64,000 nucleotides of DNA, from NCBI RefSeq assembly GCF_947499215.1, contig NZ_CANMNI010000001.1, positions 806,001 through 870,000 of the forward strand. Direction: 5' to 3'. The notes under the pieces were generated by a model, which did no database searches, was not told the origin of the DNA, and saw only the letters and a list, made by a program, of their open reading frames with translations. The position numbers and the translations under genes are program-made. Of this stretch, positions 1 to 64,000 are shown one piece after another (position 1 is the first letter of the stretch; each line of letters starts with the position of its first letter). The stretch is from an uncultured Pontibacter sp. (GTDB lineage: Bacteria; Bacteroidota; Bacteroidia; Cytophagales; Hymenobacteraceae).

Positions 1-160
1 CATCGTCAGCCATCATCGAGATGACCTTATCAGAGTCCCTAGCGTTCCAAGCACCAATAAACTCTTGGTTTAGTGCCTGCACATTTACCGCGTCCCCCTC
101 AGACTTCGAACACGAAGCCAGCAGGAAAATCGCAAATAGAGTATAAAGGAATGTTTTCAT
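1..160 (-). CDS. SnoaL/NTF2-like lipoprotein, partial (N-terminal part)
   Basis: This CDS is cut by the left window edge, so only about 53 N-terminal residues are visible; it is too short for the ORF track. The peptide starts MKTFLYTLFAIFLLASCSKS, a lipoprotein signal with lipobox LLASC. The mature part runs into FIGAWNARDSDKVISMMADD, which resembles the first helix of SnoaL/DUF4440 (NTF2-fold) proteins. Anchoring in the periplasm or outer membrane is inferred from the lipobox. Catalytic activity cannot be judged from this fragment. Confidence 0.6.
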   Translation of the reverse strand, partial: MKTFLYTLFAIFLLASCSKSEGDAVNVQALNQEFIGAWNARDSDKVISMMADD

Positions 161-275
161 GATTTCTATCTTTTAATTGAAGACCACGCACAGTACGTAC
201 AAACTGAAGCGTGGGGTTTATGCTTCCCCACCCAGTAATGAACTGAGTGAGGAAAGCTACACTTACTCAAGCGGA

Positions 276-857
276 TTACCAGCTCTTTCTGCGAATCTCA
301 GAGGTATGGTAAGGCTTGCTGCGGTCACCATAGTCTAGGTTTGGCAAGTAATTGGCGTAGACCATCTGCGGACTAGGACTGTTGTCAGCCGCATACATCA
401 TTGCCAAGGAGTTTGCTGCGGCAGTCTCAGCCGGAGTTGCCGCCACTAAACCTGTCTTAGGTGCAGGAGCTGCTTTGGCAGGCGTGTTTTTAGCTACTGT
501 CGCTCTGTTTGCGGCTGCTCGATCTGCAGCGGCTGCACGCTGCGCGGCAGCGGCTCTTTCAGCGGCGGCTACTCTGGCAGCTTCTGCCTCACGCTCTTTC
601 TGCTTATTGTCGATAACCTTACCAACACCGTAACCTACAGCACCACCGGCAACACCACCTACAACACCACCTACTACGCGGTTACGCTTATGGATAATGG
701 CACCTGCAGCGGCACCAGTACCGGCACCGATCACGGCACCCTTAGCTTGTGGGCTCCAGCCAGTTCTTTTCTCCTGCGCTTCAGCCGATCCTGCAAAAGC
801 AACTGATACCATCAGCGCCATGCTCATTATATAGCTTACCTTTTTCATGACTTTCAT
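276..857 (-). CDS. Secreted glycine-zipper (YMGG-like) protein
   Basis: A 193-residue protein with an N-terminal signal peptide ending near AGSAEAQE. It is followed by a glycine-zipper segment at roughly residues 38-82 with repeated GxxxG spacing (GAGTGAAAGA, GGVVGGVAGGAVGYG), as in YMGG-like outer-membrane glycine-zipper proteins. The middle third is Ala/Arg/Glu-rich (AAERAAAAQRAAAADRAAA) and probably helical. The C-terminus carries a Tyr-rich stretch. Translation could start at the first Met or four codons later. The family is usually linked to cell-envelope integrity; a specific role is unknown. Its low complexity generates the antisense ORF 382-633. Confidence 0.7.
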   Translation of the reverse strand: MKVMKKVSYIMSMALMVSVAFAGSAEAQEKRTGWSPQAKGAVIGAGTGAAAGAIIHKRNRVVGGVVGGVAGGAVGYGVGKVIDNKQKEREAEAARVAAAERAAAAQRAAAADRAAANRATVAKNTPAKAAPAPKTGLVAATPAETAAANSLAMMYAADNSPSPQMVYANYLPNLDYGDRSKPYHTSEIRRKSW

Positions 858-1147
858 TTTTAAATTGAAAAAACATTAAACTCTTTCGGCATACCAATTA
901 CAAGTTGTGTGCCAGTCCAAAGAGAAAGCGAATACAAAAGGCTTATGAATAGATATTAAGCAGCTATTACACAACCTTTAGCAAAATCATAAATAATTGA
1001 TTTAAAACAAATTGAACCATAAATCGGATTACTTCAGAAAGAAATAAGTACCTAAAAAAATATTTTAAGAAAAATTTCTTCTGAGGCCAAACAGTGCAAT
1101 ACACTGGATCTATCTTGCTTTTGCAGCTGAATAAATTATCTTTAAGT

Positions 1148-2695
1148 ATGAAAATACCGCACGCTCTTTTCACTCGCTTCACAGCACTCATCCTGATGCT
1201 GATTCTTGGCTTCTCCTGCCAACGCATTCAAAAGGAAGCCTCTTATGATTTGCTCATTAAAAATGCGACTGTTGTTGATGGGACAGGCTCCGCACCTTAC
1301 AAAGCGCATGTCCTAGTTAGTGGCGACACAATCGCTAAAATCGACCGGGATACAAGTGTTTCTTATGCGGCAAACAGCACTATTGATGCACAGGGCTTAT
1401 ACCTGACACCGGGCTTTATAGACACACATGCGCATGGTGATCCCCTCGAGACGCCTGAGTTCAGCAACTTCCTATCCATGGGTGTGACGACTATTTGCCT
1501 CGGCCAAGACGGTTTTAGTCCGGAGCGCGAAGACTTGGCGGAATGGATGCAGGAAGTGAATGATAAAAAACCGGGTGTTAACATAGCCATGTTTGCAGGG
1601 CACAACACCCTGCGTATGCTATCCGGCGTTCAATATGACTCGCTGCCATCTTCCGATGGCTTGGCTAAAATGGAGCAACTTCTAGTCAAGTCTTTCGAAG
1701 CCGGTTGCTTTGGTATGACAACCGGTTTGGAGTATAACCCGGGCTACTACGCCCGCAGTAATGAATTAAACAGACTGGCTAAAGTGGTTGGTGCTAAAGA
1801 CGGTCTTATCATGAGCCACATGCGCAATGAGGACGATGCCTATGTAGAGAATTCGATCCGGGAGCTGCTCGCCCAAGGCGTATACTGTCCTGTGCATGTG
1901 TCGCATATTAAAGTAGTATATGGCAAAGGCGAGGAAAGAGCTAACCAAATACTTCAGCTTCTGGATTCTGCTAGGCGGCAAGGTATAAAAGTGACGGCCG
2001 ATTTCTATCCTTATACCGCCAGCTATACTGGCATCGCCATCCTGTTCCCTGACTGGGCTAAAAAACCGCATGATTATAATAATGTCCTTCAAACTCGCCG
2101 CACAGAACTTGCCGAGTTTCTGAAGAACAAGATCATACAGCGAAATGGCCCTGAAGCTACGCTGATCGGCTCCGGACCTTACAAGGGAAAAACCCTGAAA
2201 CAAGTAGCCGAAGAACTCAACAAGCCCTTCGAACTTGCCCTGATGGAGGACATCGGTCCTTATGGTGCTGATGGCGCTTACTTTATTATGGACGAATCCC
2301 TGCAGGAGGCTTTTCTGAAAGACCAGCATGTGATGGTTTGCAGTGATGGCAGTCCCTCCATGCGGCACCCCAGAAGTTTCGGAACCTTTGCTAGAGTGTT
2401 GGAAACCTATGTAGCTAAAAAACAGCTTCTCACGCTCGAAGAGGCCATTCACAAAATGACAGGTCTGTCAGCCCAAACAATAGGTATAAAGGACCGAGGG
2501 CTCATTCAAACTGGCTACAAGGCAGACCTCCTGCTTTTCAGATTGCAAGAAGTAAAAGAGAATGCCACTTACGAGAACCCGCTTCAGGAGGCCTCAGGGT
2601 TTAGCTATGTTATGGTGAATGGGATTGTAGTGAAAGAGGATGGGCAGTTAAACGGCGAAAGAGCAGGCCGCATGCTGCAAAAAAGAGTGCTATAG
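1148..2695 (+). CDS. D-aminoacylase-like amidohydrolase lipoprotein
   Basis: Amidohydrolase family 3 protein resembling N-acyl-D-amino-acid deacylases, which hydrolyse N-acyl-D-amino acids. I place the start at Met19 of the track ORF because MKIPHALFTRF begins a lipoprotein signal ending LGFSC. Metal-site motifs are visible: DTHAHGD after the first strand, SHMRNED, HVSHIK and the catalytic-type Asp in VCSDGSPSMRHPR. A C-terminal composite beta segment (KADLLLF) is typical of the superfamily. The length (about 515 residues) fits the family. It stands alone, with a strong hairpin downstream. The exact substrate is not resolvable; other members act on dipeptides or related amides. Confidence 0.85.
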   Translation: MKIPHALFTRFTALILMLILGFSCQRIQKEASYDLLIKNATVVDGTGSAPYKAHVLVSGDTIAKIDRDTSVSYAANSTIDAQGLYLTPGFIDTHAHGDPLETPEFSNFLSMGVTTICLGQDGFSPEREDLAEWMQEVNDKKPGVNIAMFAGHNTLRMLSGVQYDSLPSSDGLAKMEQLLVKSFEAGCFGMTTGLEYNPGYYARSNELNRLAKVVGAKDGLIMSHMRNEDDAYVENSIRELLAQGVYCPVHVSHIKVVYGKGEERANQILQLLDSARRQGIKVTADFYPYTASYTGIAILFPDWAKKPHDYNNVLQTRRTELAEFLKNKIIQRNGPEATLIGSGPYKGKTLKQVAEELNKPFELALMEDIGPYGADGAYFIMDESLQEAFLKDQHVMVCSDGSPSMRHPRSFGTFARVLETYVAKKQLLTLEEAIHKMTGLSAQTIGIKDRGLIQTGYKADLLLFRLQEVKENATYENPLQEASGFSYVMVNGIVVKEDGQLNGERAGRMLQKRVL

Positions 2696-2727
2696 TTTCA
2701 ATCTTCCTAGTTTTTAGCACAAGCTAA

Positions 2728-2790
2728 ATTGTAAATAAATTGGCCTGATAATTATCATTTCGGTAATTATCAGGCCAATTTATTTACAAT
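2728..2790. terminator. Long perfect hairpin between aminoacylase and EPS cluster
   Basis: The arms attgtaaataaattggcctg... and its complement form a stem of about 27 perfect base pairs around a loop of roughly 8-9 bases. It is AT-rich with a central ggcctg core and no long T-run directly after it. It lies 33 bases after the aminoacylase stop and about 180 bases before the wza-like gene. A transcription boundary, or a small repeat element, are the likely roles. Confidence 0.55.
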
Positions 2791-2969
2791 ACTTATTATT
2801 TATATTATATCAATAAATTTTTTATATATAAAAAGTATAATAAATAATAATCATATAACAAATATGTGCCTGTATGAGTAACTCAGTCTACCATACACTC
2901 GTATTGTAATCAAATACGTTTTTATTTAATTATTCTTATTGCCAAATCTCACCCTTGCAATTTTAGACT

Positions 2970-3764
2970 ATGAGGCCTTTATCTGTAAAGTATATATTTA
3001 GTTTATTAGCTTTTCTAACTTTATTTTCTGCTTGTACAGGTACAAGAGAAGCTGTTTACTTTAATAATATAGGTAATACAGAAATAGCTGGCAACCCTGA
3101 GGACTTAGAGCCTATCATCCAGTCTAATGACCTGCTAAACATTAGTATTAATAGCCTAAACCCAGCTGCATCTGAGCTATTCAATGTTTCTAGCCAAAGT
3201 TCCGCGCGTATTTCAAATTCTGCCGCAACTAGCACCATGTCCCCTGTAATTGGCTATTTAGTAGACCAAGATGGTTTTGTTCAGTTGCCTTTTTTAGGAA
3301 GAGTAAAAGCTGCGGGATCAACTAAAAAAGAGTTTCAGAATGTTATCAGGAATGAGTTGGTCAATAGGAAATTACTCGTCGATCCAATTGTAGATGTACG
3401 TTATCTCAATTACAAAGTCTCAGTACTAGGCGAAGTTGCCCGCCCTTCTGTTCTAACCATTCCAAATGAAAAAATAACACTCTTGGAAGCCCTCGGTCTC
3501 GCAGGTGACTTAACGATCTATGCTAGTAGAAATAATGTGCTGCTGATAAGGGAAGAAGACGGTAAAAAGAAACTTACCCGTATCGATCTTACATCGGATG
3601 AGATATTTAAATCACCATACTACTATCTAAGATCAAACGACATTATTTATGTCGAGCCAAATAAAACAAAGATTCAAAACGCAAGTCCAGCTAGGCAATG
3701 GTTGCCTGTCATATTCAGTGGCTTGACAGTTTTTGTGATTGCAATTGATCGACTGACAAGATAA
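2970..3764 (+). CDS. Wza-like polysaccharide export lipoprotein
   Basis: Outer-membrane polysaccharide export protein of the Wza/Poly_export family, which forms the translocation channel for exopolysaccharide. It has a lipoprotein signal (LTLFSAC), a Poly_export domain at about residues 45-145 (LVDQDGFVQLPFLGRVKAAG), then an SLBB-like domain at about 150-230 (VSVLGEVARPSVLTIP). A hydrophobic C-terminal segment (WLPVIFSGLTVFVIAI) is typical of Bacteroidota members. At 264 residues it is shorter than E. coli Wza but normal for this phylum. It sits 20 bases upstream of its expected partner, the Wzc-like kinase, and opens the EPS cluster. Confidence 0.92.
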   Translation: MRPLSVKYIFSLLAFLTLFSACTGTREAVYFNNIGNTEIAGNPEDLEPIIQSNDLLNISINSLNPAASELFNVSSQSSARISNSAATSTMSPVIGYLVDQDGFVQLPFLGRVKAAGSTKKEFQNVIRNELVNRKLLVDPIVDVRYLNYKVSVLGEVARPSVLTIPNEKITLLEALGLAGDLTIYASRNNVLLIREEDGKKKLTRIDLTSDEIFKSPYYYLRSNDIIYVEPNKTKIQNASPARQWLPVIFSGLTVFVIAIDRLTR

Positions 3765-3784
3765 ACTCTAATTTATGAAAGCTT

Positions 3785-6109
3785 ATGAGTAATAGTGTAA
3801 GTGGCTCCGAAGACAGCTTTTTATCTTCTATCATGCACAAATACTTGCCATTTTGGCCTCTGTTTGTATTGTTATTGCTCCTATCTGTGGCAGGAGCATG
3901 GGCGTATCTTCACTTTTACGCTACTCCGGTGTATGAAGTAACGGCCTCCTTAATGATTAAAGATGAAAAGAAAGGTGTAAGTGATTCAAAATTAACTGAA
4001 TCTATAGACGCTTTTACAGCTAACAAAACTGTTGAAAATGAAATAAATGTATTCCAATCTAGAGCTTTAATGCTCCAAGTCGTTAATGATTTAAAGTTGT
4101 ACGCACCTATTTACGAAGAAGGTAAATTTAAATCAACATCAGCATATACCTCATCTCCGATCATAATAGAGCTTAAAGAACCAGAAAAAGCACAGAATAC
4201 TCCAAAGGTCTACTTCACTTTTGATAAAAATCAAAATATTGTACTAATTAACGATAAGGAATATTCACTCGACCGATGGCTTAATACACCTTACGGTACC
4301 CTTAAGTTCTCTAGTAATCCCCATAAATCTACTTATGTCGAGTACCCATTGTATTTCTCGATTATCAATCCAAATAGTGTCGCAAATGGCTTAATTGCTA
4401 GAATAAGAATACAGGCTTCCAGTAAGTTCTCCTCTGTTGTAAATATGAACATGAAGGATTCTGTACCACAGAGAGGCGAAGACATTCTCAATCACTTGAT
4501 CAGTGCCTATAAGCAATTAGCTGTTAATGAAAGAAACAGGCTCGCAGCTAATACGCTTGAATTTGTTGAAGAACGCATTAAAACGGTCGTAGATGAGTTG
4601 CACGAATTAGAAAATGAGGTTGTACAGTTCCGTTCTACTCAAGGTGGTGTCAATCTCAGCGAGCAAGGGAGATTATACTTAGAGAACGTACGGGATAATG
4701 ACCGAAAAGTATCTGAAATTACTACCCAATTAGCTGTACTAGACAAAGTAGAAAAGTATGTTATGTCTAGAAACAACACAGCAAGTTTTGTCCCATCGAC
4801 TCTCGGCATTAATGACCAAGCCCTCAGCCAACTTCTGCAAAAGCTATATGATTCAGAGATTCAATACCAAAAATTAAAGTATACAACAGCTGAGAACAAT
4901 CCTTTACTTATAGCAATCACGAATGAAATTGATAACATTAGGCCGCGAATTTTAGAGAACATTCGTAACCAGCGCACAAACCTGCAGGCAAGCCGTGCTA
5001 ATCTGGCTTCCACTAATAATGCCTACAACTCAGTTTTACAATCTATTCCACAGAAAGAAAGGGAATTGATGGAGCTGAACCGCCAACAGACTGTAAAAAA
5101 TAATGCTTACAATTTTCTTCTTCAAAAGAGGGAGGAAACTGTACTTTCATACGCACCATCTGTAGAAGAGAGCAAAATAATAGACATGGCTGGCTCATCC
5201 TCTGCTCCAATTAGCCCACAGCCCATGTATATCTATCTTATGGCTATCATGGGGGCATTAGGAGTAGGCATCACCTTTATAGCAGGGAGAGAGTTGCTCA
5301 GCAGTAAACTTTTATTCCGTTCTGAGATAACACCATATACTAATGCACCCATTGTGGCAGAGCTTTGCTTTGTTAAACCGAATAAAGATGGCAAGTTTAC
5401 CGCACCTACAGAAGCTTCAGTGATAGAACAATTCAGACAACTGCGAGTAACATTAGGTTTATATGGGCGAACTTTCACCAAAAAGAAGATACTAGTTACA
5501 TCAAGTATCCCGGGAGAGGGTAAAAGTTATGTAAGTTCTAACTTAGCCTTGAGTTTGGCTTCATCGGGGAAAAAAGTTGCCCTTCTGGATTTTGACCTTA
5601 GAAACCCTAATACGTCATTTCAATTTGATTTATACAAGAGAGAAGGGATCATTGAATACTTAAATGCAGACATACCTTTACAGGACTTACTTTTAACTTC
5701 CTCTTTTAACAATTTAAGCATCTTACCTGCCGGTAATGAAATAGGCGATCATACCGAGCTTTTACTGAATGGCAAATTAGAATGCCTCTTCAGTCAGCTT
5801 GAAGACATTTTTGATTATCTTATTATTGATACCCCTCCAATAGATTTGGTTTCAGATGCATATCTATTATCAGAATTCTCAGATATCTCTTTGCTGGTAA
5901 TGCGACATGCTTATACACCTAAAAGTCTTGTTCAGCGCTTAAAAACAGATAACAAAATAAAGTCATTGAACAACACTGCGATTGTATTTAACGCGGTGAA
6001 ACCTAGAGGTTTTGTTAAGGGGCGCTATGGTTATGGCTATGGCTATGGCTACGAATATAAATATAAGGATAAAGCATATAGTAAGCACGGTGCGGTTGCG
6101 AAGGCGTAA
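3785..6109 (+). CDS. Wzc-like polysaccharide co-polymerase / BY-kinase
   Basis: Inner-membrane chain-length regulator fused to a bacterial tyrosine autokinase. A Wzz domain follows TM1 (about residues 18-45). A long coiled-coil region (about 250-470) leads to TM2 (about 480-500). The cytoplasmic kinase shows Walker A IPGEGKS (about 574), Walker A' LLDFDLRNP (about 600) and Walker B LIIDTPP (about 678). The C-terminal tail is a tyrosine cluster (YGYGYGYGYEYKYKDK), the autophosphorylation site typical of BY-kinases. An earlier ATG at 3775 opens only a five-codon frame, so 3785 is the start. It is paired with the upstream Wza-like protein. Confidence 0.93.
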   Translation: MSNSVSGSEDSFLSSIMHKYLPFWPLFVLLLLLSVAGAWAYLHFYATPVYEVTASLMIKDEKKGVSDSKLTESIDAFTANKTVENEINVFQSRALMLQVVNDLKLYAPIYEEGKFKSTSAYTSSPIIIELKEPEKAQNTPKVYFTFDKNQNIVLINDKEYSLDRWLNTPYGTLKFSSNPHKSTYVEYPLYFSIINPNSVANGLIARIRIQASSKFSSVVNMNMKDSVPQRGEDILNHLISAYKQLAVNERNRLAANTLEFVEERIKTVVDELHELENEVVQFRSTQGGVNLSEQGRLYLENVRDNDRKVSEITTQLAVLDKVEKYVMSRNNTASFVPSTLGINDQALSQLLQKLYDSEIQYQKLKYTTAENNPLLIAITNEIDNIRPRILENIRNQRTNLQASRANLASTNNAYNSVLQSIPQKERELMELNRQQTVKNNAYNFLLQKREETVLSYAPSVEESKIIDMAGSSSAPISPQPMYIYLMAIMGALGVGITFIAGRELLSSKLLFRSEITPYTNAPIVAELCFVKPNKDGKFTAPTEASVIEQFRQLRVTLGLYGRTFTKKKILVTSSIPGEGKSYVSSNLALSLASSGKKVALLDFDLRNPNTSFQFDLYKREGIIEYLNADIPLQDLLLTSSFNNLSILPAGNEIGDHTELLLNGKLECLFSQLEDIFDYLIIDTPPIDLVSDAYLLSEFSDISLLVMRHAYTPKSLVQRLKTDNKIKSLNNTAIVFNAVKPRGFVKGRYGYGYGYGYEYKYKDKAYSKHGAVAKA

Positions 6110-6465
6110 ACTACGTCACTAAATCATAAGGAGTTAGATAGAATTAATCTGTTGAGCGCTATTGAGCAATTGCTAGTTAGAATGATTTGAGTCTCTCCTA
6201 TCTCTATACATTACTGGTTATGACGGAGACTTATCATTAACTGGTCACGGCTTTATTAAACTTATTTAATACAAGAGACAGACTTCTAGAAAGCGGGAAC
6301 ATGCTAAGCTTTGGTTGTCTAGGTTAAACAAACTTTAACTCACACATAAATAGGACTGATTGGCGGTTGATACGCATAATACTGAGTGAATACGGTATTA
6401 CACATACACTTAACCTCCTCATTGATTGATTCTTTTTATTAAGCATCCATATAATTTTTAGGCAG
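6110..6465. other. Intergenic, 356 bases, no gene seen
   Basis: AT-rich spacer between the wzc-like gene and the epimerase. I see no ORF, no convincing terminator and no RNA gene. It probably carries a promoter or leader for the downstream biosynthesis genes, but I cannot point to boxes. Confidence 0.4.
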
Positions 6466-7539
6466 ATGAAGGTATTAGTTACAGGAACAGCAGGTTTTGT
6501 CGGTTTTCACCTAGCTGAAAAGTTGCTTAAAAGGGGCGATGAGGTAGTGGGTATTGATAATATAAATAATTACTATGATACTAGACTAAAATATGATCGG
6601 CTAGCCGAAAGTGGTATTGCAGAAGAGCTTGTTAATTGGAATAAAGAGGTTACCAGTTATAAGCATTCCAAATACAGGTTCATTAGGATGAACTTGGAAG
6701 ACAAGAATCAGCTGATGGATCTGTGTGCAAAGGAGAGCTTTGATGTGATTATGCATTTAGCTGCACAGGCAGGCGTTCGATATTCTATTACAAATCCGGA
6801 TGCCTACGCCCAATCCAATCTGATAAGTTTCCTTAATATACTGGAAGCAGGCAGACATAATAAAATTAAGCACTTGGTCTATGCCAGCTCCTCCAGTGTG
6901 TATGGTCTCAATCAGAAGATGCCGTTTTCTGTCAAAGACAATGTGGACCACCCGGTGTCATTGTATGCAGCTAGTAAAAAAGCGAATGAACTGATGGCAC
7001 ATACTTATAGCCATTTATATAGCATTCCTACCACAGGATTAAGATTTTTCACGGTTTATGGCCCTTGGGGAAGACCAGACATGGCATACTATAAATTCGC
7101 AGATTCTATTCAAAAAGGGATGCCTATACAAGTTTTTAACCATGGAAACATGGAGAGAGATTTTACTTACATAGATGATGTAGTAGAAGGTATTATCAGT
7201 GTCTTAGACAGACCCGCGGAGCCATGCTTAGAATGGGATAGTAAACAACCAAATCCATCACGATCCACAGCTCCATATTGTATCTATAACATAGGAAATA
7301 ACAGTCCTGTGAATCTACTGAAGTTTATTAAGGAAATTGAAAACTGCTTAGAGCAGAAAGCAATTCTGGAGATGCGAGATATGGAGCCGGGGGACGTCAC
7401 ATCAACTTGGGCTAATATAGATGATTTGATTGAGAACTTTAATTACCGTCCTAACACTCCTATCCAGCATGGGCTTAAACGATTCATTGACTGGTATAAG
7501 AACTACTACGCTAAAACGAGTAAGTTGGCATTGACTTGA
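6466..7539 (+). CDS. NAD-dependent epimerase, UDP-glucuronate 4-epimerase-like
   Basis: Extended short-chain dehydrogenase/reductase that probably interconverts UDP-glucuronate and UDP-galacturonate for the exopolysaccharide. The Rossmann motif TGTAGFVGFHLAE is at the N-terminus, followed by DNINNYYD, a loop typical of UDP-uronate epimerases. The catalytic pattern is Ser-rich YASSSSVYG plus YAASKKANE (YxxxK). FFTVYGPWGRPDMA is the signature region of the glucuronate epimerase group. 357 residues is normal length. UDP-glucose 4-epimerase is the main alternative. Placed just after the export genes, it supplies a nucleotide sugar. Confidence 0.85.
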   Translation: MKVLVTGTAGFVGFHLAEKLLKRGDEVVGIDNINNYYDTRLKYDRLAESGIAEELVNWNKEVTSYKHSKYRFIRMNLEDKNQLMDLCAKESFDVIMHLAAQAGVRYSITNPDAYAQSNLISFLNILEAGRHNKIKHLVYASSSSVYGLNQKMPFSVKDNVDHPVSLYAASKKANELMAHTYSHLYSIPTTGLRFFTVYGPWGRPDMAYYKFADSIQKGMPIQVFNHGNMERDFTYIDDVVEGIISVLDRPAEPCLEWDSKQPNPSRSTAPYCIYNIGNNSPVNLLKFIKEIENCLEQKAILEMRDMEPGDVTSTWANIDDLIENFNYRPNTPIQHGLKRFIDWYKNYYAKTSKLALT

Positions 7540-7677
7540 TTATCTCTTGCCCTCAACCTTATCTCAAAACTGTGTGAGTAAAGCCTTTTGTCAATTTTCC
7601 TAGTTCACTGTAGACGATCAGCAGCTTAACTTTAATTCCTTTACATTATTCTTTTAATTCTATAGAACTTCTACACA

Positions 7678-9246
7678 TTGAGCGACAATCTTACAAAGAC
7701 TCCACCACCACTGCCTAGAAAAGAAAACCTAAAGCAGCGGGCCTATCTTAACTCAGTGACAAGTTTCATTGACTACGCTGGAGCTCAAATTGTTGGGTTT
7801 ATAGTCAGTCCGTTCATAGTTAATGGATTAGGAAGCTCATTTTACGGAATATGGCAAATGCTCAGCCAAATGACCAATTATGCTGGTATGGCTGATACTA
7901 GGGCTACTCAAGTGCTAAAATGGTCAATAGCGAACAAAAGAGACGTTGCCTATGATGAAGAGCTAAAAAGCGAAGTTACTACGGCCTTAGTAGTGACAGG
8001 ATTAATACTGCCTATAGTGCTTGTTGTAGGAGGTATTATAGTTTGGTATGCTCCATACATTACGCAGGCAGACAAAGAGCACTATAATCTGATTCGCATC
8101 ACGTGCTCCTTTCTAGTTCTTGCATTGGTAATTAGTAAGGTATTTAACCTTTTTGAATCCGTATTAAGGGGGATGAACCTAGGCTACAAACGCATGGGTC
8201 TTCGTGCTGGAATAGTAGCAGTGAGTGGTGGTTTAAAAGTCCTTGCTATTACCCAAGGTTATGGACTCGTAGGTTTATCTATTATAGAAGTCTTCACTGC
8301 TGTTATAATAGGAACTACATTTTACATTATTGTGAAACAAAATATTGGTTGGTTTGGATTCGGCACTACCAACTTTTCAAAGGTTGTTTCCTATGGTAAA
8401 CTAAGCGGATGGTTTATGGCCTTCACCGGTTCGAAAATGTTTCTCCTCCATAGTGATAAAATCATTTTAGGATATATCATTGGCCCTATATTCGTCACGA
8501 AGTATACAATTACCATGTTCACGTCTTATGCTTTACAAGGGCTTGTAAATGCCGTAATTACTGGGGTTATACCTGGTATAGGAAGTTTATACGGCAGAGG
8601 GGAATATCATAAAGTCATCCAAGCTAGAAAAATCATCATATCACTCAATTGGCTTCTTGCAACTTGTCTCGGAGTGACGATTTTACTACTAAATAGATCC
8701 TTTATAGGGCTTTGGGTGGGAGAAGAACATTATGCAGGCACATTTGAGAATCTATTAATCATCTTGGTATCTATCCAAATTATCTTCTTTCAAATTGATA
8801 GCCTTATTATTAATGTAACACTTAATATGAAGAAGAAGGTATTATTTTCTTCAATAGCTTCATTGCTAACTATCTCAATAGCTTACTTTTTAGTCGAAAA
8901 ATATTTGATAGTCGGGCTATGTATAAGTATACTATTGGGAAGAGCAATTCTTACGATTGGCTATCCTTTCATATTAAAGGAAAAGATGCAAGAGAAGCAG
9001 CACGACTTTTCTTTAAGTATAATTCGTCCCTCAATTACCTGTTGCATTTTCTTCTTGATAGCCGCATACAGTAGCCAATGGATAGATTTAACTAATTGGC
9101 TGCAGTTGATTACAGCGGGCGTTGTATCTGTTCTTTTTATAGGGGTTCTATACTGGCGTATCGGATTGAGTACTGAGGATAGAATAGATGTTTGGAAGAT
9201 CTTATCTAATATAAAGCTATTCAAAAAGGAGGGCAAGGGTATTTAG
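7678..9246 (+). CDS. Wzx-like oligosaccharide flippase
   Basis: A 522-residue polytopic membrane protein with about 12-14 hydrophobic segments, fitting the polysaccharide-biosynthesis/MATE-like flippase family that moves lipid-linked repeat units across the inner membrane. The frame opens with TTG at 7678. An in-frame TAG lies at 7663 and the next ATG would remove more than 50 residues including the first membrane segment, so TTG is the probable start. The C-terminus is cytoplasmic and lysine-rich. Its place between sugar-nucleotide and transferase genes, with a Wzy candidate downstream, supports a Wzx/Wzy-dependent system. Confidence 0.85.
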   Translation: MSDNLTKTPPPLPRKENLKQRAYLNSVTSFIDYAGAQIVGFIVSPFIVNGLGSSFYGIWQMLSQMTNYAGMADTRATQVLKWSIANKRDVAYDEELKSEVTTALVVTGLILPIVLVVGGIIVWYAPYITQADKEHYNLIRITCSFLVLALVISKVFNLFESVLRGMNLGYKRMGLRAGIVAVSGGLKVLAITQGYGLVGLSIIEVFTAVIIGTTFYIIVKQNIGWFGFGTTNFSKVVSYGKLSGWFMAFTGSKMFLLHSDKIILGYIIGPIFVTKYTITMFTSYALQGLVNAVITGVIPGIGSLYGRGEYHKVIQARKIIISLNWLLATCLGVTILLLNRSFIGLWVGEEHYAGTFENLLIILVSIQIIFFQIDSLIINVTLNMKKKVLFSSIASLLTISIAYFLVEKYLIVGLCISILLGRAILTIGYPFILKEKMQEKQHDFSLSIIRPSITCCIFFLIAAYSSQWIDLTNWLQLITAGVVSVLFIGVLYWRIGLSTEDRIDVWKILSNIKLFKKEGKGI

Positions 9247-9334
9247 CAGTGTAAAGCATATCCAGCTCAAGTTGCTATAAACTTTCAAAGCTATGGTCCT
9301 ACATTAATATTAAGACACAGATAAAAATAAGTTT

Positions 9335-10459
9335 ATGACAAAGAACAAAGTAGCTGTGATTCACTCTGATTCCAAAATAGAATCACTTTTTACACTCTTT
9401 CCATTAATTATTTCCAAATACAGCTCTCTTTTTGAGTTTATACATATAACATCAAAAAGAGCCATGCTTGTTGAGGGAGAATGTGTGGTATTAGTGCGTA
9501 CGTTTAAAGGAAATAGCGCATTTAAGGAAGATAACCAACGCAAGCGGGACTTTATTAAAAATTTCAAAAAGAGATTTAATAGAGTAATCGTGTTAGATGA
9601 TGGCGCTGGAAGCGATAGTCTCCATTATGAGTATATGGATTTAGTAGACTTATACTATAAAGGAAAGCTTCTGGTAGACAAAGAAAATTACTTAAAACCA
9701 ATGTATGGAAGCCAATACTTTACCAATTACTATAATTCTAAATTCGGTATAACAGACGAAAAAGTAAAGGTTAGACAACCTCCAAGCAACCCAGCTGTTA
9801 TAGATAAGCTTCGCGTTTCTTGGAATCTTGGATACGGAATGTACCCTATACCAGGCTCAACTTCTATCAAAGTTGCTAGGGAAGCTGTCTCCCTCAATTT
9901 CTCCAAAGCATTAAAACCATGGTACTCGTACAATTATAGTAGAATGATTAAGGAACTCAGCAAACCTGTATCATTTAATACCAAGGACAGTGTGGTACAT
10001 GCACGATTTGGCTGTAATTCTCTACCTAACACGATTGCTTATCAGAGACAAATTTTCCTTGAAAAATGCGCTAATAGTAAAAAAGTTGTAACTGGGAAAA
10101 TAAGTCAGAAGCAGTATAACAATGAACTCAAAAAAGTAGCCGCTGTATTAAGCCCTTTTGGCTGGGGTGAGATCTGCTTTAGAGATTTTGAAGCTATACT
10201 AAGTGGGGCACTATTAATCAAGCCTAATATGGATATGATAGACACTTGGCCTAACATTTACTTAGCTTCTACAACATACATCCCCGTTGACTGGAACGGT
10301 GATAATTTGATTGATACTATAGATTCAATAAATGACGCTTCTCAACAGCATTTGAATATGGTAGAAACTGCCAGAGAAGAATATAAGAAGGCTCTGTTAA
10401 AAGTCGACGACCGTGTTGAGAAATTCATTGAGGAAGTATCAGATTTTCATATTTCATAA
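9335..10459 (+). CDS. Glycosyltransferase-like protein (GT-B C-terminal domain)
   Basis: 374 residues, no membrane segments. The C-terminal third has the pattern SPFGWGEICFRDFEAILSG followed by ALLIKPNMDMIDTWPN, typical of GT-B glycosyltransferases of the CgeB/exostosin-like type. There the Glu residues and the following Gly bind the donor nucleotide. The N-terminal half (VLDDGAGSDSLHYEYMDL) is less conserved. It most likely adds one sugar of the repeat unit in the cytoplasm. Donor and acceptor cannot be read from the sequence. Confidence 0.7.
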   Translation: MTKNKVAVIHSDSKIESLFTLFPLIISKYSSLFEFIHITSKRAMLVEGECVVLVRTFKGNSAFKEDNQRKRDFIKNFKKRFNRVIVLDDGAGSDSLHYEYMDLVDLYYKGKLLVDKENYLKPMYGSQYFTNYYNSKFGITDEKVKVRQPPSNPAVIDKLRVSWNLGYGMYPIPGSTSIKVAREAVSLNFSKALKPWYSYNYSRMIKELSKPVSFNTKDSVVHARFGCNSLPNTIAYQRQIFLEKCANSKKVVTGKISQKQYNNELKKVAAVLSPFGWGEICFRDFEAILSGALLIKPNMDMIDTWPNIYLASTTYIPVDWNGDNLIDTIDSINDASQQHLNMVETAREEYKKALLKVDDRVEKFIEEVSDFHIS

Positions 10460-10648
10460 ATGCACCAAGTCAGAAATACCAGAAAATTAATTTTACTATG
10501 GCACCTCAGTTTATTTCTAATATGCTGCCTTCTCCCTTAGAATCGCCGGCACAATGGTAATATATAGTGCTATTATATTATAGGTAATAGTTCTATTAAA
10601 CAGAATGATAATTTACCAGTTTGTATATAATTTTCAGTGACACACCCT

Positions 10649-12079
10649 ATGCATGAATATACTATTACAGAAGAATCGCACAAGCTGTTAAATGAGCTAA
10701 AAAGTCAAAATATCCGATTTGCACATTGGAAAAGTAATAGTCATTTAGGAAAGGCTTTAGCAGGAAAAACAGATATTGACCTATTAGTGCTGCCAGATGA
10801 CAAAGAACGATTTGAAAGTAGCCTAAGGAGCCTCGGCTACAAGAAAATGGTTAGTCAACCTTGGAGCACCTATCCGCTCGTGGAAGATTGGCTTGGTCTA
10901 GACTGTCTTACTGGCTCTTTTTTACATATTCATGTTCACTATGCCATAGTTACTGGTATACAACATGTTAAACACCTATATCTGCCTTGGATAGATGCGT
11001 TTTTTAATCATGTGATCACCGATAGAAAGACAGGATGGCCTATTCCTAAACCAGAGTTGGAAGTATTGATTTTATTCATCAGAATTTGGGCAAAAATGCC
11101 TCCAGCTGAAAGAATCAAAAAGCAGCCAGTTATACCACCATATATAAAAGATGAATTAGTAAATCTGCTTCAGGAAGTTGATTTGACTAATCTAACCTCA
11201 TTATGTGTAGAACTAAATTTAAAGATTCCTAAGCACTTTACTGAAGTCATAGATTCGATTAAAGTTAATGGGGACAACGAAAATATATTAGAGATATCAC
11301 AGCTCTTGTATACTCAAATGAAGCCTTATTTTAGAATACCGTGGTTTCAGTCAGTTTTAATATCTACATTTTTTAAGATTAATATAAAAGCTTACAAATA
11401 CTCAATGAGATTTATTGGCCCCTTCAAATTAGGGAAAACACTTTATGGAGGAGGTAAGGTAATTGCCCTGATCGGGAGTGATGGCTCAGGAAAAAGTACA
11501 ATTAGCAACGACTTATTAAAATGGCTAACCTACAAAGTTGATACTCACTATTTTTATATGGGAAAGAATCCACACATAAAGAGTAACAATAAACTTTTAC
11601 TTTCTAAGACTGACATCTTTTTTCTTAACAATAGGGTTTCTAAAATTCTGAAGAAACTAGTTGGAAACTTGTACTACCTCATACTAATACAGAAGAAACT
11701 TTCCTCAATTCGATTAGCAAGACGAATGAGTACAACAGGAAGTGTTATCCTTTGTGATAGATTTCCTCAAAAAGACGTTTTCGGCATTAATGACGGACCA
11801 AATCTTCAACTGGCAAGGCCTAATTGGTCTTCTAGGATGGAAATGAGAATGTTTGATCAGGTTGCTGAATTAGCACCTGATATTGTTATAAAGCTTAATG
11901 TTAAGCCGGAAGTTGCAATGGAGAGGAAGCCTGAGCATGATAAAAGTAAAATTCTGCAAAAGTGTGATGCTTTATCCAACATAAATTTTAAAAATACTAA
12001 AGTAATCAATGTTGATTCTAATCGACCATATGAACAAGTATTAGCAGAAGTCAAAAATGAGATTTGGAGGCTGTTATGA
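10649..12079 (+). CDS. Nucleotidyltransferase-like + thymidylate-kinase-like fusion
   Basis: About 476 residues in two parts. The N-terminal part (about 10-150) contains HWKSNSHLGKALAGKTDIDLLV, resembling a nucleotidyltransferase-fold core (G..DIDLLV acidic pair). The C-terminal part starts with a P-loop (ALIGSDGSGKSTISNDLL, about 273-290) and has CDRFP and other features of thymidylate-kinase-like NTPases. I prefer ATG 10649 over the track's GTG at 10637. It overlaps the next gene by four bases (ATGA). The combination recurs in surface-glycan clusters. Activity on a sugar, lipid or phosphoryl acceptor is possible but unproven. Confidence 0.65.
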   Translation: MHEYTITEESHKLLNELKSQNIRFAHWKSNSHLGKALAGKTDIDLLVLPDDKERFESSLRSLGYKKMVSQPWSTYPLVEDWLGLDCLTGSFLHIHVHYAIVTGIQHVKHLYLPWIDAFFNHVITDRKTGWPIPKPELEVLILFIRIWAKMPPAERIKKQPVIPPYIKDELVNLLQEVDLTNLTSLCVELNLKIPKHFTEVIDSIKVNGDNENILEISQLLYTQMKPYFRIPWFQSVLISTFFKINIKAYKYSMRFIGPFKLGKTLYGGGKVIALIGSDGSGKSTISNDLLKWLTYKVDTHYFYMGKNPHIKSNNKLLLSKTDIFFLNNRVSKILKKLVGNLYYLILIQKKLSSIRLARRMSTTGSVILCDRFPQKDVFGINDGPNLQLARPNWSSRMEMRMFDQVAELAPDIVIKLNVKPEVAMERKPEHDKSKILQKCDALSNINFKNTKVINVDSNRPYEQVLAEVKNEIWRLL

Positions 12080-12843
12080 ACAATCATGCTGGTAAGAAAA
12101 AAATTATAGAAATCGTGGGACCACCCGGAGTCGGCAAGTCTACGATTTATAGTCAACTATGCAGAAGTTGGAACTCCGAACTAAATTGGATTTACCAAGA
12201 TGCACTTTTAGCACCTGCACCACCTAGCCCTTTAGATTTTAAAAAATGGCTTGAACATAAAGCGCGAGTATATTCTGGTAAGAAGAGAGCAAGAAGCATT
12301 TCCTCAGACTATGGAATACGCTTTATAGAAAATCATAAAGAGCTTGCTAACCTATGCTGGAGTCACCTTTCATCTCTTAAAGAAATTGAGAATATTAATA
12401 GTTGCTATAGATCAGCTTACCATCTATTTAATGACTTCTGCAGATACCAAGCTATTCTAGAGGCGGCAAAAAGCAAACCTTGTGTAATCGAAGAAGGTCT
12501 ATTACAAAAATCTTTCTTAGTACAGTCTTGGAAAAGTTTACCTGCTTCATTTTTGGGGAACTATATATCCTCATTACCTCTAGCCCACTCAGTTATATAC
12601 ATAGATATGGCTGATACAAACTCAATAGTAAAAAGGCTAAAAATGCGAGGCAAAGTAATTGCCTCGCATTTAGGCAAAGACAACCAAGCACTATTTGAAG
12701 ACATCTCTAACTGGCAAGACATGTTTAATCAGGTTATTCCAAATTTAGAGGCTAGAAATGTTAACGTATTGAAAATCGATGCCAATTGCACTCCTCAGGA
12801 TAATGTGATATTAATAAAACAAGCACTTAAGAATATACACTAA
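12076..12843 (+). CDS. P-loop NTPase, kinase-like, of EPS cluster
   Basis: 255 residues with a clear Walker A (IVGPPGVGKSTIY, about residues 12-24). The rest is mostly helical, with no membrane segment; VIYIDMADTNSIVKRL could be the later nucleotide-kinase strand-helix unit. The start at 12076 is chosen over the track's TTG (12064). The ATG overlaps the upstream stop as ATGA and is preceded by ggagg five bases away, a rare clear ribosome site in this window, so translation is probably coupled to the upstream fusion protein. It may be a small-molecule or sugar kinase; the substrate is unknown. Confidence 0.65.
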   Translation: MNNHAGKKKIIEIVGPPGVGKSTIYSQLCRSWNSELNWIYQDALLAPAPPSPLDFKKWLEHKARVYSGKKRARSISSDYGIRFIENHKELANLCWSHLSSLKEIENINSCYRSAYHLFNDFCRYQAILEAAKSKPCVIEEGLLQKSFLVQSWKSLPASFLGNYISSLPLAHSVIYIDMADTNSIVKRLKMRGKVIASHLGKDNQALFEDISNWQDMFNQVIPNLEARNVNVLKIDANCTPQDNVILIKQALKNIH

Positions 12844-12871
12844 GTGTATTTAAGACTTTAAAGCGAATTCT

Positions 12872-14158
12872 ATGAACTTATTTTTTCTATCCGTAGAATT
12901 ATTTGCAATAGCATTAACAATCTACCTTCTCCTATATAAGAAAGAGCTGTCTATAATTTATATACCAGTTCTGATATTTGCTAGAATAGTAGTTACGCCT
13001 CTCAGTCCAGCAATGCTGTATTACGCAACAATATCAATTCTCCTTTTCTACTGTATCTACAAAAACTCTTCTTTTTTCTCTGAGAATATATTTTCACTAT
13101 GCTTAATAATACTTTACCTGATTCTTGTTACTAGAACAACGGACTTTGAAGCTATTAGACCTGGTTTTTTTGCTTGTTTATGGCTTTTTCTATCTCTTCC
13201 CTTAATTAGTTCTATATATAAAAAGCATTCAAGAGAAATCATCTTCAAAGAGCTTTCGACAGCTGCATTTCTTATTCTGTGCTTATTTATCCTAAATGTA
13301 ATAGTATCAACTATGGCTGGTTATTCTCCGCACATGATGTACGGAATTACTTCGGGCATATTGTATGGTAACTTATATGCAACAGATTTCAATATACTGG
13401 CTATTGCAGCATTTGTAATTTTAGCTTATGCTGTGCGCCGCAGAAATGCCATATACTTTATTACGTTTATGATTTCACTTGCTTTTATCCTTCTTTCATT
13501 GCGTAGATCTGTAATGGGGCTTAGCTTATTAGGAATAGGTATTATTCTCTTTATATTTTCAACACAAAAAAATATTCGTAACGTAATAATACTAGCACTC
13601 ACTATATCTGCCTTTGGTGCCATTGTAATCATGAATACAAGTTTTATGACAACATTTATACAAAGGTATGAACAAAGAAAGCTAGCAGAGCGTGAATTAA
13701 GCGAAGAGAAAAGATTCCTAGAATATGAGATATTGTATGATGATCTTTTCTCTTATGAAGATTACAGCCCATTATTTGGCTATGAGCTTTTAAATAGTGC
13801 TGGCAACTATGGCAAGGGTATCTTAGATGAAAGAACGCTTCATTCAGATGTAACCAATATCGTCCATTCGTCAGGTTTAATCGGTTTATCTCTTTATTTC
13901 TTAATGATTATAACATGCTTTGTACAAGCCTTTAAAAATTCCAAGACAAAAGAAGACATATTATTAATTATGTTTTGTGCTTCTGTGTTTGTTGTTTATA
14001 CAATTACAGGCCGCTACACAAGTTCTGAAAGTATGATTTTTCTATTCCTTACCCTAATGCTTTCCCTTTCTATTAAAGAAGACGAAGTGCAAGAATTAGA
14101 AGAGCATGTATCAACAACAGTTACTCCATTAGCCAAGACCTATTCTAGCAAGGTATAG
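12872..14158 (+). CDS. Wzy-like O-antigen/EPS polymerase candidate
   Basis: 428 residues with about 10-11 hydrophobic segments. One long hydrophilic loop (about 265-325; QRYEQRKLAERELSEEKRF ... HSDVTNIVHSSGLIGLS) precedes the last membrane helices. That topology, with a His/Ser-containing periplasmic loop (HSDVTNIVHSSG), is characteristic of O-antigen ligase/polymerase (Wzy/WaaL superfamily) proteins. With a flippase and a Wzc-like co-polymerase in the same cluster, repeat-unit polymerisation is the best reading. Sequence conservation in this family is low, so the call rests mainly on topology and context. Confidence 0.7.
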   Translation: MNLFFLSVELFAIALTIYLLLYKKELSIIYIPVLIFARIVVTPLSPAMLYYATISILLFYCIYKNSSFFSENIFSLCLIILYLILVTRTTDFEAIRPGFFACLWLFLSLPLISSIYKKHSREIIFKELSTAAFLILCLFILNVIVSTMAGYSPHMMYGITSGILYGNLYATDFNILAIAAFVILAYAVRRRNAIYFITFMISLAFILLSLRRSVMGLSLLGIGIILFIFSTQKNIRNVIILALTISAFGAIVIMNTSFMTTFIQRYEQRKLAERELSEEKRFLEYEILYDDLFSYEDYSPLFGYELLNSAGNYGKGILDERTLHSDVTNIVHSSGLIGLSLYFLMIITCFVQAFKNSKTKEDILLIMFCASVFVVYTITGRYTSSESMIFLFLTLMLSLSIKEDEVQELEEHVSTTVTPLAKTYSSKV

Positions 14159-14237
14159 TAGAAAGATCTAAGCAGTACTAGTACTTTCCATTTCGTTGTG
14201 TCACTTGCATCGGGAATCAATATAAAAACTTTATTAT

Positions 14238-15350
14238 ATGGCTAGATTTATATTCTATGATGATAAAATAGTGAATATTTTATTAAAAGAGGAAAAGCCT
14301 TCAGGTGGTGCAGCTGTACAAGCATATGGATGGATTCAAGGCCTTCTAGCTTCTACTCAAGATGTTTACTTATTAACTACGCCTAATAGCGAAAATAATT
14401 TTAAAGAGGAGTGTCTTAATATAAAAATTCTTCCGGATTATGAACCTTCCAAGGGTATACGATGGGTACGATGGGTTTATTATCGCATACCTCACATATA
14501 CAAAGCGTTAAGACAAGTTAAGCCTGATTATGTCTATAAAGGTATACCTAGTTGGCACTCTAGTATATTAGCGATTATATGTCACTCACTAAACATTAAA
14601 TTTATCCAAAGGGTGTCTAATGATTTTCTAATAGATGATCGTTTTTTCACTAAATATTCCCGAACACACCGTCTTTTACAGGATATAGGATTCAGGTTGT
14701 CTAGCTGTATCCTATGTCAAAATGAATATCAATTCCGTATTATAAAAAGAAAATTTCCTAGAAAAACAGTATATAAAATATCCAATCCAATAGTATTAAA
14801 CAATTCTCATACTATTAATGATACAAAATATGACTCTTATATATCATGGCTTGGGCTCTTCCAGTACCAAAAAAATCTAAAACTCCTTTATGATATAGCC
14901 TCCAAATTAGGAAATCATACCTTTTTAATCGCTGGTAAAGAAGCCTCACAGGTTGATAATGAAACGATGGAATACTTGGAAAAGCTTAAAGAACTTCCTA
15001 ACGTTAAATTCATAGGTTTTTTGCCAAGACATGAGGTCTTACCATTTCTATCGCGATCTAAATTTTTATTGAACACATCGCACTATGAGGGATTTAGCAA
15101 TACATTCTTAGAGGCAATGGCTACTGGAACCCCCATTCTTACAACAGAACAAGTAAACCCCGATTCTATCATTTCAGACCACGATTTAGGGATAGTTTAT
15201 AAAGATGCTCTACACTTAAGTAGGCAGATAGAAGCGATTCCCCGACCCGTTTATGAGGCGCTTTCCAAGAAAGTTACTGATTATGTAAATCAAAATCATG
15301 ACCATCGGTTACTGACAAACAGTCTTCTAGATATTTTGAAAACGGTGTAA
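14238..15350 (+). CDS. Glycosyltransferase, GT4-like
   Basis: 370 residues of GT-B fold. The C-terminal nucleotide-sugar domain is recognisable from SWLGLFQYQKNLKLLYDIA and NTSHYEGFSNTFLEAMATGTPIL, the E-x7-E signature of retaining GT4 enzymes. The N-terminal acceptor domain begins with an AGG-like loop (KPSGGAAVQAYGWIQGLL). It probably transfers one sugar to the lipid-linked repeat unit at the cytoplasmic face. It follows the polymerase candidate by about 80 bases and is codirectional with the next transferase. Confidence 0.85.
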   Translation: MARFIFYDDKIVNILLKEEKPSGGAAVQAYGWIQGLLASTQDVYLLTTPNSENNFKEECLNIKILPDYEPSKGIRWVRWVYYRIPHIYKALRQVKPDYVYKGIPSWHSSILAIICHSLNIKFIQRVSNDFLIDDRFFTKYSRTHRLLQDIGFRLSSCILCQNEYQFRIIKRKFPRKTVYKISNPIVLNNSHTINDTKYDSYISWLGLFQYQKNLKLLYDIASKLGNHTFLIAGKEASQVDNETMEYLEKLKELPNVKFIGFLPRHEVLPFLSRSKFLLNTSHYEGFSNTFLEAMATGTPILTTEQVNPDSIISDHDLGIVYKDALHLSRQIEAIPRPVYEALSKKVTDYVNQNHDHRLLTNSLLDILKTV

Positions 15351-15407
15351 CTACACTCAACATATGCAGTTCCATTATATGCTAACAATAATTAAAATGA
15401 TTACAAT

Positions 15408-16565
15408 ATGAGAATTAAAATAATTTTTTTTATTGGAAGTCTAAGAGCTGGGGGAAAGGAGAGAAGGCTTGTAGAATTACTTTCTTATTTAAGTAACAGC
15501 GGTGTGTATGAGTTACTAGTTATCATGACATCAAATCAAATTCATTATCAAAAGTTTCATGACTTAAAAATTCGTTATCATGTTATACCTAAGCTATGGA
15601 ATAAAAATGATATTTCTGTTTTTTATAAGTTTTACAAAATAGTAAAGCTCTATAAACCTGACATAATTCATACTTGGGGCAAGGTGCAAACTCTTTACAG
15701 TATTCCTACAGTCATTAAAACTAAAGTGCCCCTCATTAATAGCCAGATAACGGCAGCACCTCCCAATATCAATAGAATTTCAATCGACTATTTAATAAAC
15801 AGGGTTAATTTCAAATTCTCTAGGACAATATTATCTAATTCCAATGCAGGTATTGAGGCTTTTAAGCCTCCTTCGTACAAATCGAGAGTGATACACAATG
15901 GTGTTGACCTAGACCGTTTTAAGGCTTTACCTAACACTTCTATAGTAAAAGAGAAGTACAATATTCTGACTCCTTATACTGTCATAATGGTAGCCTCAGT
16001 ATCCCCAAATAAAGATTATAAATTGTTTTTTGATATAGCTCAGAGAGTAACCAAAATTAGGAGTGACATCAGTTTCATTGGGGTTGGATGGTATATTGAA
16101 GATGACACGACCTATCAGAATATTATGAAATTAATCAGTAGCAACAACAGATTATTATTTCCAGGCAACATTAATGATGTGGAGGCCTTAGTGAACGCAT
16201 GTGACATTGGGGTTTTATTTTCACCTAATGGCGAGGGTATTTCTAATGCTATAATTGAATACATGTCGTTAGGCAAGCCTGTGATAGCTAGCAGAATAGG
16301 TGGAAATACGGAGCTTATCCAACACAATGTAAATGGTTATCTAGTTAAAGAAAGTACTCCTGACGAGATAGCTGAGCTAGTGATTGATCTGATAGACAAT
16401 AAGAAGAAAAGGGACGAGTTCGGAAAAAGGAGTAAAGAAGTTATTTTAAATTCATTCTCGCTCGAGCGTATGGGTGAGAAATTCGAAGCAGCTTACAGAG
16501 ATGCTTTGAACATAGGATCTCCTAGAATAGTAAATGATTCAGGACTTGTTAAAGTTAATAATTGA
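15408..16565 (+). CDS. Glycosyltransferase, GT4-like
   Basis: 385 residues with both GT-B domains. GSLRAGGKERRLVELLSYL forms the N-terminal acceptor-side loop. NGVDLDRFKAL and SPNGEGISNAIIEYMSLGKPVIASRIGG give the GT4 donor site with its E-x7-E motif. HTWGKVQTLYSIP is the usual inner segment. A cytoplasmic sugar transferase of the exopolysaccharide pathway is the best call. The donor is unknown. Composition is AT-rich like the rest of the cluster. Confidence 0.88.
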   Translation: MRIKIIFFIGSLRAGGKERRLVELLSYLSNSGVYELLVIMTSNQIHYQKFHDLKIRYHVIPKLWNKNDISVFYKFYKIVKLYKPDIIHTWGKVQTLYSIPTVIKTKVPLINSQITAAPPNINRISIDYLINRVNFKFSRTILSNSNAGIEAFKPPSYKSRVIHNGVDLDRFKALPNTSIVKEKYNILTPYTVIMVASVSPNKDYKLFFDIAQRVTKIRSDISFIGVGWYIEDDTTYQNIMKLISSNNRLLFPGNINDVEALVNACDIGVLFSPNGEGISNAIIEYMSLGKPVIASRIGGNTELIQHNVNGYLVKESTPDEIAELVIDLIDNKKKRDEFGKRSKEVILNSFSLERMGEKFEAAYRDALNIGSPRIVNDSGLVKVNN

Positions 16566-16757
16566 ATGAAGTTGATAGCCTTTTAATTACTCCGGTTAAG
16601 GAATTCCCGGCTATAGCTTTCAATATGTAATATTAAGAAAGTACTCTATGTATACATGGAAAGCTAAAGTGTTTTTCAGCCATTAGAATTAGATAGTGAG
16701 ATACCCATTCGTCGGCAGCAAGTTCCTTATACTATAACATAAACTATTTATCTCATC

Positions 16758-17795
16758 ATGAAAATCCTTGTCGATATTAACCATCCTGCTCATGTGCATT
16801 ATTTTAGAAATTTTTCTAATATAATGCAGGACAAGGGTCATGAGGTGCTATTTGTAGCAAGAGATAAAGAAATTTCACACCGACTGCTTACATTATACAA
16901 CATTTCATATATAAACAGAGGTAAGGGTAGAGAAGGAAAAATTGGCAAGTTTATATATTTAATATTTGCAGACTATAAACTTCTTAGGATTTCATTAAAG
17001 TATAAACCTGATGTATTCATAAACTTTTTGCACCCCTACCCTTCTCATGTAGCAAAATTTCTAGGTATCCCCTCTTTAGTTTTCAGTGATACTGAACATG
17101 CAAAGCTTCATCATCAGTTAACGGTACCTTTTGCAACCAAAATATTTACCCCATCATGTTTTCGAACAGATCTAGGTATTAAGCAGAAAAGATTTGACAG
17201 TTACATGGAGGTGTCATATTTACACCCCAACTATTATTCCCCTAATCCTGAAATATTAAAACTATTAGGAGTAATAGAAGGCGAAAAATATGTTATTATA
17301 AGATTTGTTTCATGGGCAGCAACTCATGATTTTGGACATACTGGTATGACTTTGCACAACAAGAGAAAAGCTGTACAGTCATTAATTAAATATGCTAAGG
17401 TTTTTATTACAGCCGAAGGTGAACTTCCTTCAGATTTGGAGAGCTACAGAATCAGTATACCAGTTGATAAAATGCATGATGCAATATACTACAGTAGCTT
17501 ACTTTTTGGGGAAAGTGCTACGATGGCCTCCGAAGCTGCTGTATTAGGAACACCATCAATATTTATTGATAATGACGGTAGAGGATACACAACTGAGGAG
17601 GAGCAAAAATATGGAATAGTCTTTAATTTTAATGAAAGCGAAAGCGATCAGTTAAGAGCTATTGACAAGGCAGTCTCCATTATAGCAGATGATGGAAGTA
17701 GAGAAAAATTCAGGAAAACCCGCGAAGAAATTCTAAAAAACTGTGTAGATACTACTCAATTTATGGTTGATGAAGTCCTTAAATATAAACCTTAG
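16758..17795 (+). CDS. DUF354 family protein (GT-B-like)
   Basis: 345 residues beginning MKILVDINHPAHVHYFRNF, the hallmark N-terminus of DUF354 proteins, which share the GT-B fold with UDP-GlcNAc 2-epimerases and glycosyltransferases. Further family features are VLFVARDKE, FSDTEHAKLH and a donor-site-like GESATMASEAAVLGTPSIFI. It is the last plus-strand gene of the main EPS run, about 190 bases after a GT4 gene. A role in glycan assembly is likely from context; the enzymatic activity of the family is not settled as far as I know. Confidence 0.8.
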   Translation: MKILVDINHPAHVHYFRNFSNIMQDKGHEVLFVARDKEISHRLLTLYNISYINRGKGREGKIGKFIYLIFADYKLLRISLKYKPDVFINFLHPYPSHVAKFLGIPSLVFSDTEHAKLHHQLTVPFATKIFTPSCFRTDLGIKQKRFDSYMEVSYLHPNYYSPNPEILKLLGVIEGEKYVIIRFVSWAATHDFGHTGMTLHNKRKAVQSLIKYAKVFITAEGELPSDLESYRISIPVDKMHDAIYYSSLLFGESATMASEAAVLGTPSIFIDNDGRGYTTEEEQKYGIVFNFNESESDQLRAIDKAVSIIADDGSREKFRKTREEILKNCVDTTQFMVDEVLKYKP

Positions 17796-17968
17796 AACTT
17801 CCTAAAAAAAGGAACTAGTAGGGTTGATATTCTTTACTTCTACTATTTCTGAGTACCGTCTCTTCCTGCCTACATCTTAAATATTAGCTCCTAATTCGCA
17901 TAAAACTGAATATTAACGGAGCAGCTACATGCCGATAGAAATATATAATCTATTATAAGACAGGTATA

Positions 17969-19396
17969 TCAGAAAGCTGCCTTGTGCACTTTTTTACTAA
18001 ATATAGTCAGGAATATTATCTTCATATCTAACCCGAATGACCAGTTCTCAACATACCAAAGGTCATACTTTGTACGCATTGTTTTTTGCTCTTTAGTTTC
18101 TGTGGGCCCTCTCCAACCATTCACTTGTGCCCACCCGGTGATTCCAGGTTTAAAGTAATGCCTCATCATATACTTCTCTTCACTTTCTTGAAATTGTTGG
18201 TTAAGAACGCTCCTGTGTGGTCTTGGCCCGACTACGCTCATATCACCTAGAAGTACATTAACAAACTGGGGTAATTCATCTAAGCTATACTTTCTTAAAA
18301 TTCTTCCAAGTTTGGTTATTCTCTGATCATTCTTAGCTGTAGACAGTGTGCCCCCTATTTGAGAATCATTCTCCCGCATGCTTCTGAATTTAAAAATCCT
18401 AATTGGACGCCCACTTTTGCCTATCCGCATTGGGCAATAAAATACAGGTCCCGGGGAATCTACTTTAATTAACAGGGCTATAAGTAGAAACAATGGCAAC
18501 AACATTAGTAAAGCAATGAAAGAAAATAACTTATCGAAGCTATTCTTTACAAATGATGCAATGGCATTGTCCAGTGGCAACTGTCGTACATTTATTGCCT
18601 CTAAATGGCCATACCGTGTTGCTTTATACTTGTCACCAAATAATCCCTGATAATCCGGTATATACTTTACACGCACCCCATGATAGTCAGCTGCAGCCAG
18701 TATATTCTTTACCTTCTTGGATGGTTTAATAGGTATTGCTATTACAATCTCATCAACCAAATTATCTCTTAGGTAATCATGTATGTTAGATATATCTCCA
18801 ACTACTTTCTCGTGCTCAACAATGCATTCTTCTTTCTTACACTTAACAAATCCTTTAATTTGATGACTTGAGCTATTTTTCCCATGCAAGCTCTTCTCAA
18901 CATTAACCGCCATGTTTCCAATTCCAGCCACTAGCGTGTATTTTGCGGAAGACTTAGAATTGACAAGTAAGCTTATATTAGATACCATCAAATTAATCGG
19001 GATCCCGATTACTGGAAGAGAAACAACAAACGCAATAACTACGGTTTTACTAGTTTCAGGATAAGGATAGATTAAAAAGAACAGAACCACCAACCCTAAT
19101 AGAATAAAGTATGCCTTGATGTAATAGAATACGCGTAAGTTAGCCTTACTAAGGCTAACGTCATATATATTCCGCCAGTAACCTAGCATAATCCACAGAA
19201 AGACGATTCCAACAAGAATTAGCCACTCAAGCTCTAGATACTTATTCTCACTAAAAAGAAATATCGACAAGAAAAATGAAAGTATAAGAGTTAGTACATC
19301 TGCTCCTAGATATATTGGAGGTAGTGGTTGTCTAGATTTAATCATAGCGTATTTGTTTAATTCATCAGCACATGGCGATAGTACACTAAATTTCAC
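17969..19396 (-). CDS. Undecaprenyl-phosphate glycosylphosphotransferase (initiating enzyme)
   Basis: 475 residues of the WbaP/WcaJ-type polyisoprenyl-phosphate hexose-1-phosphate transferase family, which loads the first sugar-phosphate on undecaprenyl phosphate. Several N-terminal membrane helices (about 28-130) and a CoA-binding-like middle domain precede one more helix (about 290-312) and the catalytic domain. That domain carries FKFRSMRENDSQ, RKYSLDELPQFVNVLLGDMSVVGPRP and PGITGWAQVNGW. It faces the plus-strand genes convergently, closing the main cluster. Translation could also start at Met18. Confidence 0.92.
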   Translation of the reverse strand: MKFSVLSPCADELNKYAMIKSRQPLPPIYLGADVLTLILSFFLSIFLFSENKYLELEWLILVGIVFLWIMLGYWRNIYDVSLSKANLRVFYYIKAYFILLGLVVLFFLIYPYPETSKTVVIAFVVSLPVIGIPINLMVSNISLLVNSKSSAKYTLVAGIGNMAVNVEKSLHGKNSSSHQIKGFVKCKKEECIVEHEKVVGDISNIHDYLRDNLVDEIVIAIPIKPSKKVKNILAAADYHGVRVKYIPDYQGLFGDKYKATRYGHLEAINVRQLPLDNAIASFVKNSFDKLFSFIALLMLLPLFLLIALLIKVDSPGPVFYCPMRIGKSGRPIRIFKFRSMRENDSQIGGTLSTAKNDQRITKLGRILRKYSLDELPQFVNVLLGDMSVVGPRPHRSVLNQQFQESEEKYMMRHYFKPGITGWAQVNGWRGPTETKEQKTMRTKYDLWYVENWSFGLDMKIIFLTIFSKKVHKAAF

Positions 19397-20499
19397 TTTC
19401 TAATTACTTCGGTAGGGATTGAAAGATACTTGCAGCTTCAGGTTGACAGTATTCTTATAAAAGATCCCTTAACATTAAATATTTACACCTTACTAATTCA
19501 AATAGAGTATATTATATTTAATTTAATCAATCCTGAGTTGACCTTTAGACACTTTATAAAGAAGTGAATTATTATGATGATTATACAATTTATAATTCTA
19601 GTATATTTTCTCCCATACCTATCATAAGTTACGTTGTAGTTAGTATTAACGATCTCTATATGTTAAAATAAAATATTTGCCATATTTGGTCTCTTCCAAA
19701 GATTTTTTTAAAAATTACCAATAATGATAAAATGTAACATATAATAAATATACTTAAATCAAGAATTAAAGATTTGAATATTTTATATTTTTTTTAAAGC
19801 AATTTTGAATTTATGGGGAAAGAGACTATTTGTCTAGGGAATGTTCGAAAATGCAAGGTAAATACAATTTTATGGCTGTGAACATATTCCTATTAAGGGT
19901 GAATAAGTATAGCTATAAAGGTATATTCATAGGTTTGATCAATCATTTAGAGAAATGTTTTGGACAGAATACTAAACTAGAATTCTCTTGATCTGCTCAT
20001 ATTTGATAGGTTATCCTATTGAGCGTATAGCAGTTATTTTTTCTCAAGCATAATTTTAAATTCGAGTGCTTCTACTGTGACCTTGTACAGTACATCTCAT
20101 GTTATATAACATAGAACACTACTCTTAAATAACCCCGCTCTGCTGCAGTGGCCATCAAATGGGACACTTCAAGCATCTTATAACTGATCAAAAATAAGTT
20201 TTCCTTAATGGCTTTTTATGTTATCATTAAGAGATCCTATATAGTAATTACTTTCATGAATTGTCACATCCAAAGCGATTTGAAATGTTTATACAGTAAA
20301 GTCATAAAAGAATAGTCATGAAATTTCACATATGCTGTATATATTATAATGCATATCGGTAAAACATCATTAGCATAAATAGTTATTTTTTAAAATTATT
20401 CGTATAATTTTTAGGCGAAACCTAAGAATGGCGTTACAGGTGAACCTTATTTTTCCAATAGAATTTAATTAGATCCTTTGCTTTGAAATTAGAAAAGAC
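19397..20499. other. Intergenic, 1.1 kb, very AT-rich, no gene seen
   Basis: Separates the initiating transferase from the next plus-strand ORFs. I found no ORF above background, no tRNA and no clear hairpin terminator. Promoters for the divergent genes must lie here or in flanking sequence, but no confident -33/-7 pair could be named. Confidence 0.4.
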
Positions 20500-20802
20500 T
20501 TGTTGAAAAGGTCCTTTAAAATAGTTAAGAAACTGACTGGCAATAGAGTTATGGCTCTTATTCCGGCTGTTGATTCCAAATTCGAGTGGGCCACTAAATA
20601 CCAATCATGCCTTGGGTTAACTGCATTCCAGAGGATAAAATTTATATATAAATGGCAAAGGTTGTATCATCAAATGTGTTTGCAGATATTATTAATGCCT
20701 GAAAGTGGCAAACAATTCACAGGCCTTGCAATAACTGGCTTTCCGAAAGCAAAACATACATATAGATCTATAAGGCATTTACATGGGCACAAGCTACCGT
20801 AG
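20500..20802 (+). CDS. Hypothetical or remnant ORF, 100 aa
   Basis: A 100-codon frame opening with TTG (TTG TTG AAA AGG). I do not recognise it. The product is basic (MLKRSFKIVKKLTGN), without membrane segments or signal. The C-terminal ITGFPKAKHTYRSIRHLHGH is not enough for a family call. It lies 50 bases before a FemAB/GNAT-like gene on the same strand and at the edge of a large empty AT-rich region. It could be a decayed gene end rather than a functional protein. Confidence 0.25.
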   Translation: MLKRSFKIVKKLTGNRVMALIPAVDSKFEWATKYQSCLGLTAFQRIKFIYKWQRLYHQMCLQILLMPESGKQFTGLAITGFPKAKHTYRSIRHLHGHKLP

Positions 20803-20854
20803 CTCTCTAATCAATGCTCTTATATTAATTAAACAGGTATAGCTCTTCGATACT

Positions 20855-22495
20855 ATGATTGACATTCAGCACAAGGTACTTAAAAAAGAGGTTGAGATTA
20901 TAGAGTTACTAATAGGCGATGATGCCTTGAGACAAATCCAAGATAATGAGTTTATCTCTGACTGGGACAACATATATGATCTATGTCCTTGGGCTACTGT
21001 TTTTCAAAAAAGGGAATTTGTAACCTCATGGTATAGGATCTACCAAGACAAATATGTTCCTATTATTGTCAGTGCAAAAAATAATGGAAGACTCACCGGC
21101 CTTCTAACGTTAGCAAAAAGTAATGATAAACATATAATCGGCGCAGGAGGGAATCAAGCTGAATATCAGGTCTGGTTAGCTGAAGATTCTTCCAACTCGG
21201 AATTCATAATAAATGCGCTGAGTCTTCTTCAGAAGCAATTTCCTAAAGCTGCGATTCATTTAAAGTATATTCCCTACAATACTCCCATCGGTTGTATAAA
21301 GACCGATCCTTACTGGAAAAGCCGATGCATGGTCCAGTCATTTAAACAACCCCTACTAGTTGTAGATGAAGCTAGCCTTACCCGTGAATTGAAGAAGAAA
21401 AACAGAAGAGAGAAACTAAATCGTTTAAAAAGATTAGGTGAGTTAAAGTTTGAGCGCATTACAGGAACCGATGAGTTTGCCTCAACCATCGAAGAGCTTG
21501 CCGTTCAATTTGATTTCCGAAAAGGTGCGACAGTAAACATTAACCCATTCAAAGATGACCCATTCAAGCGAAAGTTCATGCTTGCTTTGTTTGAGCATAA
21601 TTTAGTACATGCCACAATTCTGAAGCTAAATGATGAAATTATTGCCTCTAATATAGGTGCAATGGATAACAACTGGGTCCATTTGCAAGGTCTTAATACC
21701 CACTCTCCTTTCTATGCAAAGCATTCTCCCGGTATACTTCATTTCCTGATGCTTGGCAAGCTGATGGTCGAGGAGAATTTTAAAGTGTTTGACTTAACAC
21801 CTGGAGGAGACTCCTATAAAGAGGATCTGGCAAACCATTATGAAAATGCATTCGAACTTACCATCAGCAACCCTAGTCATATTCTATCAAAAAATCTTCA
21901 GTATAAGCTGATTAAATATATAAAGCTGACTTTATTAAAAGCTGTAGCAAGAAAAACTTTTATTAAAGATTTTAAAAAAGCTACTTGGAATACATCTGAG
22001 AGAATTCGTAAAAGCCTAAGATCATCAGTTACTGACTATATTACTTTTATATATCCTGCAAAACAGGACAGAGTTTATTCTACTTACTGCCATTCTATCA
22101 TTAAACTTCAGAATTCCACTATTCCCATCAATAAAATGAGCCTCGAAGACCTGCTGGACTACGACGGCCGTGAGGCGTGGCAGACGCGGTGGGAGTTTCT
22201 GGAGGAGGCAATGCGGCGCTTCGAGTCGGGTGAGCGCAGCTACACCTGGGCCGAGGGGGGGCGGCTGCTGGCCTGCGCCTGGCTGGGGAGGGCGCCTGTC
22301 GGCGGCCCGGCGCCGGAGGGGGCGCCCGTGCTGCGGGGCATCTACTGCCACCCGGCCGGCCGGGGGCGGCTGGCCGGCTTTCTGGCGGCCGCGGCGGGGG
22401 AGGCCTGCCAAGGCGGGGGAGAGCTGTACGCCACGGCCCGGGAGGCATACACCTCCCAAGCCCTTGAAGCGATTGGATTCACATTAGTCACTTAG
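20855..22495 (+). CDS. FemAB/CelD-like GNAT protein with GC-rich C-terminal cassette (copy A)
   Basis: 546 residues. Residues about 30-340 fit the Acetyltransf_6/FemAB-like (CelD, BioF2) GNAT group, with DWDNIYDLCPWATVFQ near the start and VFDLTPGGDSYKE near the end, the region that normally closes the acyl-CoA or aminoacyl site. From about residue 431 a second GNAT-like domain begins (LLDYDGREAWQTRWEFLEE ... SQALEAIGFTLV). The body is AT-rich like its surroundings, while this last third is strongly GC-rich. It is nearly identical in DNA to the end of the convergent paralogue at 23020-24663. N-acylation of a surface-glycan sugar is a guess from context. Confidence 0.72.
   Translation: MIDIQHKVLKKEVEIIELLIGDDALRQIQDNEFISDWDNIYDLCPWATVFQKREFVTSWYRIYQDKYVPIIVSAKNNGRLTGLLTLAKSNDKHIIGAGGNQAEYQVWLAEDSSNSEFIINALSLLQKQFPKAAIHLKYIPYNTPIGCIKTDPYWKSRCMVQSFKQPLLVVDEASLTRELKKKNRREKLNRLKRLGELKFERITGTDEFASTIEELAVQFDFRKGATVNINPFKDDPFKRKFMLALFEHNLVHATILKLNDEIIASNIGAMDNNWVHLQGLNTHSPFYAKHSPGILHFLMLGKLMVEENFKVFDLTPGGDSYKEDLANHYENAFELTISNPSHILSKNLQYKLIKYIKLTLLKAVARKTFIKDFKKATWNTSERIRKSLRSSVTDYITFIYPAKQDRVYSTYCHSIIKLQNSTIPINKMSLEDLLDYDGREAWQTRWEFLEEAMRRFESGERSYTWAEGGRLLACAWLGRAPVGGPAPEGAPVLRGIYCHPAGRGRLAGFLAAAAGEACQGGGELYATAREAYTSQALEAIGFTLVT
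22148..22488 (+). repeat. GC-rich cassette, copy A of inverted repeat
   Basis: About 341 bases, mostly G+C, running from gacctgctggactacgacgg to gattcacattagt. The same sequence with scattered substitutions and one 6-base indel is present inverted at 23027-23361. Both copies are in frame as the C-terminal domain of a GNAT-like protein. Flanks are AT-rich and unrelated between the copies. Confidence 0.9.
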
Positions 22496-23019
22496 ATGTT
22501 GACAATTCAAACATCCATTAGCTTGTATTTATCTAGCCGTAACTTTACCCTAATATCTAATATATTGCAGATATGATTGAAGGTGACTTATCATCATAAT
22601 CACAGTTTTGTTAATCTAAGAATCTACTTGCATATAAACACTCGTGATGTAGCTTGTGATAAGGAGAGCACAATGGGCTCTGTGCTAAACTCCCTTTTTA
22701 ATATTGTAGTAGGCGTTGGATACTAAAGCCAAACAAATTCGATTACTAATTAGGATTATGAGATTGTAAATGCAAAAAAACGTCCTTATCTACTATGGCG
22801 ATGCAACATATTTTAAAGATGGCTTACTATTCCAGCATGTCACGGAATAGTCACCCCACAAGATTGTTAAAGCAAATTAACACTTGAAAGGACATCTTGA
22901 TCAACAATACCTCACATTAACCATTACACAAGTGGACGATAGGTTTGAAAATGATTAATATTTGTTTGGGGCAATGCAGATAAAATAATTAATAGCAAGT
23001 GTTCAATACATATTAGTTT
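22496..23019. other. Intergenic, 524 bases, between convergent paralogues
   Basis: AT-rich spacer inside the inverted repeat. No ORF, no recognisable inverted-repeat-ended element and no clear terminator, although two convergent genes should terminate here. With its flanking repeats it forms a segment that could invert by recombination. Confidence 0.4.
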
Positions 23020-24663
23020 TTAGTTCACTAATGTGAATCCAATCGCTTCAAGGGCTTGGGAGGTGTATGCCTCCCGGGCCGTGGCGTACAGCTCTCCCCC
23101 GTCCTGGCAGGCCACCGCGGCCGCCAGAAAGCCCGCCAGCCGCCCCCGGCCGGCTGGGTGGCAGTAGATGCCCCGCAGCACGGGCGCCCCCTCCGGCGCC
23201 GGGCCGCCGACAGGCGCCCTCCCCAGCCAAGCGCAGGCCAGCAGCCGCCCCCCCTCGGCCCAGGTGTAGCTCCGCTCACCCGACTCGAAGCGCCGCATCG
23301 ACTCCCCCAGAAACTCCCACCGCGTCTGCCACACCCCACGGCCGTCGTAGTCCAACAGGTCGTTTAGGTTATTATACCTAACTTCAACAGAAGCACAAGA
23401 TTCTGAGCGCTTTATGTCATCAGCTAGAATTCTGTAGTGTTTCTTTTCCCCTTCTCTTACTTTGAAAAGTAGTAAGCTTAACCCCGAATTGAGGAATGCT
23501 TTAGTCTTACCTTTAAAAAGATAAATATTTTTTCTGATAGCCAACTCAACTGACATCGGCCTTAAACCTGATTTAATCAGACGATCATGAAGACCCTTTT
23601 TTAACCGCTTTTTGAGTTGAAAGCTTAGTTTATTAGAAACTACAAGCTCATGTACATAATCATGATTTGTAGCCATACGCTCCTTATAAGAGTCTCCACC
23701 TGGAGTTAGATCAAATACAGCCACACCTTCTTCTGATAGGTGCTGTCCTAGCATAAGAAAATGCACGAACCCTGGTGAATAGTAATTAGCATACAAAGGT
23801 GTATGGATGTTGATACCCCCTAGATGCACCCAATCCTTGCTTATCACGGCAGCTATTGCTGCTATTACCTCTTCGTTCACTTTTAGTACTGTTGCATGGA
23901 GAAGCCCTAATTGGAAAAGCTCCTGCAGGAAAACGGCCTTGAGCGGATTCTCCCGAAAACGGTTCTTGTTGAACATGGCCCCCTGCCGGAAGTCATACTG
24001 TACGGCCAGTTCCTTGAGCATGGCTGAGAAGGCAGCGGCATCTGTCACCCGCTCCAGACGTACCTCGCCTATCCGGCGCAGTCGGTTCAGCTTATTCTTA
24101 AACTCAGTTTTTCTAAACATTTTAGGCAGATCGGGGGCAGCCATGTCCATCAGGGGACGGCGGGCGGGCTGTACCACGCATTGCGCCCGCCAGCGCGGGT
24201 CAGCCTCGGCCCAGCTCATGGGGGCACCCGGAGGCAGAAATCGCAGGTGCACGGCATGGCCCGGCAGTCGACGCTGCAGCTCTGTGAGGGCTGTCGTGAT
24301 GAAGGACTCGCCCTCGGCCTCAGCCGAAAGCCAGCACTGGTACTCGGCCTCGAAGTGGCCGGCCCCCACCAGTTGCCCCCCACCTTGGGGAAGCGCCAAG
24401 GTCAGCAGGCCCGTTAGCTGCCCCTCCTGCACTGCACGCACCAGCACAGGCAGATAGGCCCCTTGGTAGGTGCGGTACCAGCACGCAACAAAGTTTCTGC
24501 TCTGGAACACGGTACCCCAAGGACAGGCCTCGTAGAGCCGGTCCCAGTCCTGCTGAAAATCCTCATCCGAGAGTAAAGTAAAAACCTCTTCCCCTATCAA
24601 TACATCAAGTCCTTGTGTATTCACAGGCAAAGTAGATGTAGCATGATTAACTATGGTTTGCAT
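23020..24663 (-). CDS. FemAB/CelD-like GNAT protein with GC-rich C-terminal cassette (copy B)
   Basis: 547 residues, paralogue of the gene at 20855-22495. By eye the bodies share roughly half of their residues (DEDFQQDWDRLYEACPWGTV, HFLMLGQHLSEEGVAVFDLT, TPGGDSYKERM). The last about 113 residues are almost identical. Base composition is mosaic: the first about 200 codons are GC-rich, the middle (23370-23900) is AT-rich, and the last third is very GC-rich. It is probably an acyl- or aminoacyltransferase acting in the cytoplasm. The long antisense ORFs here are artefacts of GC richness. Confidence 0.72.
   Translation of the reverse strand: MQTIVNHATSTLPVNTQGLDVLIGEEVFTLLSDEDFQQDWDRLYEACPWGTVFQSRNFVACWYRTYQGAYLPVLVRAVQEGQLTGLLTLALPQGGGQLVGAGHFEAEYQCWLSAEAEGESFITTALTELQRRLPGHAVHLRFLPPGAPMSWAEADPRWRAQCVVQPARRPLMDMAAPDLPKMFRKTEFKNKLNRLRRIGEVRLERVTDAAAFSAMLKELAVQYDFRQGAMFNKNRFRENPLKAVFLQELFQLGLLHATVLKVNEEVIAAIAAVISKDWVHLGGINIHTPLYANYYSPGFVHFLMLGQHLSEEGVAVFDLTPGGDSYKERMATNHDYVHELVVSNKLSFQLKKRLKKGLHDRLIKSGLRPMSVELAIRKNIYLFKGKTKAFLNSGLSLLLFKVREGEKKHYRILADDIKRSESCASVEVRYNNLNDLLDYDGRGVWQTRWEFLGESMRRFESGERSYTWAEGGRLLACAWLGRAPVGGPAPEGAPVLRGIYCHPAGRGRLAGFLAAAVACQDGGELYATAREAYTSQALEAIGFTLVN
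23027..23361 (-). repeat. GC-rich cassette, copy B of inverted repeat
   Basis: About 335 bases, the inverted partner of 22148-22488. Reading frame is preserved; relative to copy A it lacks two codons (FLAAAVACQDG against FLAAAAGEACQGG). The homology stops at the cassette start, whereas the rest of the two genes is diverged. Confidence 0.9.
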
Positions 24664-24761
24664 AGGATATTATTTTAGAGTTTACAGGTATAACCCGTAC
24701 CTTCATTAATACTATTCTTACACTTTGCAGAAGAACAAAGACAGTATGGCTCAATAACACA

Positions 24762-25916
24762 TCAGCCTGCAGAAACGACTTGCACAGTTGAACTCGCACG
24801 AGCTTCTTTGACAGCATCAACAATTTGTAAAAGGTTCTCTAACGTTAGCTCTTGATGAACCGGCAAAGCTAATACCCCCTCCCGAAGAGACTTGCTTCTT
24901 GGGAAGTCGGCTACAGGAAGAGATGGATGTGGGTTTATCCAAAACAGAAGTCCATTTACTCCTCTTAGGCGCAGTCTGGCTAGGAATTCGCGTGGTTCAA
25001 CCACCTCAAGAGGAAAAGCAAAAGGGCTTGCCCCTTCCGGAAGAAATGCAAACGGAGGTGGAACCATATCCCCCAGATGTCTGAGCAAGAACCTGTAATT
25101 TTCCCTTCTGCGGTGGGCTGTTTGCTCATCTAGAATTTTAGGAAGCAGATACCTAGTCATGCTGGAAGGAGGCGAAGAAGCATCACCGACTTCGAACTCA
25201 ATGTGCGTGCGTTTGTTCAGCCTATTCCAAGACCTATTCAGCTTGGTCTGTATAGGTTTTAGCATTATATGGATGATTCCCAGTTCGCTTCTTCGGGAGG
25301 CAATCCAGTTAATGTGCCTTTTAAAAGCACGCCAAACTCCAGATTTGGGTTGCCCAGAGGGAGGCGCGAGAGGAACGTTCGCAATGACTGCTCCCCCGTC
25401 GGGTAGACCATAAGTTTTATACAGGCAAAATAGCCCCATATGTCCAAATGAGCCTACCGGCTTCCCGTTGTGCGTTGCAAGGAAGGCTTGTGCGGCATCC
25501 TCCACTAACATTATTTCCCTGTCATCGCACCACTGCCGCCAATATGCTGCATCTTGAGGAAAGCCCAAGTAGTGTATAATGTAAAGAGCCCGAACACCAG
25601 AACTCATCAAAGACTGTAGTTCCTCCGGATCAGGCTCGAGGTTTTCCTTAACCTCATAATAACGAATCTGAAGCCCCGCCTCTATCAAAGCTTCTACTTC
25701 AGAACCATGGTGATATGCAGGGACAAGGATAATATCGCCACTCTTTAGCCCCAAAGCATGACATGAATTACAGATTGCGTGTCTTGCTAGAGAGTATAAT
25801 CTGCAATTGTCCTGATCGAGCGGAAACGGCTTCCAGTCAGAATTACTTCTAAAATAAATGTCAATTGGCAAAGAGGGCCAAATGAGGAGACTGCGAGTAG
25901 GGTGTATCTTTCTCAT
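24762..25916 (-). CDS. DegT/DnrJ/EryC1-like PLP aminotransferase
   Basis: About 384 residues from the ATG at 25916 (MRKIHPTRSL). The track start at 25997 would overlap the upstream gene and add an unrelated leader. PLP-fold type I features: LYSLARHAICNSCHALGLK, VPAYHHGSEVEALIEAG, VEDAAQAF and the lysine in LYKTYGLPDGGAVIA, the usual Schiff-base position of DegT sugar aminotransferases. It lies 34 bases after the deacetylase gene in the same direction, so the two are probably cotranscribed. It may form an amino sugar or aminoacyl-lipid precursor. Some DegT-like proteins are non-catalytic, but the lysine is present here. Confidence 0.8.
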   Translation of the reverse strand: MRKIHPTRSLLIWPSLPIDIYFRSNSDWKPFPLDQDNCRLYSLARHAICNSCHALGLKSGDIILVPAYHHGSEVEALIEAGLQIRYYEVKENLEPDPEELQSLMSSGVRALYIIHYLGFPQDAAYWRQWCDDREIMLVEDAAQAFLATHNGKPVGSFGHMGLFCLYKTYGLPDGGAVIANVPLAPPSGQPKSGVWRAFKRHINWIASRRSELGIIHIMLKPIQTKLNRSWNRLNKRTHIEFEVGDASSPPSSMTRYLLPKILDEQTAHRRRENYRFLLRHLGDMVPPPFAFLPEGASPFAFPLEVVEPREFLARLRLRGVNGLLFWINPHPSLPVADFPRSKSLREGVLALPVHQELTLENLLQIVDAVKEARASSTVQVVSAG

Positions 25917-25950
25917 TTTAAGCAATTCAGAGGTAATTAATTTAATGGTG

Positions 25951-26937
25951 TCAGTTAAATTGAGGCAAAGTCTTAGGCACTTTAATAGGTGGGGCACTAG
26001 ACGGGGTAACTTTAATTTTTGTATCTAGCTTATAAGTTCCCTGCAATTTTTGGACAAGTGGTTGCCAAATGCCTACCATGCGACAAATGTTCTCAGCAAA
26101 AGATGCGCCCTCCAAATAACCAAATCTTGGTAACTCGAAATAATCTTTTAGGCTTTCTTTGGTGAGATACTGTGGCTTGCTAGAAAATGCTAACTTATAC
26201 CCTAAGTTCCTCAACACCACCATCTCTCTTTGCCCATAGTCGCCATTGGGGTAAGCAAAAAAATCCACTTCTTTATGCATCCAAGTCTCTAACTTTCGCT
26301 TTGAAATTTTCAGTTCTTCCACCACATCTTCATCCTCACAATTGATAAGTATAGGATGTGAATGCGTATGCCCGCCGATTGTTACATATGGGGAGCAAGC
26401 TGCTTGCTTTACCTGCTCGATAGTTAATGCCTCTCTCTCAATCGATCTGTACTTCTTTATGTCATTAATTATAGAGAGTCGGTCATTATTATGCATCCTC
26501 TTGAGAGTTGCTTTGGAGGGGACAACCAAGGGTGTTCCTTCGGCTACATTTAAATAGGACCACCAATAAGCGCCTTCTTCTACTGGTTCAGTTGAGACGA
26601 ATATGGTTACCGGTACACAGTATTTATTTGCTATCTCAACAATGCTGGATTCATTACTCTGCCATCCATCGTCAACTGTAATTATAATTGCCCCCTTTGG
26701 CAACTCAAGGTTTTCTCGTATAATATCTAAAACATCCGCTGGACTAAGGAATGTAAAACCTTTGTGCTTTAGCCATCTCACACTCTTTTCAAATTCCTCC
26801 TTTGTGGGCTTGTGAAAGTAGAGTGACAATATATAGTCTCCTCTCATGGCTTTCATTCTTGCTCTACGAACAACCCCGAAGATAATTAGAAGTGAGGCAA
26901 TCAACCACGAGCAAATATTTCTTACAGTGATTTTCAT
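25951..26937 (-). CDS. Polysaccharide deacetylase (NodB homology)
   Basis: 328 residues with an N-terminal membrane segment (ICSWLIASLLIIFGVV) and a NodB domain over about residues 35-250. IIITVDDGWQSN supplies the catalytic Asp and metal-binding Asp. GGHTHSHPIL supplies the metal-binding His pair, and DFFAYPNGDYGQRE the later substrate-site motif. It likely removes acetyl groups from a cell-surface or periplasmic glycan such as an N-acetylhexosamine polymer. The C-terminal TKIKVTPSSAPPIKVPK is a disordered tail. Cotranscription with the downstream DegT-like gene is likely. Confidence 0.87.
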   Translation of the reverse strand: MKITVRNICSWLIASLLIIFGVVRRARMKAMRGDYILSLYFHKPTKEEFEKSVRWLKHKGFTFLSPADVLDIIRENLELPKGAIIITVDDGWQSNESSIVEIANKYCVPVTIFVSTEPVEEGAYWWSYLNVAEGTPLVVPSKATLKRMHNNDRLSIINDIKKYRSIEREALTIEQVKQAACSPYVTIGGHTHSHPILINCEDEDVVEELKISKRKLETWMHKEVDFFAYPNGDYGQREMVVLRNLGYKLAFSSKPQYLTKESLKDYFELPRFGYLEGASFAENICRMVGIWQPLVQKLQGTYKLDTKIKVTPSSAPPIKVPKTLPQFN

Positions 26938-27649
26938 TGTCTAGAACGACTTTAACTGAGTAATAAATCTTATAAGTATGAGTTGAGGCAAAGCTATCTA
27001 AGAGCACATTCTTAAGAGTTTTGATTTAAGGGGGTCTTCAAACTACAACTGCAGTTTAAGTTCGTTTTCTATTTGCGATTCAACAGTTTTTATACTAAAA
27101 AATAGTATATTAGTTATATGATTTGCTCACTTATTTATGATCGTGCTTAAAAAGCATGTGAACAGCTCTATTGTTGAAGTTTAGAGTTTAGAGTGGCAAA
27201 TAACTCTCAAAAGGCGCAACGTGACTATCTTATATTTACAAGGATTTTTCTTAAAGAAGAGAATTTTATAGCTATACCCATCTGTCCCGCCTACATAACC
27301 CTAAAGCTATATAACTCGCCCAGCTACGGACGCCACTAGCTCCGCATTTGAGTTTGTGACCTGCCCACTGGTCCAAGTGCTTGATCACAAAACTTGACTC
27401 ATGCCCAGCACCTAGGCAATGCCCCATAGTTAGATAGGATGAGGCTCATCACAAGCTTTCCGGAGGGCCGATATCCCTTTATACTTATTTTATGAACTAC
27501 TGATCAGTTTAATATAAATTAATCTTAAAATAAAAACAAGACCTTCTATTAAGCGTATAAAGATTTAATCAAAATATAGCACTTTATAAAAAATAAACTT
27601 AACTAATTAAAGTCAATTCCTTTAAGGAGCGCTTAAATCAATAAAGAGT
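26938..27649. other. Intergenic, 712 bases, no intact gene
   Basis: Mostly AT-rich. The stretch 27280-27480 is less AT-rich and holds a 51-codon minus-strand ORF that I do not accept as a gene. It may contain remains of a deleted gene, because the next feature is a broken MBOAT gene. Confidence 0.4.
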
Positions 27650-28024
27650 ATGTTGCTAAACTCATTATCGTTCCTACTATTCGTTACTAGAACATGTTTG
27701 CTTTATATCGCCCTGTTAACTAGGTATCGGTGGGATTTGATGCTCACAAATGGGTTATCATCTTACGACTTCAAAGCCGTAGTTTATTCTTTAGCTGTTG
27801 ATCGCGGAAATTTGAAACTGCAAAAACAACTAGGAGGGTACAACCTTTATGTTTCCTATTTTCTACACTTAGTAGGCGGTCCAATTGAAAAAGCCAGCAA
27901 TCTGCTTACGCATTTTCTTCAAAAGTTCAACCTTGAATACAATCGGATGGTGCAGTATCTGAAACTCCAGCTATGGGGTTTCATTATGAACTTAGTTGTA
28001 GCCGACAGATTGAGTATTAATTAG
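27650..28024 (+). pseudogene. MBOAT O-acyltransferase remnant (AlgI-like), internally deleted and truncated
   Basis: 124 codons. The first about 32 residues (LLNSLSFLLFVTRTCLLYIALLTRYRW) match the start of MBOAT proteins. After SSYDFKAVVYSL the frame jumps to the conserved core YNLYVSYFLHLVGGPIEKASNLL and LWGFIMNLVVADRL. In intact AlgI-like enzymes these parts are separated by well over 100 residues, and the catalytic His region follows later. Both are missing here. I therefore read it as a degraded O-acetyltransferase gene of the glycan locus that cannot work as an acyltransferase. Confidence 0.75.
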
Positions 28025-28102
28025 ACGCTGTTTACAGAGACTCAAGCTTACAATAACAGGCGACCCATAATCAATATCTAACCCCTTATATCATTTAGCT
28101 CA

Positions 28103-29935
28103 ATGTGTGGAATAGCAGGAATAATTCAATTTGAAGATAAAACACCTCAAGAAACGGGTTTACGAAACATGATGCAGAAAATGAAGCATCGTGGTCCAGA
28201 TGATGATGGGGTATTTATAGAAGATAAGGTAGGTTTAGGTTTTGTAAGACTCAGTATTATAGATCTCACACCTGATGGGCACCAGCCTATGTTTTCGGCA
28301 GACGCTAGGTATGTACTTGTTTTTAACGGTGAGATCTTTAACTATGTGGAGCTGCGGGAAGAACTTTCCCAGAAAGGTGTTGTGTTCAAAACCAAAACTG
28401 ACACCGAGGTTTTATTAAACTCCTATATTTATTGGGGTGAGGAGTGCATGCATCATTTTAATGGTATGTGGGCTTTTGCAATTTATGACAGGACCAATAA
28501 GTCTGTTTTTGCATCGAGAGACCGTTTTGGTATAAAGCCCTTTTATTACTTGCATACCGATACCTTCTTTGCGTTCTGCTCTGAAATTCCACCACTGCTT
28601 ACACTCTTACAGGCCAAGCCAACTCCAAATTATCAAAGCATATTTGATTACCTAGCTTTCAGCAGAACAGATCAAAACGAGAACACTTTTTTCAGTGAAA
28701 TAAAAAAACTACAGCATGGCTGTAAGCTCAGAGTAACTGATAACAGATTAAATATTGAGAAATGGTATAACCTTAAAGAGAGAGTAGCTAACACAGAGGT
28801 TTTTAATGACCCTGAGGAATACAGAGATTTACTCGCCTCTGCTATTAGACTTAGACTTAGGAGTGATGTGCCAGTGGGTGTATGCCTCAGCGGAGGATTG
28901 GACTCTTCTAGTATTGTATCTGTTTTACTTAAGGATTTTAACAAAACAGATTTGAACACTTTTTCGGCGGTATACGAGGACGGTCAGTTTGGGGACGAGA
29001 AACGATTTATTCATGAATACAAACCCGTTCTAAAGAACATGCACTATACCTCGCCCAGTGCCGTTACGTTGCAAAATGACCTGCACCACTTTGTGAAGGC
29101 ACATGCCGAACCCCTCCCCTCCACATCTCCTTATGCGCAGTATAAGGTAATGGAACTGGCTAAGGGCAATGTGGTGGTGACCCTAGATGGACAAGGTGCG
29201 GACGAAAAACTGGCAGGATACCACTACTTCTTTGGTTTCTATTTCAAGGATCTGCTCCGATCAGCTAGAATTGGCAGACTCAGCGGCGAAGTATACCACT
29301 ACATGACCAAGCATCGCAGTCTTTATGGCTTAAAAGCATTCATTTACTTTCTGCTTCCCGAAAACTCCAGAACTTCACTGCGGGTGGACGAAAAAGGCTA
29401 CATGGATTCCGCATTTGTGGACAGGTATAGTAAGTCAAATGGTATAGCCGGTCAGCTATACGGCTCAAAAACCTTAAAAGACTCCTTGCTTGATCACTTC
29501 GAGAACAAATTGGAGCATCTTCTTAAGTGGGAAGATATTAATTCCATGCACTTTTCACTAGAAGCACGAGTCCCCTTCTTAGATTATCGGTTGGTAGAAA
29601 AGACGCTGGCGAGTTCTGATAATTGGTCAATCCGAAATGGCATCACCAAGTATATTCTGAGAGAAGCCATGAAAGGCACTCTACCAGAAAAAATACGCAT
29701 GCGCCAAGACAAAATGGGTTTTGGCACACCGCAGGATGAGTGGTTTCGAGAACCTGCTTGGCAAAAGATTATTACAGATCTACTAATGAGCGATTCTTTT
29801 AGGGAACGGGGGATTATAAACTCTAACACTGCACTCAGCAAGTATAAAGACCATTTAGACGGCAAAGCCAACATTGCAAAAGAGATCTGGAAATGGATAC
29901 ACCTTGAGCTATGGTTCCGCGAATTTATCGATTAG
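28103..29935 (+). CDS. asnB: Asparagine synthase (glutamine-hydrolysing)
   Basis: 610 residues. The start is fixed by MCGIAGI, because Cys2 becomes the N-terminal nucleophile of the class II glutaminase domain (about 2-190). RGPDDDG and FNGEIFNY are typical of that domain. The synthetase domain has the PP-loop LSGGLDSSSIVS (about 262) and LDGQGADEKLAGY. It makes asparagine from aspartate with ATP and glutamine. In polysaccharide clusters such paralogues can instead amidate sugars, for instance uronic acids, which would fit the uronate epimerase upstream, but this is speculation. Confidence 0.92.
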   Translation: MCGIAGIIQFEDKTPQETGLRNMMQKMKHRGPDDDGVFIEDKVGLGFVRLSIIDLTPDGHQPMFSADARYVLVFNGEIFNYVELREELSQKGVVFKTKTDTEVLLNSYIYWGEECMHHFNGMWAFAIYDRTNKSVFASRDRFGIKPFYYLHTDTFFAFCSEIPPLLTLLQAKPTPNYQSIFDYLAFSRTDQNENTFFSEIKKLQHGCKLRVTDNRLNIEKWYNLKERVANTEVFNDPEEYRDLLASAIRLRLRSDVPVGVCLSGGLDSSSIVSVLLKDFNKTDLNTFSAVYEDGQFGDEKRFIHEYKPVLKNMHYTSPSAVTLQNDLHHFVKAHAEPLPSTSPYAQYKVMELAKGNVVVTLDGQGADEKLAGYHYFFGFYFKDLLRSARIGRLSGEVYHYMTKHRSLYGLKAFIYFLLPENSRTSLRVDEKGYMDSAFVDRYSKSNGIAGQLYGSKTLKDSLLDHFENKLEHLLKWEDINSMHFSLEARVPFLDYRLVEKTLASSDNWSIRNGITKYILREAMKGTLPEKIRMRQDKMGFGTPQDEWFREPAWQKIITDLLMSDSFRERGIINSNTALSKYKDHLDGKANIAKEIWKWIHLELWFREFID

Positions 29936-30105
29936 GTAAAGTGTACTTAAATCAGTGGAAAATAACCAAGGGGGGCAACCTAGTAACAAGTATATTCTCA
30001 ATATATCAATTGAATTGACGCACTTAAAACTCCAGCATTATACCAATGCGCTATAATTAATATGATCAATTAGTTAAAACCCTTAATCTAATAGGAGAAC
30101 TCACA

Positions 30106-31077
30106 TTGGAAAAGAAGATGAAAGTATTGTTTGTATCATCAGGCAACTCTAAAGCCTTTGATATTGCTCCCTTTATTAAAGTCCAAGGAGAATCTTTAAG
30201 GGAAAAGCAAATTGATTTAGAGTACTTTAAAATTACAGGAAAGGGTTTTTCTGGTTACCTCTCAAATGTCAAAATATTGAAGAGACTATTGAAATCAAAT
30301 GATTTTGACATTATACATGCCCATTTCACACTTTCTGCATGGGTAGTGGTTTTAGCAATGCCTAAAGTGCCAATTGTGCTATCCCTGATGGGTGATGACG
30401 CCCGCGGGAGAGTAAGAAAATTAGTCAAGAACAAGGTTTATATTAATTTTTTTACTTTTTCCACAATACTAATTCAACCCTTCATGAAAAAAATCATTTC
30501 CAAATCTCCAAATCTCGAAAAGTTTGTTTGGCAGAAAGGGAAATCATACTTATTGCCTAATGGGGTTGATGTCCAAAAGTTTTACCCTACAGAGCAGGAC
30601 TTCCGGGAAGAATTAGGTCTTGTGACAAATAAAAAGTACGTTCTTTTTTTAGGAAATACCCAAGACCCAACAAAAAACTTTCAGTTGCTAAATGCAACCA
30701 GAGAAGAGCTTTCTTCTCATGGTATTGAAATAGTTGCGCCATATCCCATCCCCCATCAACAGGTTTTTAAGTATTTGAATTCGGTTGACCTACTTGTGAT
30801 GTGCTCATATGATGAAGGATCCCCTAATGTTGTCAAAGAGGGGATGGCTTGCAATTGCAAAGGTGTATTTACTGATGTGGGTGACGTGCGGTATTTAGTG
30901 GACAATACACAAGGTTATGCAATAACTGATTTCGATGCTAAAGACCTCACAAAAAAAATTCTAGAGGTTATAGCCATGAACCACTGTGAGGGCAGGCAAA
31001 AGTTATTGAATCTTAAGTTGGACCTTCCTACAGTGGCTGATAAACTAAAAAGAATATATCAGGAAGCTAAAATTTGA
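30106..31077 (+). CDS. Glycosyltransferase, GT4-like
   Basis: 323 residues. MKVLFVSSGNSKAFDIAPFIKVQGESL gives the N-terminal GT-B loop, LPNGVDVQKFYP the interdomain motif, and CSYDEGSPNVVKEGMACNC the E-x7-E donor site. The track start is TTG at 30106, with aggag eight bases upstream. ATG at 30118 would start directly at MKVLF and is the alternative. Both are plausible, and the difference is only four residues. It is a cytoplasmic sugar transferase, separated by about 170 bases from asnB. Confidence 0.85.
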   Translation: MEKKMKVLFVSSGNSKAFDIAPFIKVQGESLREKQIDLEYFKITGKGFSGYLSNVKILKRLLKSNDFDIIHAHFTLSAWVVVLAMPKVPIVLSLMGDDARGRVRKLVKNKVYINFFTFSTILIQPFMKKIISKSPNLEKFVWQKGKSYLLPNGVDVQKFYPTEQDFREELGLVTNKKYVLFLGNTQDPTKNFQLLNATREELSSHGIEIVAPYPIPHQQVFKYLNSVDLLVMCSYDEGSPNVVKEGMACNCKGVFTDVGDVRYLVDNTQGYAITDFDAKDLTKKILEVIAMNHCEGRQKLLNLKLDLPTVADKLKRIYQEAKI

Positions 31078-31202
31078 TAATCTAAACCCAAATTATTTAC
31101 TCCTCTTTAATTATTGAAAGAGTTATCCGGGTTCACCTCAAGGTTTAAGGCTTTTTATACCTATCGATTAAAAGCAACCCCCTTAACCACCTTTAAATTA
31201 AA

Positions 31203-32060
31203 CTACTGGTGCACACTTTCTTCTACTAGTTTAGTTCTTACTGGATTTGATCTAACAGTTTCAGAAGTCATATCAGCCAGCGTTGTGCCGGCTGTTCCCA
31301 CCCTTACGTTGTCGAAGTAGAGCACGCGCTTATCCACGGTGGTCGCTTCGCTGGCCCAGCGCGACTTGTAGATGCCTATCTTCCACTTCGGCAGTGCCCC
31401 GTCGAAGAGGTTGCCACCCTTGCGTGAGAGCACCTGCTTGCCGTCCACCCAGATCTCGGTCAGGCCGTCAGAGCCGTAGGAGTGCACCATGTGCATAACG
31501 ATATTGAGCCACTTGTTCTTGGTCACCGGACCCAGGTCGATCTTCTCCTTCTCATCCTGCTCGTCGCGCACCGTCATCGTGATGCGGCCTCTTCTAGTGC
31601 GGAGGGAGGCTGATGGGCTGCCCATGTCGCTCTGGTGCCACTGGGTGATCACCTCGTCGTTCTCCTCGTCCACGTAGCCGTCGGCCGGGAAATAGATGTC
31701 GAAGGCGTACCACATTTCCTTTTCCACCTTGCGCTTTACTACCGTCGTCTCCACACGGCGGCTGCCCTTCACGTCCGGGTCATTCGGGCGCAGCTCGTAG
31801 CGGGCCGCCTTGCCCCCTCCGCCCGGTCGCTCCACCACATTCAGCGAATGGCGCGCCCCCAGCTCCAGTCTGTGGAAGGAGGCAAGTGGGTCGCTGCCCT
31901 CGAAGTTTTGGCTGAAGAGCAGGCTGGCCGTGGCGTTTCCCACGGATTCAACGCCCATTGATGGGTTAATCTCTTCTAATTCTTTTTGCATATATACCAG
32001 CAACAAGGCGCTCAGGAAGATGGATAGCACTATTTTGCTAGTACTTGGCTTCATATTCAT
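31203..32060 (-). CDS. Polysaccharide lyase, PF14099-type, short paralogue
   Basis: 285 residues. From about residue 42 the sequence follows the heparin-lyase-I-like polysaccharide lyase fold (VITQWHQSDMGSPSASLR, LNIVMHMVHSYGSDGLTEIWVDG, WKIGIYKSRW). It is nearly identical in DNA to the first half of the gene at 32434-34095. It lacks that gene's two C-terminal repeat domains and ends in an unrelated 17-residue tail. The N-terminal segment (IVLSIFLSALLLVYMQKELEE) has no lipobox Cys where the paralogue has FSCDKKDLEE, so it may be secreted or membrane anchored. Glycan cleavage is inferred from the family. Confidence 0.78.
   Translation of the reverse strand: MNMKPSTSKIVLSIFLSALLLVYMQKELEEINPSMGVESVGNATASLLFSQNFEGSDPLASFHRLELGARHSLNVVERPGGGGKAARYELRPNDPDVKGSRRVETTVVKRKVEKEMWYAFDIYFPADGYVDEENDEVITQWHQSDMGSPSASLRTRRGRITMTVRDEQDEKEKIDLGPVTKNKWLNIVMHMVHSYGSDGLTEIWVDGKQVLSRKGGNLFDGALPKWKIGIYKSRWASEATTVDKRVLYFDNVRVGTAGTTLADMTSETVRSNPVRTKLVEESVHQ
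31267..31980 (-). repeat. Duplicated lyase block, copy 1
   Basis: Direct repeat of 33305-34020, roughly 90% identical by eye over about 710 bases with a single-codon indel (VKRKVEKE against VEASEVEKE). GC-rich compared with its flanks. Confidence 0.88.
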
Positions 32061-32360
32061 CCGAATTAAAGAGTTTCAGAATAACTCAAGACTCTAGTGT
32101 TATAGCCTTTATACTACAGCTATAAAAAAAGAAAATTAGCAATGGAATACATTTTAACTTTTACTATTTAAAATAAACATTGTTCAAAATACAAACTAAA
32201 TAATTTAATTTTATAACAATTAGCTTTTGACATTGAGCCCGCATTGACTTTAGTTAATGGTTGTAATTTGTCTTATCATCTAGATTTTTAGAACAGCCCA
32301 CTGATACCTTTTATTGAAAGAAGTGAAGTAGCTTGTTAAGTTGATTCAGTGTATAAAAAA

Positions 32361-32396
32361 AGCGGTGCAGGAATATTCCTGCACCGCTTTTTATTT
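32361..32396. terminator. Strong palindromic terminator
   Basis: agcggtgcaggaat followed by its exact complement forms a 14-bp stem, flanked by aaaaaa on the left and ttttta on the right. It lies just after the stop of the minus-strand lyase at 32434 and can act in both directions. Confidence 0.85.
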
Positions 32397-32433
32397 TCAA
32401 CTAGCCTTAATCAGGCCAGTTACTCATACACCA

Positions 32434-34095
32434 TTAGCTTTTGATAGTGAAGCTAACCTGCATAGGGGTTCCTGCTGCGCCTGAGGCGGAGTAAGGAGTG
32501 GCCTTAAGGGTGTAGCTGCCCGCTGGCAGGATTTGGTTGTAGTAGTAGTTGCCGCTGCCGTTGTCACCGAAGAGGGCGAATGGCGCCGCACCGTCAGTGT
32601 AGCTGTGGCCCTTCGCACCTGTCAACTCAAACTTCACGTTTGCAGTGGTAGCAGGGTCAAAGTTGGCACGGAAGTTCAGCTTCTTGGTACCCATAGCGCT
32701 GAAGCTAACAGTAGAGCCGTCAGTCAGCTGGAACAGGTCCTTGTCTGCGTTCGCGTCTATCAGCGTGATGTTACTAACGGTAGGGCTAGTTACTGGAGAA
32801 GTTGTTGCTTTCTCCTCGCTGCCAGTAGATGGAGCAATTGAGTTAGAACCTGACTCTACTATAGTGAATCTAACCTGCACAGGGGTTCCTGCTGCGCCTG
32901 AGGCGGAGTAAGGAGTGGCCTTGAGGGTGTAGCTGCCCGCTGGCAGGATTTGGTTGTAATAGTAGTTGCCGTTGCCGTTGTCACCGAAGAGGGCGAATGG
33001 CGCCGCACCGTCAGTTGAGCTGTGGCCCTTCGCACCTGTCAACTCAAACTTCACGTTTGCAGTGGTAGCAGGGTCAAAGTTGGCACGGAAGTTCAGCTTC
33101 TTGGTACCCATAGCGCTGAAGCTAACAGTAGAGCCGTCAGTCAGCTGGAACAGGTCCTTGTCTGCGTTCGCATCTATCAAAGTAACAGATCCTGCACCCT
33201 CAGTAACAGATGTTCCTGGTTGTGGATCAGTGGTTGGAGCAGTTGGAGTTGGCTCAGGTGTCAACTCTGGTTCAGAAACTGTAGGTGCAGTAACAGTAGA
33301 GGATGTCATATCGGCTAGCGTTGTGCCGGCCGTTCCCACTCTCACGTTGTCGAAGTAAAGCACACGCTTGTCCACGGTGGTCGCTTCGCTGGCCCAGCGC
33401 GACTTGTAGATGCCTATCTTCCACTTCGGCAGCGCCCCGTCGAAGAGGTTGCCACCCTTGCGGGAGAGCACCTGCTTGCCATCAATCCAGATCTCGGTCA
33501 GGCCGTCAGAACCGTGGGAGTGCACCATGTGCACGACGATGTTGAGCCACTTGTTCTTGGTCACCGGGCCTAGGTCGATCTTCTCCTTCTGGTCCTGCTC
33601 ATTGCGCACCGTCATCGTGATGCGGCCGTTCGTTGTGCGGAGGGAGGCCGAGGGGCTACCCATGTCGCTCTGGTGCCATTGGGTGATCACCTCGTCGTTC
33701 GCCTCGTCCACGTAACCGTCGGCAGGGAAGTAGGCGTCATAACCGTACCACGTCTCTTTCTCCACTTCGCTGGCCTCGACCACTGTTGTCTCGACACGGC
33801 GGCTGCCCTTCACATCTGGGTCGTTCGGGCGCAGCTCGAAGCGGGATGTCTTACCCCCGCCACCTGGCCGATCTACTACTGTCAGTGAGTGGGCAGCTCC
33901 TGTCTCCCGGCTGTGGAAAGAGGCAAGTGGGTCGCTGCCCTCGAAGTTCTGGCTGAAGAGCAGGCTGGCCGTGGCGTTGCCTACGGACTCAACTCCGAGC
34001 GATGGGTTTACTTCTTCTAAATCTTTTTTATCGCATGAAAATGTTATGGCGCCTACTAGCATAGGCGTTAGGATATAACGAAGTTTAAGGTTCAT
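32434..34095 (-). CDS. Polysaccharide lyase lipoprotein (PF14099-type) with two C-terminal repeat domains
   Basis: 553 residues. The lipoprotein signal MNLKLRYILTPMLVGAITFSC is followed by a lyase domain (about 35-265; VITQWHQSDMGSPSASLR, WKIGIYKSRWASEATTVDKR). A Thr/Pro-rich linker (PELTPEPTPTAPTTDPQPG) leads to two near-identical about 105-residue beta-rich domains (TLIDANADKDLFQLTDG ... GNGNYYYNQILPAGSYTLKA). The same domain family appears in the T9SS protein at 35252. Probable role: outer-membrane-anchored cleavage of an acidic polysaccharide, perhaps the polymer made by this locus. The substrate is unknown. Confidence 0.82.
   Translation of the reverse strand: MNLKLRYILTPMLVGAITFSCDKKDLEEVNPSLGVESVGNATASLLFSQNFEGSDPLASFHSRETGAAHSLTVVDRPGGGGKTSRFELRPNDPDVKGSRRVETTVVEASEVEKETWYGYDAYFPADGYVDEANDEVITQWHQSDMGSPSASLRTTNGRITMTVRNEQDQKEKIDLGPVTKNKWLNIVVHMVHSHGSDGLTEIWIDGKQVLSRKGGNLFDGALPKWKIGIYKSRWASEATTVDKRVLYFDNVRVGTAGTTLADMTSSTVTAPTVSEPELTPEPTPTAPTTDPQPGTSVTEGAGSVTLIDANADKDLFQLTDGSTVSFSAMGTKKLNFRANFDPATTANVKFELTGAKGHSSTDGAAPFALFGDNGNGNYYYNQILPAGSYTLKATPYSASGAAGTPVQVRFTIVESGSNSIAPSTGSEEKATTSPVTSPTVSNITLIDANADKDLFQLTDGSTVSFSAMGTKKLNFRANFDPATTANVKFELTGAKGHSYTDGAAPFALFGDNGSGNYYYNQILPAGSYTLKATPYSASGAAGTPMQVSFTIKS
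32454..33179 (-). repeat. Tandem about 310-bp repeat inside lyase gene
   Basis: Units at about 32454-32761 and 32871-33179, offset 417 bases and nearly identical. They encode the two C-terminal beta-rich domains. The intervening about 109 bases are a diverged Ser/Thr/Pro-rich linker. Confidence 0.9.
33305..34020 (-). repeat. Duplicated lyase block, copy 2
   Basis: Partner of 31267-31980. Identity ends upstream near the lipobox and downstream at LADMTS, so the duplicated unit is the catalytic domain itself. Confidence 0.88.
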
Positions 34096-35251
34096 CTTGT
34101 TTTGGCTAAAGTTGATAATTGTTTATTTTTTTGATTGTACTAATACAGTAAAGATAATTTGATTTAAGTTTCTGATTCTTGCTATTAAATTTTCGCATTT
34201 ACTCTTCAGAAATATAATTTTAATTAAAACAGTACGCCTAGAAGTCTATCCATATATGTGTCCTTTCTCCTTAAGGTTCAACACTTAATACTATTCAAAA
34301 TCATAGGCGATCAGATTCAAAATTTTTGCATATTTCTATCCGAATGCCTTTTGCAAATGTAAGGGAGTTCAATTCAAAAATAAAAGCAGCAGCTACTAAA
34401 AACCCCCTATAAACATCATATTCCTTATTTATTATTGAATAAGTGCAATTAATACCGACATTTAACCGTAACCTAGTTAAACCTGCTGCCGTTACGACTG
34501 ATTCTCCAGTTGAACATTTAGTTGGATTTATATGAAGCATATAGAATCTGACTATCGAAAAAAAATCATGGTTTTAAACAAATAAAAAGCCAACTGTAAT
34601 ACTACAAACTCAATTTGGACAGCCTCAACAAGCACTGTTATAGTCTGCACTTTCCATATGAATGACTACTCATCGTTCAATCTTGAATAAATTTGGGTTT
34701 ACAACGTGCGCTTTGAAAAGGCAACCGAAATAGACTTTAGCAGCTTTCAGGCTATGTTATTTTCCTAGATATCCTTAAGGTGTGGCGCTAAGTATCCATT
34801 AGAGATTAGGAGGGCATCCGATTAGGAAATCCACATTCGCTTCTTAACATTATCTCGAATTATAGGCTAAGGTGTGATTCACCGTTACTTTAATCATCCT
34901 CGCCATACTTTTTCTCCCCTTAATAAAGCAGGTGGGTTCTCACTTTATACCTCTAATCAAGCAGTACTGAATTCAGGGAGCTAGTTTAAGAATAGGTGTT
35001 AAATAATCCTGTTAGCACAAGACTTAATCCATCCACAAAAAAAAACACACATTTCACCAAATAAAATAGTTTTCTCTAAACTTTTTCATAAAATAAGACT
35101 ATAAAAAGACCTGAATTGTGCCCAAAATAATTTTAGACTCACATACAATCAATTTAATCAAACACTAAATCTTAAAATAAATGATACGCATGCGCTTTTA
35201 AGCGCTCTGCCCTTTAGAACCTTGACTATGTTATAAATTAAAATCCTCCTT
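34096..35251. other. Intergenic, about 1.15 kb, no gene accepted
   Basis: AT-rich region between divergent genes (lyase on minus, T9SS protein on plus). The only track ORF, 34301-34540 on minus, has no recognisable features. No tRNA, IS end or hairpin terminator was seen. Promoters for both flanking genes are expected here. Confidence 0.4.
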
Positions 35252-37960
35252 ATGAAAAAATTTACTTATCTCTTAGTACTCGCTTTTTTCTATTCTTTAG
35301 GATTATCAGCTCAATTTACCTCCGTAACAAACTTGAATAATCTTACTATAGAGGCAGGTGTAGGTACCCATCACAAAGCACAATCCAAAGTGTTTACCCA
35401 TGATGGGAAGCATTGGGCTGCTCTGGCTAACTCAACAGGCACTCACCTTTGGCGCCTAGATGGAACATCTTGGACCCATGTGTTGATGCTTACCAGCAGG
35501 AAGGGCAGAGCCGATTGTAAAATAGTGGGCAATGTGGTACATGTCTTTGTTTACCAAAGTAACACTTCACAGTTAATATCTGCTGAATATGTTCCCTCTT
35601 CTCAAACCTTCAAAATTTGGCCATCAAGGTCATCAATCATAAATTTCTCTTTCAACAGTGAAGTCAGAACTGCTACGATAGATGTAGATGGCACAGGCAG
35701 AATGTGGCTGGCTTATGCTCGAAACACCGAAGTGCATGTACAGTGGAGCGATGCGCCCTATTCTAATTGGAGCGCACCTGTAACAATTGCAAGTGGCCTA
35801 AGAAGTGATGACGCAGCTGCTGTTATTGCCATGCCCGGGAAAATAGGTGTGCTGTGGTCTAATCAGAACACCGACAGGTGGGGTTTTAAGACCCATACTG
35901 ATGGAGCATCTCCTTCAAGTTGGTCTGCTGATGAAGTACCGGCTTCACAGTCTGCATTAGACGTAGGTTATGGAATGGCCGATGACCATATGAACTTGAA
36001 AGTCGCCAGTGATGGTACCCTGTATTGTGCCATCAAGACGGGATACAATGATGAAGCATATCCTTTGATAGGATTGCTGGTACGTAGGCCAAATGGCGTA
36101 TGGGATGATTTGTATGACGTCTCGCGCATAGGAACAACTCCAATTGTCGTTCTAAATGAAGAAGCTGGGAAATTACGGGTTGTTTACCCATCAAAGACCT
36201 ACGGGGGCGACATTCTCTATAATGAATCCCCTCTTTCTAACATCTCCATTGGACCACAGATGACCTTAATGAGAGGTGCGCCATATCGTGACCCAACCAG
36301 CAGCAAACAAAACTTTAGTTCAAGCGGGGTGATACTCACAACAGACGAAGATGCAGGCGTGGCAGCCGGAGTGTTGGTAAATGATGACGGTTCATCACCA
36401 CCTCCTCCTTCAGAGCAGTATACCCTCTCTGTGAGCACAGTGGGCAGCGGCTCGGTTAGTAAAAGTCCAACCCAAAATACCTATGCGGCAGGCAGCACCG
36501 TAAGCCTGACGGCCACACCGGCTGCCGGCTACCAGTTCGCCGGCTGGAGCGGAGATGTAACTGGCACTACTAATCCTCTTTCTGTGGTCATGAATAACAA
36601 CATAACCCTTACGGCTACCTTCACCGAAACTCCTAGTGCTCCGGAGGTGGTAAGCTTTGTACTGGTTGATGCGGTAACAGAACAGGACGTGCAAACCCTA
36701 GCGGACGGGGCCACCGTCAGCCTCTCCTCGCTGGCGAACACCAAGCTCAACATCCGGGCCAACACCTCGCCGGCCTCGGTGGGCAGCGTCCGCTTCGAGC
36801 TGAGCGGGGCCCAGAGCAAGACCTACACCGACAACGGCGCCCCCTACGCCCTGCACGGCGACAACGGCAACGGCAACTACTACTACGGCAACTGGAACCC
36901 GCCAGCAACGGGCACCTACACCCTGAGGGCCACCCCCTACGCAGGCAGCAAGGCCACCGGCACGGCCGGCACCCCGCTCTCCATCTCCTTCACCATAGTG
37001 GATAGCGATGACTCACCATCGGATCAGTATAGCTTAACCACAAATACCACAGGCAGCGGAACGGTAGCCAAAAGTCCTAATCAAGAAACCTATGCGGCAG
37101 GCAGCACCGTGAGCCTGACGGCCACACCGGCTGCCGGTTACCAGTTCGCCGGCTGGAGTGGAGACGCCTCGAGCACCGCCAATCCATTAAATCTTCTTAT
37201 GGATGGGAACAAGAACATCACAGCTACCTTTACTGCCGTCAGCAGTGGTTCACTAGAGGTGACAAGTTTTGTCTTAGTAGATTCACACACAGAGCAGGAT
37301 GTGCAAACCCTAGCGGACGGGGCCACCATCAGCCTCTCCTCGCTGGCGAACACCAAGCTCAACATCCGGGCCAACACCTCGCCGGCCTCGGTGGGCAGCG
37401 TCCGCTTCGAGCTGAGCGGGGCCCAGAGCAAGACCTACACCGACAACGGCGCCCCCTACGCCCTGCACGGCGACAACGGCAACGGCAACTACTACTACGG
37501 CAACTGGAACCCGCCAGCAACGGGCACCTACACCCTGAGGGCCACCCCCTACGAAGGCAGCAAGGCCACGGGCACGGTTGGCACTCCGCTCTCCATCTCC
37601 TTCACCATAGTGGATAGCGATGGGGCAATGCCTTCTGAGAAGAACTCCAAAGCAAGTCCACCAGGCCATGTGAACCATCCAAAAGGGATTCCGCCTGGCC
37701 TTGAAAGACTCAGTGCTCATCCAAATCCATTCTCTAGCAAGGCCAGAGTGAGGTTTACTGCATTAGAAGATGGAGATTATACTATCTCACTTTATGATAG
37801 CAAAGGGGGGTTAATTAGAGTTGTGCAGCAGGGCAATGCTATATCAGGAGATTTGCATGAACTTGACTTTGATGGTTCTGATTTAGGAAAAGGGCTTTAT
37901 ATAATCAGGCTTCAGACAAGAAATAAAAATGAGACATTTAGGCTGATGCTTGAAAGATAA
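35252..37960 (+). CDS. Large T9SS-secreted protein: beta-propeller-like, bacterial repeats, beta-rich repeats
   Basis: 902 residues. After a signal peptide (FFYSLGLSAQ), about residues 22-390 look like a beta-propeller (repeats such as WLAYARNTEVHVQWSDAPYSNWSAP). Two units follow, each made of an InlB/Flg_new-type bacterial repeat (GYQFAGWSGD) and an about 105-residue beta-rich domain (LNIRANTSPASVGSVRFELSG). The end (about 825-902; LSAHPNPFSSKARVRFTALE ... GLYIIRLQ) is a type A T9SS sorting domain, so it is exported by type IX secretion and probably attached to the surface. Glycan binding or cleavage is plausible; no catalytic residues are assigned. Confidence 0.85.
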   Translation: MKKFTYLLVLAFFYSLGLSAQFTSVTNLNNLTIEAGVGTHHKAQSKVFTHDGKHWAALANSTGTHLWRLDGTSWTHVLMLTSRKGRADCKIVGNVVHVFVYQSNTSQLISAEYVPSSQTFKIWPSRSSIINFSFNSEVRTATIDVDGTGRMWLAYARNTEVHVQWSDAPYSNWSAPVTIASGLRSDDAAAVIAMPGKIGVLWSNQNTDRWGFKTHTDGASPSSWSADEVPASQSALDVGYGMADDHMNLKVASDGTLYCAIKTGYNDEAYPLIGLLVRRPNGVWDDLYDVSRIGTTPIVVLNEEAGKLRVVYPSKTYGGDILYNESPLSNISIGPQMTLMRGAPYRDPTSSKQNFSSSGVILTTDEDAGVAAGVLVNDDGSSPPPPSEQYTLSVSTVGSGSVSKSPTQNTYAAGSTVSLTATPAAGYQFAGWSGDVTGTTNPLSVVMNNNITLTATFTETPSAPEVVSFVLVDAVTEQDVQTLADGATVSLSSLANTKLNIRANTSPASVGSVRFELSGAQSKTYTDNGAPYALHGDNGNGNYYYGNWNPPATGTYTLRATPYAGSKATGTAGTPLSISFTIVDSDDSPSDQYSLTTNTTGSGTVAKSPNQETYAAGSTVSLTATPAAGYQFAGWSGDASSTANPLNLLMDGNKNITATFTAVSSGSLEVTSFVLVDSHTEQDVQTLADGATISLSSLANTKLNIRANTSPASVGSVRFELSGAQSKTYTDNGAPYALHGDNGNGNYYYGNWNPPATGTYTLRATPYEGSKATGTVGTPLSISFTIVDSDGAMPSEKNSKASPPGHVNHPKGIPPGLERLSAHPNPFSSKARVRFTALEDGDYTISLYDSKGGLIRVVQQGNAISGDLHELDFDGSDLGKGLYIIRLQTRNKNETFRLMLER
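36691..37622 (+). repeat. Tandem 320-bp near-identical repeat inside T9SS gene
   Basis: Units 36691-37010 and 37303-37622, offset exactly 612 bases, with about six differences in 320 bases. Both are markedly GC-rich compared with the propeller part of the same gene. A more diverged bacterial-repeat segment precedes each unit. Confidence 0.92.
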
Positions 37961-38004
37961 CATCAAATCCCAAATATAATTGGTGCCTTAACCCAATATT
38001 AAAC

Positions 38005-38058
38005 CCGTCCTCGTCTCTTTATTTGATTTATATGAAAGGACGAGGACGGTTTTTTTTT
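38005..38058 (+). terminator. Rho-independent-like terminator after T9SS gene
   Basis: Stem ccgtcctcgtc / gacgaggacgg with a 23-base loop, followed by nine T residues. It lies 45 bases after the stop at 37960. Confidence 0.85.
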
Positions 38059-38109
38059 CATCTTATGAATTATTTATGATTCTTATAATTTATAATTTAT
38101 TTAAAAGGT

Positions 38110-38778
38110 ATGCTAAAATTTTTCGCTAATAAGGCCAGAATGAAAGTGGGATTACCACAGCAGTTAGATATGAAATTAGTTAACTCCTTTCCCACTATCT
38201 TTTTTCTCCCATGTATGACTTACAAGGAGATGAAGCTCTTAGAAAGGAGTTCAAAGCCGAGTAAATCGGTAGTAGAATTTGGCGCGGGGGGCAGCACCAT
38301 ACATTTCCTAAAAGAGAATAAAAAGGTAGTAAGTGTAGAAAACAACAAACCCTATATAGATTACCTTATCACTATTGATTTAATCAGAAAAAAAATAGAC
38401 GAGAAGCAACTCAGTCTGAATTATGTAAATACAGGTGAAGTCAGAAAATGGGGCAAACCTATAGATGAACTTAATAAAAATGAGTGGCCTCAATACTACA
38501 CTCAGGTTTGGGAAAAGCTTAAAATAGAGGCGCCTGATTTGTTATTGATAGACGGTAGGTTTAGAGTAATGTGTGCATTATGCGCTATACCCTACATTAA
38601 AGAGGACACTTGCGTTTTATTTCACGATTTTACAAAACCAAAGAAATACAACAGCATTCTTGAGTTCTTCGATATTATTGATTGTGCTGACTCGCTTTAT
38701 GTACTCAAGATAAAAGATACTATTGACAAAGAGTGTTTAGAATCAATGAAAAAAGAATTTCAGTTCGACTACCGGTAG
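38110..38778 (+). CDS. SAM-dependent methyltransferase-like protein
   Basis: 222 residues, soluble. VVEFGAGGSTIHFLKENKKVVSVENN gives motif I of class I SAM methyltransferases and the acidic residue that binds the ribose. LLLIDGRFRVMCALCAIPYI and VLFHDFTKPKKYNSILEFF are the later strand motifs seen in a group of methyltransferase-like proteins near glycan genes. It may methylate a sugar or a secreted product. The substrate is unknown, and the family includes uncharacterised members. It stands between two T9SS proteins with its own terminator upstream. Confidence 0.65.
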   Translation: MLKFFANKARMKVGLPQQLDMKLVNSFPTIFFLPCMTYKEMKLLERSSKPSKSVVEFGAGGSTIHFLKENKKVVSVENNKPYIDYLITIDLIRKKIDEKQLSLNYVNTGEVRKWGKPIDELNKNEWPQYYTQVWEKLKIEAPDLLLIDGRFRVMCALCAIPYIKEDTCVLFHDFTKPKKYNSILEFFDIIDCADSLYVLKIKDTIDKECLESMKKEFQFDYR

Positions 38779-39392
38779 ACATCCCACTAGTATACCAACC
38801 TTTAAATACAGATCTGCACAAGTAAGATCCTCACTCACTCCTCATAAATATATCTGAGGTTCAAAGGGTGGGTAAACTCAACTATATCTAGTAGCCTAGC
38901 TTGTTCTTACAGACTGTGCTCCTGAAACACAAGTAAGTGCATGAACTACACCTAACCCTGTTACATCGCTAGATATTCATCACGCTAGCATAAGCCTATC
39001 TTAAGTTTATACTGCTCCAACAATACCTCTCGTCTTTTGAGCAGAATTTCCACAACAATCCATTTCCCAGCTTATGCAAGTTAAGAGTTGTTTTTTCGGG
39101 AGCCATTCATTTGCCTCTGTCATTTATAACAAGGTATTACACATTTACTATCTAGCTATAATAAAAAAAAATGACTTATACTATAATTATTTAAATATTT
39201 TTAGCGAATCAACATTTATATTATGTAAACGAATCTCTTTATTATTATATGCGTAATAGCTAATAGATTCGTCCTTTGAGAAGTTTGCATAAATTCCATT
39301 ATAAATAGGGAGCACATGCCCTTATTAATGTTAGTTATGCTGCGTGCTTGCCTTGTAAAATTGTTTATCCCCTTGTGTTTAAGGCCATTTGT
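38779..39392. other. Intergenic, 614 bases, no gene accepted
   Basis: AT-rich. Track ORF 39074-39256 lacks family features and is rejected. No hairpin terminator or RNA gene was identified. Confidence 0.4.
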
Positions 39393-40838
39393 ATGAAAAA
39401 AACAGCTACGCTTTTCCTAATTTACACCCTTGCTTTTTCATTTGAATTAGCGGCACAATTTACTACTGTAACCAATTTGGATCCCCTAGAGGCAAAGTCT
39501 TTTGCTACAAGAGAAAAACAACAGGCAAAGGTTTTCAACCACGCTGGTAAATACTGGTCTATATTGGCAAATTCTACTGGTACACATCTTTGGCAGTTAG
39601 ATGGCACCACGTGGAAGCATGCTTTAAATTTGGTGACAAGGAACTCAAGGGCTGATTATGTTATAGATGGTGACATCGTGCATATTCTTTTGTTTTCAGG
39701 AGCTTCTTCTCAGTTCATATCAATTGAGTTCAATCATACTGCCGGGCACTTTACATATTGGCAAGGCAAAAAGACCGCCAGTGAAATTAACTTCGAAGAT
39801 GGAGTAAAGATAGCCTCCATTGATCGAGATAAAACCGGACGATTATGGGTAGCCTCCAATGGGCTCAGTGGGCATGTGAAGGTAAGGTGGAGTGACGCAC
39901 CCTATACAAACTGGAGTTCTCCTACAGGAATTTCCTCTGGATTAAGGGAAGATGATGTTGCCGCTGTAATCTCATTACCTCAGATAAATCGAATAGGAGT
40001 ACTTTGGTCTAATCAGAAAACTAAAAGATGGGGTTTTAAAACACATAAGGACGGGGATGACCCTACCACTTGGTCAGAAGACGAAGTACCCGCATCCCAA
40101 TCAGCTCTTAGTACTGGATCCGGTATGTCTGATGATCACATCAGCATGAAAGTGGCAAGCGACGGCACCTTGTTTTGCGCTGTCAAAACAGGTTATAATA
40201 CAGTTGGCCTCCCACTCATCGCACTGCTTGTTAGACGCCCTTCAGGGGAGTGGGACAGCTTGTACGAAGTTTCGCAACGAGGAACCCTTCCAATCCTAAT
40301 TCTAAATGAAGCCTTAGGTAAAATAAAAGTTATTTATACCTCAGACACTTATGGTGGAGACATACTTTACAAAGAATCTTCAATCTCCAATATTTCTTTT
40401 TGCAGTGAACACACCCTCATTAAAGGCAATTATAATTATGCATCCAGTACAAAGCACCATTATAGTAAAGATGTCATTGTACTAGCTTCAAATGAAACAA
40501 GTGTCGTTGGCGTACTTGCGACTGACGACCCAACCAATAATGAGCCTTTAGCATCAGATTGTGACATGGAGGATAATGGACGAGACTTTTTTGCTTATCC
40601 TAATCCATTTGCAACACACACTACCGTTAATTTCAGTTTTCCTGAAAATCAAGAGTATACCCTCACGCTTTATGATAGCAATGGCGCTAAAGTTTCACAG
40701 GTGTCAAATAATACAGCAGTAGGAGGCGAATTAAATCAATTAACAGTTGATGCCTCCACGTTAGCCAGAGGATTATATATTCTGAAACTAGAGACTAGCA
40801 ACAAAGTAAGGGCTATTAAGCTGGTGCATGAGCGGTAA
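39393..40838 (+). CDS. T9SS-secreted beta-propeller-like protein (short paralogue)
   Basis: About 481 residues from the ATG at 39393 (MKKTATLFLIYTLAFSFELAAQ, signal peptide); the track's earlier start only adds a non-signal leader. Residues about 22-395 are homologous to the propeller part of the 902-residue protein (KVFNHAGKYWSILANSTGTHLWQLDGT, DEVPASQSALSTGSGMSDDH). The C-terminus is a T9SS type A sorting domain (FAYPNPFATHTTVNFSFPEN ... GLYILKLET). It lacks the bacterial repeats and GC-rich domains of its relative and is AT-rich throughout. A surface or secreted location is predicted; function is unknown. Confidence 0.82.
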   Translation: MKKTATLFLIYTLAFSFELAAQFTTVTNLDPLEAKSFATREKQQAKVFNHAGKYWSILANSTGTHLWQLDGTTWKHALNLVTRNSRADYVIDGDIVHILLFSGASSQFISIEFNHTAGHFTYWQGKKTASEINFEDGVKIASIDRDKTGRLWVASNGLSGHVKVRWSDAPYTNWSSPTGISSGLREDDVAAVISLPQINRIGVLWSNQKTKRWGFKTHKDGDDPTTWSEDEVPASQSALSTGSGMSDDHISMKVASDGTLFCAVKTGYNTVGLPLIALLVRRPSGEWDSLYEVSQRGTLPILILNEALGKIKVIYTSDTYGGDILYKESSISNISFCSEHTLIKGNYNYASSTKHHYSKDVIVLASNETSVVGVLATDDPTNNEPLASDCDMEDNGRDFFAYPNPFATHTTVNFSFPENQEYTLTLYDSNGAKVSQVSNNTAVGGELNQLTVDASTLARGLYILKLETSNKVRAIKLVHER

Positions 40839-40910
40839 ACACCGTAAAACGCCTAGTTTTATCCCTCAACTCCTTATTCCCGTATTACCCCTTGAGAATA
40901 CAAGGGATTT

Positions 40911-42434
40911 ATGAGTACACCGGAAACAAACGGCATTTTTGCAGAGCACTATCTTTTAAAGGAGCGACTTAGCTCGGGAAGGGTTGAGGAGGTATGGAAG
41001 GCAGAGGACTGGTCGGATGAAGGGGCGCCTGTTACGCTCAGACTGTATGCGCCGCAGATCCGCCTCGACCCGCATAGTCTTGACCTCTTGCGAAAAGAGC
41101 AGGAAGAACGCGCCGCATTGGAGCATCCTAACCTGTTGTCCCCATCCGGCTTTGGGGTGCATGCGGGCATCCCATATGAGGTGGTGCCGCTTCAACCACA
41201 GCAATCCCTCGCTCAAAAACTCCTGCTCGATGGCCCTTTACCCGAGCGTGAAATTGCTTTGCTCATCAGGCAGGTAGCGACGGCGCTTTATTTCCTTCAT
41301 ACCCGGCAACCTCTTATATTACACAGACAACTATCGCCTGACCATATCATGGTCAGCAATGATGGCGCTTATTTGCTATCAGCCCCCGCACTCAGCAGCC
41401 AGTTGCGAACCGTACTGCACAGGGCGACCGGCACACCCTTGGCTACGGGCACGGCCTATGCCGCTCCCGAGCTTTTCGGTTCACACCCCTTGCATAGCGA
41501 AGCCAGCGACATTTTTGGGCTTGGTGTCAGCTTATATGAGCTCTGTACCGGAGAGACCCCTTGGTTGGGTAATGGGGGACTAAGCTTAAGCCAAGGCGCC
41601 GAAATCCCGATTGTGCCTGCACCCTACTCCCGCTATCTCAGCAATCTGGTGAGGGCCTGTCTGCACCCTGACCCAAACAAGCGACCCTCGGCGCAGGTGC
41701 TGGCCGATGAGGCAGACTATTATCTAGAACACGGACAATGGAAACCTTACGGGGCCTTTGGTAATGTAACGGCCGAGTCAATCGTCTACAAAAAGGGGCC
41801 ATCTATTGGCTTGATTCTTTTGGCTGTATTGCTAGTACTCGGAGCAGCCGCGGCTACCTATTACTTTTACCTAAGGGAGCCTGCCAAACCAAGCAAACCG
41901 GACACATACGCAAGTACTACCTCCTCCAGCGCTACTTCTTCCAACTCCGGTCAAATCCCACCCGACGACACAACCACGGCTATAGACCAGACTGCGCAAG
42001 CACCGGCGAAGGCGCAGAAGAAAGCCGTAGTTGCTCAACCTGAGCAAAAAGCCGTAACTACAGCTCAGCCTGAAAAGAAACCTCCAGTCCAAAAGCCAGT
42101 TACAAAGCCTGCGCAGCGAAAGCCCGCTCAACCTTTACAGCCGACTTACCCTAGGCCCACCAGTCTCGACGGGTACCTGAATGGCCTTCTAAATGAAGAG
42201 ATACCGCTGGAAGTACGAGACCGATGGCGCCCAGCCATTCAGAAATATTTCTCGAACGACGCCATCATCTCGGCTAAAATGAACAATGCGCCGCTGGGCA
42301 GTTTTGGAGTCAACGAGTTCATCGATATCCTGCTGAGTTCCGAAAACGGCAACAGCATCATCTTAGAGGAAATTATTAGAGAAGAAGACGGCACCATTGA
42401 TGAGGTTAGCGTTAGCATTATTACCGTCGAATAA
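40911..42434 (+). CDS. Membrane-anchored protein kinase-like protein, probable pseudokinase
   Basis: 507 residues with a Ser/Thr-kinase-like domain at about 12-275 followed by one membrane helix (about 296-318; LILLAVLLVLGAAAATYYFYL). A Pro/Ala/Lys/Gln-rich periplasmic stretch and a conserved-looking C-terminal about 85-residue domain complete it. Catalytic motifs are altered: the beta-3 lysine position reads VTLRLYAP, HRD reads HRQLSPDH, and DFG is missing (LLSAPAL). AAPELFG and DIFGLGVSLYELCTGETPW keep the APE and helix-F features. It is therefore more likely a signalling scaffold than an active kinase. It is followed codirectionally by a DUF5687/ABC pair. Confidence 0.8.
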   Translation: MSTPETNGIFAEHYLLKERLSSGRVEEVWKAEDWSDEGAPVTLRLYAPQIRLDPHSLDLLRKEQEERAALEHPNLLSPSGFGVHAGIPYEVVPLQPQQSLAQKLLLDGPLPEREIALLIRQVATALYFLHTRQPLILHRQLSPDHIMVSNDGAYLLSAPALSSQLRTVLHRATGTPLATGTAYAAPELFGSHPLHSEASDIFGLGVSLYELCTGETPWLGNGGLSLSQGAEIPIVPAPYSRYLSNLVRACLHPDPNKRPSAQVLADEADYYLEHGQWKPYGAFGNVTAESIVYKKGPSIGLILLAVLLVLGAAAATYYFYLREPAKPSKPDTYASTTSSSATSSNSGQIPPDDTTTAIDQTAQAPAKAQKKAVVAQPEQKAVTTAQPEKKPPVQKPVTKPAQRKPAQPLQPTYPRPTSLDGYLNGLLNEEIPLEVRDRWRPAIQKYFSNDAIISAKMNNAPLGSFGVNEFIDILLSSENGNSIILEEIIREEDGTIDEVSVSIITVE

Positions 42435-42526
42435 GCTTAATTTAATTTAAATAAGAAATTACAATGGGGGCTTGGTAATATAAATATTATCAACAATATT
42501 TATAAAGCCATATATTTTTGTACCCT

Positions 42527-44002
42527 ATGTTTCTAGTTCTACTCCGACAACAGTGGAAGCAGACCAGTCGGTCCCCTGTTTTTCAAAAAAGCTTAGTCGT
42601 CAATATCATCCTCGGGTTGCTGATTATTTATTTTGCTTCAATCCTTGTCACGCTTGGCTTTTTTGCGGATAAAGTATTAGTGAAACTCTACCCCGGTCAG
42701 AGCTCCGTTGATTCCCTCAATAGTTTTCTGCTCTTCTATTTTCTGATTGACCTCCTTCTGCGGTTTATGATGCAGGACTTGCCCGTGCTGGCCGTGCAGC
42801 CATACCTGCACCTGCCTGTGCGGCGCAACAGACTGATACACTTCATGCTGCTTCGCTCTATACCCAGCATGTTCAACCTTATGATGCTGCTGGTATTTGT
42901 GCCCTTTATGCTGCGAGCTGTTATACCTACTTATGGCACAGGTATAGCTTTGGTGTGGCTGGCAGCGTTACTCATGCTTACTTTCTTCAACAACTACCTG
43001 CTCATCTATTTCAAGCGGCAGCTAACCAACAATCCTAGAGCCACTTTGCTGCTAGTTGTAGCCGTGGCCGGAATGATGCTGCTTGATTACTTGCAGGTGC
43101 TTTCACTGCGGCAGCTCTCTATGGATGCTTTCGGTGCGCTCATGCAGCAACCATGGCTACTGGTAGTGCCTTTTGGCATGCTTGCATTTGCCTATTGGCT
43201 CAATTTCAATTTCATGCGCGCGCATTTATACCCTGAGGAGATCTTCATCAAGAAAGTTGCGGCAGTGGATGGCAGCGATTTGGGCTTTCTGCACCGATTT
43301 GGCGATACAGGAAAACTGATCGCGCTGGAACTGAAGCTTATATGGCGGCACAAACGTCCGAAATCCATGATCATGCTATCAGGGATTATGCTATTTTACG
43401 GTCTTCTGTTTTATAGAAACGAGGCCTATACCGATGGCTATATGATGCTCATCTTCATCGGTATCTTTATGACAGGTATGCCGATATTCAACTACGGGCA
43501 ATTTGTGCCTGCTTGGCAGAGCGGACATTTCGATGCCCTGCTTACACAACGCATTACATCCTATCAATATCTACAGGCTAAATACTGGCTTTTCGTGCCT
43601 GCCGTGCTGGCCATGTTCCTGCTCACGCTGCCTTATGGCTTATTTGGTTACAAAATCGTGCTCATCAACGTGGCAGCCATGCTTTTTAACATTGGCATCA
43701 GTAGTTTCTTTGTGTTATACTTTGCCGTTTTGAACAAGAAGCGGCTCGACCTAAACAGTGGGTCTGCTTTTAACTGGCAAGGTGTAGGCGCTTCGAGCTT
43801 TATCCTGCAGTTGCCCGTCCTCCTGACTCCACTTCTGATCTATGCGCCTTTCGGTTATTTCGATATGCCACAGGTGGGCGTATTTTTCATCGGTCTAATC
43901 GGCTTGTTGGGATTTGTCTTTCACAGGCAATTGCTGCAACTGGCCACCAGCCGCTTCATCGACCACAAATACCGTATGGCAGCCGGTTACCGACAGCATT
44001 AA
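42527..44002 (+). CDS. DUF5687 family ABC-type membrane protein
   Basis: About 491 residues, with roughly 10-12 hydrophobic segments. The N-terminus FLVLLRQQWKQTSRSPVFQKS and PYLHLPVRRNRLIHFMLLRS match the DUF5687 family of Bacteroidota, which pairs with an ABC ATPase as here. I use ATG 42527; the track opens at TTG 42518. It probably forms the permease part of an exporter. The cargo is unknown. The ATPase follows after 95 bases. Confidence 0.8.
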   Translation: MFLVLLRQQWKQTSRSPVFQKSLVVNIILGLLIIYFASILVTLGFFADKVLVKLYPGQSSVDSLNSFLLFYFLIDLLLRFMMQDLPVLAVQPYLHLPVRRNRLIHFMLLRSIPSMFNLMMLLVFVPFMLRAVIPTYGTGIALVWLAALLMLTFFNNYLLIYFKRQLTNNPRATLLLVVAVAGMMLLDYLQVLSLRQLSMDAFGALMQQPWLLVVPFGMLAFAYWLNFNFMRAHLYPEEIFIKKVAAVDGSDLGFLHRFGDTGKLIALELKLIWRHKRPKSMIMLSGIMLFYGLLFYRNEAYTDGYMMLIFIGIFMTGMPIFNYGQFVPAWQSGHFDALLTQRITSYQYLQAKYWLFVPAVLAMFLLTLPYGLFGYKIVLINVAAMLFNIGISSFFVLYFAVLNKKRLDLNSGSAFNWQGVGASSFILQLPVLLTPLLIYAPFGYFDMPQVGVFFIGLIGLLGFVFHRQLLQLATSRFIDHKYRMAAGYRQH

Positions 44003-44097
44003 CCTAGGTGCTATGCTATAACTGCCCGAAGCCACAAATTCATCTTTTAAAATTAAAAACAGGTGATTACCTGCCAAATCATCATACCTCTATACCC

Positions 44098-44793
44098 ATG
44101 CTTGAAGTAACTAACCTTGAGAAATCTTATAGCGGTATAACCGTGGTGAACATCCCCTCGATGCACATACTGCCTGGCGAAACGGTAGGTTTGGTGGGCA
44201 ATAACGGAGCTGGCAAAACCACGCTATTCCGCATGATGCTAGACCTCGTGCGACCCTCCGCAGGACTAGTCCTAGCCAAAGGAGAGCCAGTTGCCCACGC
44301 CCATAATTGGAAGCACTATACCGGCTCACACCTCGACGAGGGCTTCCTGATCGACTATCTTACACCGGAGGAGTACTTTAAATTTATTGGTGACCTGCAT
44401 GGCTTGTCAACTGGGGACATACAAGAGCGTCTACAGCCCTTTACCGATCTGTTCAACGGTGAGGTGCTACAGCAGCGCAAGTATATCCGTGACTTTTCGA
44501 AAGGCAACCAGAAAAAGATAGGTATAGCGGCAGCAGCGCTTTCCCTACCCGAAATCCTGATCTTGGATGAGCCTTTCGCCAGCTTAGACCCCAGTTCTCA
44601 GATCAGGTTGAAAAATCTGCTGCGTTATCTGCACGAACAGCACCGCATGACACTATTCATCTCAAGCCACGACCTGAGCCATGTGACAGAGGTATGCAAG
44701 CGCATTGTGATTCTCGAGAAAGGACAAATCGTGCAGGATATGCAAACTACGGAAAACACACTGCAGGCTCTCGAAGCCTACTTTACGGTTTAA
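44098..44793 (+). CDS. ABC transporter ATP-binding protein
   Basis: About 231 residues from the ATG at 44098 (MLEVTNLEKSYSG); the track's 30-residue leader is not part of the fold. Walker A is VGNNGAGKTTLF, the signature region DFSKGNQKKIGIA, Walker B EILILDEPFASLDP, and the H-loop SSHDLSHV. The signature reads FSKGNQ, as in many ABC-2-type exporters' ATPases. It energises the DUF5687 membrane partner directly upstream and is followed by a terminator. Confidence 0.9.
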   Translation: MLEVTNLEKSYSGITVVNIPSMHILPGETVGLVGNNGAGKTTLFRMMLDLVRPSAGLVLAKGEPVAHAHNWKHYTGSHLDEGFLIDYLTPEEYFKFIGDLHGLSTGDIQERLQPFTDLFNGEVLQQRKYIRDFSKGNQKKIGIAAAALSLPEILILDEPFASLDPSSQIRLKNLLRYLHEQHRMTLFISSHDLSHVTEVCKRIVILEKGQIVQDMQTTENTLQALEAYFTV

Positions 44794-44814
44794 AATACGA
44801 TTTAACGCAAACAC

Positions 44815-44850
44815 AAAAAGCCACTAATCCCGGGATTTGGTGGCTTTTTG
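44815..44850 (+). terminator. Hairpin terminator after ABC genes
   Basis: aaaaagccac ... gtggcttttt around taatcccgggattt, ending in a T-run. It lies about 20 bases after the ATPase stop. Confidence 0.82.
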
Positions 44851-44968
44851 CTTTATGGTAATGGCTGTTCCAGCTATCTATCGACTTAATAGGATTTTTT
44901 ACGTTTAAGCAAACAGTCCTATAACACGGTCAATTTTAGATTTCATTAATCAAATATTGTCTCGCAAC

Positions 44969-46342
44969 ATGAAAGCATATTTTCTCCTGCTTATACTTCT
45001 GACTGTAGGCCTATACCCTACTTGGGCACAGCAACCTGTAAACTCCAGCGAACAGGAAGTAGTGTTTCGCTCCGTCAGCCTCATCCCGATGGATAAGGAG
45101 CAGGTTATCAAGAACCAAACGGTGGTGGTAAAAGACGGGAAGATCACGGCCATTGGCAGCGCGGGAAAAGTGAAGCACAGCAAAAATGCGCTGATCGTAG
45201 ACGGAAAAGGTAAATACCTGATGCCCGGACTGGCCGAAATGCACGCTCATGTCCCCCCTGTTGACGACTTGGAGCAGATGAAAGAAGTACTGCAGTTGTT
45301 TACACTGCATGGCATTACCACCATTAGGGGGATGCTGGGTCATCCACGCCACCTCGAACTGCGCAGCAAATTGCAGTCCGGCGAATTGATCGGGCCACGA
45401 TTCTATACCTCAGGCCCCTCTCTGAACGGGAACAGCGTTAATTCTCCTGAAGCCGGGGCCGAGATGGTCAGGCAACAGAAGCAGGCCGGTTACGATTTCC
45501 TGAAACTCCATCCGGGGCTTAACAACGAGACCTTTGCCGCTATTGCCAATACAGCTAATCAGGAAGGAATGCCTTTTGCCGGGCATGTGTCGTACGAGGT
45601 GGGTGTTTGGCGTGCCATTGAGGCGGGCTATGCCTCTATTGATCATATGGACGGTTTTATTGAAAGCCTTGTACCGGGTCTAGAGGCTATACCGGAGCAG
45701 GAGGTTGGCCTCTTTGCCATGTATATCGCCGATCAGGCGGACACGACCCGTATACCTAACCTGATGACGGCTTTGCGCGAAAAGAGCATCTGGGTAGTTC
45801 CGACACAGGCACTTGCCGAACGCTGGATGTCACCTGCCGAGTCACCTGAAGTACTGGCCAACAAACCTGAAATGAAATACATGTCTCCTAAAACGGTGCA
45901 GAACTGGGTGGCGTCCAAACAGAAGCTGCTAGCAGACCCGCGTTACGATGCCGATGCCATCATGCGGTATGTGGACCTGCGCAGGGAACTAATCAAAGCC
46001 TGCAACGATAACCAAGTCGGCCTGTTGCTGGGCTGTGACGCCCCACAGGTATTTAATGTGCCCGGCATCTCCACCCACCAAGAGTTGGAGTACTTGGTCG
46101 CGGCGGGCTTAAGCCCCTACGAAGCCCTCCGGACGGGCACTGTGAATGTAGGGAAGTACTTTAACCGAGAAGACATAGGCGTGTTGAAGGTGGGTGCAGT
46201 GGCTGATCTGCTGCTCTTGGGCGGAAATCCCTTAGAAGACATCACCCAAACCCAACGCATTGAAGGTATCCTGATCGGCCATACCTATCTGCCCAAAGCC
46301 TACATCACCCAAGCATTAAAAAAGATGGAAAAGGCGCAGTAG
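44969..46342 (+). CDS. Secreted amidohydrolase (imidazolonepropionase-like)
   Basis: About 457 residues from ATG 44969 (the track opens at TTG four codons earlier). The signal peptide is MKAYFLLLILLTVGLYPTWAQQ. The metal site of an amidohydrolase TIM barrel is visible as PGLAEMHAHVPP, LKLHPGL (candidate carbamylated Lys), AGHVSYEVG, SIDHMDG and LLGCDAPQ. ADLLLLGGNPL is the C-terminal composite-domain motif. Members act as periplasmic or surface peptidases, prolidase-like or cyclic-amide hydrolases; the substrate here is open. It begins a run of codirectional genes ending at the channel fusion. Confidence 0.85.
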   Translation: MKAYFLLLILLTVGLYPTWAQQPVNSSEQEVVFRSVSLIPMDKEQVIKNQTVVVKDGKITAIGSAGKVKHSKNALIVDGKGKYLMPGLAEMHAHVPPVDDLEQMKEVLQLFTLHGITTIRGMLGHPRHLELRSKLQSGELIGPRFYTSGPSLNGNSVNSPEAGAEMVRQQKQAGYDFLKLHPGLNNETFAAIANTANQEGMPFAGHVSYEVGVWRAIEAGYASIDHMDGFIESLVPGLEAIPEQEVGLFAMYIADQADTTRIPNLMTALREKSIWVVPTQALAERWMSPAESPEVLANKPEMKYMSPKTVQNWVASKQKLLADPRYDADAIMRYVDLRRELIKACNDNQVGLLLGCDAPQVFNVPGISTHQELEYLVAAGLSPYEALRTGTVNVGKYFNREDIGVLKVGAVADLLLLGGNPLEDITQTQRIEGILIGHTYLPKAYITQALKKMEKAQ

Positions 46343-46421
46343 TCCGGTCCCAAAACTAAAAGCCCGGCAAGCTGTTACGAATCCAATAAATAAAATGACC
46401 AGTTCAACAAACACAATCTCC

Positions 46422-47192
46422 ATGAAACAGAAAGCAATACTACTACTGGCAGGCATGCTGCTGCTCTTTACGGCACAGGCCCAACAAACAAATAGCGAAG
46501 ACCAAATTGAAACTGAGAAAGGACCACTGACCGTAAGGCCGATCCTGCACGGTACTGTGGCTTTTACTTGGGATGGCAAAACCATTTACGTGGACCCCTA
46601 CGGCGGCGCGAAGGCATTTGAAGGTATAGCCGACCCCGACCTGATCCTGATCACCGACATCCACGGCGACCATCTCGACCTCAAGACACTCGAGGCCATC
46701 AATACTGACAAGGCTACTTTTGTGGTGCCACAGGCCGTGGCTGACAAGCTACCGGAGAGCTATAAGCAGCGCGTTGTTGTGCTTGGCAACGGCGAGCACA
46801 CCGAGCAGCTGGGTATAGCCATTGCGGCCCTGCCCATGTATAACCTGCCCGAGAGCGAGGATTCCCGCCACACCAAAGGCCGGGGCAACGGCTATGTGCT
46901 GGAGTTCGCCGACAAAACCGTATACCTATCCGGCGACACCGAAGACATCCCTGAGATGCGTGCGCTACGCAACATTGATATGGCCTTTGTCTGCATGAAC
47001 CTACCCTATACCATGAATATCGACCAAGCCGCATCTGCCGTACTGGAATTTAAACCGACTATGATATACCCTTATCACTACCGTGGACAGGAAGGGCTGA
47101 GCGATGTGGAGGCGTTTAAGCAGAAAGTGAACGAAGGAGATAAGAACATAGAAGTAAGGCTGCGCAACTGGTATCCGGAAAATAAAAAATAA
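46422..47192 (+). CDS. Secreted MBL-fold metal-dependent hydrolase (UlaG-like)
   Basis: About 256 residues. The start at 46422 places a clean signal peptide (MKQKAILLLAGMLLLFTAQAQ) at the N-terminus. The fold is the metallo-beta-lactamase superfamily, UlaG-like branch: LITDIHGDHLDLKTL supplies the HxxxDH-type site, VYLSGDTEDIPEM the bridging Asp, and YPYHYRGQEG the final His. Metal-dependent hydrolysis in the periplasm is expected; the substrate is unknown. It follows the amidohydrolase by 79 bases and precedes a DUF1622 gene by 20 bases. Confidence 0.85.
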   Translation: MKQKAILLLAGMLLLFTAQAQQTNSEDQIETEKGPLTVRPILHGTVAFTWDGKTIYVDPYGGAKAFEGIADPDLILITDIHGDHLDLKTLEAINTDKATFVVPQAVADKLPESYKQRVVVLGNGEHTEQLGIAIAALPMYNLPESEDSRHTKGRGNGYVLEFADKTVYLSGDTEDIPEMRALRNIDMAFVCMNLPYTMNIDQAASAVLEFKPTMIYPYHYRGQEGLSDVEAFKQKVNEGDKNIEVRLRNWYPENKK

Positions 47193-47212
47193 GAAACCAT
47201 ACTCAACAGCCC

Positions 47213-47575
47213 TTGCACGACTTTAGGCTATACATTGAATACGTTGCACGGTTCATCGAAGCGATTGGCGTCCTGATCATTGCGATCGGGGCAGCCGTCG
47301 CACTTTTCCGTTTTTTATTTCCCATTCGGCGAAACTCCCACCGCTCCTATAAGCAGTTGCGCCATGACTTGGGCAAAGCCATCCTGCTGGGGCTAGAGAT
47401 ACTGGTGGCCGCCGACATCATTGCCACCGTCGTGACAGAACCCAGCATGGAGCGCGTGCTCACACTGGGCCTCATTGTCCTGATCCGTACCTTTCTGAGC
47501 CTCTCCCTGCAGGTCGAACTGGAAGGTCGTTTTCCGTGGCAGAAAAGGAGGCCGGAGGCAGAGGAACCTCTTTAG
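47213..47575 (+). CDS. DUF1622 family membrane protein
   Basis: 120 residues, predicted to span the membrane two or three times (FIEAIGVLIIAIGAAVALFRFLF, AILLGLEILVAADIIATVV, LTLGLIVLIRTFLSLSLQVELEGRFPW). This pattern is typical of the DUF1622 family. The only in-frame start near the conserved region is TTG at 47213; no ATG is available before the first helix. It lies between the MBL-fold hydrolase (20 bases) and the channel fusion (105 bases), so cotranscription is likely. The family has no settled function that I know. Confidence 0.78.
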   Translation: MHDFRLYIEYVARFIEAIGVLIIAIGAAVALFRFLFPIRRNSHRSYKQLRHDLGKAILLGLEILVAADIIATVVTEPSMERVLTLGLIVLIRTFLSLSLQVELEGRFPWQKRRPEAEEPL

Positions 47576-47680
47576 TCCCGTCATTCGGCAATTCCGTATA
47601 CATAGCTACACCCCGGATCGTGGTCTCAGACCATGCTATACCTGTCATTGCTCCTGTTCAAGTTATCTTAAGTCCTGTGC

Positions 47681-49798
47681 ATGCGCGCAAGGCCGCTACC
47701 TTTCAAAGAATCCGCACTGCTGCTAGTGGGTGTACTGCTGGTGGTGTATATCATCTACCGGCATTTCTCAAGCAATCCACGCCTGAACGGACATTACACG
47801 GTCGGAGTAATTCTTAACACAATTGAGCTTACACCCAGTGACCTTGAGGTGGTCAAGTTCATCATCGGCAAAAAGCTTCAGCAAATCAATCAACAGGGTG
47901 GCGTGGACGGACGGGAGCTTCGCGTGAAGTATCTAGACGACGAGGGCAGCCCCGAAACGGCGCAGCAAGTGGTGCGCGAAACCATGAATGACAGTCATTT
48001 GATCGGCTATGTGGGCTGCTGGAGTTCTACCCGCTCCAAGGCCATCTCTAATTTAGTCGGGCCCAGCCGAATTCCATTTATAGGAGGTTATGCACTCACT
48101 CCCCTTTTTGAGGACTTCCCTACCATGTACACGGCGGAGCGGGGCATCCTAGACCTTTCGGCAGTATATGGGGAGCTGATTAGTGAATACCGTCGACCGG
48201 CATTTGTTGGCAAGAAAGGAGATCTCTACTCGCTTGCCCTTTTTCAGAAAATGCAGGAAGTGACTTCCCAGCAAGACAATATGCAGTTGGTGCATCATAA
48301 GTGGTTTTCAGGCGATCATACCTACACACCAACTGAACTCGACTCGCTGAGTAGCGCACTTATTTCAAAAGACGCTGACTTTCTGGTGATCTCCTTTGAG
48401 AGCGGCATCACCTCCTATATTATTAAGGAGTTGCGAAACGCAGGTATACACATACCGATCTACACGGCCTTGGGTGACCTTGGCTTTGTGACTTCGCAGG
48501 CTGACGGCCTATCGGTCGGTGAGCTCTACGACCTGAACGTGATCGGCGTTCCTGGGACTTTCAACCTACGGCTGCAGGAGCAGATACCGGCTTTCAGAAA
48601 GGAAGTGCAGCGTAGCGAAACGCTCGAGTTGCAGCTCAGCTTCGGCGCCCGGTTGGCCGATAGTATCGGGCTCTTGGCTGAGGCGGCTCGGTCCTCTGCC
48701 TCCAAAGGCCCGGACCTGCCCATCCGGGAACGCATCAACTACGGCATGACACAGTACATAGGCGGCGAGCGCATTTACAGGGGCTGGTTCAACGACTGGT
48801 ATTTTACGCCTGACAGGGCCATAGCCGGTGACGTGTTGCTTGCTTGGAAGCCCAAAGCCACCGCCTACCACATGCTGGCGCCGCAGCAGTACATGCACCT
48901 AAACGACACCCTGCGCAAAGTGCCTGTGCTCTATACCCACATGGACATGGTGCATATTAACCGGGTCAGCGACACGGAAGGAAGCTTTTACGCCACTTTT
49001 TATTTTGAGGTGACTTCTGCCGGCCAGTTCGCTGTAGAGCAGCTCGACTTTACCAATGCCGCCCGCAGCGAAACGAGCCACGAGTATCTGTTAGACATCA
49101 AGCCCATCCGGCAACGTAGGCTTTCTGGTGAGCATCCGCTCTACAACTACCTGTATAAAATTTCGGGCAAGTTCATCTTTGAGCCGGATCTACGCAACTA
49201 TCCTTTCGATCAGCAGCGTTTCTCCATCTCCTTTCAGCCTAGCAGTGCACTAACGCCGTTTCTGGTGCAGCCTTCCCACCCCTCCTCCCGCGACACGGTG
49301 TTTGAGGTAAGAGGCTGGAACTACAGCGGCCATTATGTTGGTTTCGACCATGACATCATTAGCTCCTTCAATACCTTCGAGTTCTCCCGCCAGACCATTC
49401 CATACTACAAGTTCAACTATACCTTTGTGCTGAGTCGGGCCCGCATCGATTTTTTTCTCAAGGTGTTCACACCGCTTCTAGTTATCCTTACCATCACCTA
49501 TTTCTCGGTATACATCCCGCTGCACCGCTTCGAAACGCTTGAGGCCATACAGGTCACCTCGCTTCTGGCCTCCATCGCCCTGTACTTCTCCGCCTACAAA
49601 CCCGAGATGGAGTTCGCCACCATTTCAGACAAAATCTTTATTTTCACTTACATCATGATCACTTCCCTTATAGGAACCTCCATATTGCAGTTTGTGAAAC
49701 GCAAGAAATATAACACCGAGAGCAAAGTCGCTAAAATTTACCAGCATTACATTTTCCCACTTATCGTACTGGTTTTCACCTTTGCAGTGATCTGGTAA
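47681..49798 (+). CDS. Type I periplasmic-binding domain fused to pentameric ligand-gated ion channel
   Basis: 705 residues. An N-terminal membrane segment (about 9-28) is followed by a Leu/Ile/Val-binding-type periplasmic domain (about 38-395; VKYLDDEGSPETAQQVV, RIPFIGGYALTPLF). A beta-sandwich with pLGIC ligand-binding-domain features spans about 410-580 (FYATFYFEVTS, LRNYPFDQQRFSISF in the Cys-loop position without the cysteines, as in other prokaryotes). Four membrane helices follow: M1 FFLKVFTPLLVILTITYFSV with the conserved Pro, M2 after RFETLEAIQ, M3 ISDKIFIFTYIMITSL, and M4 YIFPLIVLVFTFAVIW ending the protein. The M3-M4 loop is short. I predict a small-molecule-gated ion channel of the inner membrane. 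Confidence 0.85.
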   Translation: MRARPLPFKESALLLVGVLLVVYIIYRHFSSNPRLNGHYTVGVILNTIELTPSDLEVVKFIIGKKLQQINQQGGVDGRELRVKYLDDEGSPETAQQVVRETMNDSHLIGYVGCWSSTRSKAISNLVGPSRIPFIGGYALTPLFEDFPTMYTAERGILDLSAVYGELISEYRRPAFVGKKGDLYSLALFQKMQEVTSQQDNMQLVHHKWFSGDHTYTPTELDSLSSALISKDADFLVISFESGITSYIIKELRNAGIHIPIYTALGDLGFVTSQADGLSVGELYDLNVIGVPGTFNLRLQEQIPAFRKEVQRSETLELQLSFGARLADSIGLLAEAARSSASKGPDLPIRERINYGMTQYIGGERIYRGWFNDWYFTPDRAIAGDVLLAWKPKATAYHMLAPQQYMHLNDTLRKVPVLYTHMDMVHINRVSDTEGSFYATFYFEVTSAGQFAVEQLDFTNAARSETSHEYLLDIKPIRQRRLSGEHPLYNYLYKISGKFIFEPDLRNYPFDQQRFSISFQPSSALTPFLVQPSHPSSRDTVFEVRGWNYSGHYVGFDHDIISSFNTFEFSRQTIPYYKFNYTFVLSRARIDFFLKVFTPLLVILTITYFSVYIPLHRFETLEAIQVTSLLASIALYFSAYKPEMEFATISDKIFIFTYIMITSLIGTSILQFVKRKKYNTESKVAKIYQHYIFPLIVLVFTFAVIW

Positions 49799-50082
49799 GC
49801 TTTTGCAAAACCACAGAACTCTAAGTAGCAGAACTTAAACGACTTGCCATCTGTTGAGCAGAAATGTGAAACGAGTAGAGCCTGCATATGGGCATTGTGC
49901 AAGGTATAGCGAAACGAATGTTTAGCGCCTTTTTAGGGCCCGATTGGCAATAAAAGATTAACTTTTTAAGTTAGGGTAAAAAGGTTTTTGGAAAAAAGCA
50001 CAAAATTCACTAATCGACTATCTTAAAAAAATATTATTTTTATATTTACCGCAATTCAACTTTTACCATTATTAAAAACAAC

Positions 50083-50766
50083 ATGAAAGCATTCTTTCTT
50101 TCCTTATTGATCGTGCTGACCGTGGCGGCACCAGCAGTGCAGGCGCAGGGAACTGCTAGCAATGAGAACAAGTCAGCCACTGCCTTGTCTGGGCAGTTCA
50201 ATGACCTCAAGTCCAAGTCCAACTCCTACATGGAAGGCAATAGAGAGTATAAGGTTGTGAATGTCAGTCTGCTCAACTCCTTCTGGCAGAGCGTGCAGGC
50301 TACTATAAAAGAGACCGAGCAGAAGCAGGCCAAAGACCTGAACGCAACCCGCGGCGATTTGGAGACTGCCCGTGCGCGCATAGACGAGCAGGAAAAGCAG
50401 ATCGAAGCCCTCAAGCTTGACAATGCCGAAAAGGAAGCGGCCGTGCAGCAGAGCGAAGACGCCGTAAATAACCTGCATGTGCTAGGCATCCCAATTCATA
50501 AGCAGGTATATGTGATCATCAACACAGCCATCATTGCCCTTCTGCTTATTGCCTTGGGTGTGATTTATACCCAGTATAAGAGCAGCAAAAAGGTGACAGA
50601 CCAGAAAAAGAAAGAGTTTGACGACATCGACCATGAGTTCGCCGACTTCAAGAAGAACGCCCGCGAGCGCGAGATCAAAATCAAGCGTGAGCTGCAGACG
50701 GAGATGAACCTAGTGGCGGAACTCAACGAACAGATAGCCGCACTGCAGAAAAAAGTGCATGCATAA
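50083..50766 (+). CDS. Secreted-signal coiled-coil membrane protein of unknown function
   Basis: 227 residues. The signal peptide MKAFFLSLLIVLTVAAPAVQAQ is followed by a periplasmic coiled coil (about 85-140; RARIDEQEKQIEALKLDNAEKE), one membrane helix (about 147-167; VYVIINTAIIALLLIALGVIY) and a charged cytoplasmic coiled coil (EFDDIDHEFADFKKNARERE). I know no characterised homologue. Similar Bacteroidota proteins are sometimes labelled as a tRNA methyltransferase, which nothing here supports. It stands about 280 bases after the channel fusion and ends at a strong terminator. Confidence 0.75.
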   Translation: MKAFFLSLLIVLTVAAPAVQAQGTASNENKSATALSGQFNDLKSKSNSYMEGNREYKVVNVSLLNSFWQSVQATIKETEQKQAKDLNATRGDLETARARIDEQEKQIEALKLDNAEKEAAVQQSEDAVNNLHVLGIPIHKQVYVIINTAIIALLLIALGVIYTQYKSSKKVTDQKKKEFDDIDHEFADFKKNAREREIKIKRELQTEMNLVAELNEQIAALQKKVHA

Positions 50767-50793
50767 GCGGACTTTTCCTACAAAATAATGCAG

Positions 50794-50831
50794 ACAGGCT
50801 GCCTCGGTTATCCGGGGCAGCCTGTTTTTTT
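50794..50831. terminator. Hairpin terminator after coiled-coil gene
   Basis: acaggctgcctcgg / ccggggcagcctgt with a four-base loop (one G:T-type mismatch), then seven T residues. It also overlaps the end of the small minus-strand gene 50830-50958. Confidence 0.88.
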
Positions 50832-50958
50832 AGGGCCAGAAATGGTCGTAGAACCTACGTTTGCGTTTGCTCCTTCTGCTATCCTTGCCATACACGTAGT
50901 ACAAAAAGTAACCGATAGCATAGAGCACTATAACCGATGCTATGATAATGATTTCCAT
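50830..50958 (-). CDS. Small single-helix membrane protein, 42 aa
   Basis: Not in the ORF track because of its size. The ATG at 50958 opens MEIIIIASVIVLYAIGYFLY, a membrane helix, followed by YVYGKDSRRSKRKRRFYDHFWP and a stop. The positive-inside rule predicts the basic tail in the cytoplasm. The clean hydrophobic-then-basic pattern and the stop abutting a strong terminator argue for a real gene. The overlapping plus-strand ORF 50788-50985 has no such structure. Function is unknown. Confidence 0.55.
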   Translation of the reverse strand: MEIIIIASVIVLYAIGYFLYYVYGKDSRRSKRKRRFYDHFWP

Positions 50959-51074
50959 AGACTTATATACGTAAATATACAATAAAGGGCATATCTGCGA
51001 CTCCATTTCAACTTGGTCCGCCCCTGCTTTCCCCTTTACGGTTTCTACCCTCGTGCTACAAATAAGATCCCTAA

Positions 51075-51338
51075 TCAGAGCTCAAACCTATACGCCAGCC
51101 CCGGATGCCATTCTATTTTGCAGATGATAAAGGGCGCAAAAACACCGTTGGCGCAACTTGGCAACTCCACCTGCTCGAGTGGCTTGCCCCGATGAGAGTG
51201 CTTGTCAAGGTATAGCTTAGCCGAAGGATCGAAGCACTTGTTTTGCAGCAGGAGCCGTCGCAGGGAGCCCGATAACCCATAACATACCCAGTAGGTTGGA
51301 TTTTGAAAATCGGTCTGTAAAATCAAAGCATATTTCAT
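51075..51338 (-). CDS. Hypothetical protein, 87 aa
   Basis: From the ATG at 51338 (MKYALILQTDFQNPTYWVCY) a soluble, slightly basic 87-residue product is encoded; the track start at 51374 adds 12 residues. Its amino-acid usage is ordinary and the region is less AT-rich than true spacers nearby, which favours a gene. No family is recognised. It is transcribed away from the SusC gene. Confidence 0.45.
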   Translation of the reverse strand: MKYALILQTDFQNPTYWVCYGLSGSLRRLLLQNKCFDPSAKLYLDKHSHRGKPLEQVELPSCANGVFAPFIICKIEWHPGLAYRFEL

Positions 51339-51766
51339 AGCATAACGTTTTGCCTTTTGTACGGAGGTAATCAATACTAGGATTATACAAATAAAATTCT
51401 TTTAAATTATCCTATTCTCATCGGTCAGGTCCCAAAACTTCATTTATACTTTAGAGCGAATGCCTATTGCCAACTTTTGCAGTTTTTAGTTTACTTTCCC
51501 AATAAACAAGCATATATTAGTTTAATTATCTATATCATTTTTGGATATTTGCGTTTTTACTAACAAAAAAATGAAACTTATTTGTCAAAATTTCATATAC
51601 AACTAAATTGAGCTAATTAAGTATTCAGAAGGTAATTAACACTAGGCGCAGGTAGGAGCAGTGTAAAAGGGCGCGCTGAAAAACCACGATCAGCAGAACA
51701 TGAAAAGCTTTCATTACTATCATATAAACCCTTATTATTTTTCATCAGGTACTAAATGGAAATACT
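51339..51766. other. Upstream region of SusC, 428 bases
   Basis: AT-rich spacer between divergent genes. It presumably contains the promoter of the SusC/SusD operon; no convincing TTTG/TAnnTTTG pair with correct spacing was found by eye. No ORF accepted. Confidence 0.4.
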
Positions 51767-54700
51767 ATGAAGAACACCTTTACACTAATCATGTTTCTAC
51801 TTCTAGGCTGCTTCGCATCGAGCGCCCTTGCGCAGCAGCGGGAAGTTAGCGGCCGGGTAACAGCGGATGACACCGGCACAGGTATGCCGGGCGTCAGTGT
51901 GGCCGTAAAAGGCACAACCACCGGTGTGGCCACCGACACCGATGGCAACTACCAAATACGGGTGCCTGACGATAACGCGACTCTTGTATTCCGCTTTTTG
52001 GGCTACCAAACCCGTGAAGTGGTGGTGGGCACCCAGAGCACCATAGACGTGGTAATGGCAACAGATGCCAAACAGTTGGGTGAAGTAATGGTGACGGCAC
52101 TCGGTATCACAAGAGAGAAGAAGGCCCTTGGCTATGCCGCACAGTCCGTGGAGTCGGCAGAGCTAACACAGCACCGCCAGCCCAACGTTCTGAATGCCAT
52201 GCAGGGCAAAGTGGCCGGCGCTACCATCTCGAGCACAGGCGGCGCTCCCGGACAGGGCACCAACATCCAGATCAGAGGTATAAACTCCATCGACGTGACC
52301 CGCAACAACCAGCCGCTTTTCGTGATTGACGGCGTCCTAATGGACAATAGTACTTCAACTGTGGGAGCTGGAGCCGAACTCAGGGGTATGAGCAACCGCC
52401 TCGCTGACATTAACCCGGATGACATAGAAAGCATTAACGTGCTGAAGGGTGGCGCTGCAACAGCGCTGTATGGTCTGCGAGGTGCTAACGGTGTTGTGGT
52501 CATTACCACCAAACGGGGCGAGCAAGGAGCCCTGCGCGTGAATTTTACAAGTACGGCGGGTTTAGAGGAGGTAAATAAATTCCCGGATATTCAGGATACC
52601 TATACCCAAGGCTACCGAGGCGTGTATGACCCGACCAGCTTCTGGCCATCGTGGGGTCCGACGGTATCAGAAGCCCGACAGCTGGATCCGACCCATCCCG
52701 ACGGGCTTTACAACCACTTCAGAGACGCCTACGAAACAGGGCATCAATTCCGCAACTCTCTTTCCTTTTCAGGCGGCAACGAGGCCATCACATTCCTATC
52801 CTCTATCTCCCACCTCAGGCATGAGGGGGTGCTGCCATTCACTGACTTCAGCAATACCTCAGCCCGTCTTAACGCAGAGGTTAAAATCAGCGAAAAAGTA
52901 AGAACCGGTGCCAACTTTAACTACACAAATTCCGGCGGAGCCCGCTACAATGCAGACCGCTTTAATGAGAGTCTGAGCTACTGGTCTCCACGCTGGGATG
53001 TGACGGATTTCCGGAAGCCGGACGGCACCATGAACACCTACGGCAACAACAACCCGATATACGGAGCCGCCACTAACCGGCTGGAAGATGATGTAAACAG
53101 ATTCATAGGCGGCTTAAGCTTTGGCTATACCCCAACCAGCTGGCTCGACCTCAGCTACCGCGTAGGCCTTGACACGTACAACGATGACCGCACTCGCACC
53201 GCCCCTGGTCCATTGGGTGTGGCAGATGAGCGGGTATATGAAGATAACGGACAGGGATTCGTAGGTGAGTATACCGAGAAGTTCCGGGCCATTAACTCTA
53301 CCTTCCTGGCTACCCTAAACAAAAGTTTTGGTGAGGACTTTAACGCTACGCTGCGCTTAGGACACGAACTGTACGATAGACGTATAAAAAGCTTTGGCGT
53401 GTTCGGCAATGAGCTTACCGTACATGACTGGTTCTTCCTGCCAAACGCGCGTCTGCTTACCTCCACACAAAACTTAAGAGAGTACCGCTTGATGGGCTTT
53501 TTTGGGGAGGCTACCTTCGATTACAGAGACTTCCTTTTCCTGACCCTGACCGGCCGTAATGACGTAACGTCAACGCTCCGAAAGCCGAACAACTCATTCT
53601 TCTACCCTTCGGCCAGTTTGAGCTATGTGTTCTCCGAGCATCTGGAGCTACCGGAATTCATCAACCAGAGTAAGCTCAGAGTATCGTATGCCCAGATAGG
53701 CAAGGATGCCGAAGAGTATGCCACCTCCTCCGGCTTCGCCTCCTACAATGGACTGCCGACAGGCTATACCGGTTTCACGCGCGCTGCGCTGCTGGGCAAC
53801 GTTGATCTGCGTCCGGAATTCACTGATACCTATGAGGCTGGTTTAGAGATGTCTTTCCTGAACAACCGATTGGGCTTTGACTTTACCTACTACTACTCGC
53901 TGAGCAAGGACCAGATCATCAATATCGCCGTGGCCTCTACCACGGGTTTTGTGCGGGCTGCAGTCAACTCCGGCGAGATGCGAAACAAAGGCGTTGAGAT
54001 TGTCCTGAACGCGGTACCTGTTCAGACGCAGGATTTCACTTGGGACTCCAAGCTGATTTTCTCTGCTAACCGTAACAAGATCCTGAGTATACGGGAAGGG
54101 CTGGACGAGATTCCGTACGCCTCTCAGTTTGGTTACGTAGGCTCTACTGTTACCATGAAATTGATACCTGGCCAGCCATACGGTAATATTTACGGCTCGC
54201 ACTGGCAGCGCTATTACGGCGGGGCTGAAGAGGATCCGCTGTTTATCGATAAAGACCGGCCAATTGTCATCGGAGAAAATGGTTTCCCGGTACGCGCTCC
54301 ACTCACCAGCCAGAAAGTATTGGGCAACTCAATGCCTGACTGGATTGGCGGTTTCACCAACACCCTCTCCTACAAAGGGCTGAGCCTGACTAGCTTGTTT
54401 GATGCCCAGTGGGGTCATGAGAAATACAACCAGATGGGTAACTTCTTCTCCGCCTTCGGTATAGCAGAATACACGGAAGACCGAAACGATACCAGAGTCT
54501 TTGAAGGTGTGCTGGCAGACGGAACACCTAACACCAAGCAAGTATGGCTCGGACAAGGCGTGGGACCTGACGGCGAAGATTACGGAGACGGTTTCTACCG
54601 CCGCTTCCACCGCGGTGTTTCTGAGAACTTTGTGGAGGATGCCTCTTGGGTGCGATTGCGCTCCCTGACCCTGAGCTATTCCCTGCCAAGCAGTTTGTTT

Positions 54701-54886
54701 GAGAATAACTTTATCCGCAACAGCTCGGTGGCACTCACTGGCAACAACCTGTGGCTCTGGACCAGATATTCTGGTTTTGACCCCGAGAACAGCTCCACTC
54801 CAAGCGGTAGCAACGTGACCGGTTTTGCCGGTTTCACTTACCCGGCTGTGAGAAGCTACCTGATTACGCTGAATGTAGGATTCTAA
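51767..54886 (+). CDS. SusC/RagA-type TonB-dependent outer-membrane transporter
   Basis: 1039 residues. The signal peptide ends FASSALAQQ. A CarboxypepD_reg-like domain follows (about 25-105; VSGRVTADDTGTGMPGVSVAVKGT). A TonB plug (about 115-245; NVLNAMQGKVAGATISSTGG, FVIDGVLMDN, VLKGGAATALYGLRGANGVVVITTK) carries the SusC signature, and a 22-strand barrel ends in ...SYLITLNVGF, with the terminal Phe. It imports a nutrient across the outer membrane with its lipoprotein lid, encoded eight bases downstream. No extra N-terminal anti-sigma-interacting domain is present. The substrate is unknown, since no enzymes of a utilisation locus are adjacent. Confidence 0.94.
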   Translation: MKNTFTLIMFLLLGCFASSALAQQREVSGRVTADDTGTGMPGVSVAVKGTTTGVATDTDGNYQIRVPDDNATLVFRFLGYQTREVVVGTQSTIDVVMATDAKQLGEVMVTALGITREKKALGYAAQSVESAELTQHRQPNVLNAMQGKVAGATISSTGGAPGQGTNIQIRGINSIDVTRNNQPLFVIDGVLMDNSTSTVGAGAELRGMSNRLADINPDDIESINVLKGGAATALYGLRGANGVVVITTKRGEQGALRVNFTSTAGLEEVNKFPDIQDTYTQGYRGVYDPTSFWPSWGPTVSEARQLDPTHPDGLYNHFRDAYETGHQFRNSLSFSGGNEAITFLSSISHLRHEGVLPFTDFSNTSARLNAEVKISEKVRTGANFNYTNSGGARYNADRFNESLSYWSPRWDVTDFRKPDGTMNTYGNNNPIYGAATNRLEDDVNRFIGGLSFGYTPTSWLDLSYRVGLDTYNDDRTRTAPGPLGVADERVYEDNGQGFVGEYTEKFRAINSTFLATLNKSFGEDFNATLRLGHELYDRRIKSFGVFGNELTVHDWFFLPNARLLTSTQNLREYRLMGFFGEATFDYRDFLFLTLTGRNDVTSTLRKPNNSFFYPSASLSYVFSEHLELPEFINQSKLRVSYAQIGKDAEEYATSSGFASYNGLPTGYTGFTRAALLGNVDLRPEFTDTYEAGLEMSFLNNRLGFDFTYYYSLSKDQIINIAVASTTGFVRAAVNSGEMRNKGVEIVLNAVPVQTQDFTWDSKLIFSANRNKILSIREGLDEIPYASQFGYVGSTVTMKLIPGQPYGNIYGSHWQRYYGGAEEDPLFIDKDRPIVIGENGFPVRAPLTSQKVLGNSMPDWIGGFTNTLSYKGLSLTSLFDAQWGHEKYNQMGNFFSAFGIAEYTEDRNDTRVFEGVLADGTPNTKQVWLGQGVGPDGEDYGDGFYRRFHRGVSENFVEDASWVRLRSLTLSYSLPSSLFENNFIRNSSVALTGNNLWLWTRYSGFDPENSSTPSGSNVTGFAGFTYPAVRSYLITLNVGF

Positions 54887-54894
54887 AATCAAGA

Positions 54895-56331
54895 ATGAAC
54901 ATGAGAAAGATATATAGATATGCGCTTGCCTTTATGATGATAGGGGCTTCGCTCAGCCTGCAAAGCTGCGAGGATTACTTCGACCTGCACGAGAACCCTA
55001 ACTTGGTGTCGAACCCTCCGCTCAATGCCATGCTTTCCACCACCACCCAGAAAACCGGACTGAACAGCCAGCGGATTGCCGCCACCACTTCTTTTTACGT
55101 GCAGTATGTAGCCAGCCCGGTAGCCGGCAACGGCACAGATACCTATCAAGTAACTGACCTTACCGGTACTTGGGATGCGATCTATCTGGCGATGGCCGAC
55201 ATCTACGACATGAAGCAGAAAGGTCTGGAAGAAGGCGCATCTGACTATGTGGGCGTGGCTAACATTATGATGGCCTACCACCTCAATCTGATAATTGACC
55301 ACTGGGGCGATGCGCCCTACTCGCAGGCATTCGACAATACAACGCTTACTCCCGGTTTTGACCCCGCTCAGGATCTATATGCTGAAGCCATGCGCCTGCT
55401 CGACGAAGGTATAGCCGAGCTCAACAAAACAGATTCACGAATTCCCCTGCGGGACGAAGACGACCTAATACATGGTGGCGATAAGACCAAGTGGATCCGT
55501 ACGGCTTATGCCTTTAAGGCGCGTATGCTCAATAAAGTAAGCAAGCTTTCCAGCTATGACCCTAACGCCGTGCTGACTGCCGTTGACAACTCTTTACAGT
55601 CCAATGCCGATGATGCCGACATGGATGTGTTCGCCGTACGTAACCCTTGGGCCCAGATAGCACAGAACAACACGCAGCTGGTGTTGGGCGGCTGGCTGTC
55701 GGAACAGTTCGTAGACCACCTCAATGGCACGACCTATGGCGTAGTGGACCCGCGCTTGTCACGCATCACCGACCCGACCGACCCTAAATTCTCATTAGAC
55801 CCTTACATAGGTACGCCAAACGGTGTAGGCAATGTAGGTCCGAGAAACAACACGGATCGTGATGAGGTATACATCTCCCGCAACTCCCCACTCACTGGCG
55901 ACCTCTCTCCTATTATTATCGTCTCTTATGCCGAGATGAAGTTTGTAGAGGCTGAAGCCGCCTTCAGAGCCGGTGACCGTGATCGGGCATACGCAGCTTA
56001 CATAGCAGGTATAACAGCGCATATGAACAAGCTGGGTGTGCCGGAAGGCGAGCGCAACGCCTACCTCAACAACCCAGCCGTGGGTGTTGGTGCCGCCAAC
56101 CTGACGCTCGACCTGATCTTTAAAGAGAAGTATGTAGTCACATACCTCAATGCCGAAGCATGGGTGGATGCCAGACGCTACGACTACCAGTATGCTGACT
56201 TCACGCTGCCAGTTGGGGCCGACATCCCAACCTTCATCCGCAGAGTGGCATACCCTCAGGGTGAGGCCAGCAAGAACCCCAACACACCAGATTCGCCAGT
56301 GCTTTCTGAAAGACTGTGGTGGGACATTTAA
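54895..56331 (+). CDS. SusD/RagB-type nutrient-binding lipoprotein
   Basis: 478 residues. The lipoprotein signal ends in GASLSLQSCEDYFD, and the mature part is a helical TPR-rich SusD-like (SusD-like_2) fold with DIYDMKQKGLEEGASDYVGVANIMMAYHLNLIIDHWGDAPYSQAF and the C-terminal ERLWWDI. It forms the surface lid of the SusC transporter, with a spacing of eight bases that shows one operon. Start at Met1 or Met3. A bidirectional terminator follows. Confidence 0.93.
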   Translation: MNMRKIYRYALAFMMIGASLSLQSCEDYFDLHENPNLVSNPPLNAMLSTTTQKTGLNSQRIAATTSFYVQYVASPVAGNGTDTYQVTDLTGTWDAIYLAMADIYDMKQKGLEEGASDYVGVANIMMAYHLNLIIDHWGDAPYSQAFDNTTLTPGFDPAQDLYAEAMRLLDEGIAELNKTDSRIPLRDEDDLIHGGDKTKWIRTAYAFKARMLNKVSKLSSYDPNAVLTAVDNSLQSNADDADMDVFAVRNPWAQIAQNNTQLVLGGWLSEQFVDHLNGTTYGVVDPRLSRITDPTDPKFSLDPYIGTPNGVGNVGPRNNTDRDEVYISRNSPLTGDLSPIIIVSYAEMKFVEAEAAFRAGDRDRAYAAYIAGITAHMNKLGVPEGERNAYLNNPAVGVGAANLTLDLIFKEKYVVTYLNAEAWVDARRYDYQYADFTLPVGADIPTFIRRVAYPQGEASKNPNTPDSPVLSERLWWDI

Positions 56332-56400
56332 AGTTTAAGAGTTAGAAAGTTTAGAAGTTAGAAAGACATCTAGACTACAATTTCTGATCTCTTGGATTAT

Positions 56401-56442
56401 AACAAAGAAGCCGATCTGCTAGCTTAGATCGGCTTCTTTGTT
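56401..56442. terminator. Bidirectional terminator
   Basis: aacaaagaagccgatc / gatcggcttctttgtt, a perfect 16-bp stem with a 10-base loop and T-rich ends in both directions. It lies between the convergent SusD gene and the beta-lactamase-like gene. Confidence 0.9.
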
Positions 56443-56481
56443 TCTAAGAAATTAAATGAGGCCAGATTTCAATACGCCTCG

Positions 56482-57762
56482 CTAATATTGAATTTTAAAC
56501 TTCTGCAGATTGGGCAAGTGTTCTTTTTTTCGTTTGAGTTCGTGCTCATAGAAAGCACGGCCTAGGTTTTTCATAAAAGGATAGCCTACCGTGTCGTACT
56601 TATATTTGCCATCGTTGAAGATCTCATTCTCGTTCACCAAGATCACCGCCGTCAATAGGAACTCGACATTATTATCAAAATCGACGATGTAGGCGTTGTC
56701 GATCAGGAAACCATAAGCATTGCCGATTTTATTGAAGATGCGGATGTTATCAGGTATAGTTTCTTTTGAGGTGCCATACATCAGGAACTTCACATAGCTG
56801 TCCGGGTACTCCTTTGAGTCGTAGGACGGGTAGTCGCTCTCACGGGGCAGCATGCTCATGTATTTGTAGAGGAAGTTATAATCGTCCTCGGTCAGGTTAA
56901 AGCGCTGCTCAGCTGGTACTGACTCCGGGAATAACACGCTTTTGAGTATACCCTGCAGCGCCTCAATCGAAATGTAGTTTTTGGCTGTGAAGTCCATTGG
57001 ACCATCCATCAGCAAATCGTCTTTGATATAGCCCTTTCCAAGCATACCATCGAACTGGGCCTGATTGAACGGAATCGGGTTGTTCACCAGTGGCTGCTCG
57101 TAAATCACTTGGCCATTTTTGTAAAACCGGAAGGGATTGGTATGTCGGTTTTCATCCGGACTCAGAAAGATATCGAGACGGTGCACCAGTTGTACATCTT
57201 TAAACCCTTTTTGGTGCAGACTTTGGTTCAAACGCTGCTGTCCCACAAATTCATAGAGCCGGTTGTAGGCATCGTTGTCGCTCACCAAGAACAGCTTTTT
57301 GATATAGTGCGCAATGGAAGCCTGCCCATCGGCCGAAGTGCTGTCGCCACGCACAGGGCTCTGACCGGCGTAGGCGCTGTCTGCCTGCAGCGGCGTGTAC
57401 TTGTCGAGTCGGTTTATACCTAGCTCATTGAGTTTCTCAAGCGCCACTACGGCACCGGGCAGCTTCACGGTACTGGCCGGATAAAAGTACTCCTGTGGAT
57501 TAACGCGGTAGGTATAGGAGGTAAAGTGCGGCTGGTTCTGCTCGTCGCGGTCTATCTGGGTATACAGAATCTGGAGTCTATACCTGCCTAGATTGTCGAG
57601 TATGGTTTTAAACTGTTCGGGTTTGTTTTCAAGTATCTTCTCTATCATACTGGTTTGCTTACTTACCTGCCTATTGCCTGCGCAAGACGCCATAGTGATA
57701 CAACAAATAAAACCAAGGTATAGCGACCGTTTCCGTATCATTCGAAATGAAATTCTTTTCAT
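56482..57762 (-). CDS. Class-A-beta-lactamase-like serine hydrolase lipoprotein
   Basis: 426 residues. A lipoprotein signal ends MASCAGN (Cys27). The serine beta-lactamase/transpeptidase fold is supported by PASTVK (SxxK, Ser97-Lys100), VSDNDAY (SDN) and a late IFNKIGNAYGFLIDNAYIVDF, where the usual KTG triad appears as NKIG. The domain matches PF13354-type enzymes. It is longer than typical class A lactamases because of an N-terminal about 60-residue region. It may act on peptidoglycan peptides or another ester/amide rather than as a resistance enzyme; activity is unproven. Confidence 0.82.
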   Translation of the reverse strand: MKRISFRMIRKRSLYLGFICCITMASCAGNRQVSKQTSMIEKILENKPEQFKTILDNLGRYRLQILYTQIDRDEQNQPHFTSYTYRVNPQEYFYPASTVKLPGAVVALEKLNELGINRLDKYTPLQADSAYAGQSPVRGDSTSADGQASIAHYIKKLFLVSDNDAYNRLYEFVGQQRLNQSLHQKGFKDVQLVHRLDIFLSPDENRHTNPFRFYKNGQVIYEQPLVNNPIPFNQAQFDGMLGKGYIKDDLLMDGPMDFTAKNYISIEALQGILKSVLFPESVPAEQRFNLTEDDYNFLYKYMSMLPRESDYPSYDSKEYPDSYVKFLMYGTSKETIPDNIRIFNKIGNAYGFLIDNAYIVDFDNNVEFLLTAVILVNENEIFNDGKYKYDTVGYPFMKNLGRAFYEHELKRKKEHLPNLQKFKIQY

Positions 57763-57995
57763 GCTGACAGGTTTTTGAATGATTTGAATTTAGAAAGCTT
57801 TTCGGGGAATGCAATGTAATGGCCGGTATAAAATGAGCAGGTATAGCGGTGATACAACTTAAATGATGCGATAAAAGTCTGAGATGCAGCAGTTATATAG
57901 AGAATTACTATATTGTGTGAGCATTACTGACAGGTATAAATACCGGCGCTCTGGTATAGGGCTTATACCTCATCCCTTTAAAACGACACTACCCT

Positions 57996-58307
57996 ATGAA
58001 CAAATACGGCTTGCACGGAAAACTACAGGCTACTGCCGGGAACGGCGAACAGCTAGCCCAGATCCTATTGGAAGCTTCCAGATTGGTCTCAAACGCAAAG
58101 GGTTGCCAGCTATACCTTGTAAGCTTGGATCAGAATACTCCGGATGGTGTTTGGGTGACGGAGGTATGGGACAGCAAAGATGACCACGACAACTCTCTGC
58201 AAGTACCCGGCGTGCGCGAACTGATCGGCCAAGCTATGCCCCTGTTGGCAGGAAGTCCGCAGAAAGGTCAGGTGCTGGAAGTGCTTGGTGGGGCTGGTTT
58301 GAAATAG
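57996..58307 (+). CDS. Antibiotic-biosynthesis-monooxygenase-type (ABM) domain protein
   Basis: 103 residues that fit the ABM (dimeric alpha/beta-barrel) fold: LHGKLQATAGNGEQLAQILLEAS, CQLYLVSLDQNTPDGVWVTEVW and the C-terminal ELIGQAMPLLAG. Such proteins are small oxygenases or quinol-handling enzymes; many have no assigned substrate. The alternative frame 57884-58183 overlaps it and lacks any family pattern. It is preceded by a dense cluster of GGTATA words. Confidence 0.8.
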   Translation: MNKYGLHGKLQATAGNGEQLAQILLEASRLVSNAKGCQLYLVSLDQNTPDGVWVTEVWDSKDDHDNSLQVPGVRELIGQAMPLLAGSPQKGQVLEVLGGAGLK

Positions 58308-58402
58308 GCTTAAGTGCACCATGGTATTTGTATAAATTATCAACAACCGTCTGGTTACGCTTTCCCGTGAATTGGCTAAAATATCTTAACATAATAAAAG
58401 CA

Positions 58403-58744
58403 ATGAAAAAATCGCTAATATTAATTTTTAGAGTCTTAATTGGTATCATTTTAATCGCCAAAACATCAAATTGGTTTCTAAATTATAGTGAAGAAACGAA
58501 TGTAATTATTAACGTTGCAATGTTTACTCTAATCGGAATTGCATATTTAGTTGGTGGATTTAACTGGAACAAAAAACCTAATAATATAATTTTTGTGGTT
58601 TGCGGATTATACCTAGTTGGAATGAATTTTATTGCGGACTTCGGTTTGAAATCAATCATCGGAGTTATTTGTATTTTAGTACCGATGTTTATAGCGAGAT
58701 TTTCACCCGAAGAAACGGGCGAAAGAGAACTCTCTGAAAATTAA
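58403..58744 (+). CDS. Small integral membrane protein, foreign composition
   Basis: 113 residues from ATG 58403 (MKKSLILIFRVLIGIILIAK); the track's longer start adds a non-hydrophobic leader. About four membrane helices (LILIFRVLIGIILIA, VIINVAMFTLIGIAYLVGG, IIFVVCGLYLVGMNFIA, IGVICILVPMFIARF). No family is recognised. The gene is strongly AT-rich, while the genes on both sides are near 50% GC, which suggests recent acquisition. Function is unknown. Confidence 0.65.
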   Translation: MKKSLILIFRVLIGIILIAKTSNWFLNYSEETNVIINVAMFTLIGIAYLVGGFNWNKKPNNIIFVVCGLYLVGMNFIADFGLKSIIGVICILVPMFIARFSPEETGERELSEN

Positions 58745-58816
58745 TAATATTGTTGCTAACAAAATCTTTACGGTAAATGCGCCACTGCAGAGCCCAGTAC
58801 GTTAACGTAATTTACC

Positions 58817-59347
58817 ATGCCCATCCAAATACGCCAAGAGCAACCCGCTGACTACCCCGCTGTATTTACGCTGGTGGAGCATGCCTTCAGCGATCTGGAA
58901 ATAAGCGACCATACCGAGCAGTTTTTGGTGGAGCGCCTGCGCAAATCTGATGCGTTTATACCTGAGCTGTCGCTGGTGGCTGAGGAGGAGGGAAAAATTG
59001 TTGGCTACATCTTGCTGACGAAGCTTAAAATCCGGAACGAGCAGCAGGAGTTTGAGTCGCTTTCGCTGGCTCCTGTAGCAGTGCTGCCTGAGTACCAGCG
59101 GCAAGGTATAGGCGCCATGCTCATAGAACAAGCGCATCGCATCGCCAAAAGCTTAGGCTATACTGCTGTTATTCTGGTAGGGCACGAAAACTACTACCCC
59201 CGCTTCGGCTACAAGCCCGCCTCTACTTTTGGCATCAAATTCCCTTTCGAAGTGCCCGAAGCAAACGCCATGGCTGTAGAACTGGTCGAAAACGGACTGG
59301 CAGGTATACGCGGCACCGTGATGTACCCGCCCGCTTTCTTTGCATAA
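58817..59347 (+). CDS. GNAT N-acetyltransferase (YhbS-like)
   Basis: 176 residues, GNAT fold. The acetyl-CoA pyrophosphate loop is VLPEYQRQGIGAMLIEQA, followed by the typical VILVGHENYYPRFGYKPAS, which defines the YhbS-like subgroup. The N-terminal IRQEQPADYPAVFTLVEHAF is also standard. The acceptor is unknown. No operon partner is obvious; the AT-rich membrane gene lies upstream. Confidence 0.88.
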   Translation: MPIQIRQEQPADYPAVFTLVEHAFSDLEISDHTEQFLVERLRKSDAFIPELSLVAEEEGKIVGYILLTKLKIRNEQQEFESLSLAPVAVLPEYQRQGIGAMLIEQAHRIAKSLGYTAVILVGHENYYPRFGYKPASTFGIKFPFEVPEANAMAVELVENGLAGIRGTVMYPPAFFA

Positions 59348-59496
59348 TTTATACCCGTCTTGCTTGTGTTAAACATCTGTTAAACAAGTCATAACCCTGA
59401 TCAACTCCCGCCACAACTAACCTTTTGTTGCATCGCTTGCAACCTATGTTACCGCTTTGGGCTCTTCTTAGCATAGGCTATTAACACAAACATGCT

Positions 59497-60342
59497 ATGC
59501 CAAAGAAAGTCTGTTCACGATTCGTGCTAGTTTTACTTTTACTACTTATCGGCTCTACCACCTACGGGCAAGTCCTGCAGCTAAAAGGCGTTGTTAAAAC
59601 CGCCGAAAAGCAAGAGGCTATACCTTACGTGAACATCGGCATCAAAAAGAAAAACATAGGAACGGCGACGCGGCCCGACGGCAGTTTCACGCTCAACCTG
59701 AAAGAGGAAAACCGGCACGACACACTCACCTTTTCGGCCATTGGGTATAACGAGATTTCACTGCCCATATCATCCATCCTCTCCAGTCGTATGAGCGAGT
59801 TTGATCTCAGTGAAAAAATAACCACACTGCGCGAAGTAGTGATCAGCAACAAGGCCTCCAAAATCAAGAAGTTCGGAACCACCTCGCGCAATCCCTTTCT
59901 CTACGGCTCTGCCGAAACGGTCCACTCCGAGGATATCTCTGAACTGGGCAAGTATATCAACCTTAACAATAAAGCCTCCGAGATAATATCTGCCACTGTA
60001 TACTTGCGCAGCATCAAACGTGACTCCGCTTCGTTTCGCATCAACCTGTATAAAAATGTGGCAGGTATGCCGGGAGAGCGCCTGATTGAGAAAAGCATTA
60101 TCAAGCGACTTCCTCTTACCCAAGGCTGGGTCACTATACCGCTGGAGCAGTATGGCTTGGTAGTGGATGAGGATTTTTTTCTGGGCATAGAATATCTGCC
60201 TGAACACAGCAATCACGAGAAGTATATCTTTATCTACGGCGCGGCATTGGGTGGCAGCTTCTACTCCAGAAAAGCAAGTCTAGGGAACTGGGAAAAAGGC
60301 GTTGGTGGGCGTCTGGCCGCTTATGTAACAGTAAGGCAATAA
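59497..60342 (+). CDS. CarboxypepD_reg-like domain protein
   Basis: 281 residues with a signal peptide (VLVLLLLLIGSTTYGQ). The first about 90 mature residues are a CarboxypepD_reg-like beta domain (LKGVVKTAEKQEAIPYVNIGI, GTATRPDGSFTLNL, TFSAIGYNEI). The rest (about 125-281) forms an unassigned beta-rich domain ending HEKYIFIYGAALGGSFYSRK. Secreted or outer-membrane associated. It is followed after 23 bases by a second, smaller protein of the same architecture, so the two are probably an operon. Confidence 0.78.
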   Translation: MPKKVCSRFVLVLLLLLIGSTTYGQVLQLKGVVKTAEKQEAIPYVNIGIKKKNIGTATRPDGSFTLNLKEENRHDTLTFSAIGYNEISLPISSILSSRMSEFDLSEKITTLREVVISNKASKIKKFGTTSRNPFLYGSAETVHSEDISELGKYINLNNKASEIISATVYLRSIKRDSASFRINLYKNVAGMPGERLIEKSIIKRLPLTQGWVTIPLEQYGLVVDEDFFLGIEYLPEHSNHEKYIFIYGAALGGSFYSRKASLGNWEKGVGGRLAAYVTVRQ

Positions 60343-60365
60343 CACTGTCGGCTTATTAGCTCTGT

Positions 60366-60980
60366 ATGAAAAGAAACGCTGTACTCCTCTCTGCTTTGCT
60401 GCTATGTCTCCTGCTACCATGCATGGTGGCAATAGGCCAGAACCAGCCTGCTACTCACAAACACGTTGTGCAATTCTCAGGTCAGGTTGTTGCCGGTGAT
60501 AGCCTTATTGTATTGGAAGGAGTCGCTGTGTATGTGCCGGGTACAACGCGGGGCACGCATACCCGAAAGAGCGGCTATTTCTCGTTGCCGGTTGTGGCAG
60601 GCGACACCGTGGTTTTTGCCACGCTGGGTTATGAAAAGCTATACCTGACAGTGCCTGCTAACACCAATGAAAGTAACTTAACACTCAGTATCAGGCTAAC
60701 AGAAAAGAGCACTACGCTGCCAACAGTGGAGGTGATGCCTTGGGCTACCGAATATGATTTAAAGCAGGCAATTTTGAGAACGAAGCTTCCAGAAGAGCCA
60801 AGTGAACGCTTGCCTGTTATACCTCCGCCAGTCGCCTACAGGTCTATTAAAGACATGCCCGCGATGGATGCCTCGCAGAATTTCAAGTATGGACAGCAAC
60901 AGCAGCAGAGCTTACGGGATGCGCGTATTAGAGTACCAGATATCTTAAAAGTTACCTCAGTCCCAATAAAGTATTACTAG
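60366..60980 (+). CDS. CarboxypepD_reg-like domain protein
   Basis: 204 residues with a signal peptide (ALLLCLLLPCMVAIGQ). A CarboxypepD_reg-like domain (VQFSGQVVAGDSLIVLEGVAVYVPG, THTRKSGYFSLPV, VFATLGYEKLYL) is followed by a Pro/Gln-rich tail without recognisable fold (YGQQQQQSLRDARIRVP). Probably envelope localised. Cotranscribed with the upstream paralogue. Confidence 0.75.
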   Translation: MKRNAVLLSALLLCLLLPCMVAIGQNQPATHKHVVQFSGQVVAGDSLIVLEGVAVYVPGTTRGTHTRKSGYFSLPVVAGDTVVFATLGYEKLYLTVPANTNESNLTLSIRLTEKSTTLPTVEVMPWATEYDLKQAILRTKLPEEPSERLPVIPPPVAYRSIKDMPAMDASQNFKYGQQQQQSLRDARIRVPDILKVTSVPIKYY

Positions 60981-61031
60981 TGCTTCTTCGATTTATTTTT
61001 GGAAGGAAAATTCTCCTCTTGGGATGAGTAA

Positions 61032-61120
61032 GAGGGGTGTTTGTAGCAGTCTCTTCAATGTTGCTGTTGCTTCCACATTCTCCTATGCCTCCAACACCCC
61101 TATAGTCCCCTCAAGGGGAC
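61032..61120. repeat. Intergenic hairpin-forming repeat
   Basis: gaggggtgtt at 61032 pairs with aacacccct at 61093, and right after it gtcccctcaaggggac (61105-61120) forms a compact 6-bp hairpin with a tcaa loop. It sits between the convergent CarboxypepD and hemA genes. It may act as terminator or be a dispersed repeat. Confidence 0.45.
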
Positions 61121-61177
61121 AGTTTGACAATTAATAGCTAGTGTATACTCAAATAGGAATAGCTAACTAGATATAGC

Positions 61178-62443
61178 CTAAGCCTCTTGCTTTTCTTCCA
61201 GATTGAAGAGAGCGCTCAGGCCTTCAAGCAAGGCCTCTGACTCACCACGCTGGCAAGCTGCCTTCAGTTCCAGTGCAGGTAGTTTTACAATCTTGTTGAG
61301 GATATTTTTGGTGATAGCTTCTACGAGTTCTTTCTCGCTGTCACCCAGCTTTTTGGTGTAGCGGGCCAGCTCTTGCTGACGAATTTCCTCCAATCGGCTC
61401 TTAAACTGCTGTAGGGCCGGTGACATCGCCATTTCGCGTGTCCAAGTGGTAAACTCAGCCATCTCCTGAGCTATGATCTCTTTAACCTGCGGTATAGCGG
61501 CCATACGCATGGTCAGCGCCTCGGTGGCACGGTTCCGGATGTTGTCTACGTTGTATACACGCGCATTTGGCAGCACCTCTATCTCAGCGTCAATGCTGCG
61601 CGGCATAGAAAGGTCCACGAAGAATTTCGGTGCGGTTACACCCATCTGCTCCACTTCAGACTTACCGATAAAGAAGCAATCGCCCGGCACCGATGAGATC
61701 ACCACATCTGCCTGTGCCATTTCTTCCCACACATTCTCCCAGTAAATAGCACGGGCATTAGTCTTCTGAGTCAGCTCCAGTGCCTTGTGGTGCGTGCGGT
61801 TGGCGATGGTGATGTTGCTGATCTTCGACTTGCCGAAGTTATCGCAAACATTCGCGCCTATCTCCCCCACTCCGATCATGAGCACACGCGGGTCAGCCAT
61901 GCCTTTGGTGAGTTCTTCTACCAGCTCCACCGTGGCATACGACACAGAAGCGGCACCGTCGAAGAAGGATGTCTGGTTGAATACCTGTTTGTTGGTGTAG
62001 AAAATGGTATGCATCAGCCTGTGCAGAAACGGTCCGGCCATGTCGGCGTCAGCGGCCCACTGGTAGGCTTTTTTTACTTGGTTGAGTATCTGCATATCGC
62101 CCACCACCTGCGACTCTAAGCCCAGCGACACATAAAAAAGATGCTGCACGGCTTGCTGGTGGTCGGTGATGTTCTGGAAATACGTGGAGATCTCCTTGGT
62201 CGCGATAAAGCCTTTCTCGATGGCAATCAGTTTGATGATGGCCTGCGAAAGATCTTGTGCAGCCGAGTAGTATACCTCGGTGCGGTTGCAGGTAGAGAGT
62301 ACCAGCACATCCTGTGCGTCTGTAAACTCATTTATCTTATCGAGCAGGTTGCGGCAACCGATCTCGTTCAGCGACACGGCTTCGCGAACGGCAATAGGTG
62401 CTTGCTTGTAAGATAAAGTAAGGGCTTTGAACTGGTTTTGCAT
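61178..62443 (-). CDS. hemA: Glutamyl-tRNA reductase
   Basis: 421 residues. Reduces glutamyl-tRNA to glutamate-1-semialdehyde with NADPH, the first step of C5-pathway haem synthesis. The catalytic Cys52 lies in VLSTCNRTEVYYS. The signature GLESQVVGDMQILNQVKKAY follows. The NADPH domain has LMIGVGEIGANVCDNFGKSKI and DVVISSVPGD, and the dimerisation helix is C-terminal. Length and all domains are normal. The start Met is followed by QNQFKALTLSYKQAP, typical of Bacteroidota. No other haem genes are adjacent in the window. Confidence 0.95.
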   Translation of the reverse strand: MQNQFKALTLSYKQAPIAVREAVSLNEIGCRNLLDKINEFTDAQDVLVLSTCNRTEVYYSAAQDLSQAIIKLIAIEKGFIATKEISTYFQNITDHQQAVQHLFYVSLGLESQVVGDMQILNQVKKAYQWAADADMAGPFLHRLMHTIFYTNKQVFNQTSFFDGAASVSYATVELVEELTKGMADPRVLMIGVGEIGANVCDNFGKSKISNITIANRTHHKALELTQKTNARAIYWENVWEEMAQADVVISSVPGDCFFIGKSEVEQMGVTAPKFFVDLSMPRSIDAEIEVLPNARVYNVDNIRNRATEALTMRMAAIPQVKEIIAQEMAEFTTWTREMAMSPALQQFKSRLEEIRQQELARYTKKLGDSEKELVEAITKNILNKIVKLPALELKAACQRGESEALLEGLSALFNLEEKQEA

Positions 62444-62488
62444 GGTCTTTCTCTCAGATACAATGCAAAGGTCTTAAATGCTAGGCTG

Positions 62489-62508
62489 CAAAAATATGAC
62501 TTTAGTCA
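62489..62508 (-). promoter_or_regulatory. Candidate hemA promoter -7 box with adjacent palindrome
   Basis: On the minus strand TATTTTTG fits the Bacteroidota -7 consensus TAnnTTTG, about 46 bases before the hemA start. Directly upstream lies the palindrome TGACTaaAGTCA, in the region where an operator would overlap the promoter. No good -33 box was found at the usual spacing. Confidence 0.4.
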
Positions 62509-62554
62509 CTTTCAGGCAGGAGAAATGTCAGTGTTTGATGGAGGAGCAAAAGAG

Positions 62555-62601
62555 TTTGCGGAGAATAAATGCGCTAATCTCCGCAAATGTGCGGAGATTA
62601 G
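62555..62601. repeat. Three-arm alternative hairpins between response regulator and hemA
   Basis: tttgcggaga (62555) pairs with tctccgcaaa (62578-62587). Alternatively ctaatctccgca (62574-62585) pairs with tgcggagattag (62590-62601). The middle arm is shared, so only one hairpin can form. No T-run follows on either strand. Confidence 0.55.
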
Positions 62602-62663
62602 GCAATGCACTTTATCAGGTGGAAAAAGTAAAAGCAACAGCTGGTAAGGATGCTGTCAACCTC

Positions 62664-63725
62664 TTAATTCCGCATACGCTCTAATTTCTGAGAGTTCAGA
62701 ATGGTAATCTTGCTTCCACGCGTATCGATCAGGTTCTCGTCTTTGAAATCAGCCAAGGTACGAATTACCGTTTCTTTGGAGGCTCCTACAATGCTGGCCA
62801 AATCCTCGCGGGTAATGGAAACCTCTGACTTGTAGTTCGGGTCTTCTTTGTATTGCTTCTCCACAAACAGCAGGGCCTCGGCCACACGCTTGCGCACAGA
62901 ATTATAAGCCAGTTTCAAAAGGCGCTCCTCACGGTCAGCCAAATTATCGGATAAGATTTTGATGAACTTGCCCGCCACGTCGCGGTTCTGATACAGCAGA
63001 GTATAGAAGTCCTCGCGGGGAATGATGTATACCTCTGAGTCCTCTAGCGCCATTGCAGACTCACGATAGGATTTCTCTTCCAGCAAATCGAGATAGCCGA
63101 TAAAATCTCCGTCTTTGTATAGACAGGTGATGTACTCACGGCCTTCTTCGTTCGACTTATAAGTTTTGATTTTTCCTTTGTTCAGGAAGTACAGGTTGCT
63201 CGGGTAGTTGCCCTCTGAGAACAGATGCTGCTTTTTGCGGAACACTGTCACACGGCGGTTTTCGGAGATGAGTTTGTTCAGTTCCTCATAGCCTTTCGCC
63301 TCCTGTATAAAGTTGTCGATGCCCTGCACGTTGCGCTGGAACTCCGCCTTCATGATCTCATTTTTCTTCAGGCGCATCTCCACCACGTCAAGCAACTCCA
63401 CGTCGTCAAAAGGCTTTGTCAGGTAGTCATCCGCCCCTAGATTCATCCCTCTTCGGAAATCGTCTTTCTCCGACTTGGCAGTCAGGAAGATGAAGGGAAT
63501 GCTCGCCGTATCCGGATTTTTGCTCAGCATGTGCAGTACGCCGTACCCGTCGAGCTGCGGCATCATGATATCGCAAATGATTAGGTCGGGGTGCTCTTTT
63601 TTAGCGATGTCTACACCCAGCTTACCATTGGCAGCTTCAATCACATTGTAATTGGCCAGCGTGAGTATCTCGGCGGTGTTTTCGCGAATCTCTTGGTTGT
63701 CCTCAATAAGCAATATCTTTTTCAT
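62664..63725 (-). CDS. Response regulator: REC domain fused to Crp/Fnr-type regulator
   Basis: 353 residues. The receiver domain covers about 1-120, with phospho-acceptor Asp52 (LIICDIMMPQLDG) and Lys104 (DDYLTKPF). A cNMP-binding beta-roll follows (about 150-255; SEGNYPSNLYFLNKGKIKTY, DGDFIGYLDLLEEKSYR), then a Crp-type winged helix-turn-helix (about 275-340; VSITREDLASIVGASKETVIRTLADFK). It overlaps the kinase stop by ATGA, so the pair is translationally coupled. It is probably a transcription factor responding to a phosphorylation signal and possibly a ligand. The nucleotide specificity is uncertain. Confidence 0.9.
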   Translation of the reverse strand: MKKILLIEDNQEIRENTAEILTLANYNVIEAANGKLGVDIAKKEHPDLIICDIMMPQLDGYGVLHMLSKNPDTASIPFIFLTAKSEKDDFRRGMNLGADDYLTKPFDDVELLDVVEMRLKKNEIMKAEFQRNVQGIDNFIQEAKGYEELNKLISENRRVTVFRKKQHLFSEGNYPSNLYFLNKGKIKTYKSNEEGREYITCLYKDGDFIGYLDLLEEKSYRESAMALEDSEVYIIPREDFYTLLYQNRDVAGKFIKILSDNLADREERLLKLAYNSVRKRVAEALLFVEKQYKEDPNYKSEVSITREDLASIVGASKETVIRTLADFKDENLIDTRGSKITILNSQKLERMRN

Positions 63726-64000
63726 ATCTGTGCGGTATATGGCAAAGTGATGGTGAATGTGGTGCCGCGACCCAGTTCGCTTTCGTAGCGAAGTTCGCCT
63801 CCCATAATTTCTACATATTTTTTTACAATGTTGAGCCCCAGTCCCGTTCCCTGTATGTTGGTCACGTTCTGGGCTCTGAAAAACGGTGTAAACAGGTGTG
63901 TCTTGTCCTCATCCGGTATACCTATGCCTTCGTCGCGCACCACCATGGTGATGGTATCGGCTTTGATGGCAGTCGTAAACCATATTGTGCTGTTCTCACC
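63722..64000 (-). CDS. Sensor histidine kinase, partial (C-terminal ATPase end)
   Basis: Only the last about 92 residues are in the window. The track lists the piece from an internal Met, but the frame continues open to the window edge (GENSTIWFTTAIKADTIT before it). VVRDEGIGIP and the lid GTGLGLNIVKKYVEIMGGELRYES are the G1/G2 boxes of a HATPase_c domain. RAQNVTNIQGTGLGL suggests a hybrid or PAS-type kinase of the phytochrome-like class. It is the cognate kinase of the REC-Crp regulator, sharing a four-base overlap. Confidence 0.9.
   Translation of the reverse strand, partial: GENSTIWFTTAIKADTITMVVRDEGIGIPDEDKTHLFTPFFRAQNVTNIQGTGLGLNIVKKYVEIMGGELRYESELGRGTTFTITLPYTAQI

Follow-up and report, generated by a model that had tools for sequence, protein, structure and literature searches.

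The gene at positions 47681-49798 of the window, the 64-kb stretch of DNA from an uncultured Pontibacter sp. that was analyzed as a whole, encodes a single chain in which a type I periplasmic-binding-protein (PBP-I) domain precedes a subunit of a pentameric ligand-gated ion channel (pLGIC). This architecture, the homology of both halves, their conservation and purifying selection, and the conserved gating and pore residues are all observed. We lean toward the view that five copies of the protein assemble into a homopentamer in the inner membrane, a cation-selective, ligand-gated channel whose PBP-I domains act as sensors ahead of the channel's own beta-sandwich.

The gene starts with ATG and continues for 705 codons on the plus strand with no internal stops, bearing out the single uninterrupted frame claimed in an earlier sequence-only reading. 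The motifs quoted in that reading (LDDEGSPETA, IPFIGGYALTPLF, and YPFDQQRF) all lie in the frame, and the order of domains (PBP-I, then pLGIC) and the YPFD Pro-loop had been called correctly. The parts of the gene and its upstream neighbor are given below, with domain boundaries drawn from alignment and the predicted model; M1-M4 together comprise residues 589-705.

47213..47575, plus strand: gene for a small membrane protein of the DUF1622 family (PF07784, E = 5.8e-25), 105 bp upstream of the fusion
47681..49798, plus strand: whole fusion gene, with N-terminal helix, PBP-I domain, and pLGIC subunit (open reading frame, Pfam, PDB phmmer, fold match)
47702..47770, plus strand: N-terminal hydrophobic helix, residues 8-30 (hydropathy; helix in the model)
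47792..48853, plus strand: PBP-I (Venus-flytrap) domain, residues ~38-391 (PF13458, PDB profile, fold)
48026..48028, plus strand: codon of Ser116, aligned with the ligand-carboxylate Ser79 of E. coli LIVBP and invariant in 13/13 members (alignment)
48854..48892, plus strand: short linker between PBP domain and channel, residues ~392-404 (model and alignment)
48893..49444, plus strand: extracellular beta-sandwich (ECD) of the pLGIC, residues ~405-588 (model, fold, profile alignment)
49199..49210, plus strand: Pro-loop YPFD in the Cys-loop position, residues 507-510, without cysteines (GLIC alignment; invariant)
49445..49513, plus strand: M1 helix, residues ~589-611 (model and profile alignment)
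49526..49600, plus strand: M2 pore helix, residues ~616-640, with E618 equivalent to GLIC E222 (-2'), T626 at 6', and L629 at 9' (profile alignment)
49613..49705, plus strand: M3 helix, residues ~645-675 (model)
49724..49789, plus strand: M4 helix, residues ~682-703 (model)

Because residues 8-30 contain no lipobox or evident cleavage motif, this helix is likely a signal anchor that stays uncleaved and holds the PBP domain at the inner membrane. A scan for promoter and terminator consensus sequences returned matches at or below chance, using a consensus not made for Bacteroidota promoters.

Other parts of the window contain several recognizable gene groups. The stretch at ~2000-22000 has a G+C content of 0.34-0.40, compared to ~0.5 elsewhere, and carries a cluster of the polysaccharide export/O-antigen type (Poly_export, Wzz/AAA_31, epimerase, glycosyl transferase, Wzy_C-like, Bac_transf). 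At 40911-44793, a gene for a Ser/Thr protein kinase precedes those for a DUF5687 membrane protein and the ABC ATPase of the latter, an arrangement that is syntenic in Pontibacter relatives. At 51767-57762, a SusC/SusD-like pair precedes a gene on the opposite strand that resembles class A beta-lactamases (Beta-lactamase2).

Sequence and fold agree on the identity of the N-terminal half. The Pfam check proposed in the sequence-only reading was successful: hmmscan placed PF13458 (Peripla_BP_6) on residues 67-267 (E = 3.8e-15), and the same model was found in 13/13 members of the fusion family. A profile search of this half against the PDB gave an E value of 7e-9, and Foldseek matched the PBP half of the predicted model to the PBP-I protein 3hut (1.3e-13). 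The half therefore shows both the sequence and the two-lobed fold of the PBP-I superfamily.

The corresponding check for the channel half literally failed, as hmmscan found neither PF02931 nor PF02932 in the fusion protein or in any of the 13 family members. A PF02931 scan of its own genome likewise gave nothing, and neither did the controls. This miss is due to insensitivity of those models, since structure profiles and folds do match pLGICs. Plain phmmer against the PDB matched residues ~488-705 to pLGIC chains (8e-4), and the family profile recovered GLIC as well as GLIC and GABA-A chimeras, at 3e-7 to 1e-5 and with M1-M4 and the Pro-loop in register; the NCBIfam model LIC (TIGR00860) matched two of the 13 members (0.0017). 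The AlphaFold2 model is of middling quality (pLDDT 68.8, pTM 0.53) and least sure in the transmembrane part; its channel half was matched by Foldseek to DeCLIC (7.5e-13), to GLIC (target-normalized TM 0.65), and also to GABA-A. Profile and fold thus both recognize a beta-sandwich followed by a four-helix channel, and the claim of a C-terminal pLGIC holds despite the Pfam result. No solved chain matched both halves in the PDB phmmer, PDB profile, or Foldseek searches. Matches to the channel fold also occurred in BFVD among giant-virus-like proteins, A0A5J6VL22 and A0A7S9SUV3, whose sources are a Megaviridae environmental sample and Virus NIOZ-UU159 (822 aa); one of them is annotated as a neurotransmitter-gated channel domain protein.

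Residues associated with gating and conduction are strictly retained, with P508, D510, R586, E618, T626, and L629 each invariant in 13/13 members. P508 of the YPFD motif is the absolutely conserved Pro-loop proline that serves as a criterion for pLGICs (PMC4795631). The acidic Pro-loop residue D510 and the basic pre-M1 residue R586 align with GLIC and correspond to the D122-R192 pair that couples its domains; in GLIC, the triad D122-R192-D32 transmits gating. At the inner mouth of M2, the acidic ring at -2'/-1' is provided by E618, the equivalent of GLIC E222, which forms the cation selectivity filter (PMC5760087). Judged by these residues, the fusion protein is most likely a cation-selective channel. 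Its M2-M3 loop is two residues shorter than in stand-alone Bacteroidota channels.

For the ligand pocket, we used a MAFFT alignment that includes LivJ and LivK from E. coli as well as stand-alone PBPs from Bacteroidota. The ligand contacts of LIVBP are S79, T102, Y202, and E226 (PMC13103812). Only one of these four is kept, with S79 corresponding to the invariant S116, and the other positions are occupied by L139, E240, and G265, respectively; an invariant D266 adjoins G265, and the alignment may be off by one at this point. Within the PBP half, conservation is particularly high in the pocket loops GCWSST, D181-S184, S238, and D266, and the GCWSST loop resembles the GCW[ST]S loop of UrtA-like stand-alone proteins. 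A LivK-type model fits 13/13 members and a UrtA (urea) model 12/13, both weakly and about equally. The fusion therefore shares with LIVBP/LivJ and UrtA-type proteins the fold, the first-lobe motif (Ser79 = Ser116), and, for the UrtA-like proteins, the GCW[ST]S loop; in contrast, those proteins serve ABC transporters, whereas this domain is fused to a channel and has several ligand contacts replaced. The pocket would suit a small polar solute that is amino-acid- or amide-like, although the replacement of most LIVBP contacts does not fit LIVBP-type specificity and means that it may bind something else or nothing.

The fusion gene is patchy in its distribution and recurrently lost within the family. 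Of 201 genomes of the Hymenobacteraceae, 14 contain matches, 12 of them full-length and two with remnants only. One of the full-length copies, in a Pontibacter relative, is broken by three in-frame stops (L066/L004 8001-10118), and the remnants, also in Pontibacter relatives, are M1-M3 fragments (L064 ~8007-8494; L065 ~8082-8321). Intact frames of 700-718 aa occur in 11 family genomes and share 42-78% identity, tandem and duplicate copies included. Genome G508 has two copies, and genome G396, from another genus of the family, has a tandem pair (L063 7926-12264) that is 42-44% identical to the window protein. Relatives on plasmids were stand-alone PBPs only, with the channel part absent. For an unsaturated pair of loci (L053/L054), dN/dS was 0.088 for the PBP domain, 0.033 for the ECD, and 0.089 for the transmembrane domain (TMD); values of 0.03-0.09 in both halves indicate that both are kept by selection where the gene survives. 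Several relatives have lost the gene or carry it in broken form, so its role is dispensable. Such frequent loss fits the sparse distribution reported for microbial pLGICs (PMC4795631).

Searching the order and class with the family profile yielded 16 additional open frames (L070-L081 and L096-L099), ~700-740 aa long, which make up a second clade (clade II) and sit in other Bacteroidota families. By hhalign, clade II aligns with clade I, that of the window protein, over 577 columns across both halves (E = 7.7e-14), at a profile-alignment identity of about 20%. In Pfam, the PBP half of clade II is recognized below cut-off only. The clade II model is better than that of the window protein (pLDDT 79.3 vs 68.8); its matches include GLIC and, at a target TM of up to 0.69, the Venus-flytrap domains of GABA-B, mGlu, and LivK. 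The two clades are therefore alike in having collinear PBP-I and pLGIC halves with matches to Venus-flytrap domains and GLIC. They differ, beyond their low identity, in two respects: about half of the clade II N-termini are of the lipoprotein type, the remainder being hydrophobic helices, and the Glu that is invariant in the clade II pore aligns with 2', whereas Glu at -2' is not fixed. An N-terminal membrane tether is common to both clades, and on this basis the flytraps would be placed next to the channel and not far above it.

Phylogenetic analysis fully supported both clades, with very long stems between them. The tree of the channel half did not reject a single fusion clade (AU p = 0.40), and the tree of the PBP half grouped both clades at 87/90, a node that was unstarred and at which long branches meet. 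On the question of one versus two fusion events within the Bacteroidota, the trees of the halves are compatible with either.

The DUF1622 gene is present as a single copy in the window genome. Eight of the 12 genomes that carry a full-length copy have it next to the fusion, and these cases fall on two different chromosomal sites, between which the rest of the neighborhood varies. Its occurrence at these sites, with or without the fusion, is seen in the window and at loci L053-L060 and L107-L114. In the window genome, the genes flanking the second site are present at C1:645-660 kb, with neither fusion nor DUF1622 between them. Given the pair at two sites and these empty flanks, DUF1622 and the fusion probably moved together as a pair; duplication and loss is a possible alternative. 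In six other genomes that were examined, DUF1622 is kept at these sites although the fusion is missing, and in four fusion genomes it is absent or located elsewhere. As each occurs without the other, we rejected DUF1622 as an obligate partner. No DUF1622 gene was found within the ~1.5 kb flanks of clade II or stand-alone channels, and the open-access literature searched yielded a passing mention of this family in one paper.

These data can be combined in a model of ligand gating, in which the pentameric assembly, the class of ligand, the direction of the effect, and the physiological output are what we infer. The N-terminal helix would anchor the protein so that the flytrap is held in the periplasm near the membrane, beside the ECD of the channel. 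An amino-acid- or amide-like solute would bind between the lobes, and the closing lobes would pull on the ~13-residue linker and the beta-sandwich. The signal would reach M2 through the conserved contact between Asp510 of the Pro-loop and Arg586 before M1, upon which the gate at Leu629 (9') would open or shift its opening probability. Cations would then cross the ring formed by Glu618 (-2') and produce a membrane-potential or ion signal. A broader proposal, which we consider doubtful at present, would place clades I and II in a class of their own: membrane-tethered channels gated by a Venus flytrap that is held N-terminally to the membrane and C-terminally to the channel and whose closure directly opens the pore. 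DUF1622 would then be the partner of clade I.

An alternative to direct gating is that the PBP domain serves in allosteric modulation or in assembly, while the agonist, protons, or divalent ions act on the beta-sandwich of the channel itself. There are precedents for modulation in the N-terminal domain of DeCLIC and the amino-terminal domain of ionotropic glutamate receptors. In DeCLIC, the N-terminal lobes are mobile, pack next to the ECD, and have no more than a tuning effect on gating (PMC9897478, PMC12664993), and selection on the ECD of the fusion is as strong as on its PBP domain. However, the high conservation of the pocket loops suggests that a ligand site has been retained, and the DeCLIC lobes are jelly rolls that lack the PBP fold. 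We therefore regard a purely modulatory or assembly role as possible but on the unlikely side.

A PBP domain that no longer binds a ligand and instead serves as a dock for a protein, such as the DUF1622 membrane protein or a periplasmic partner, is quite unlikely. Docking would agree with the recurrent position of DUF1622 directly upstream, at two chromosomal sites, and with the lack of conservation of LIVBP residues T102 and E226; yet pocket residues are invariant, and the genomes that have one gene without the other show that neither needs the other. That the frame is an artefact or a decaying gene, with two neighboring genes merged through an accident of sequencing or frame, is hardly credible. 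Broken copies and remnants do exist, but the intact frames in 11 genomes, including tandem and duplicate copies, the purifying selection on both halves, and the identical domain layout of clade II all argue against this explanation. Conservation and dN/dS rule out a frame accident as far as sequence can. Gating by a ligand-binding PBP-I sensor remains the reading that we favor.

The general design of a PBP-I domain joined to a pLGIC has been known since 2004. Tasneem et al. described PBP-I and channel fusions in the alphaproteobacteria Magnetospirillum magnetotacticum and Bradyrhizobium japonicum and proposed that they act in chemoreception (PMC549065), and a 2022 review states that PBP-like N-terminal domains are frequent in prokaryotic channels (PMC9221113); the statement in the sequence-only reading that surveys had noted PBP fusions was hence correct. 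According to a 2016 survey, such fusions are evidenced at the genome level only and no microbial pLGIC role has been studied in vivo (PMC4795631). In the window genome, chemotaxis genes (one MCP-signal and two CheW) lie ~620 kb away, which speaks neither for nor against such a role. New here are the Bacteroidota branch with clade II, the DUF1622 neighborhood, the way in which the gene has been lost among relatives, and the predictions for individual residues. With several intact Pontibacter orthologues and the better-predicted clade II, two questions become testable: what opens PBP-pLGIC channels, and whether gating of a pentameric channel by a Venus flytrap is possible, given that in animals such domains gate glutamate receptors and drive GABA-B and mGlu receptors. 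The parallel with glutamate receptors, suggested in the sequence-only reading and already drawn by Tasneem et al. (PMC549065), is a fair analogy, but the channel is not homologous.

Compared by the description in that paper, the window protein is like the ART-LGIC fusions of Tasneem et al. in placing a PBP-I domain N-terminal to a beta-sandwich ligand-binding domain and four transmembrane helices in one chain, and differs in belonging to another phylum (Bacteroidota rather than alphaproteobacteria). With GLIC of Gloeobacter violaceus and ELIC of Dickeya/Erwinia, which are opened by protons and primary amines, respectively (PMC5760087, PMC3119659), it shares a cysteine-less Pro-loop, M1-M4, a -2' Glu, and a hydrophobic 9' residue; unlike the fusion, both lack an N-terminal PBP domain. 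DeCLIC of Desulfofustis is likewise a prokaryotic pLGIC with an extra N-terminal domain, and its channel fold matches well. In contrast to the PBP-I domain of the Bacteroidota fusion, however, the N-terminal domain of DeCLIC consists of two beta-rich jelly-roll lobes and is calcium-responsive (PMC12664993, PMC9897478).
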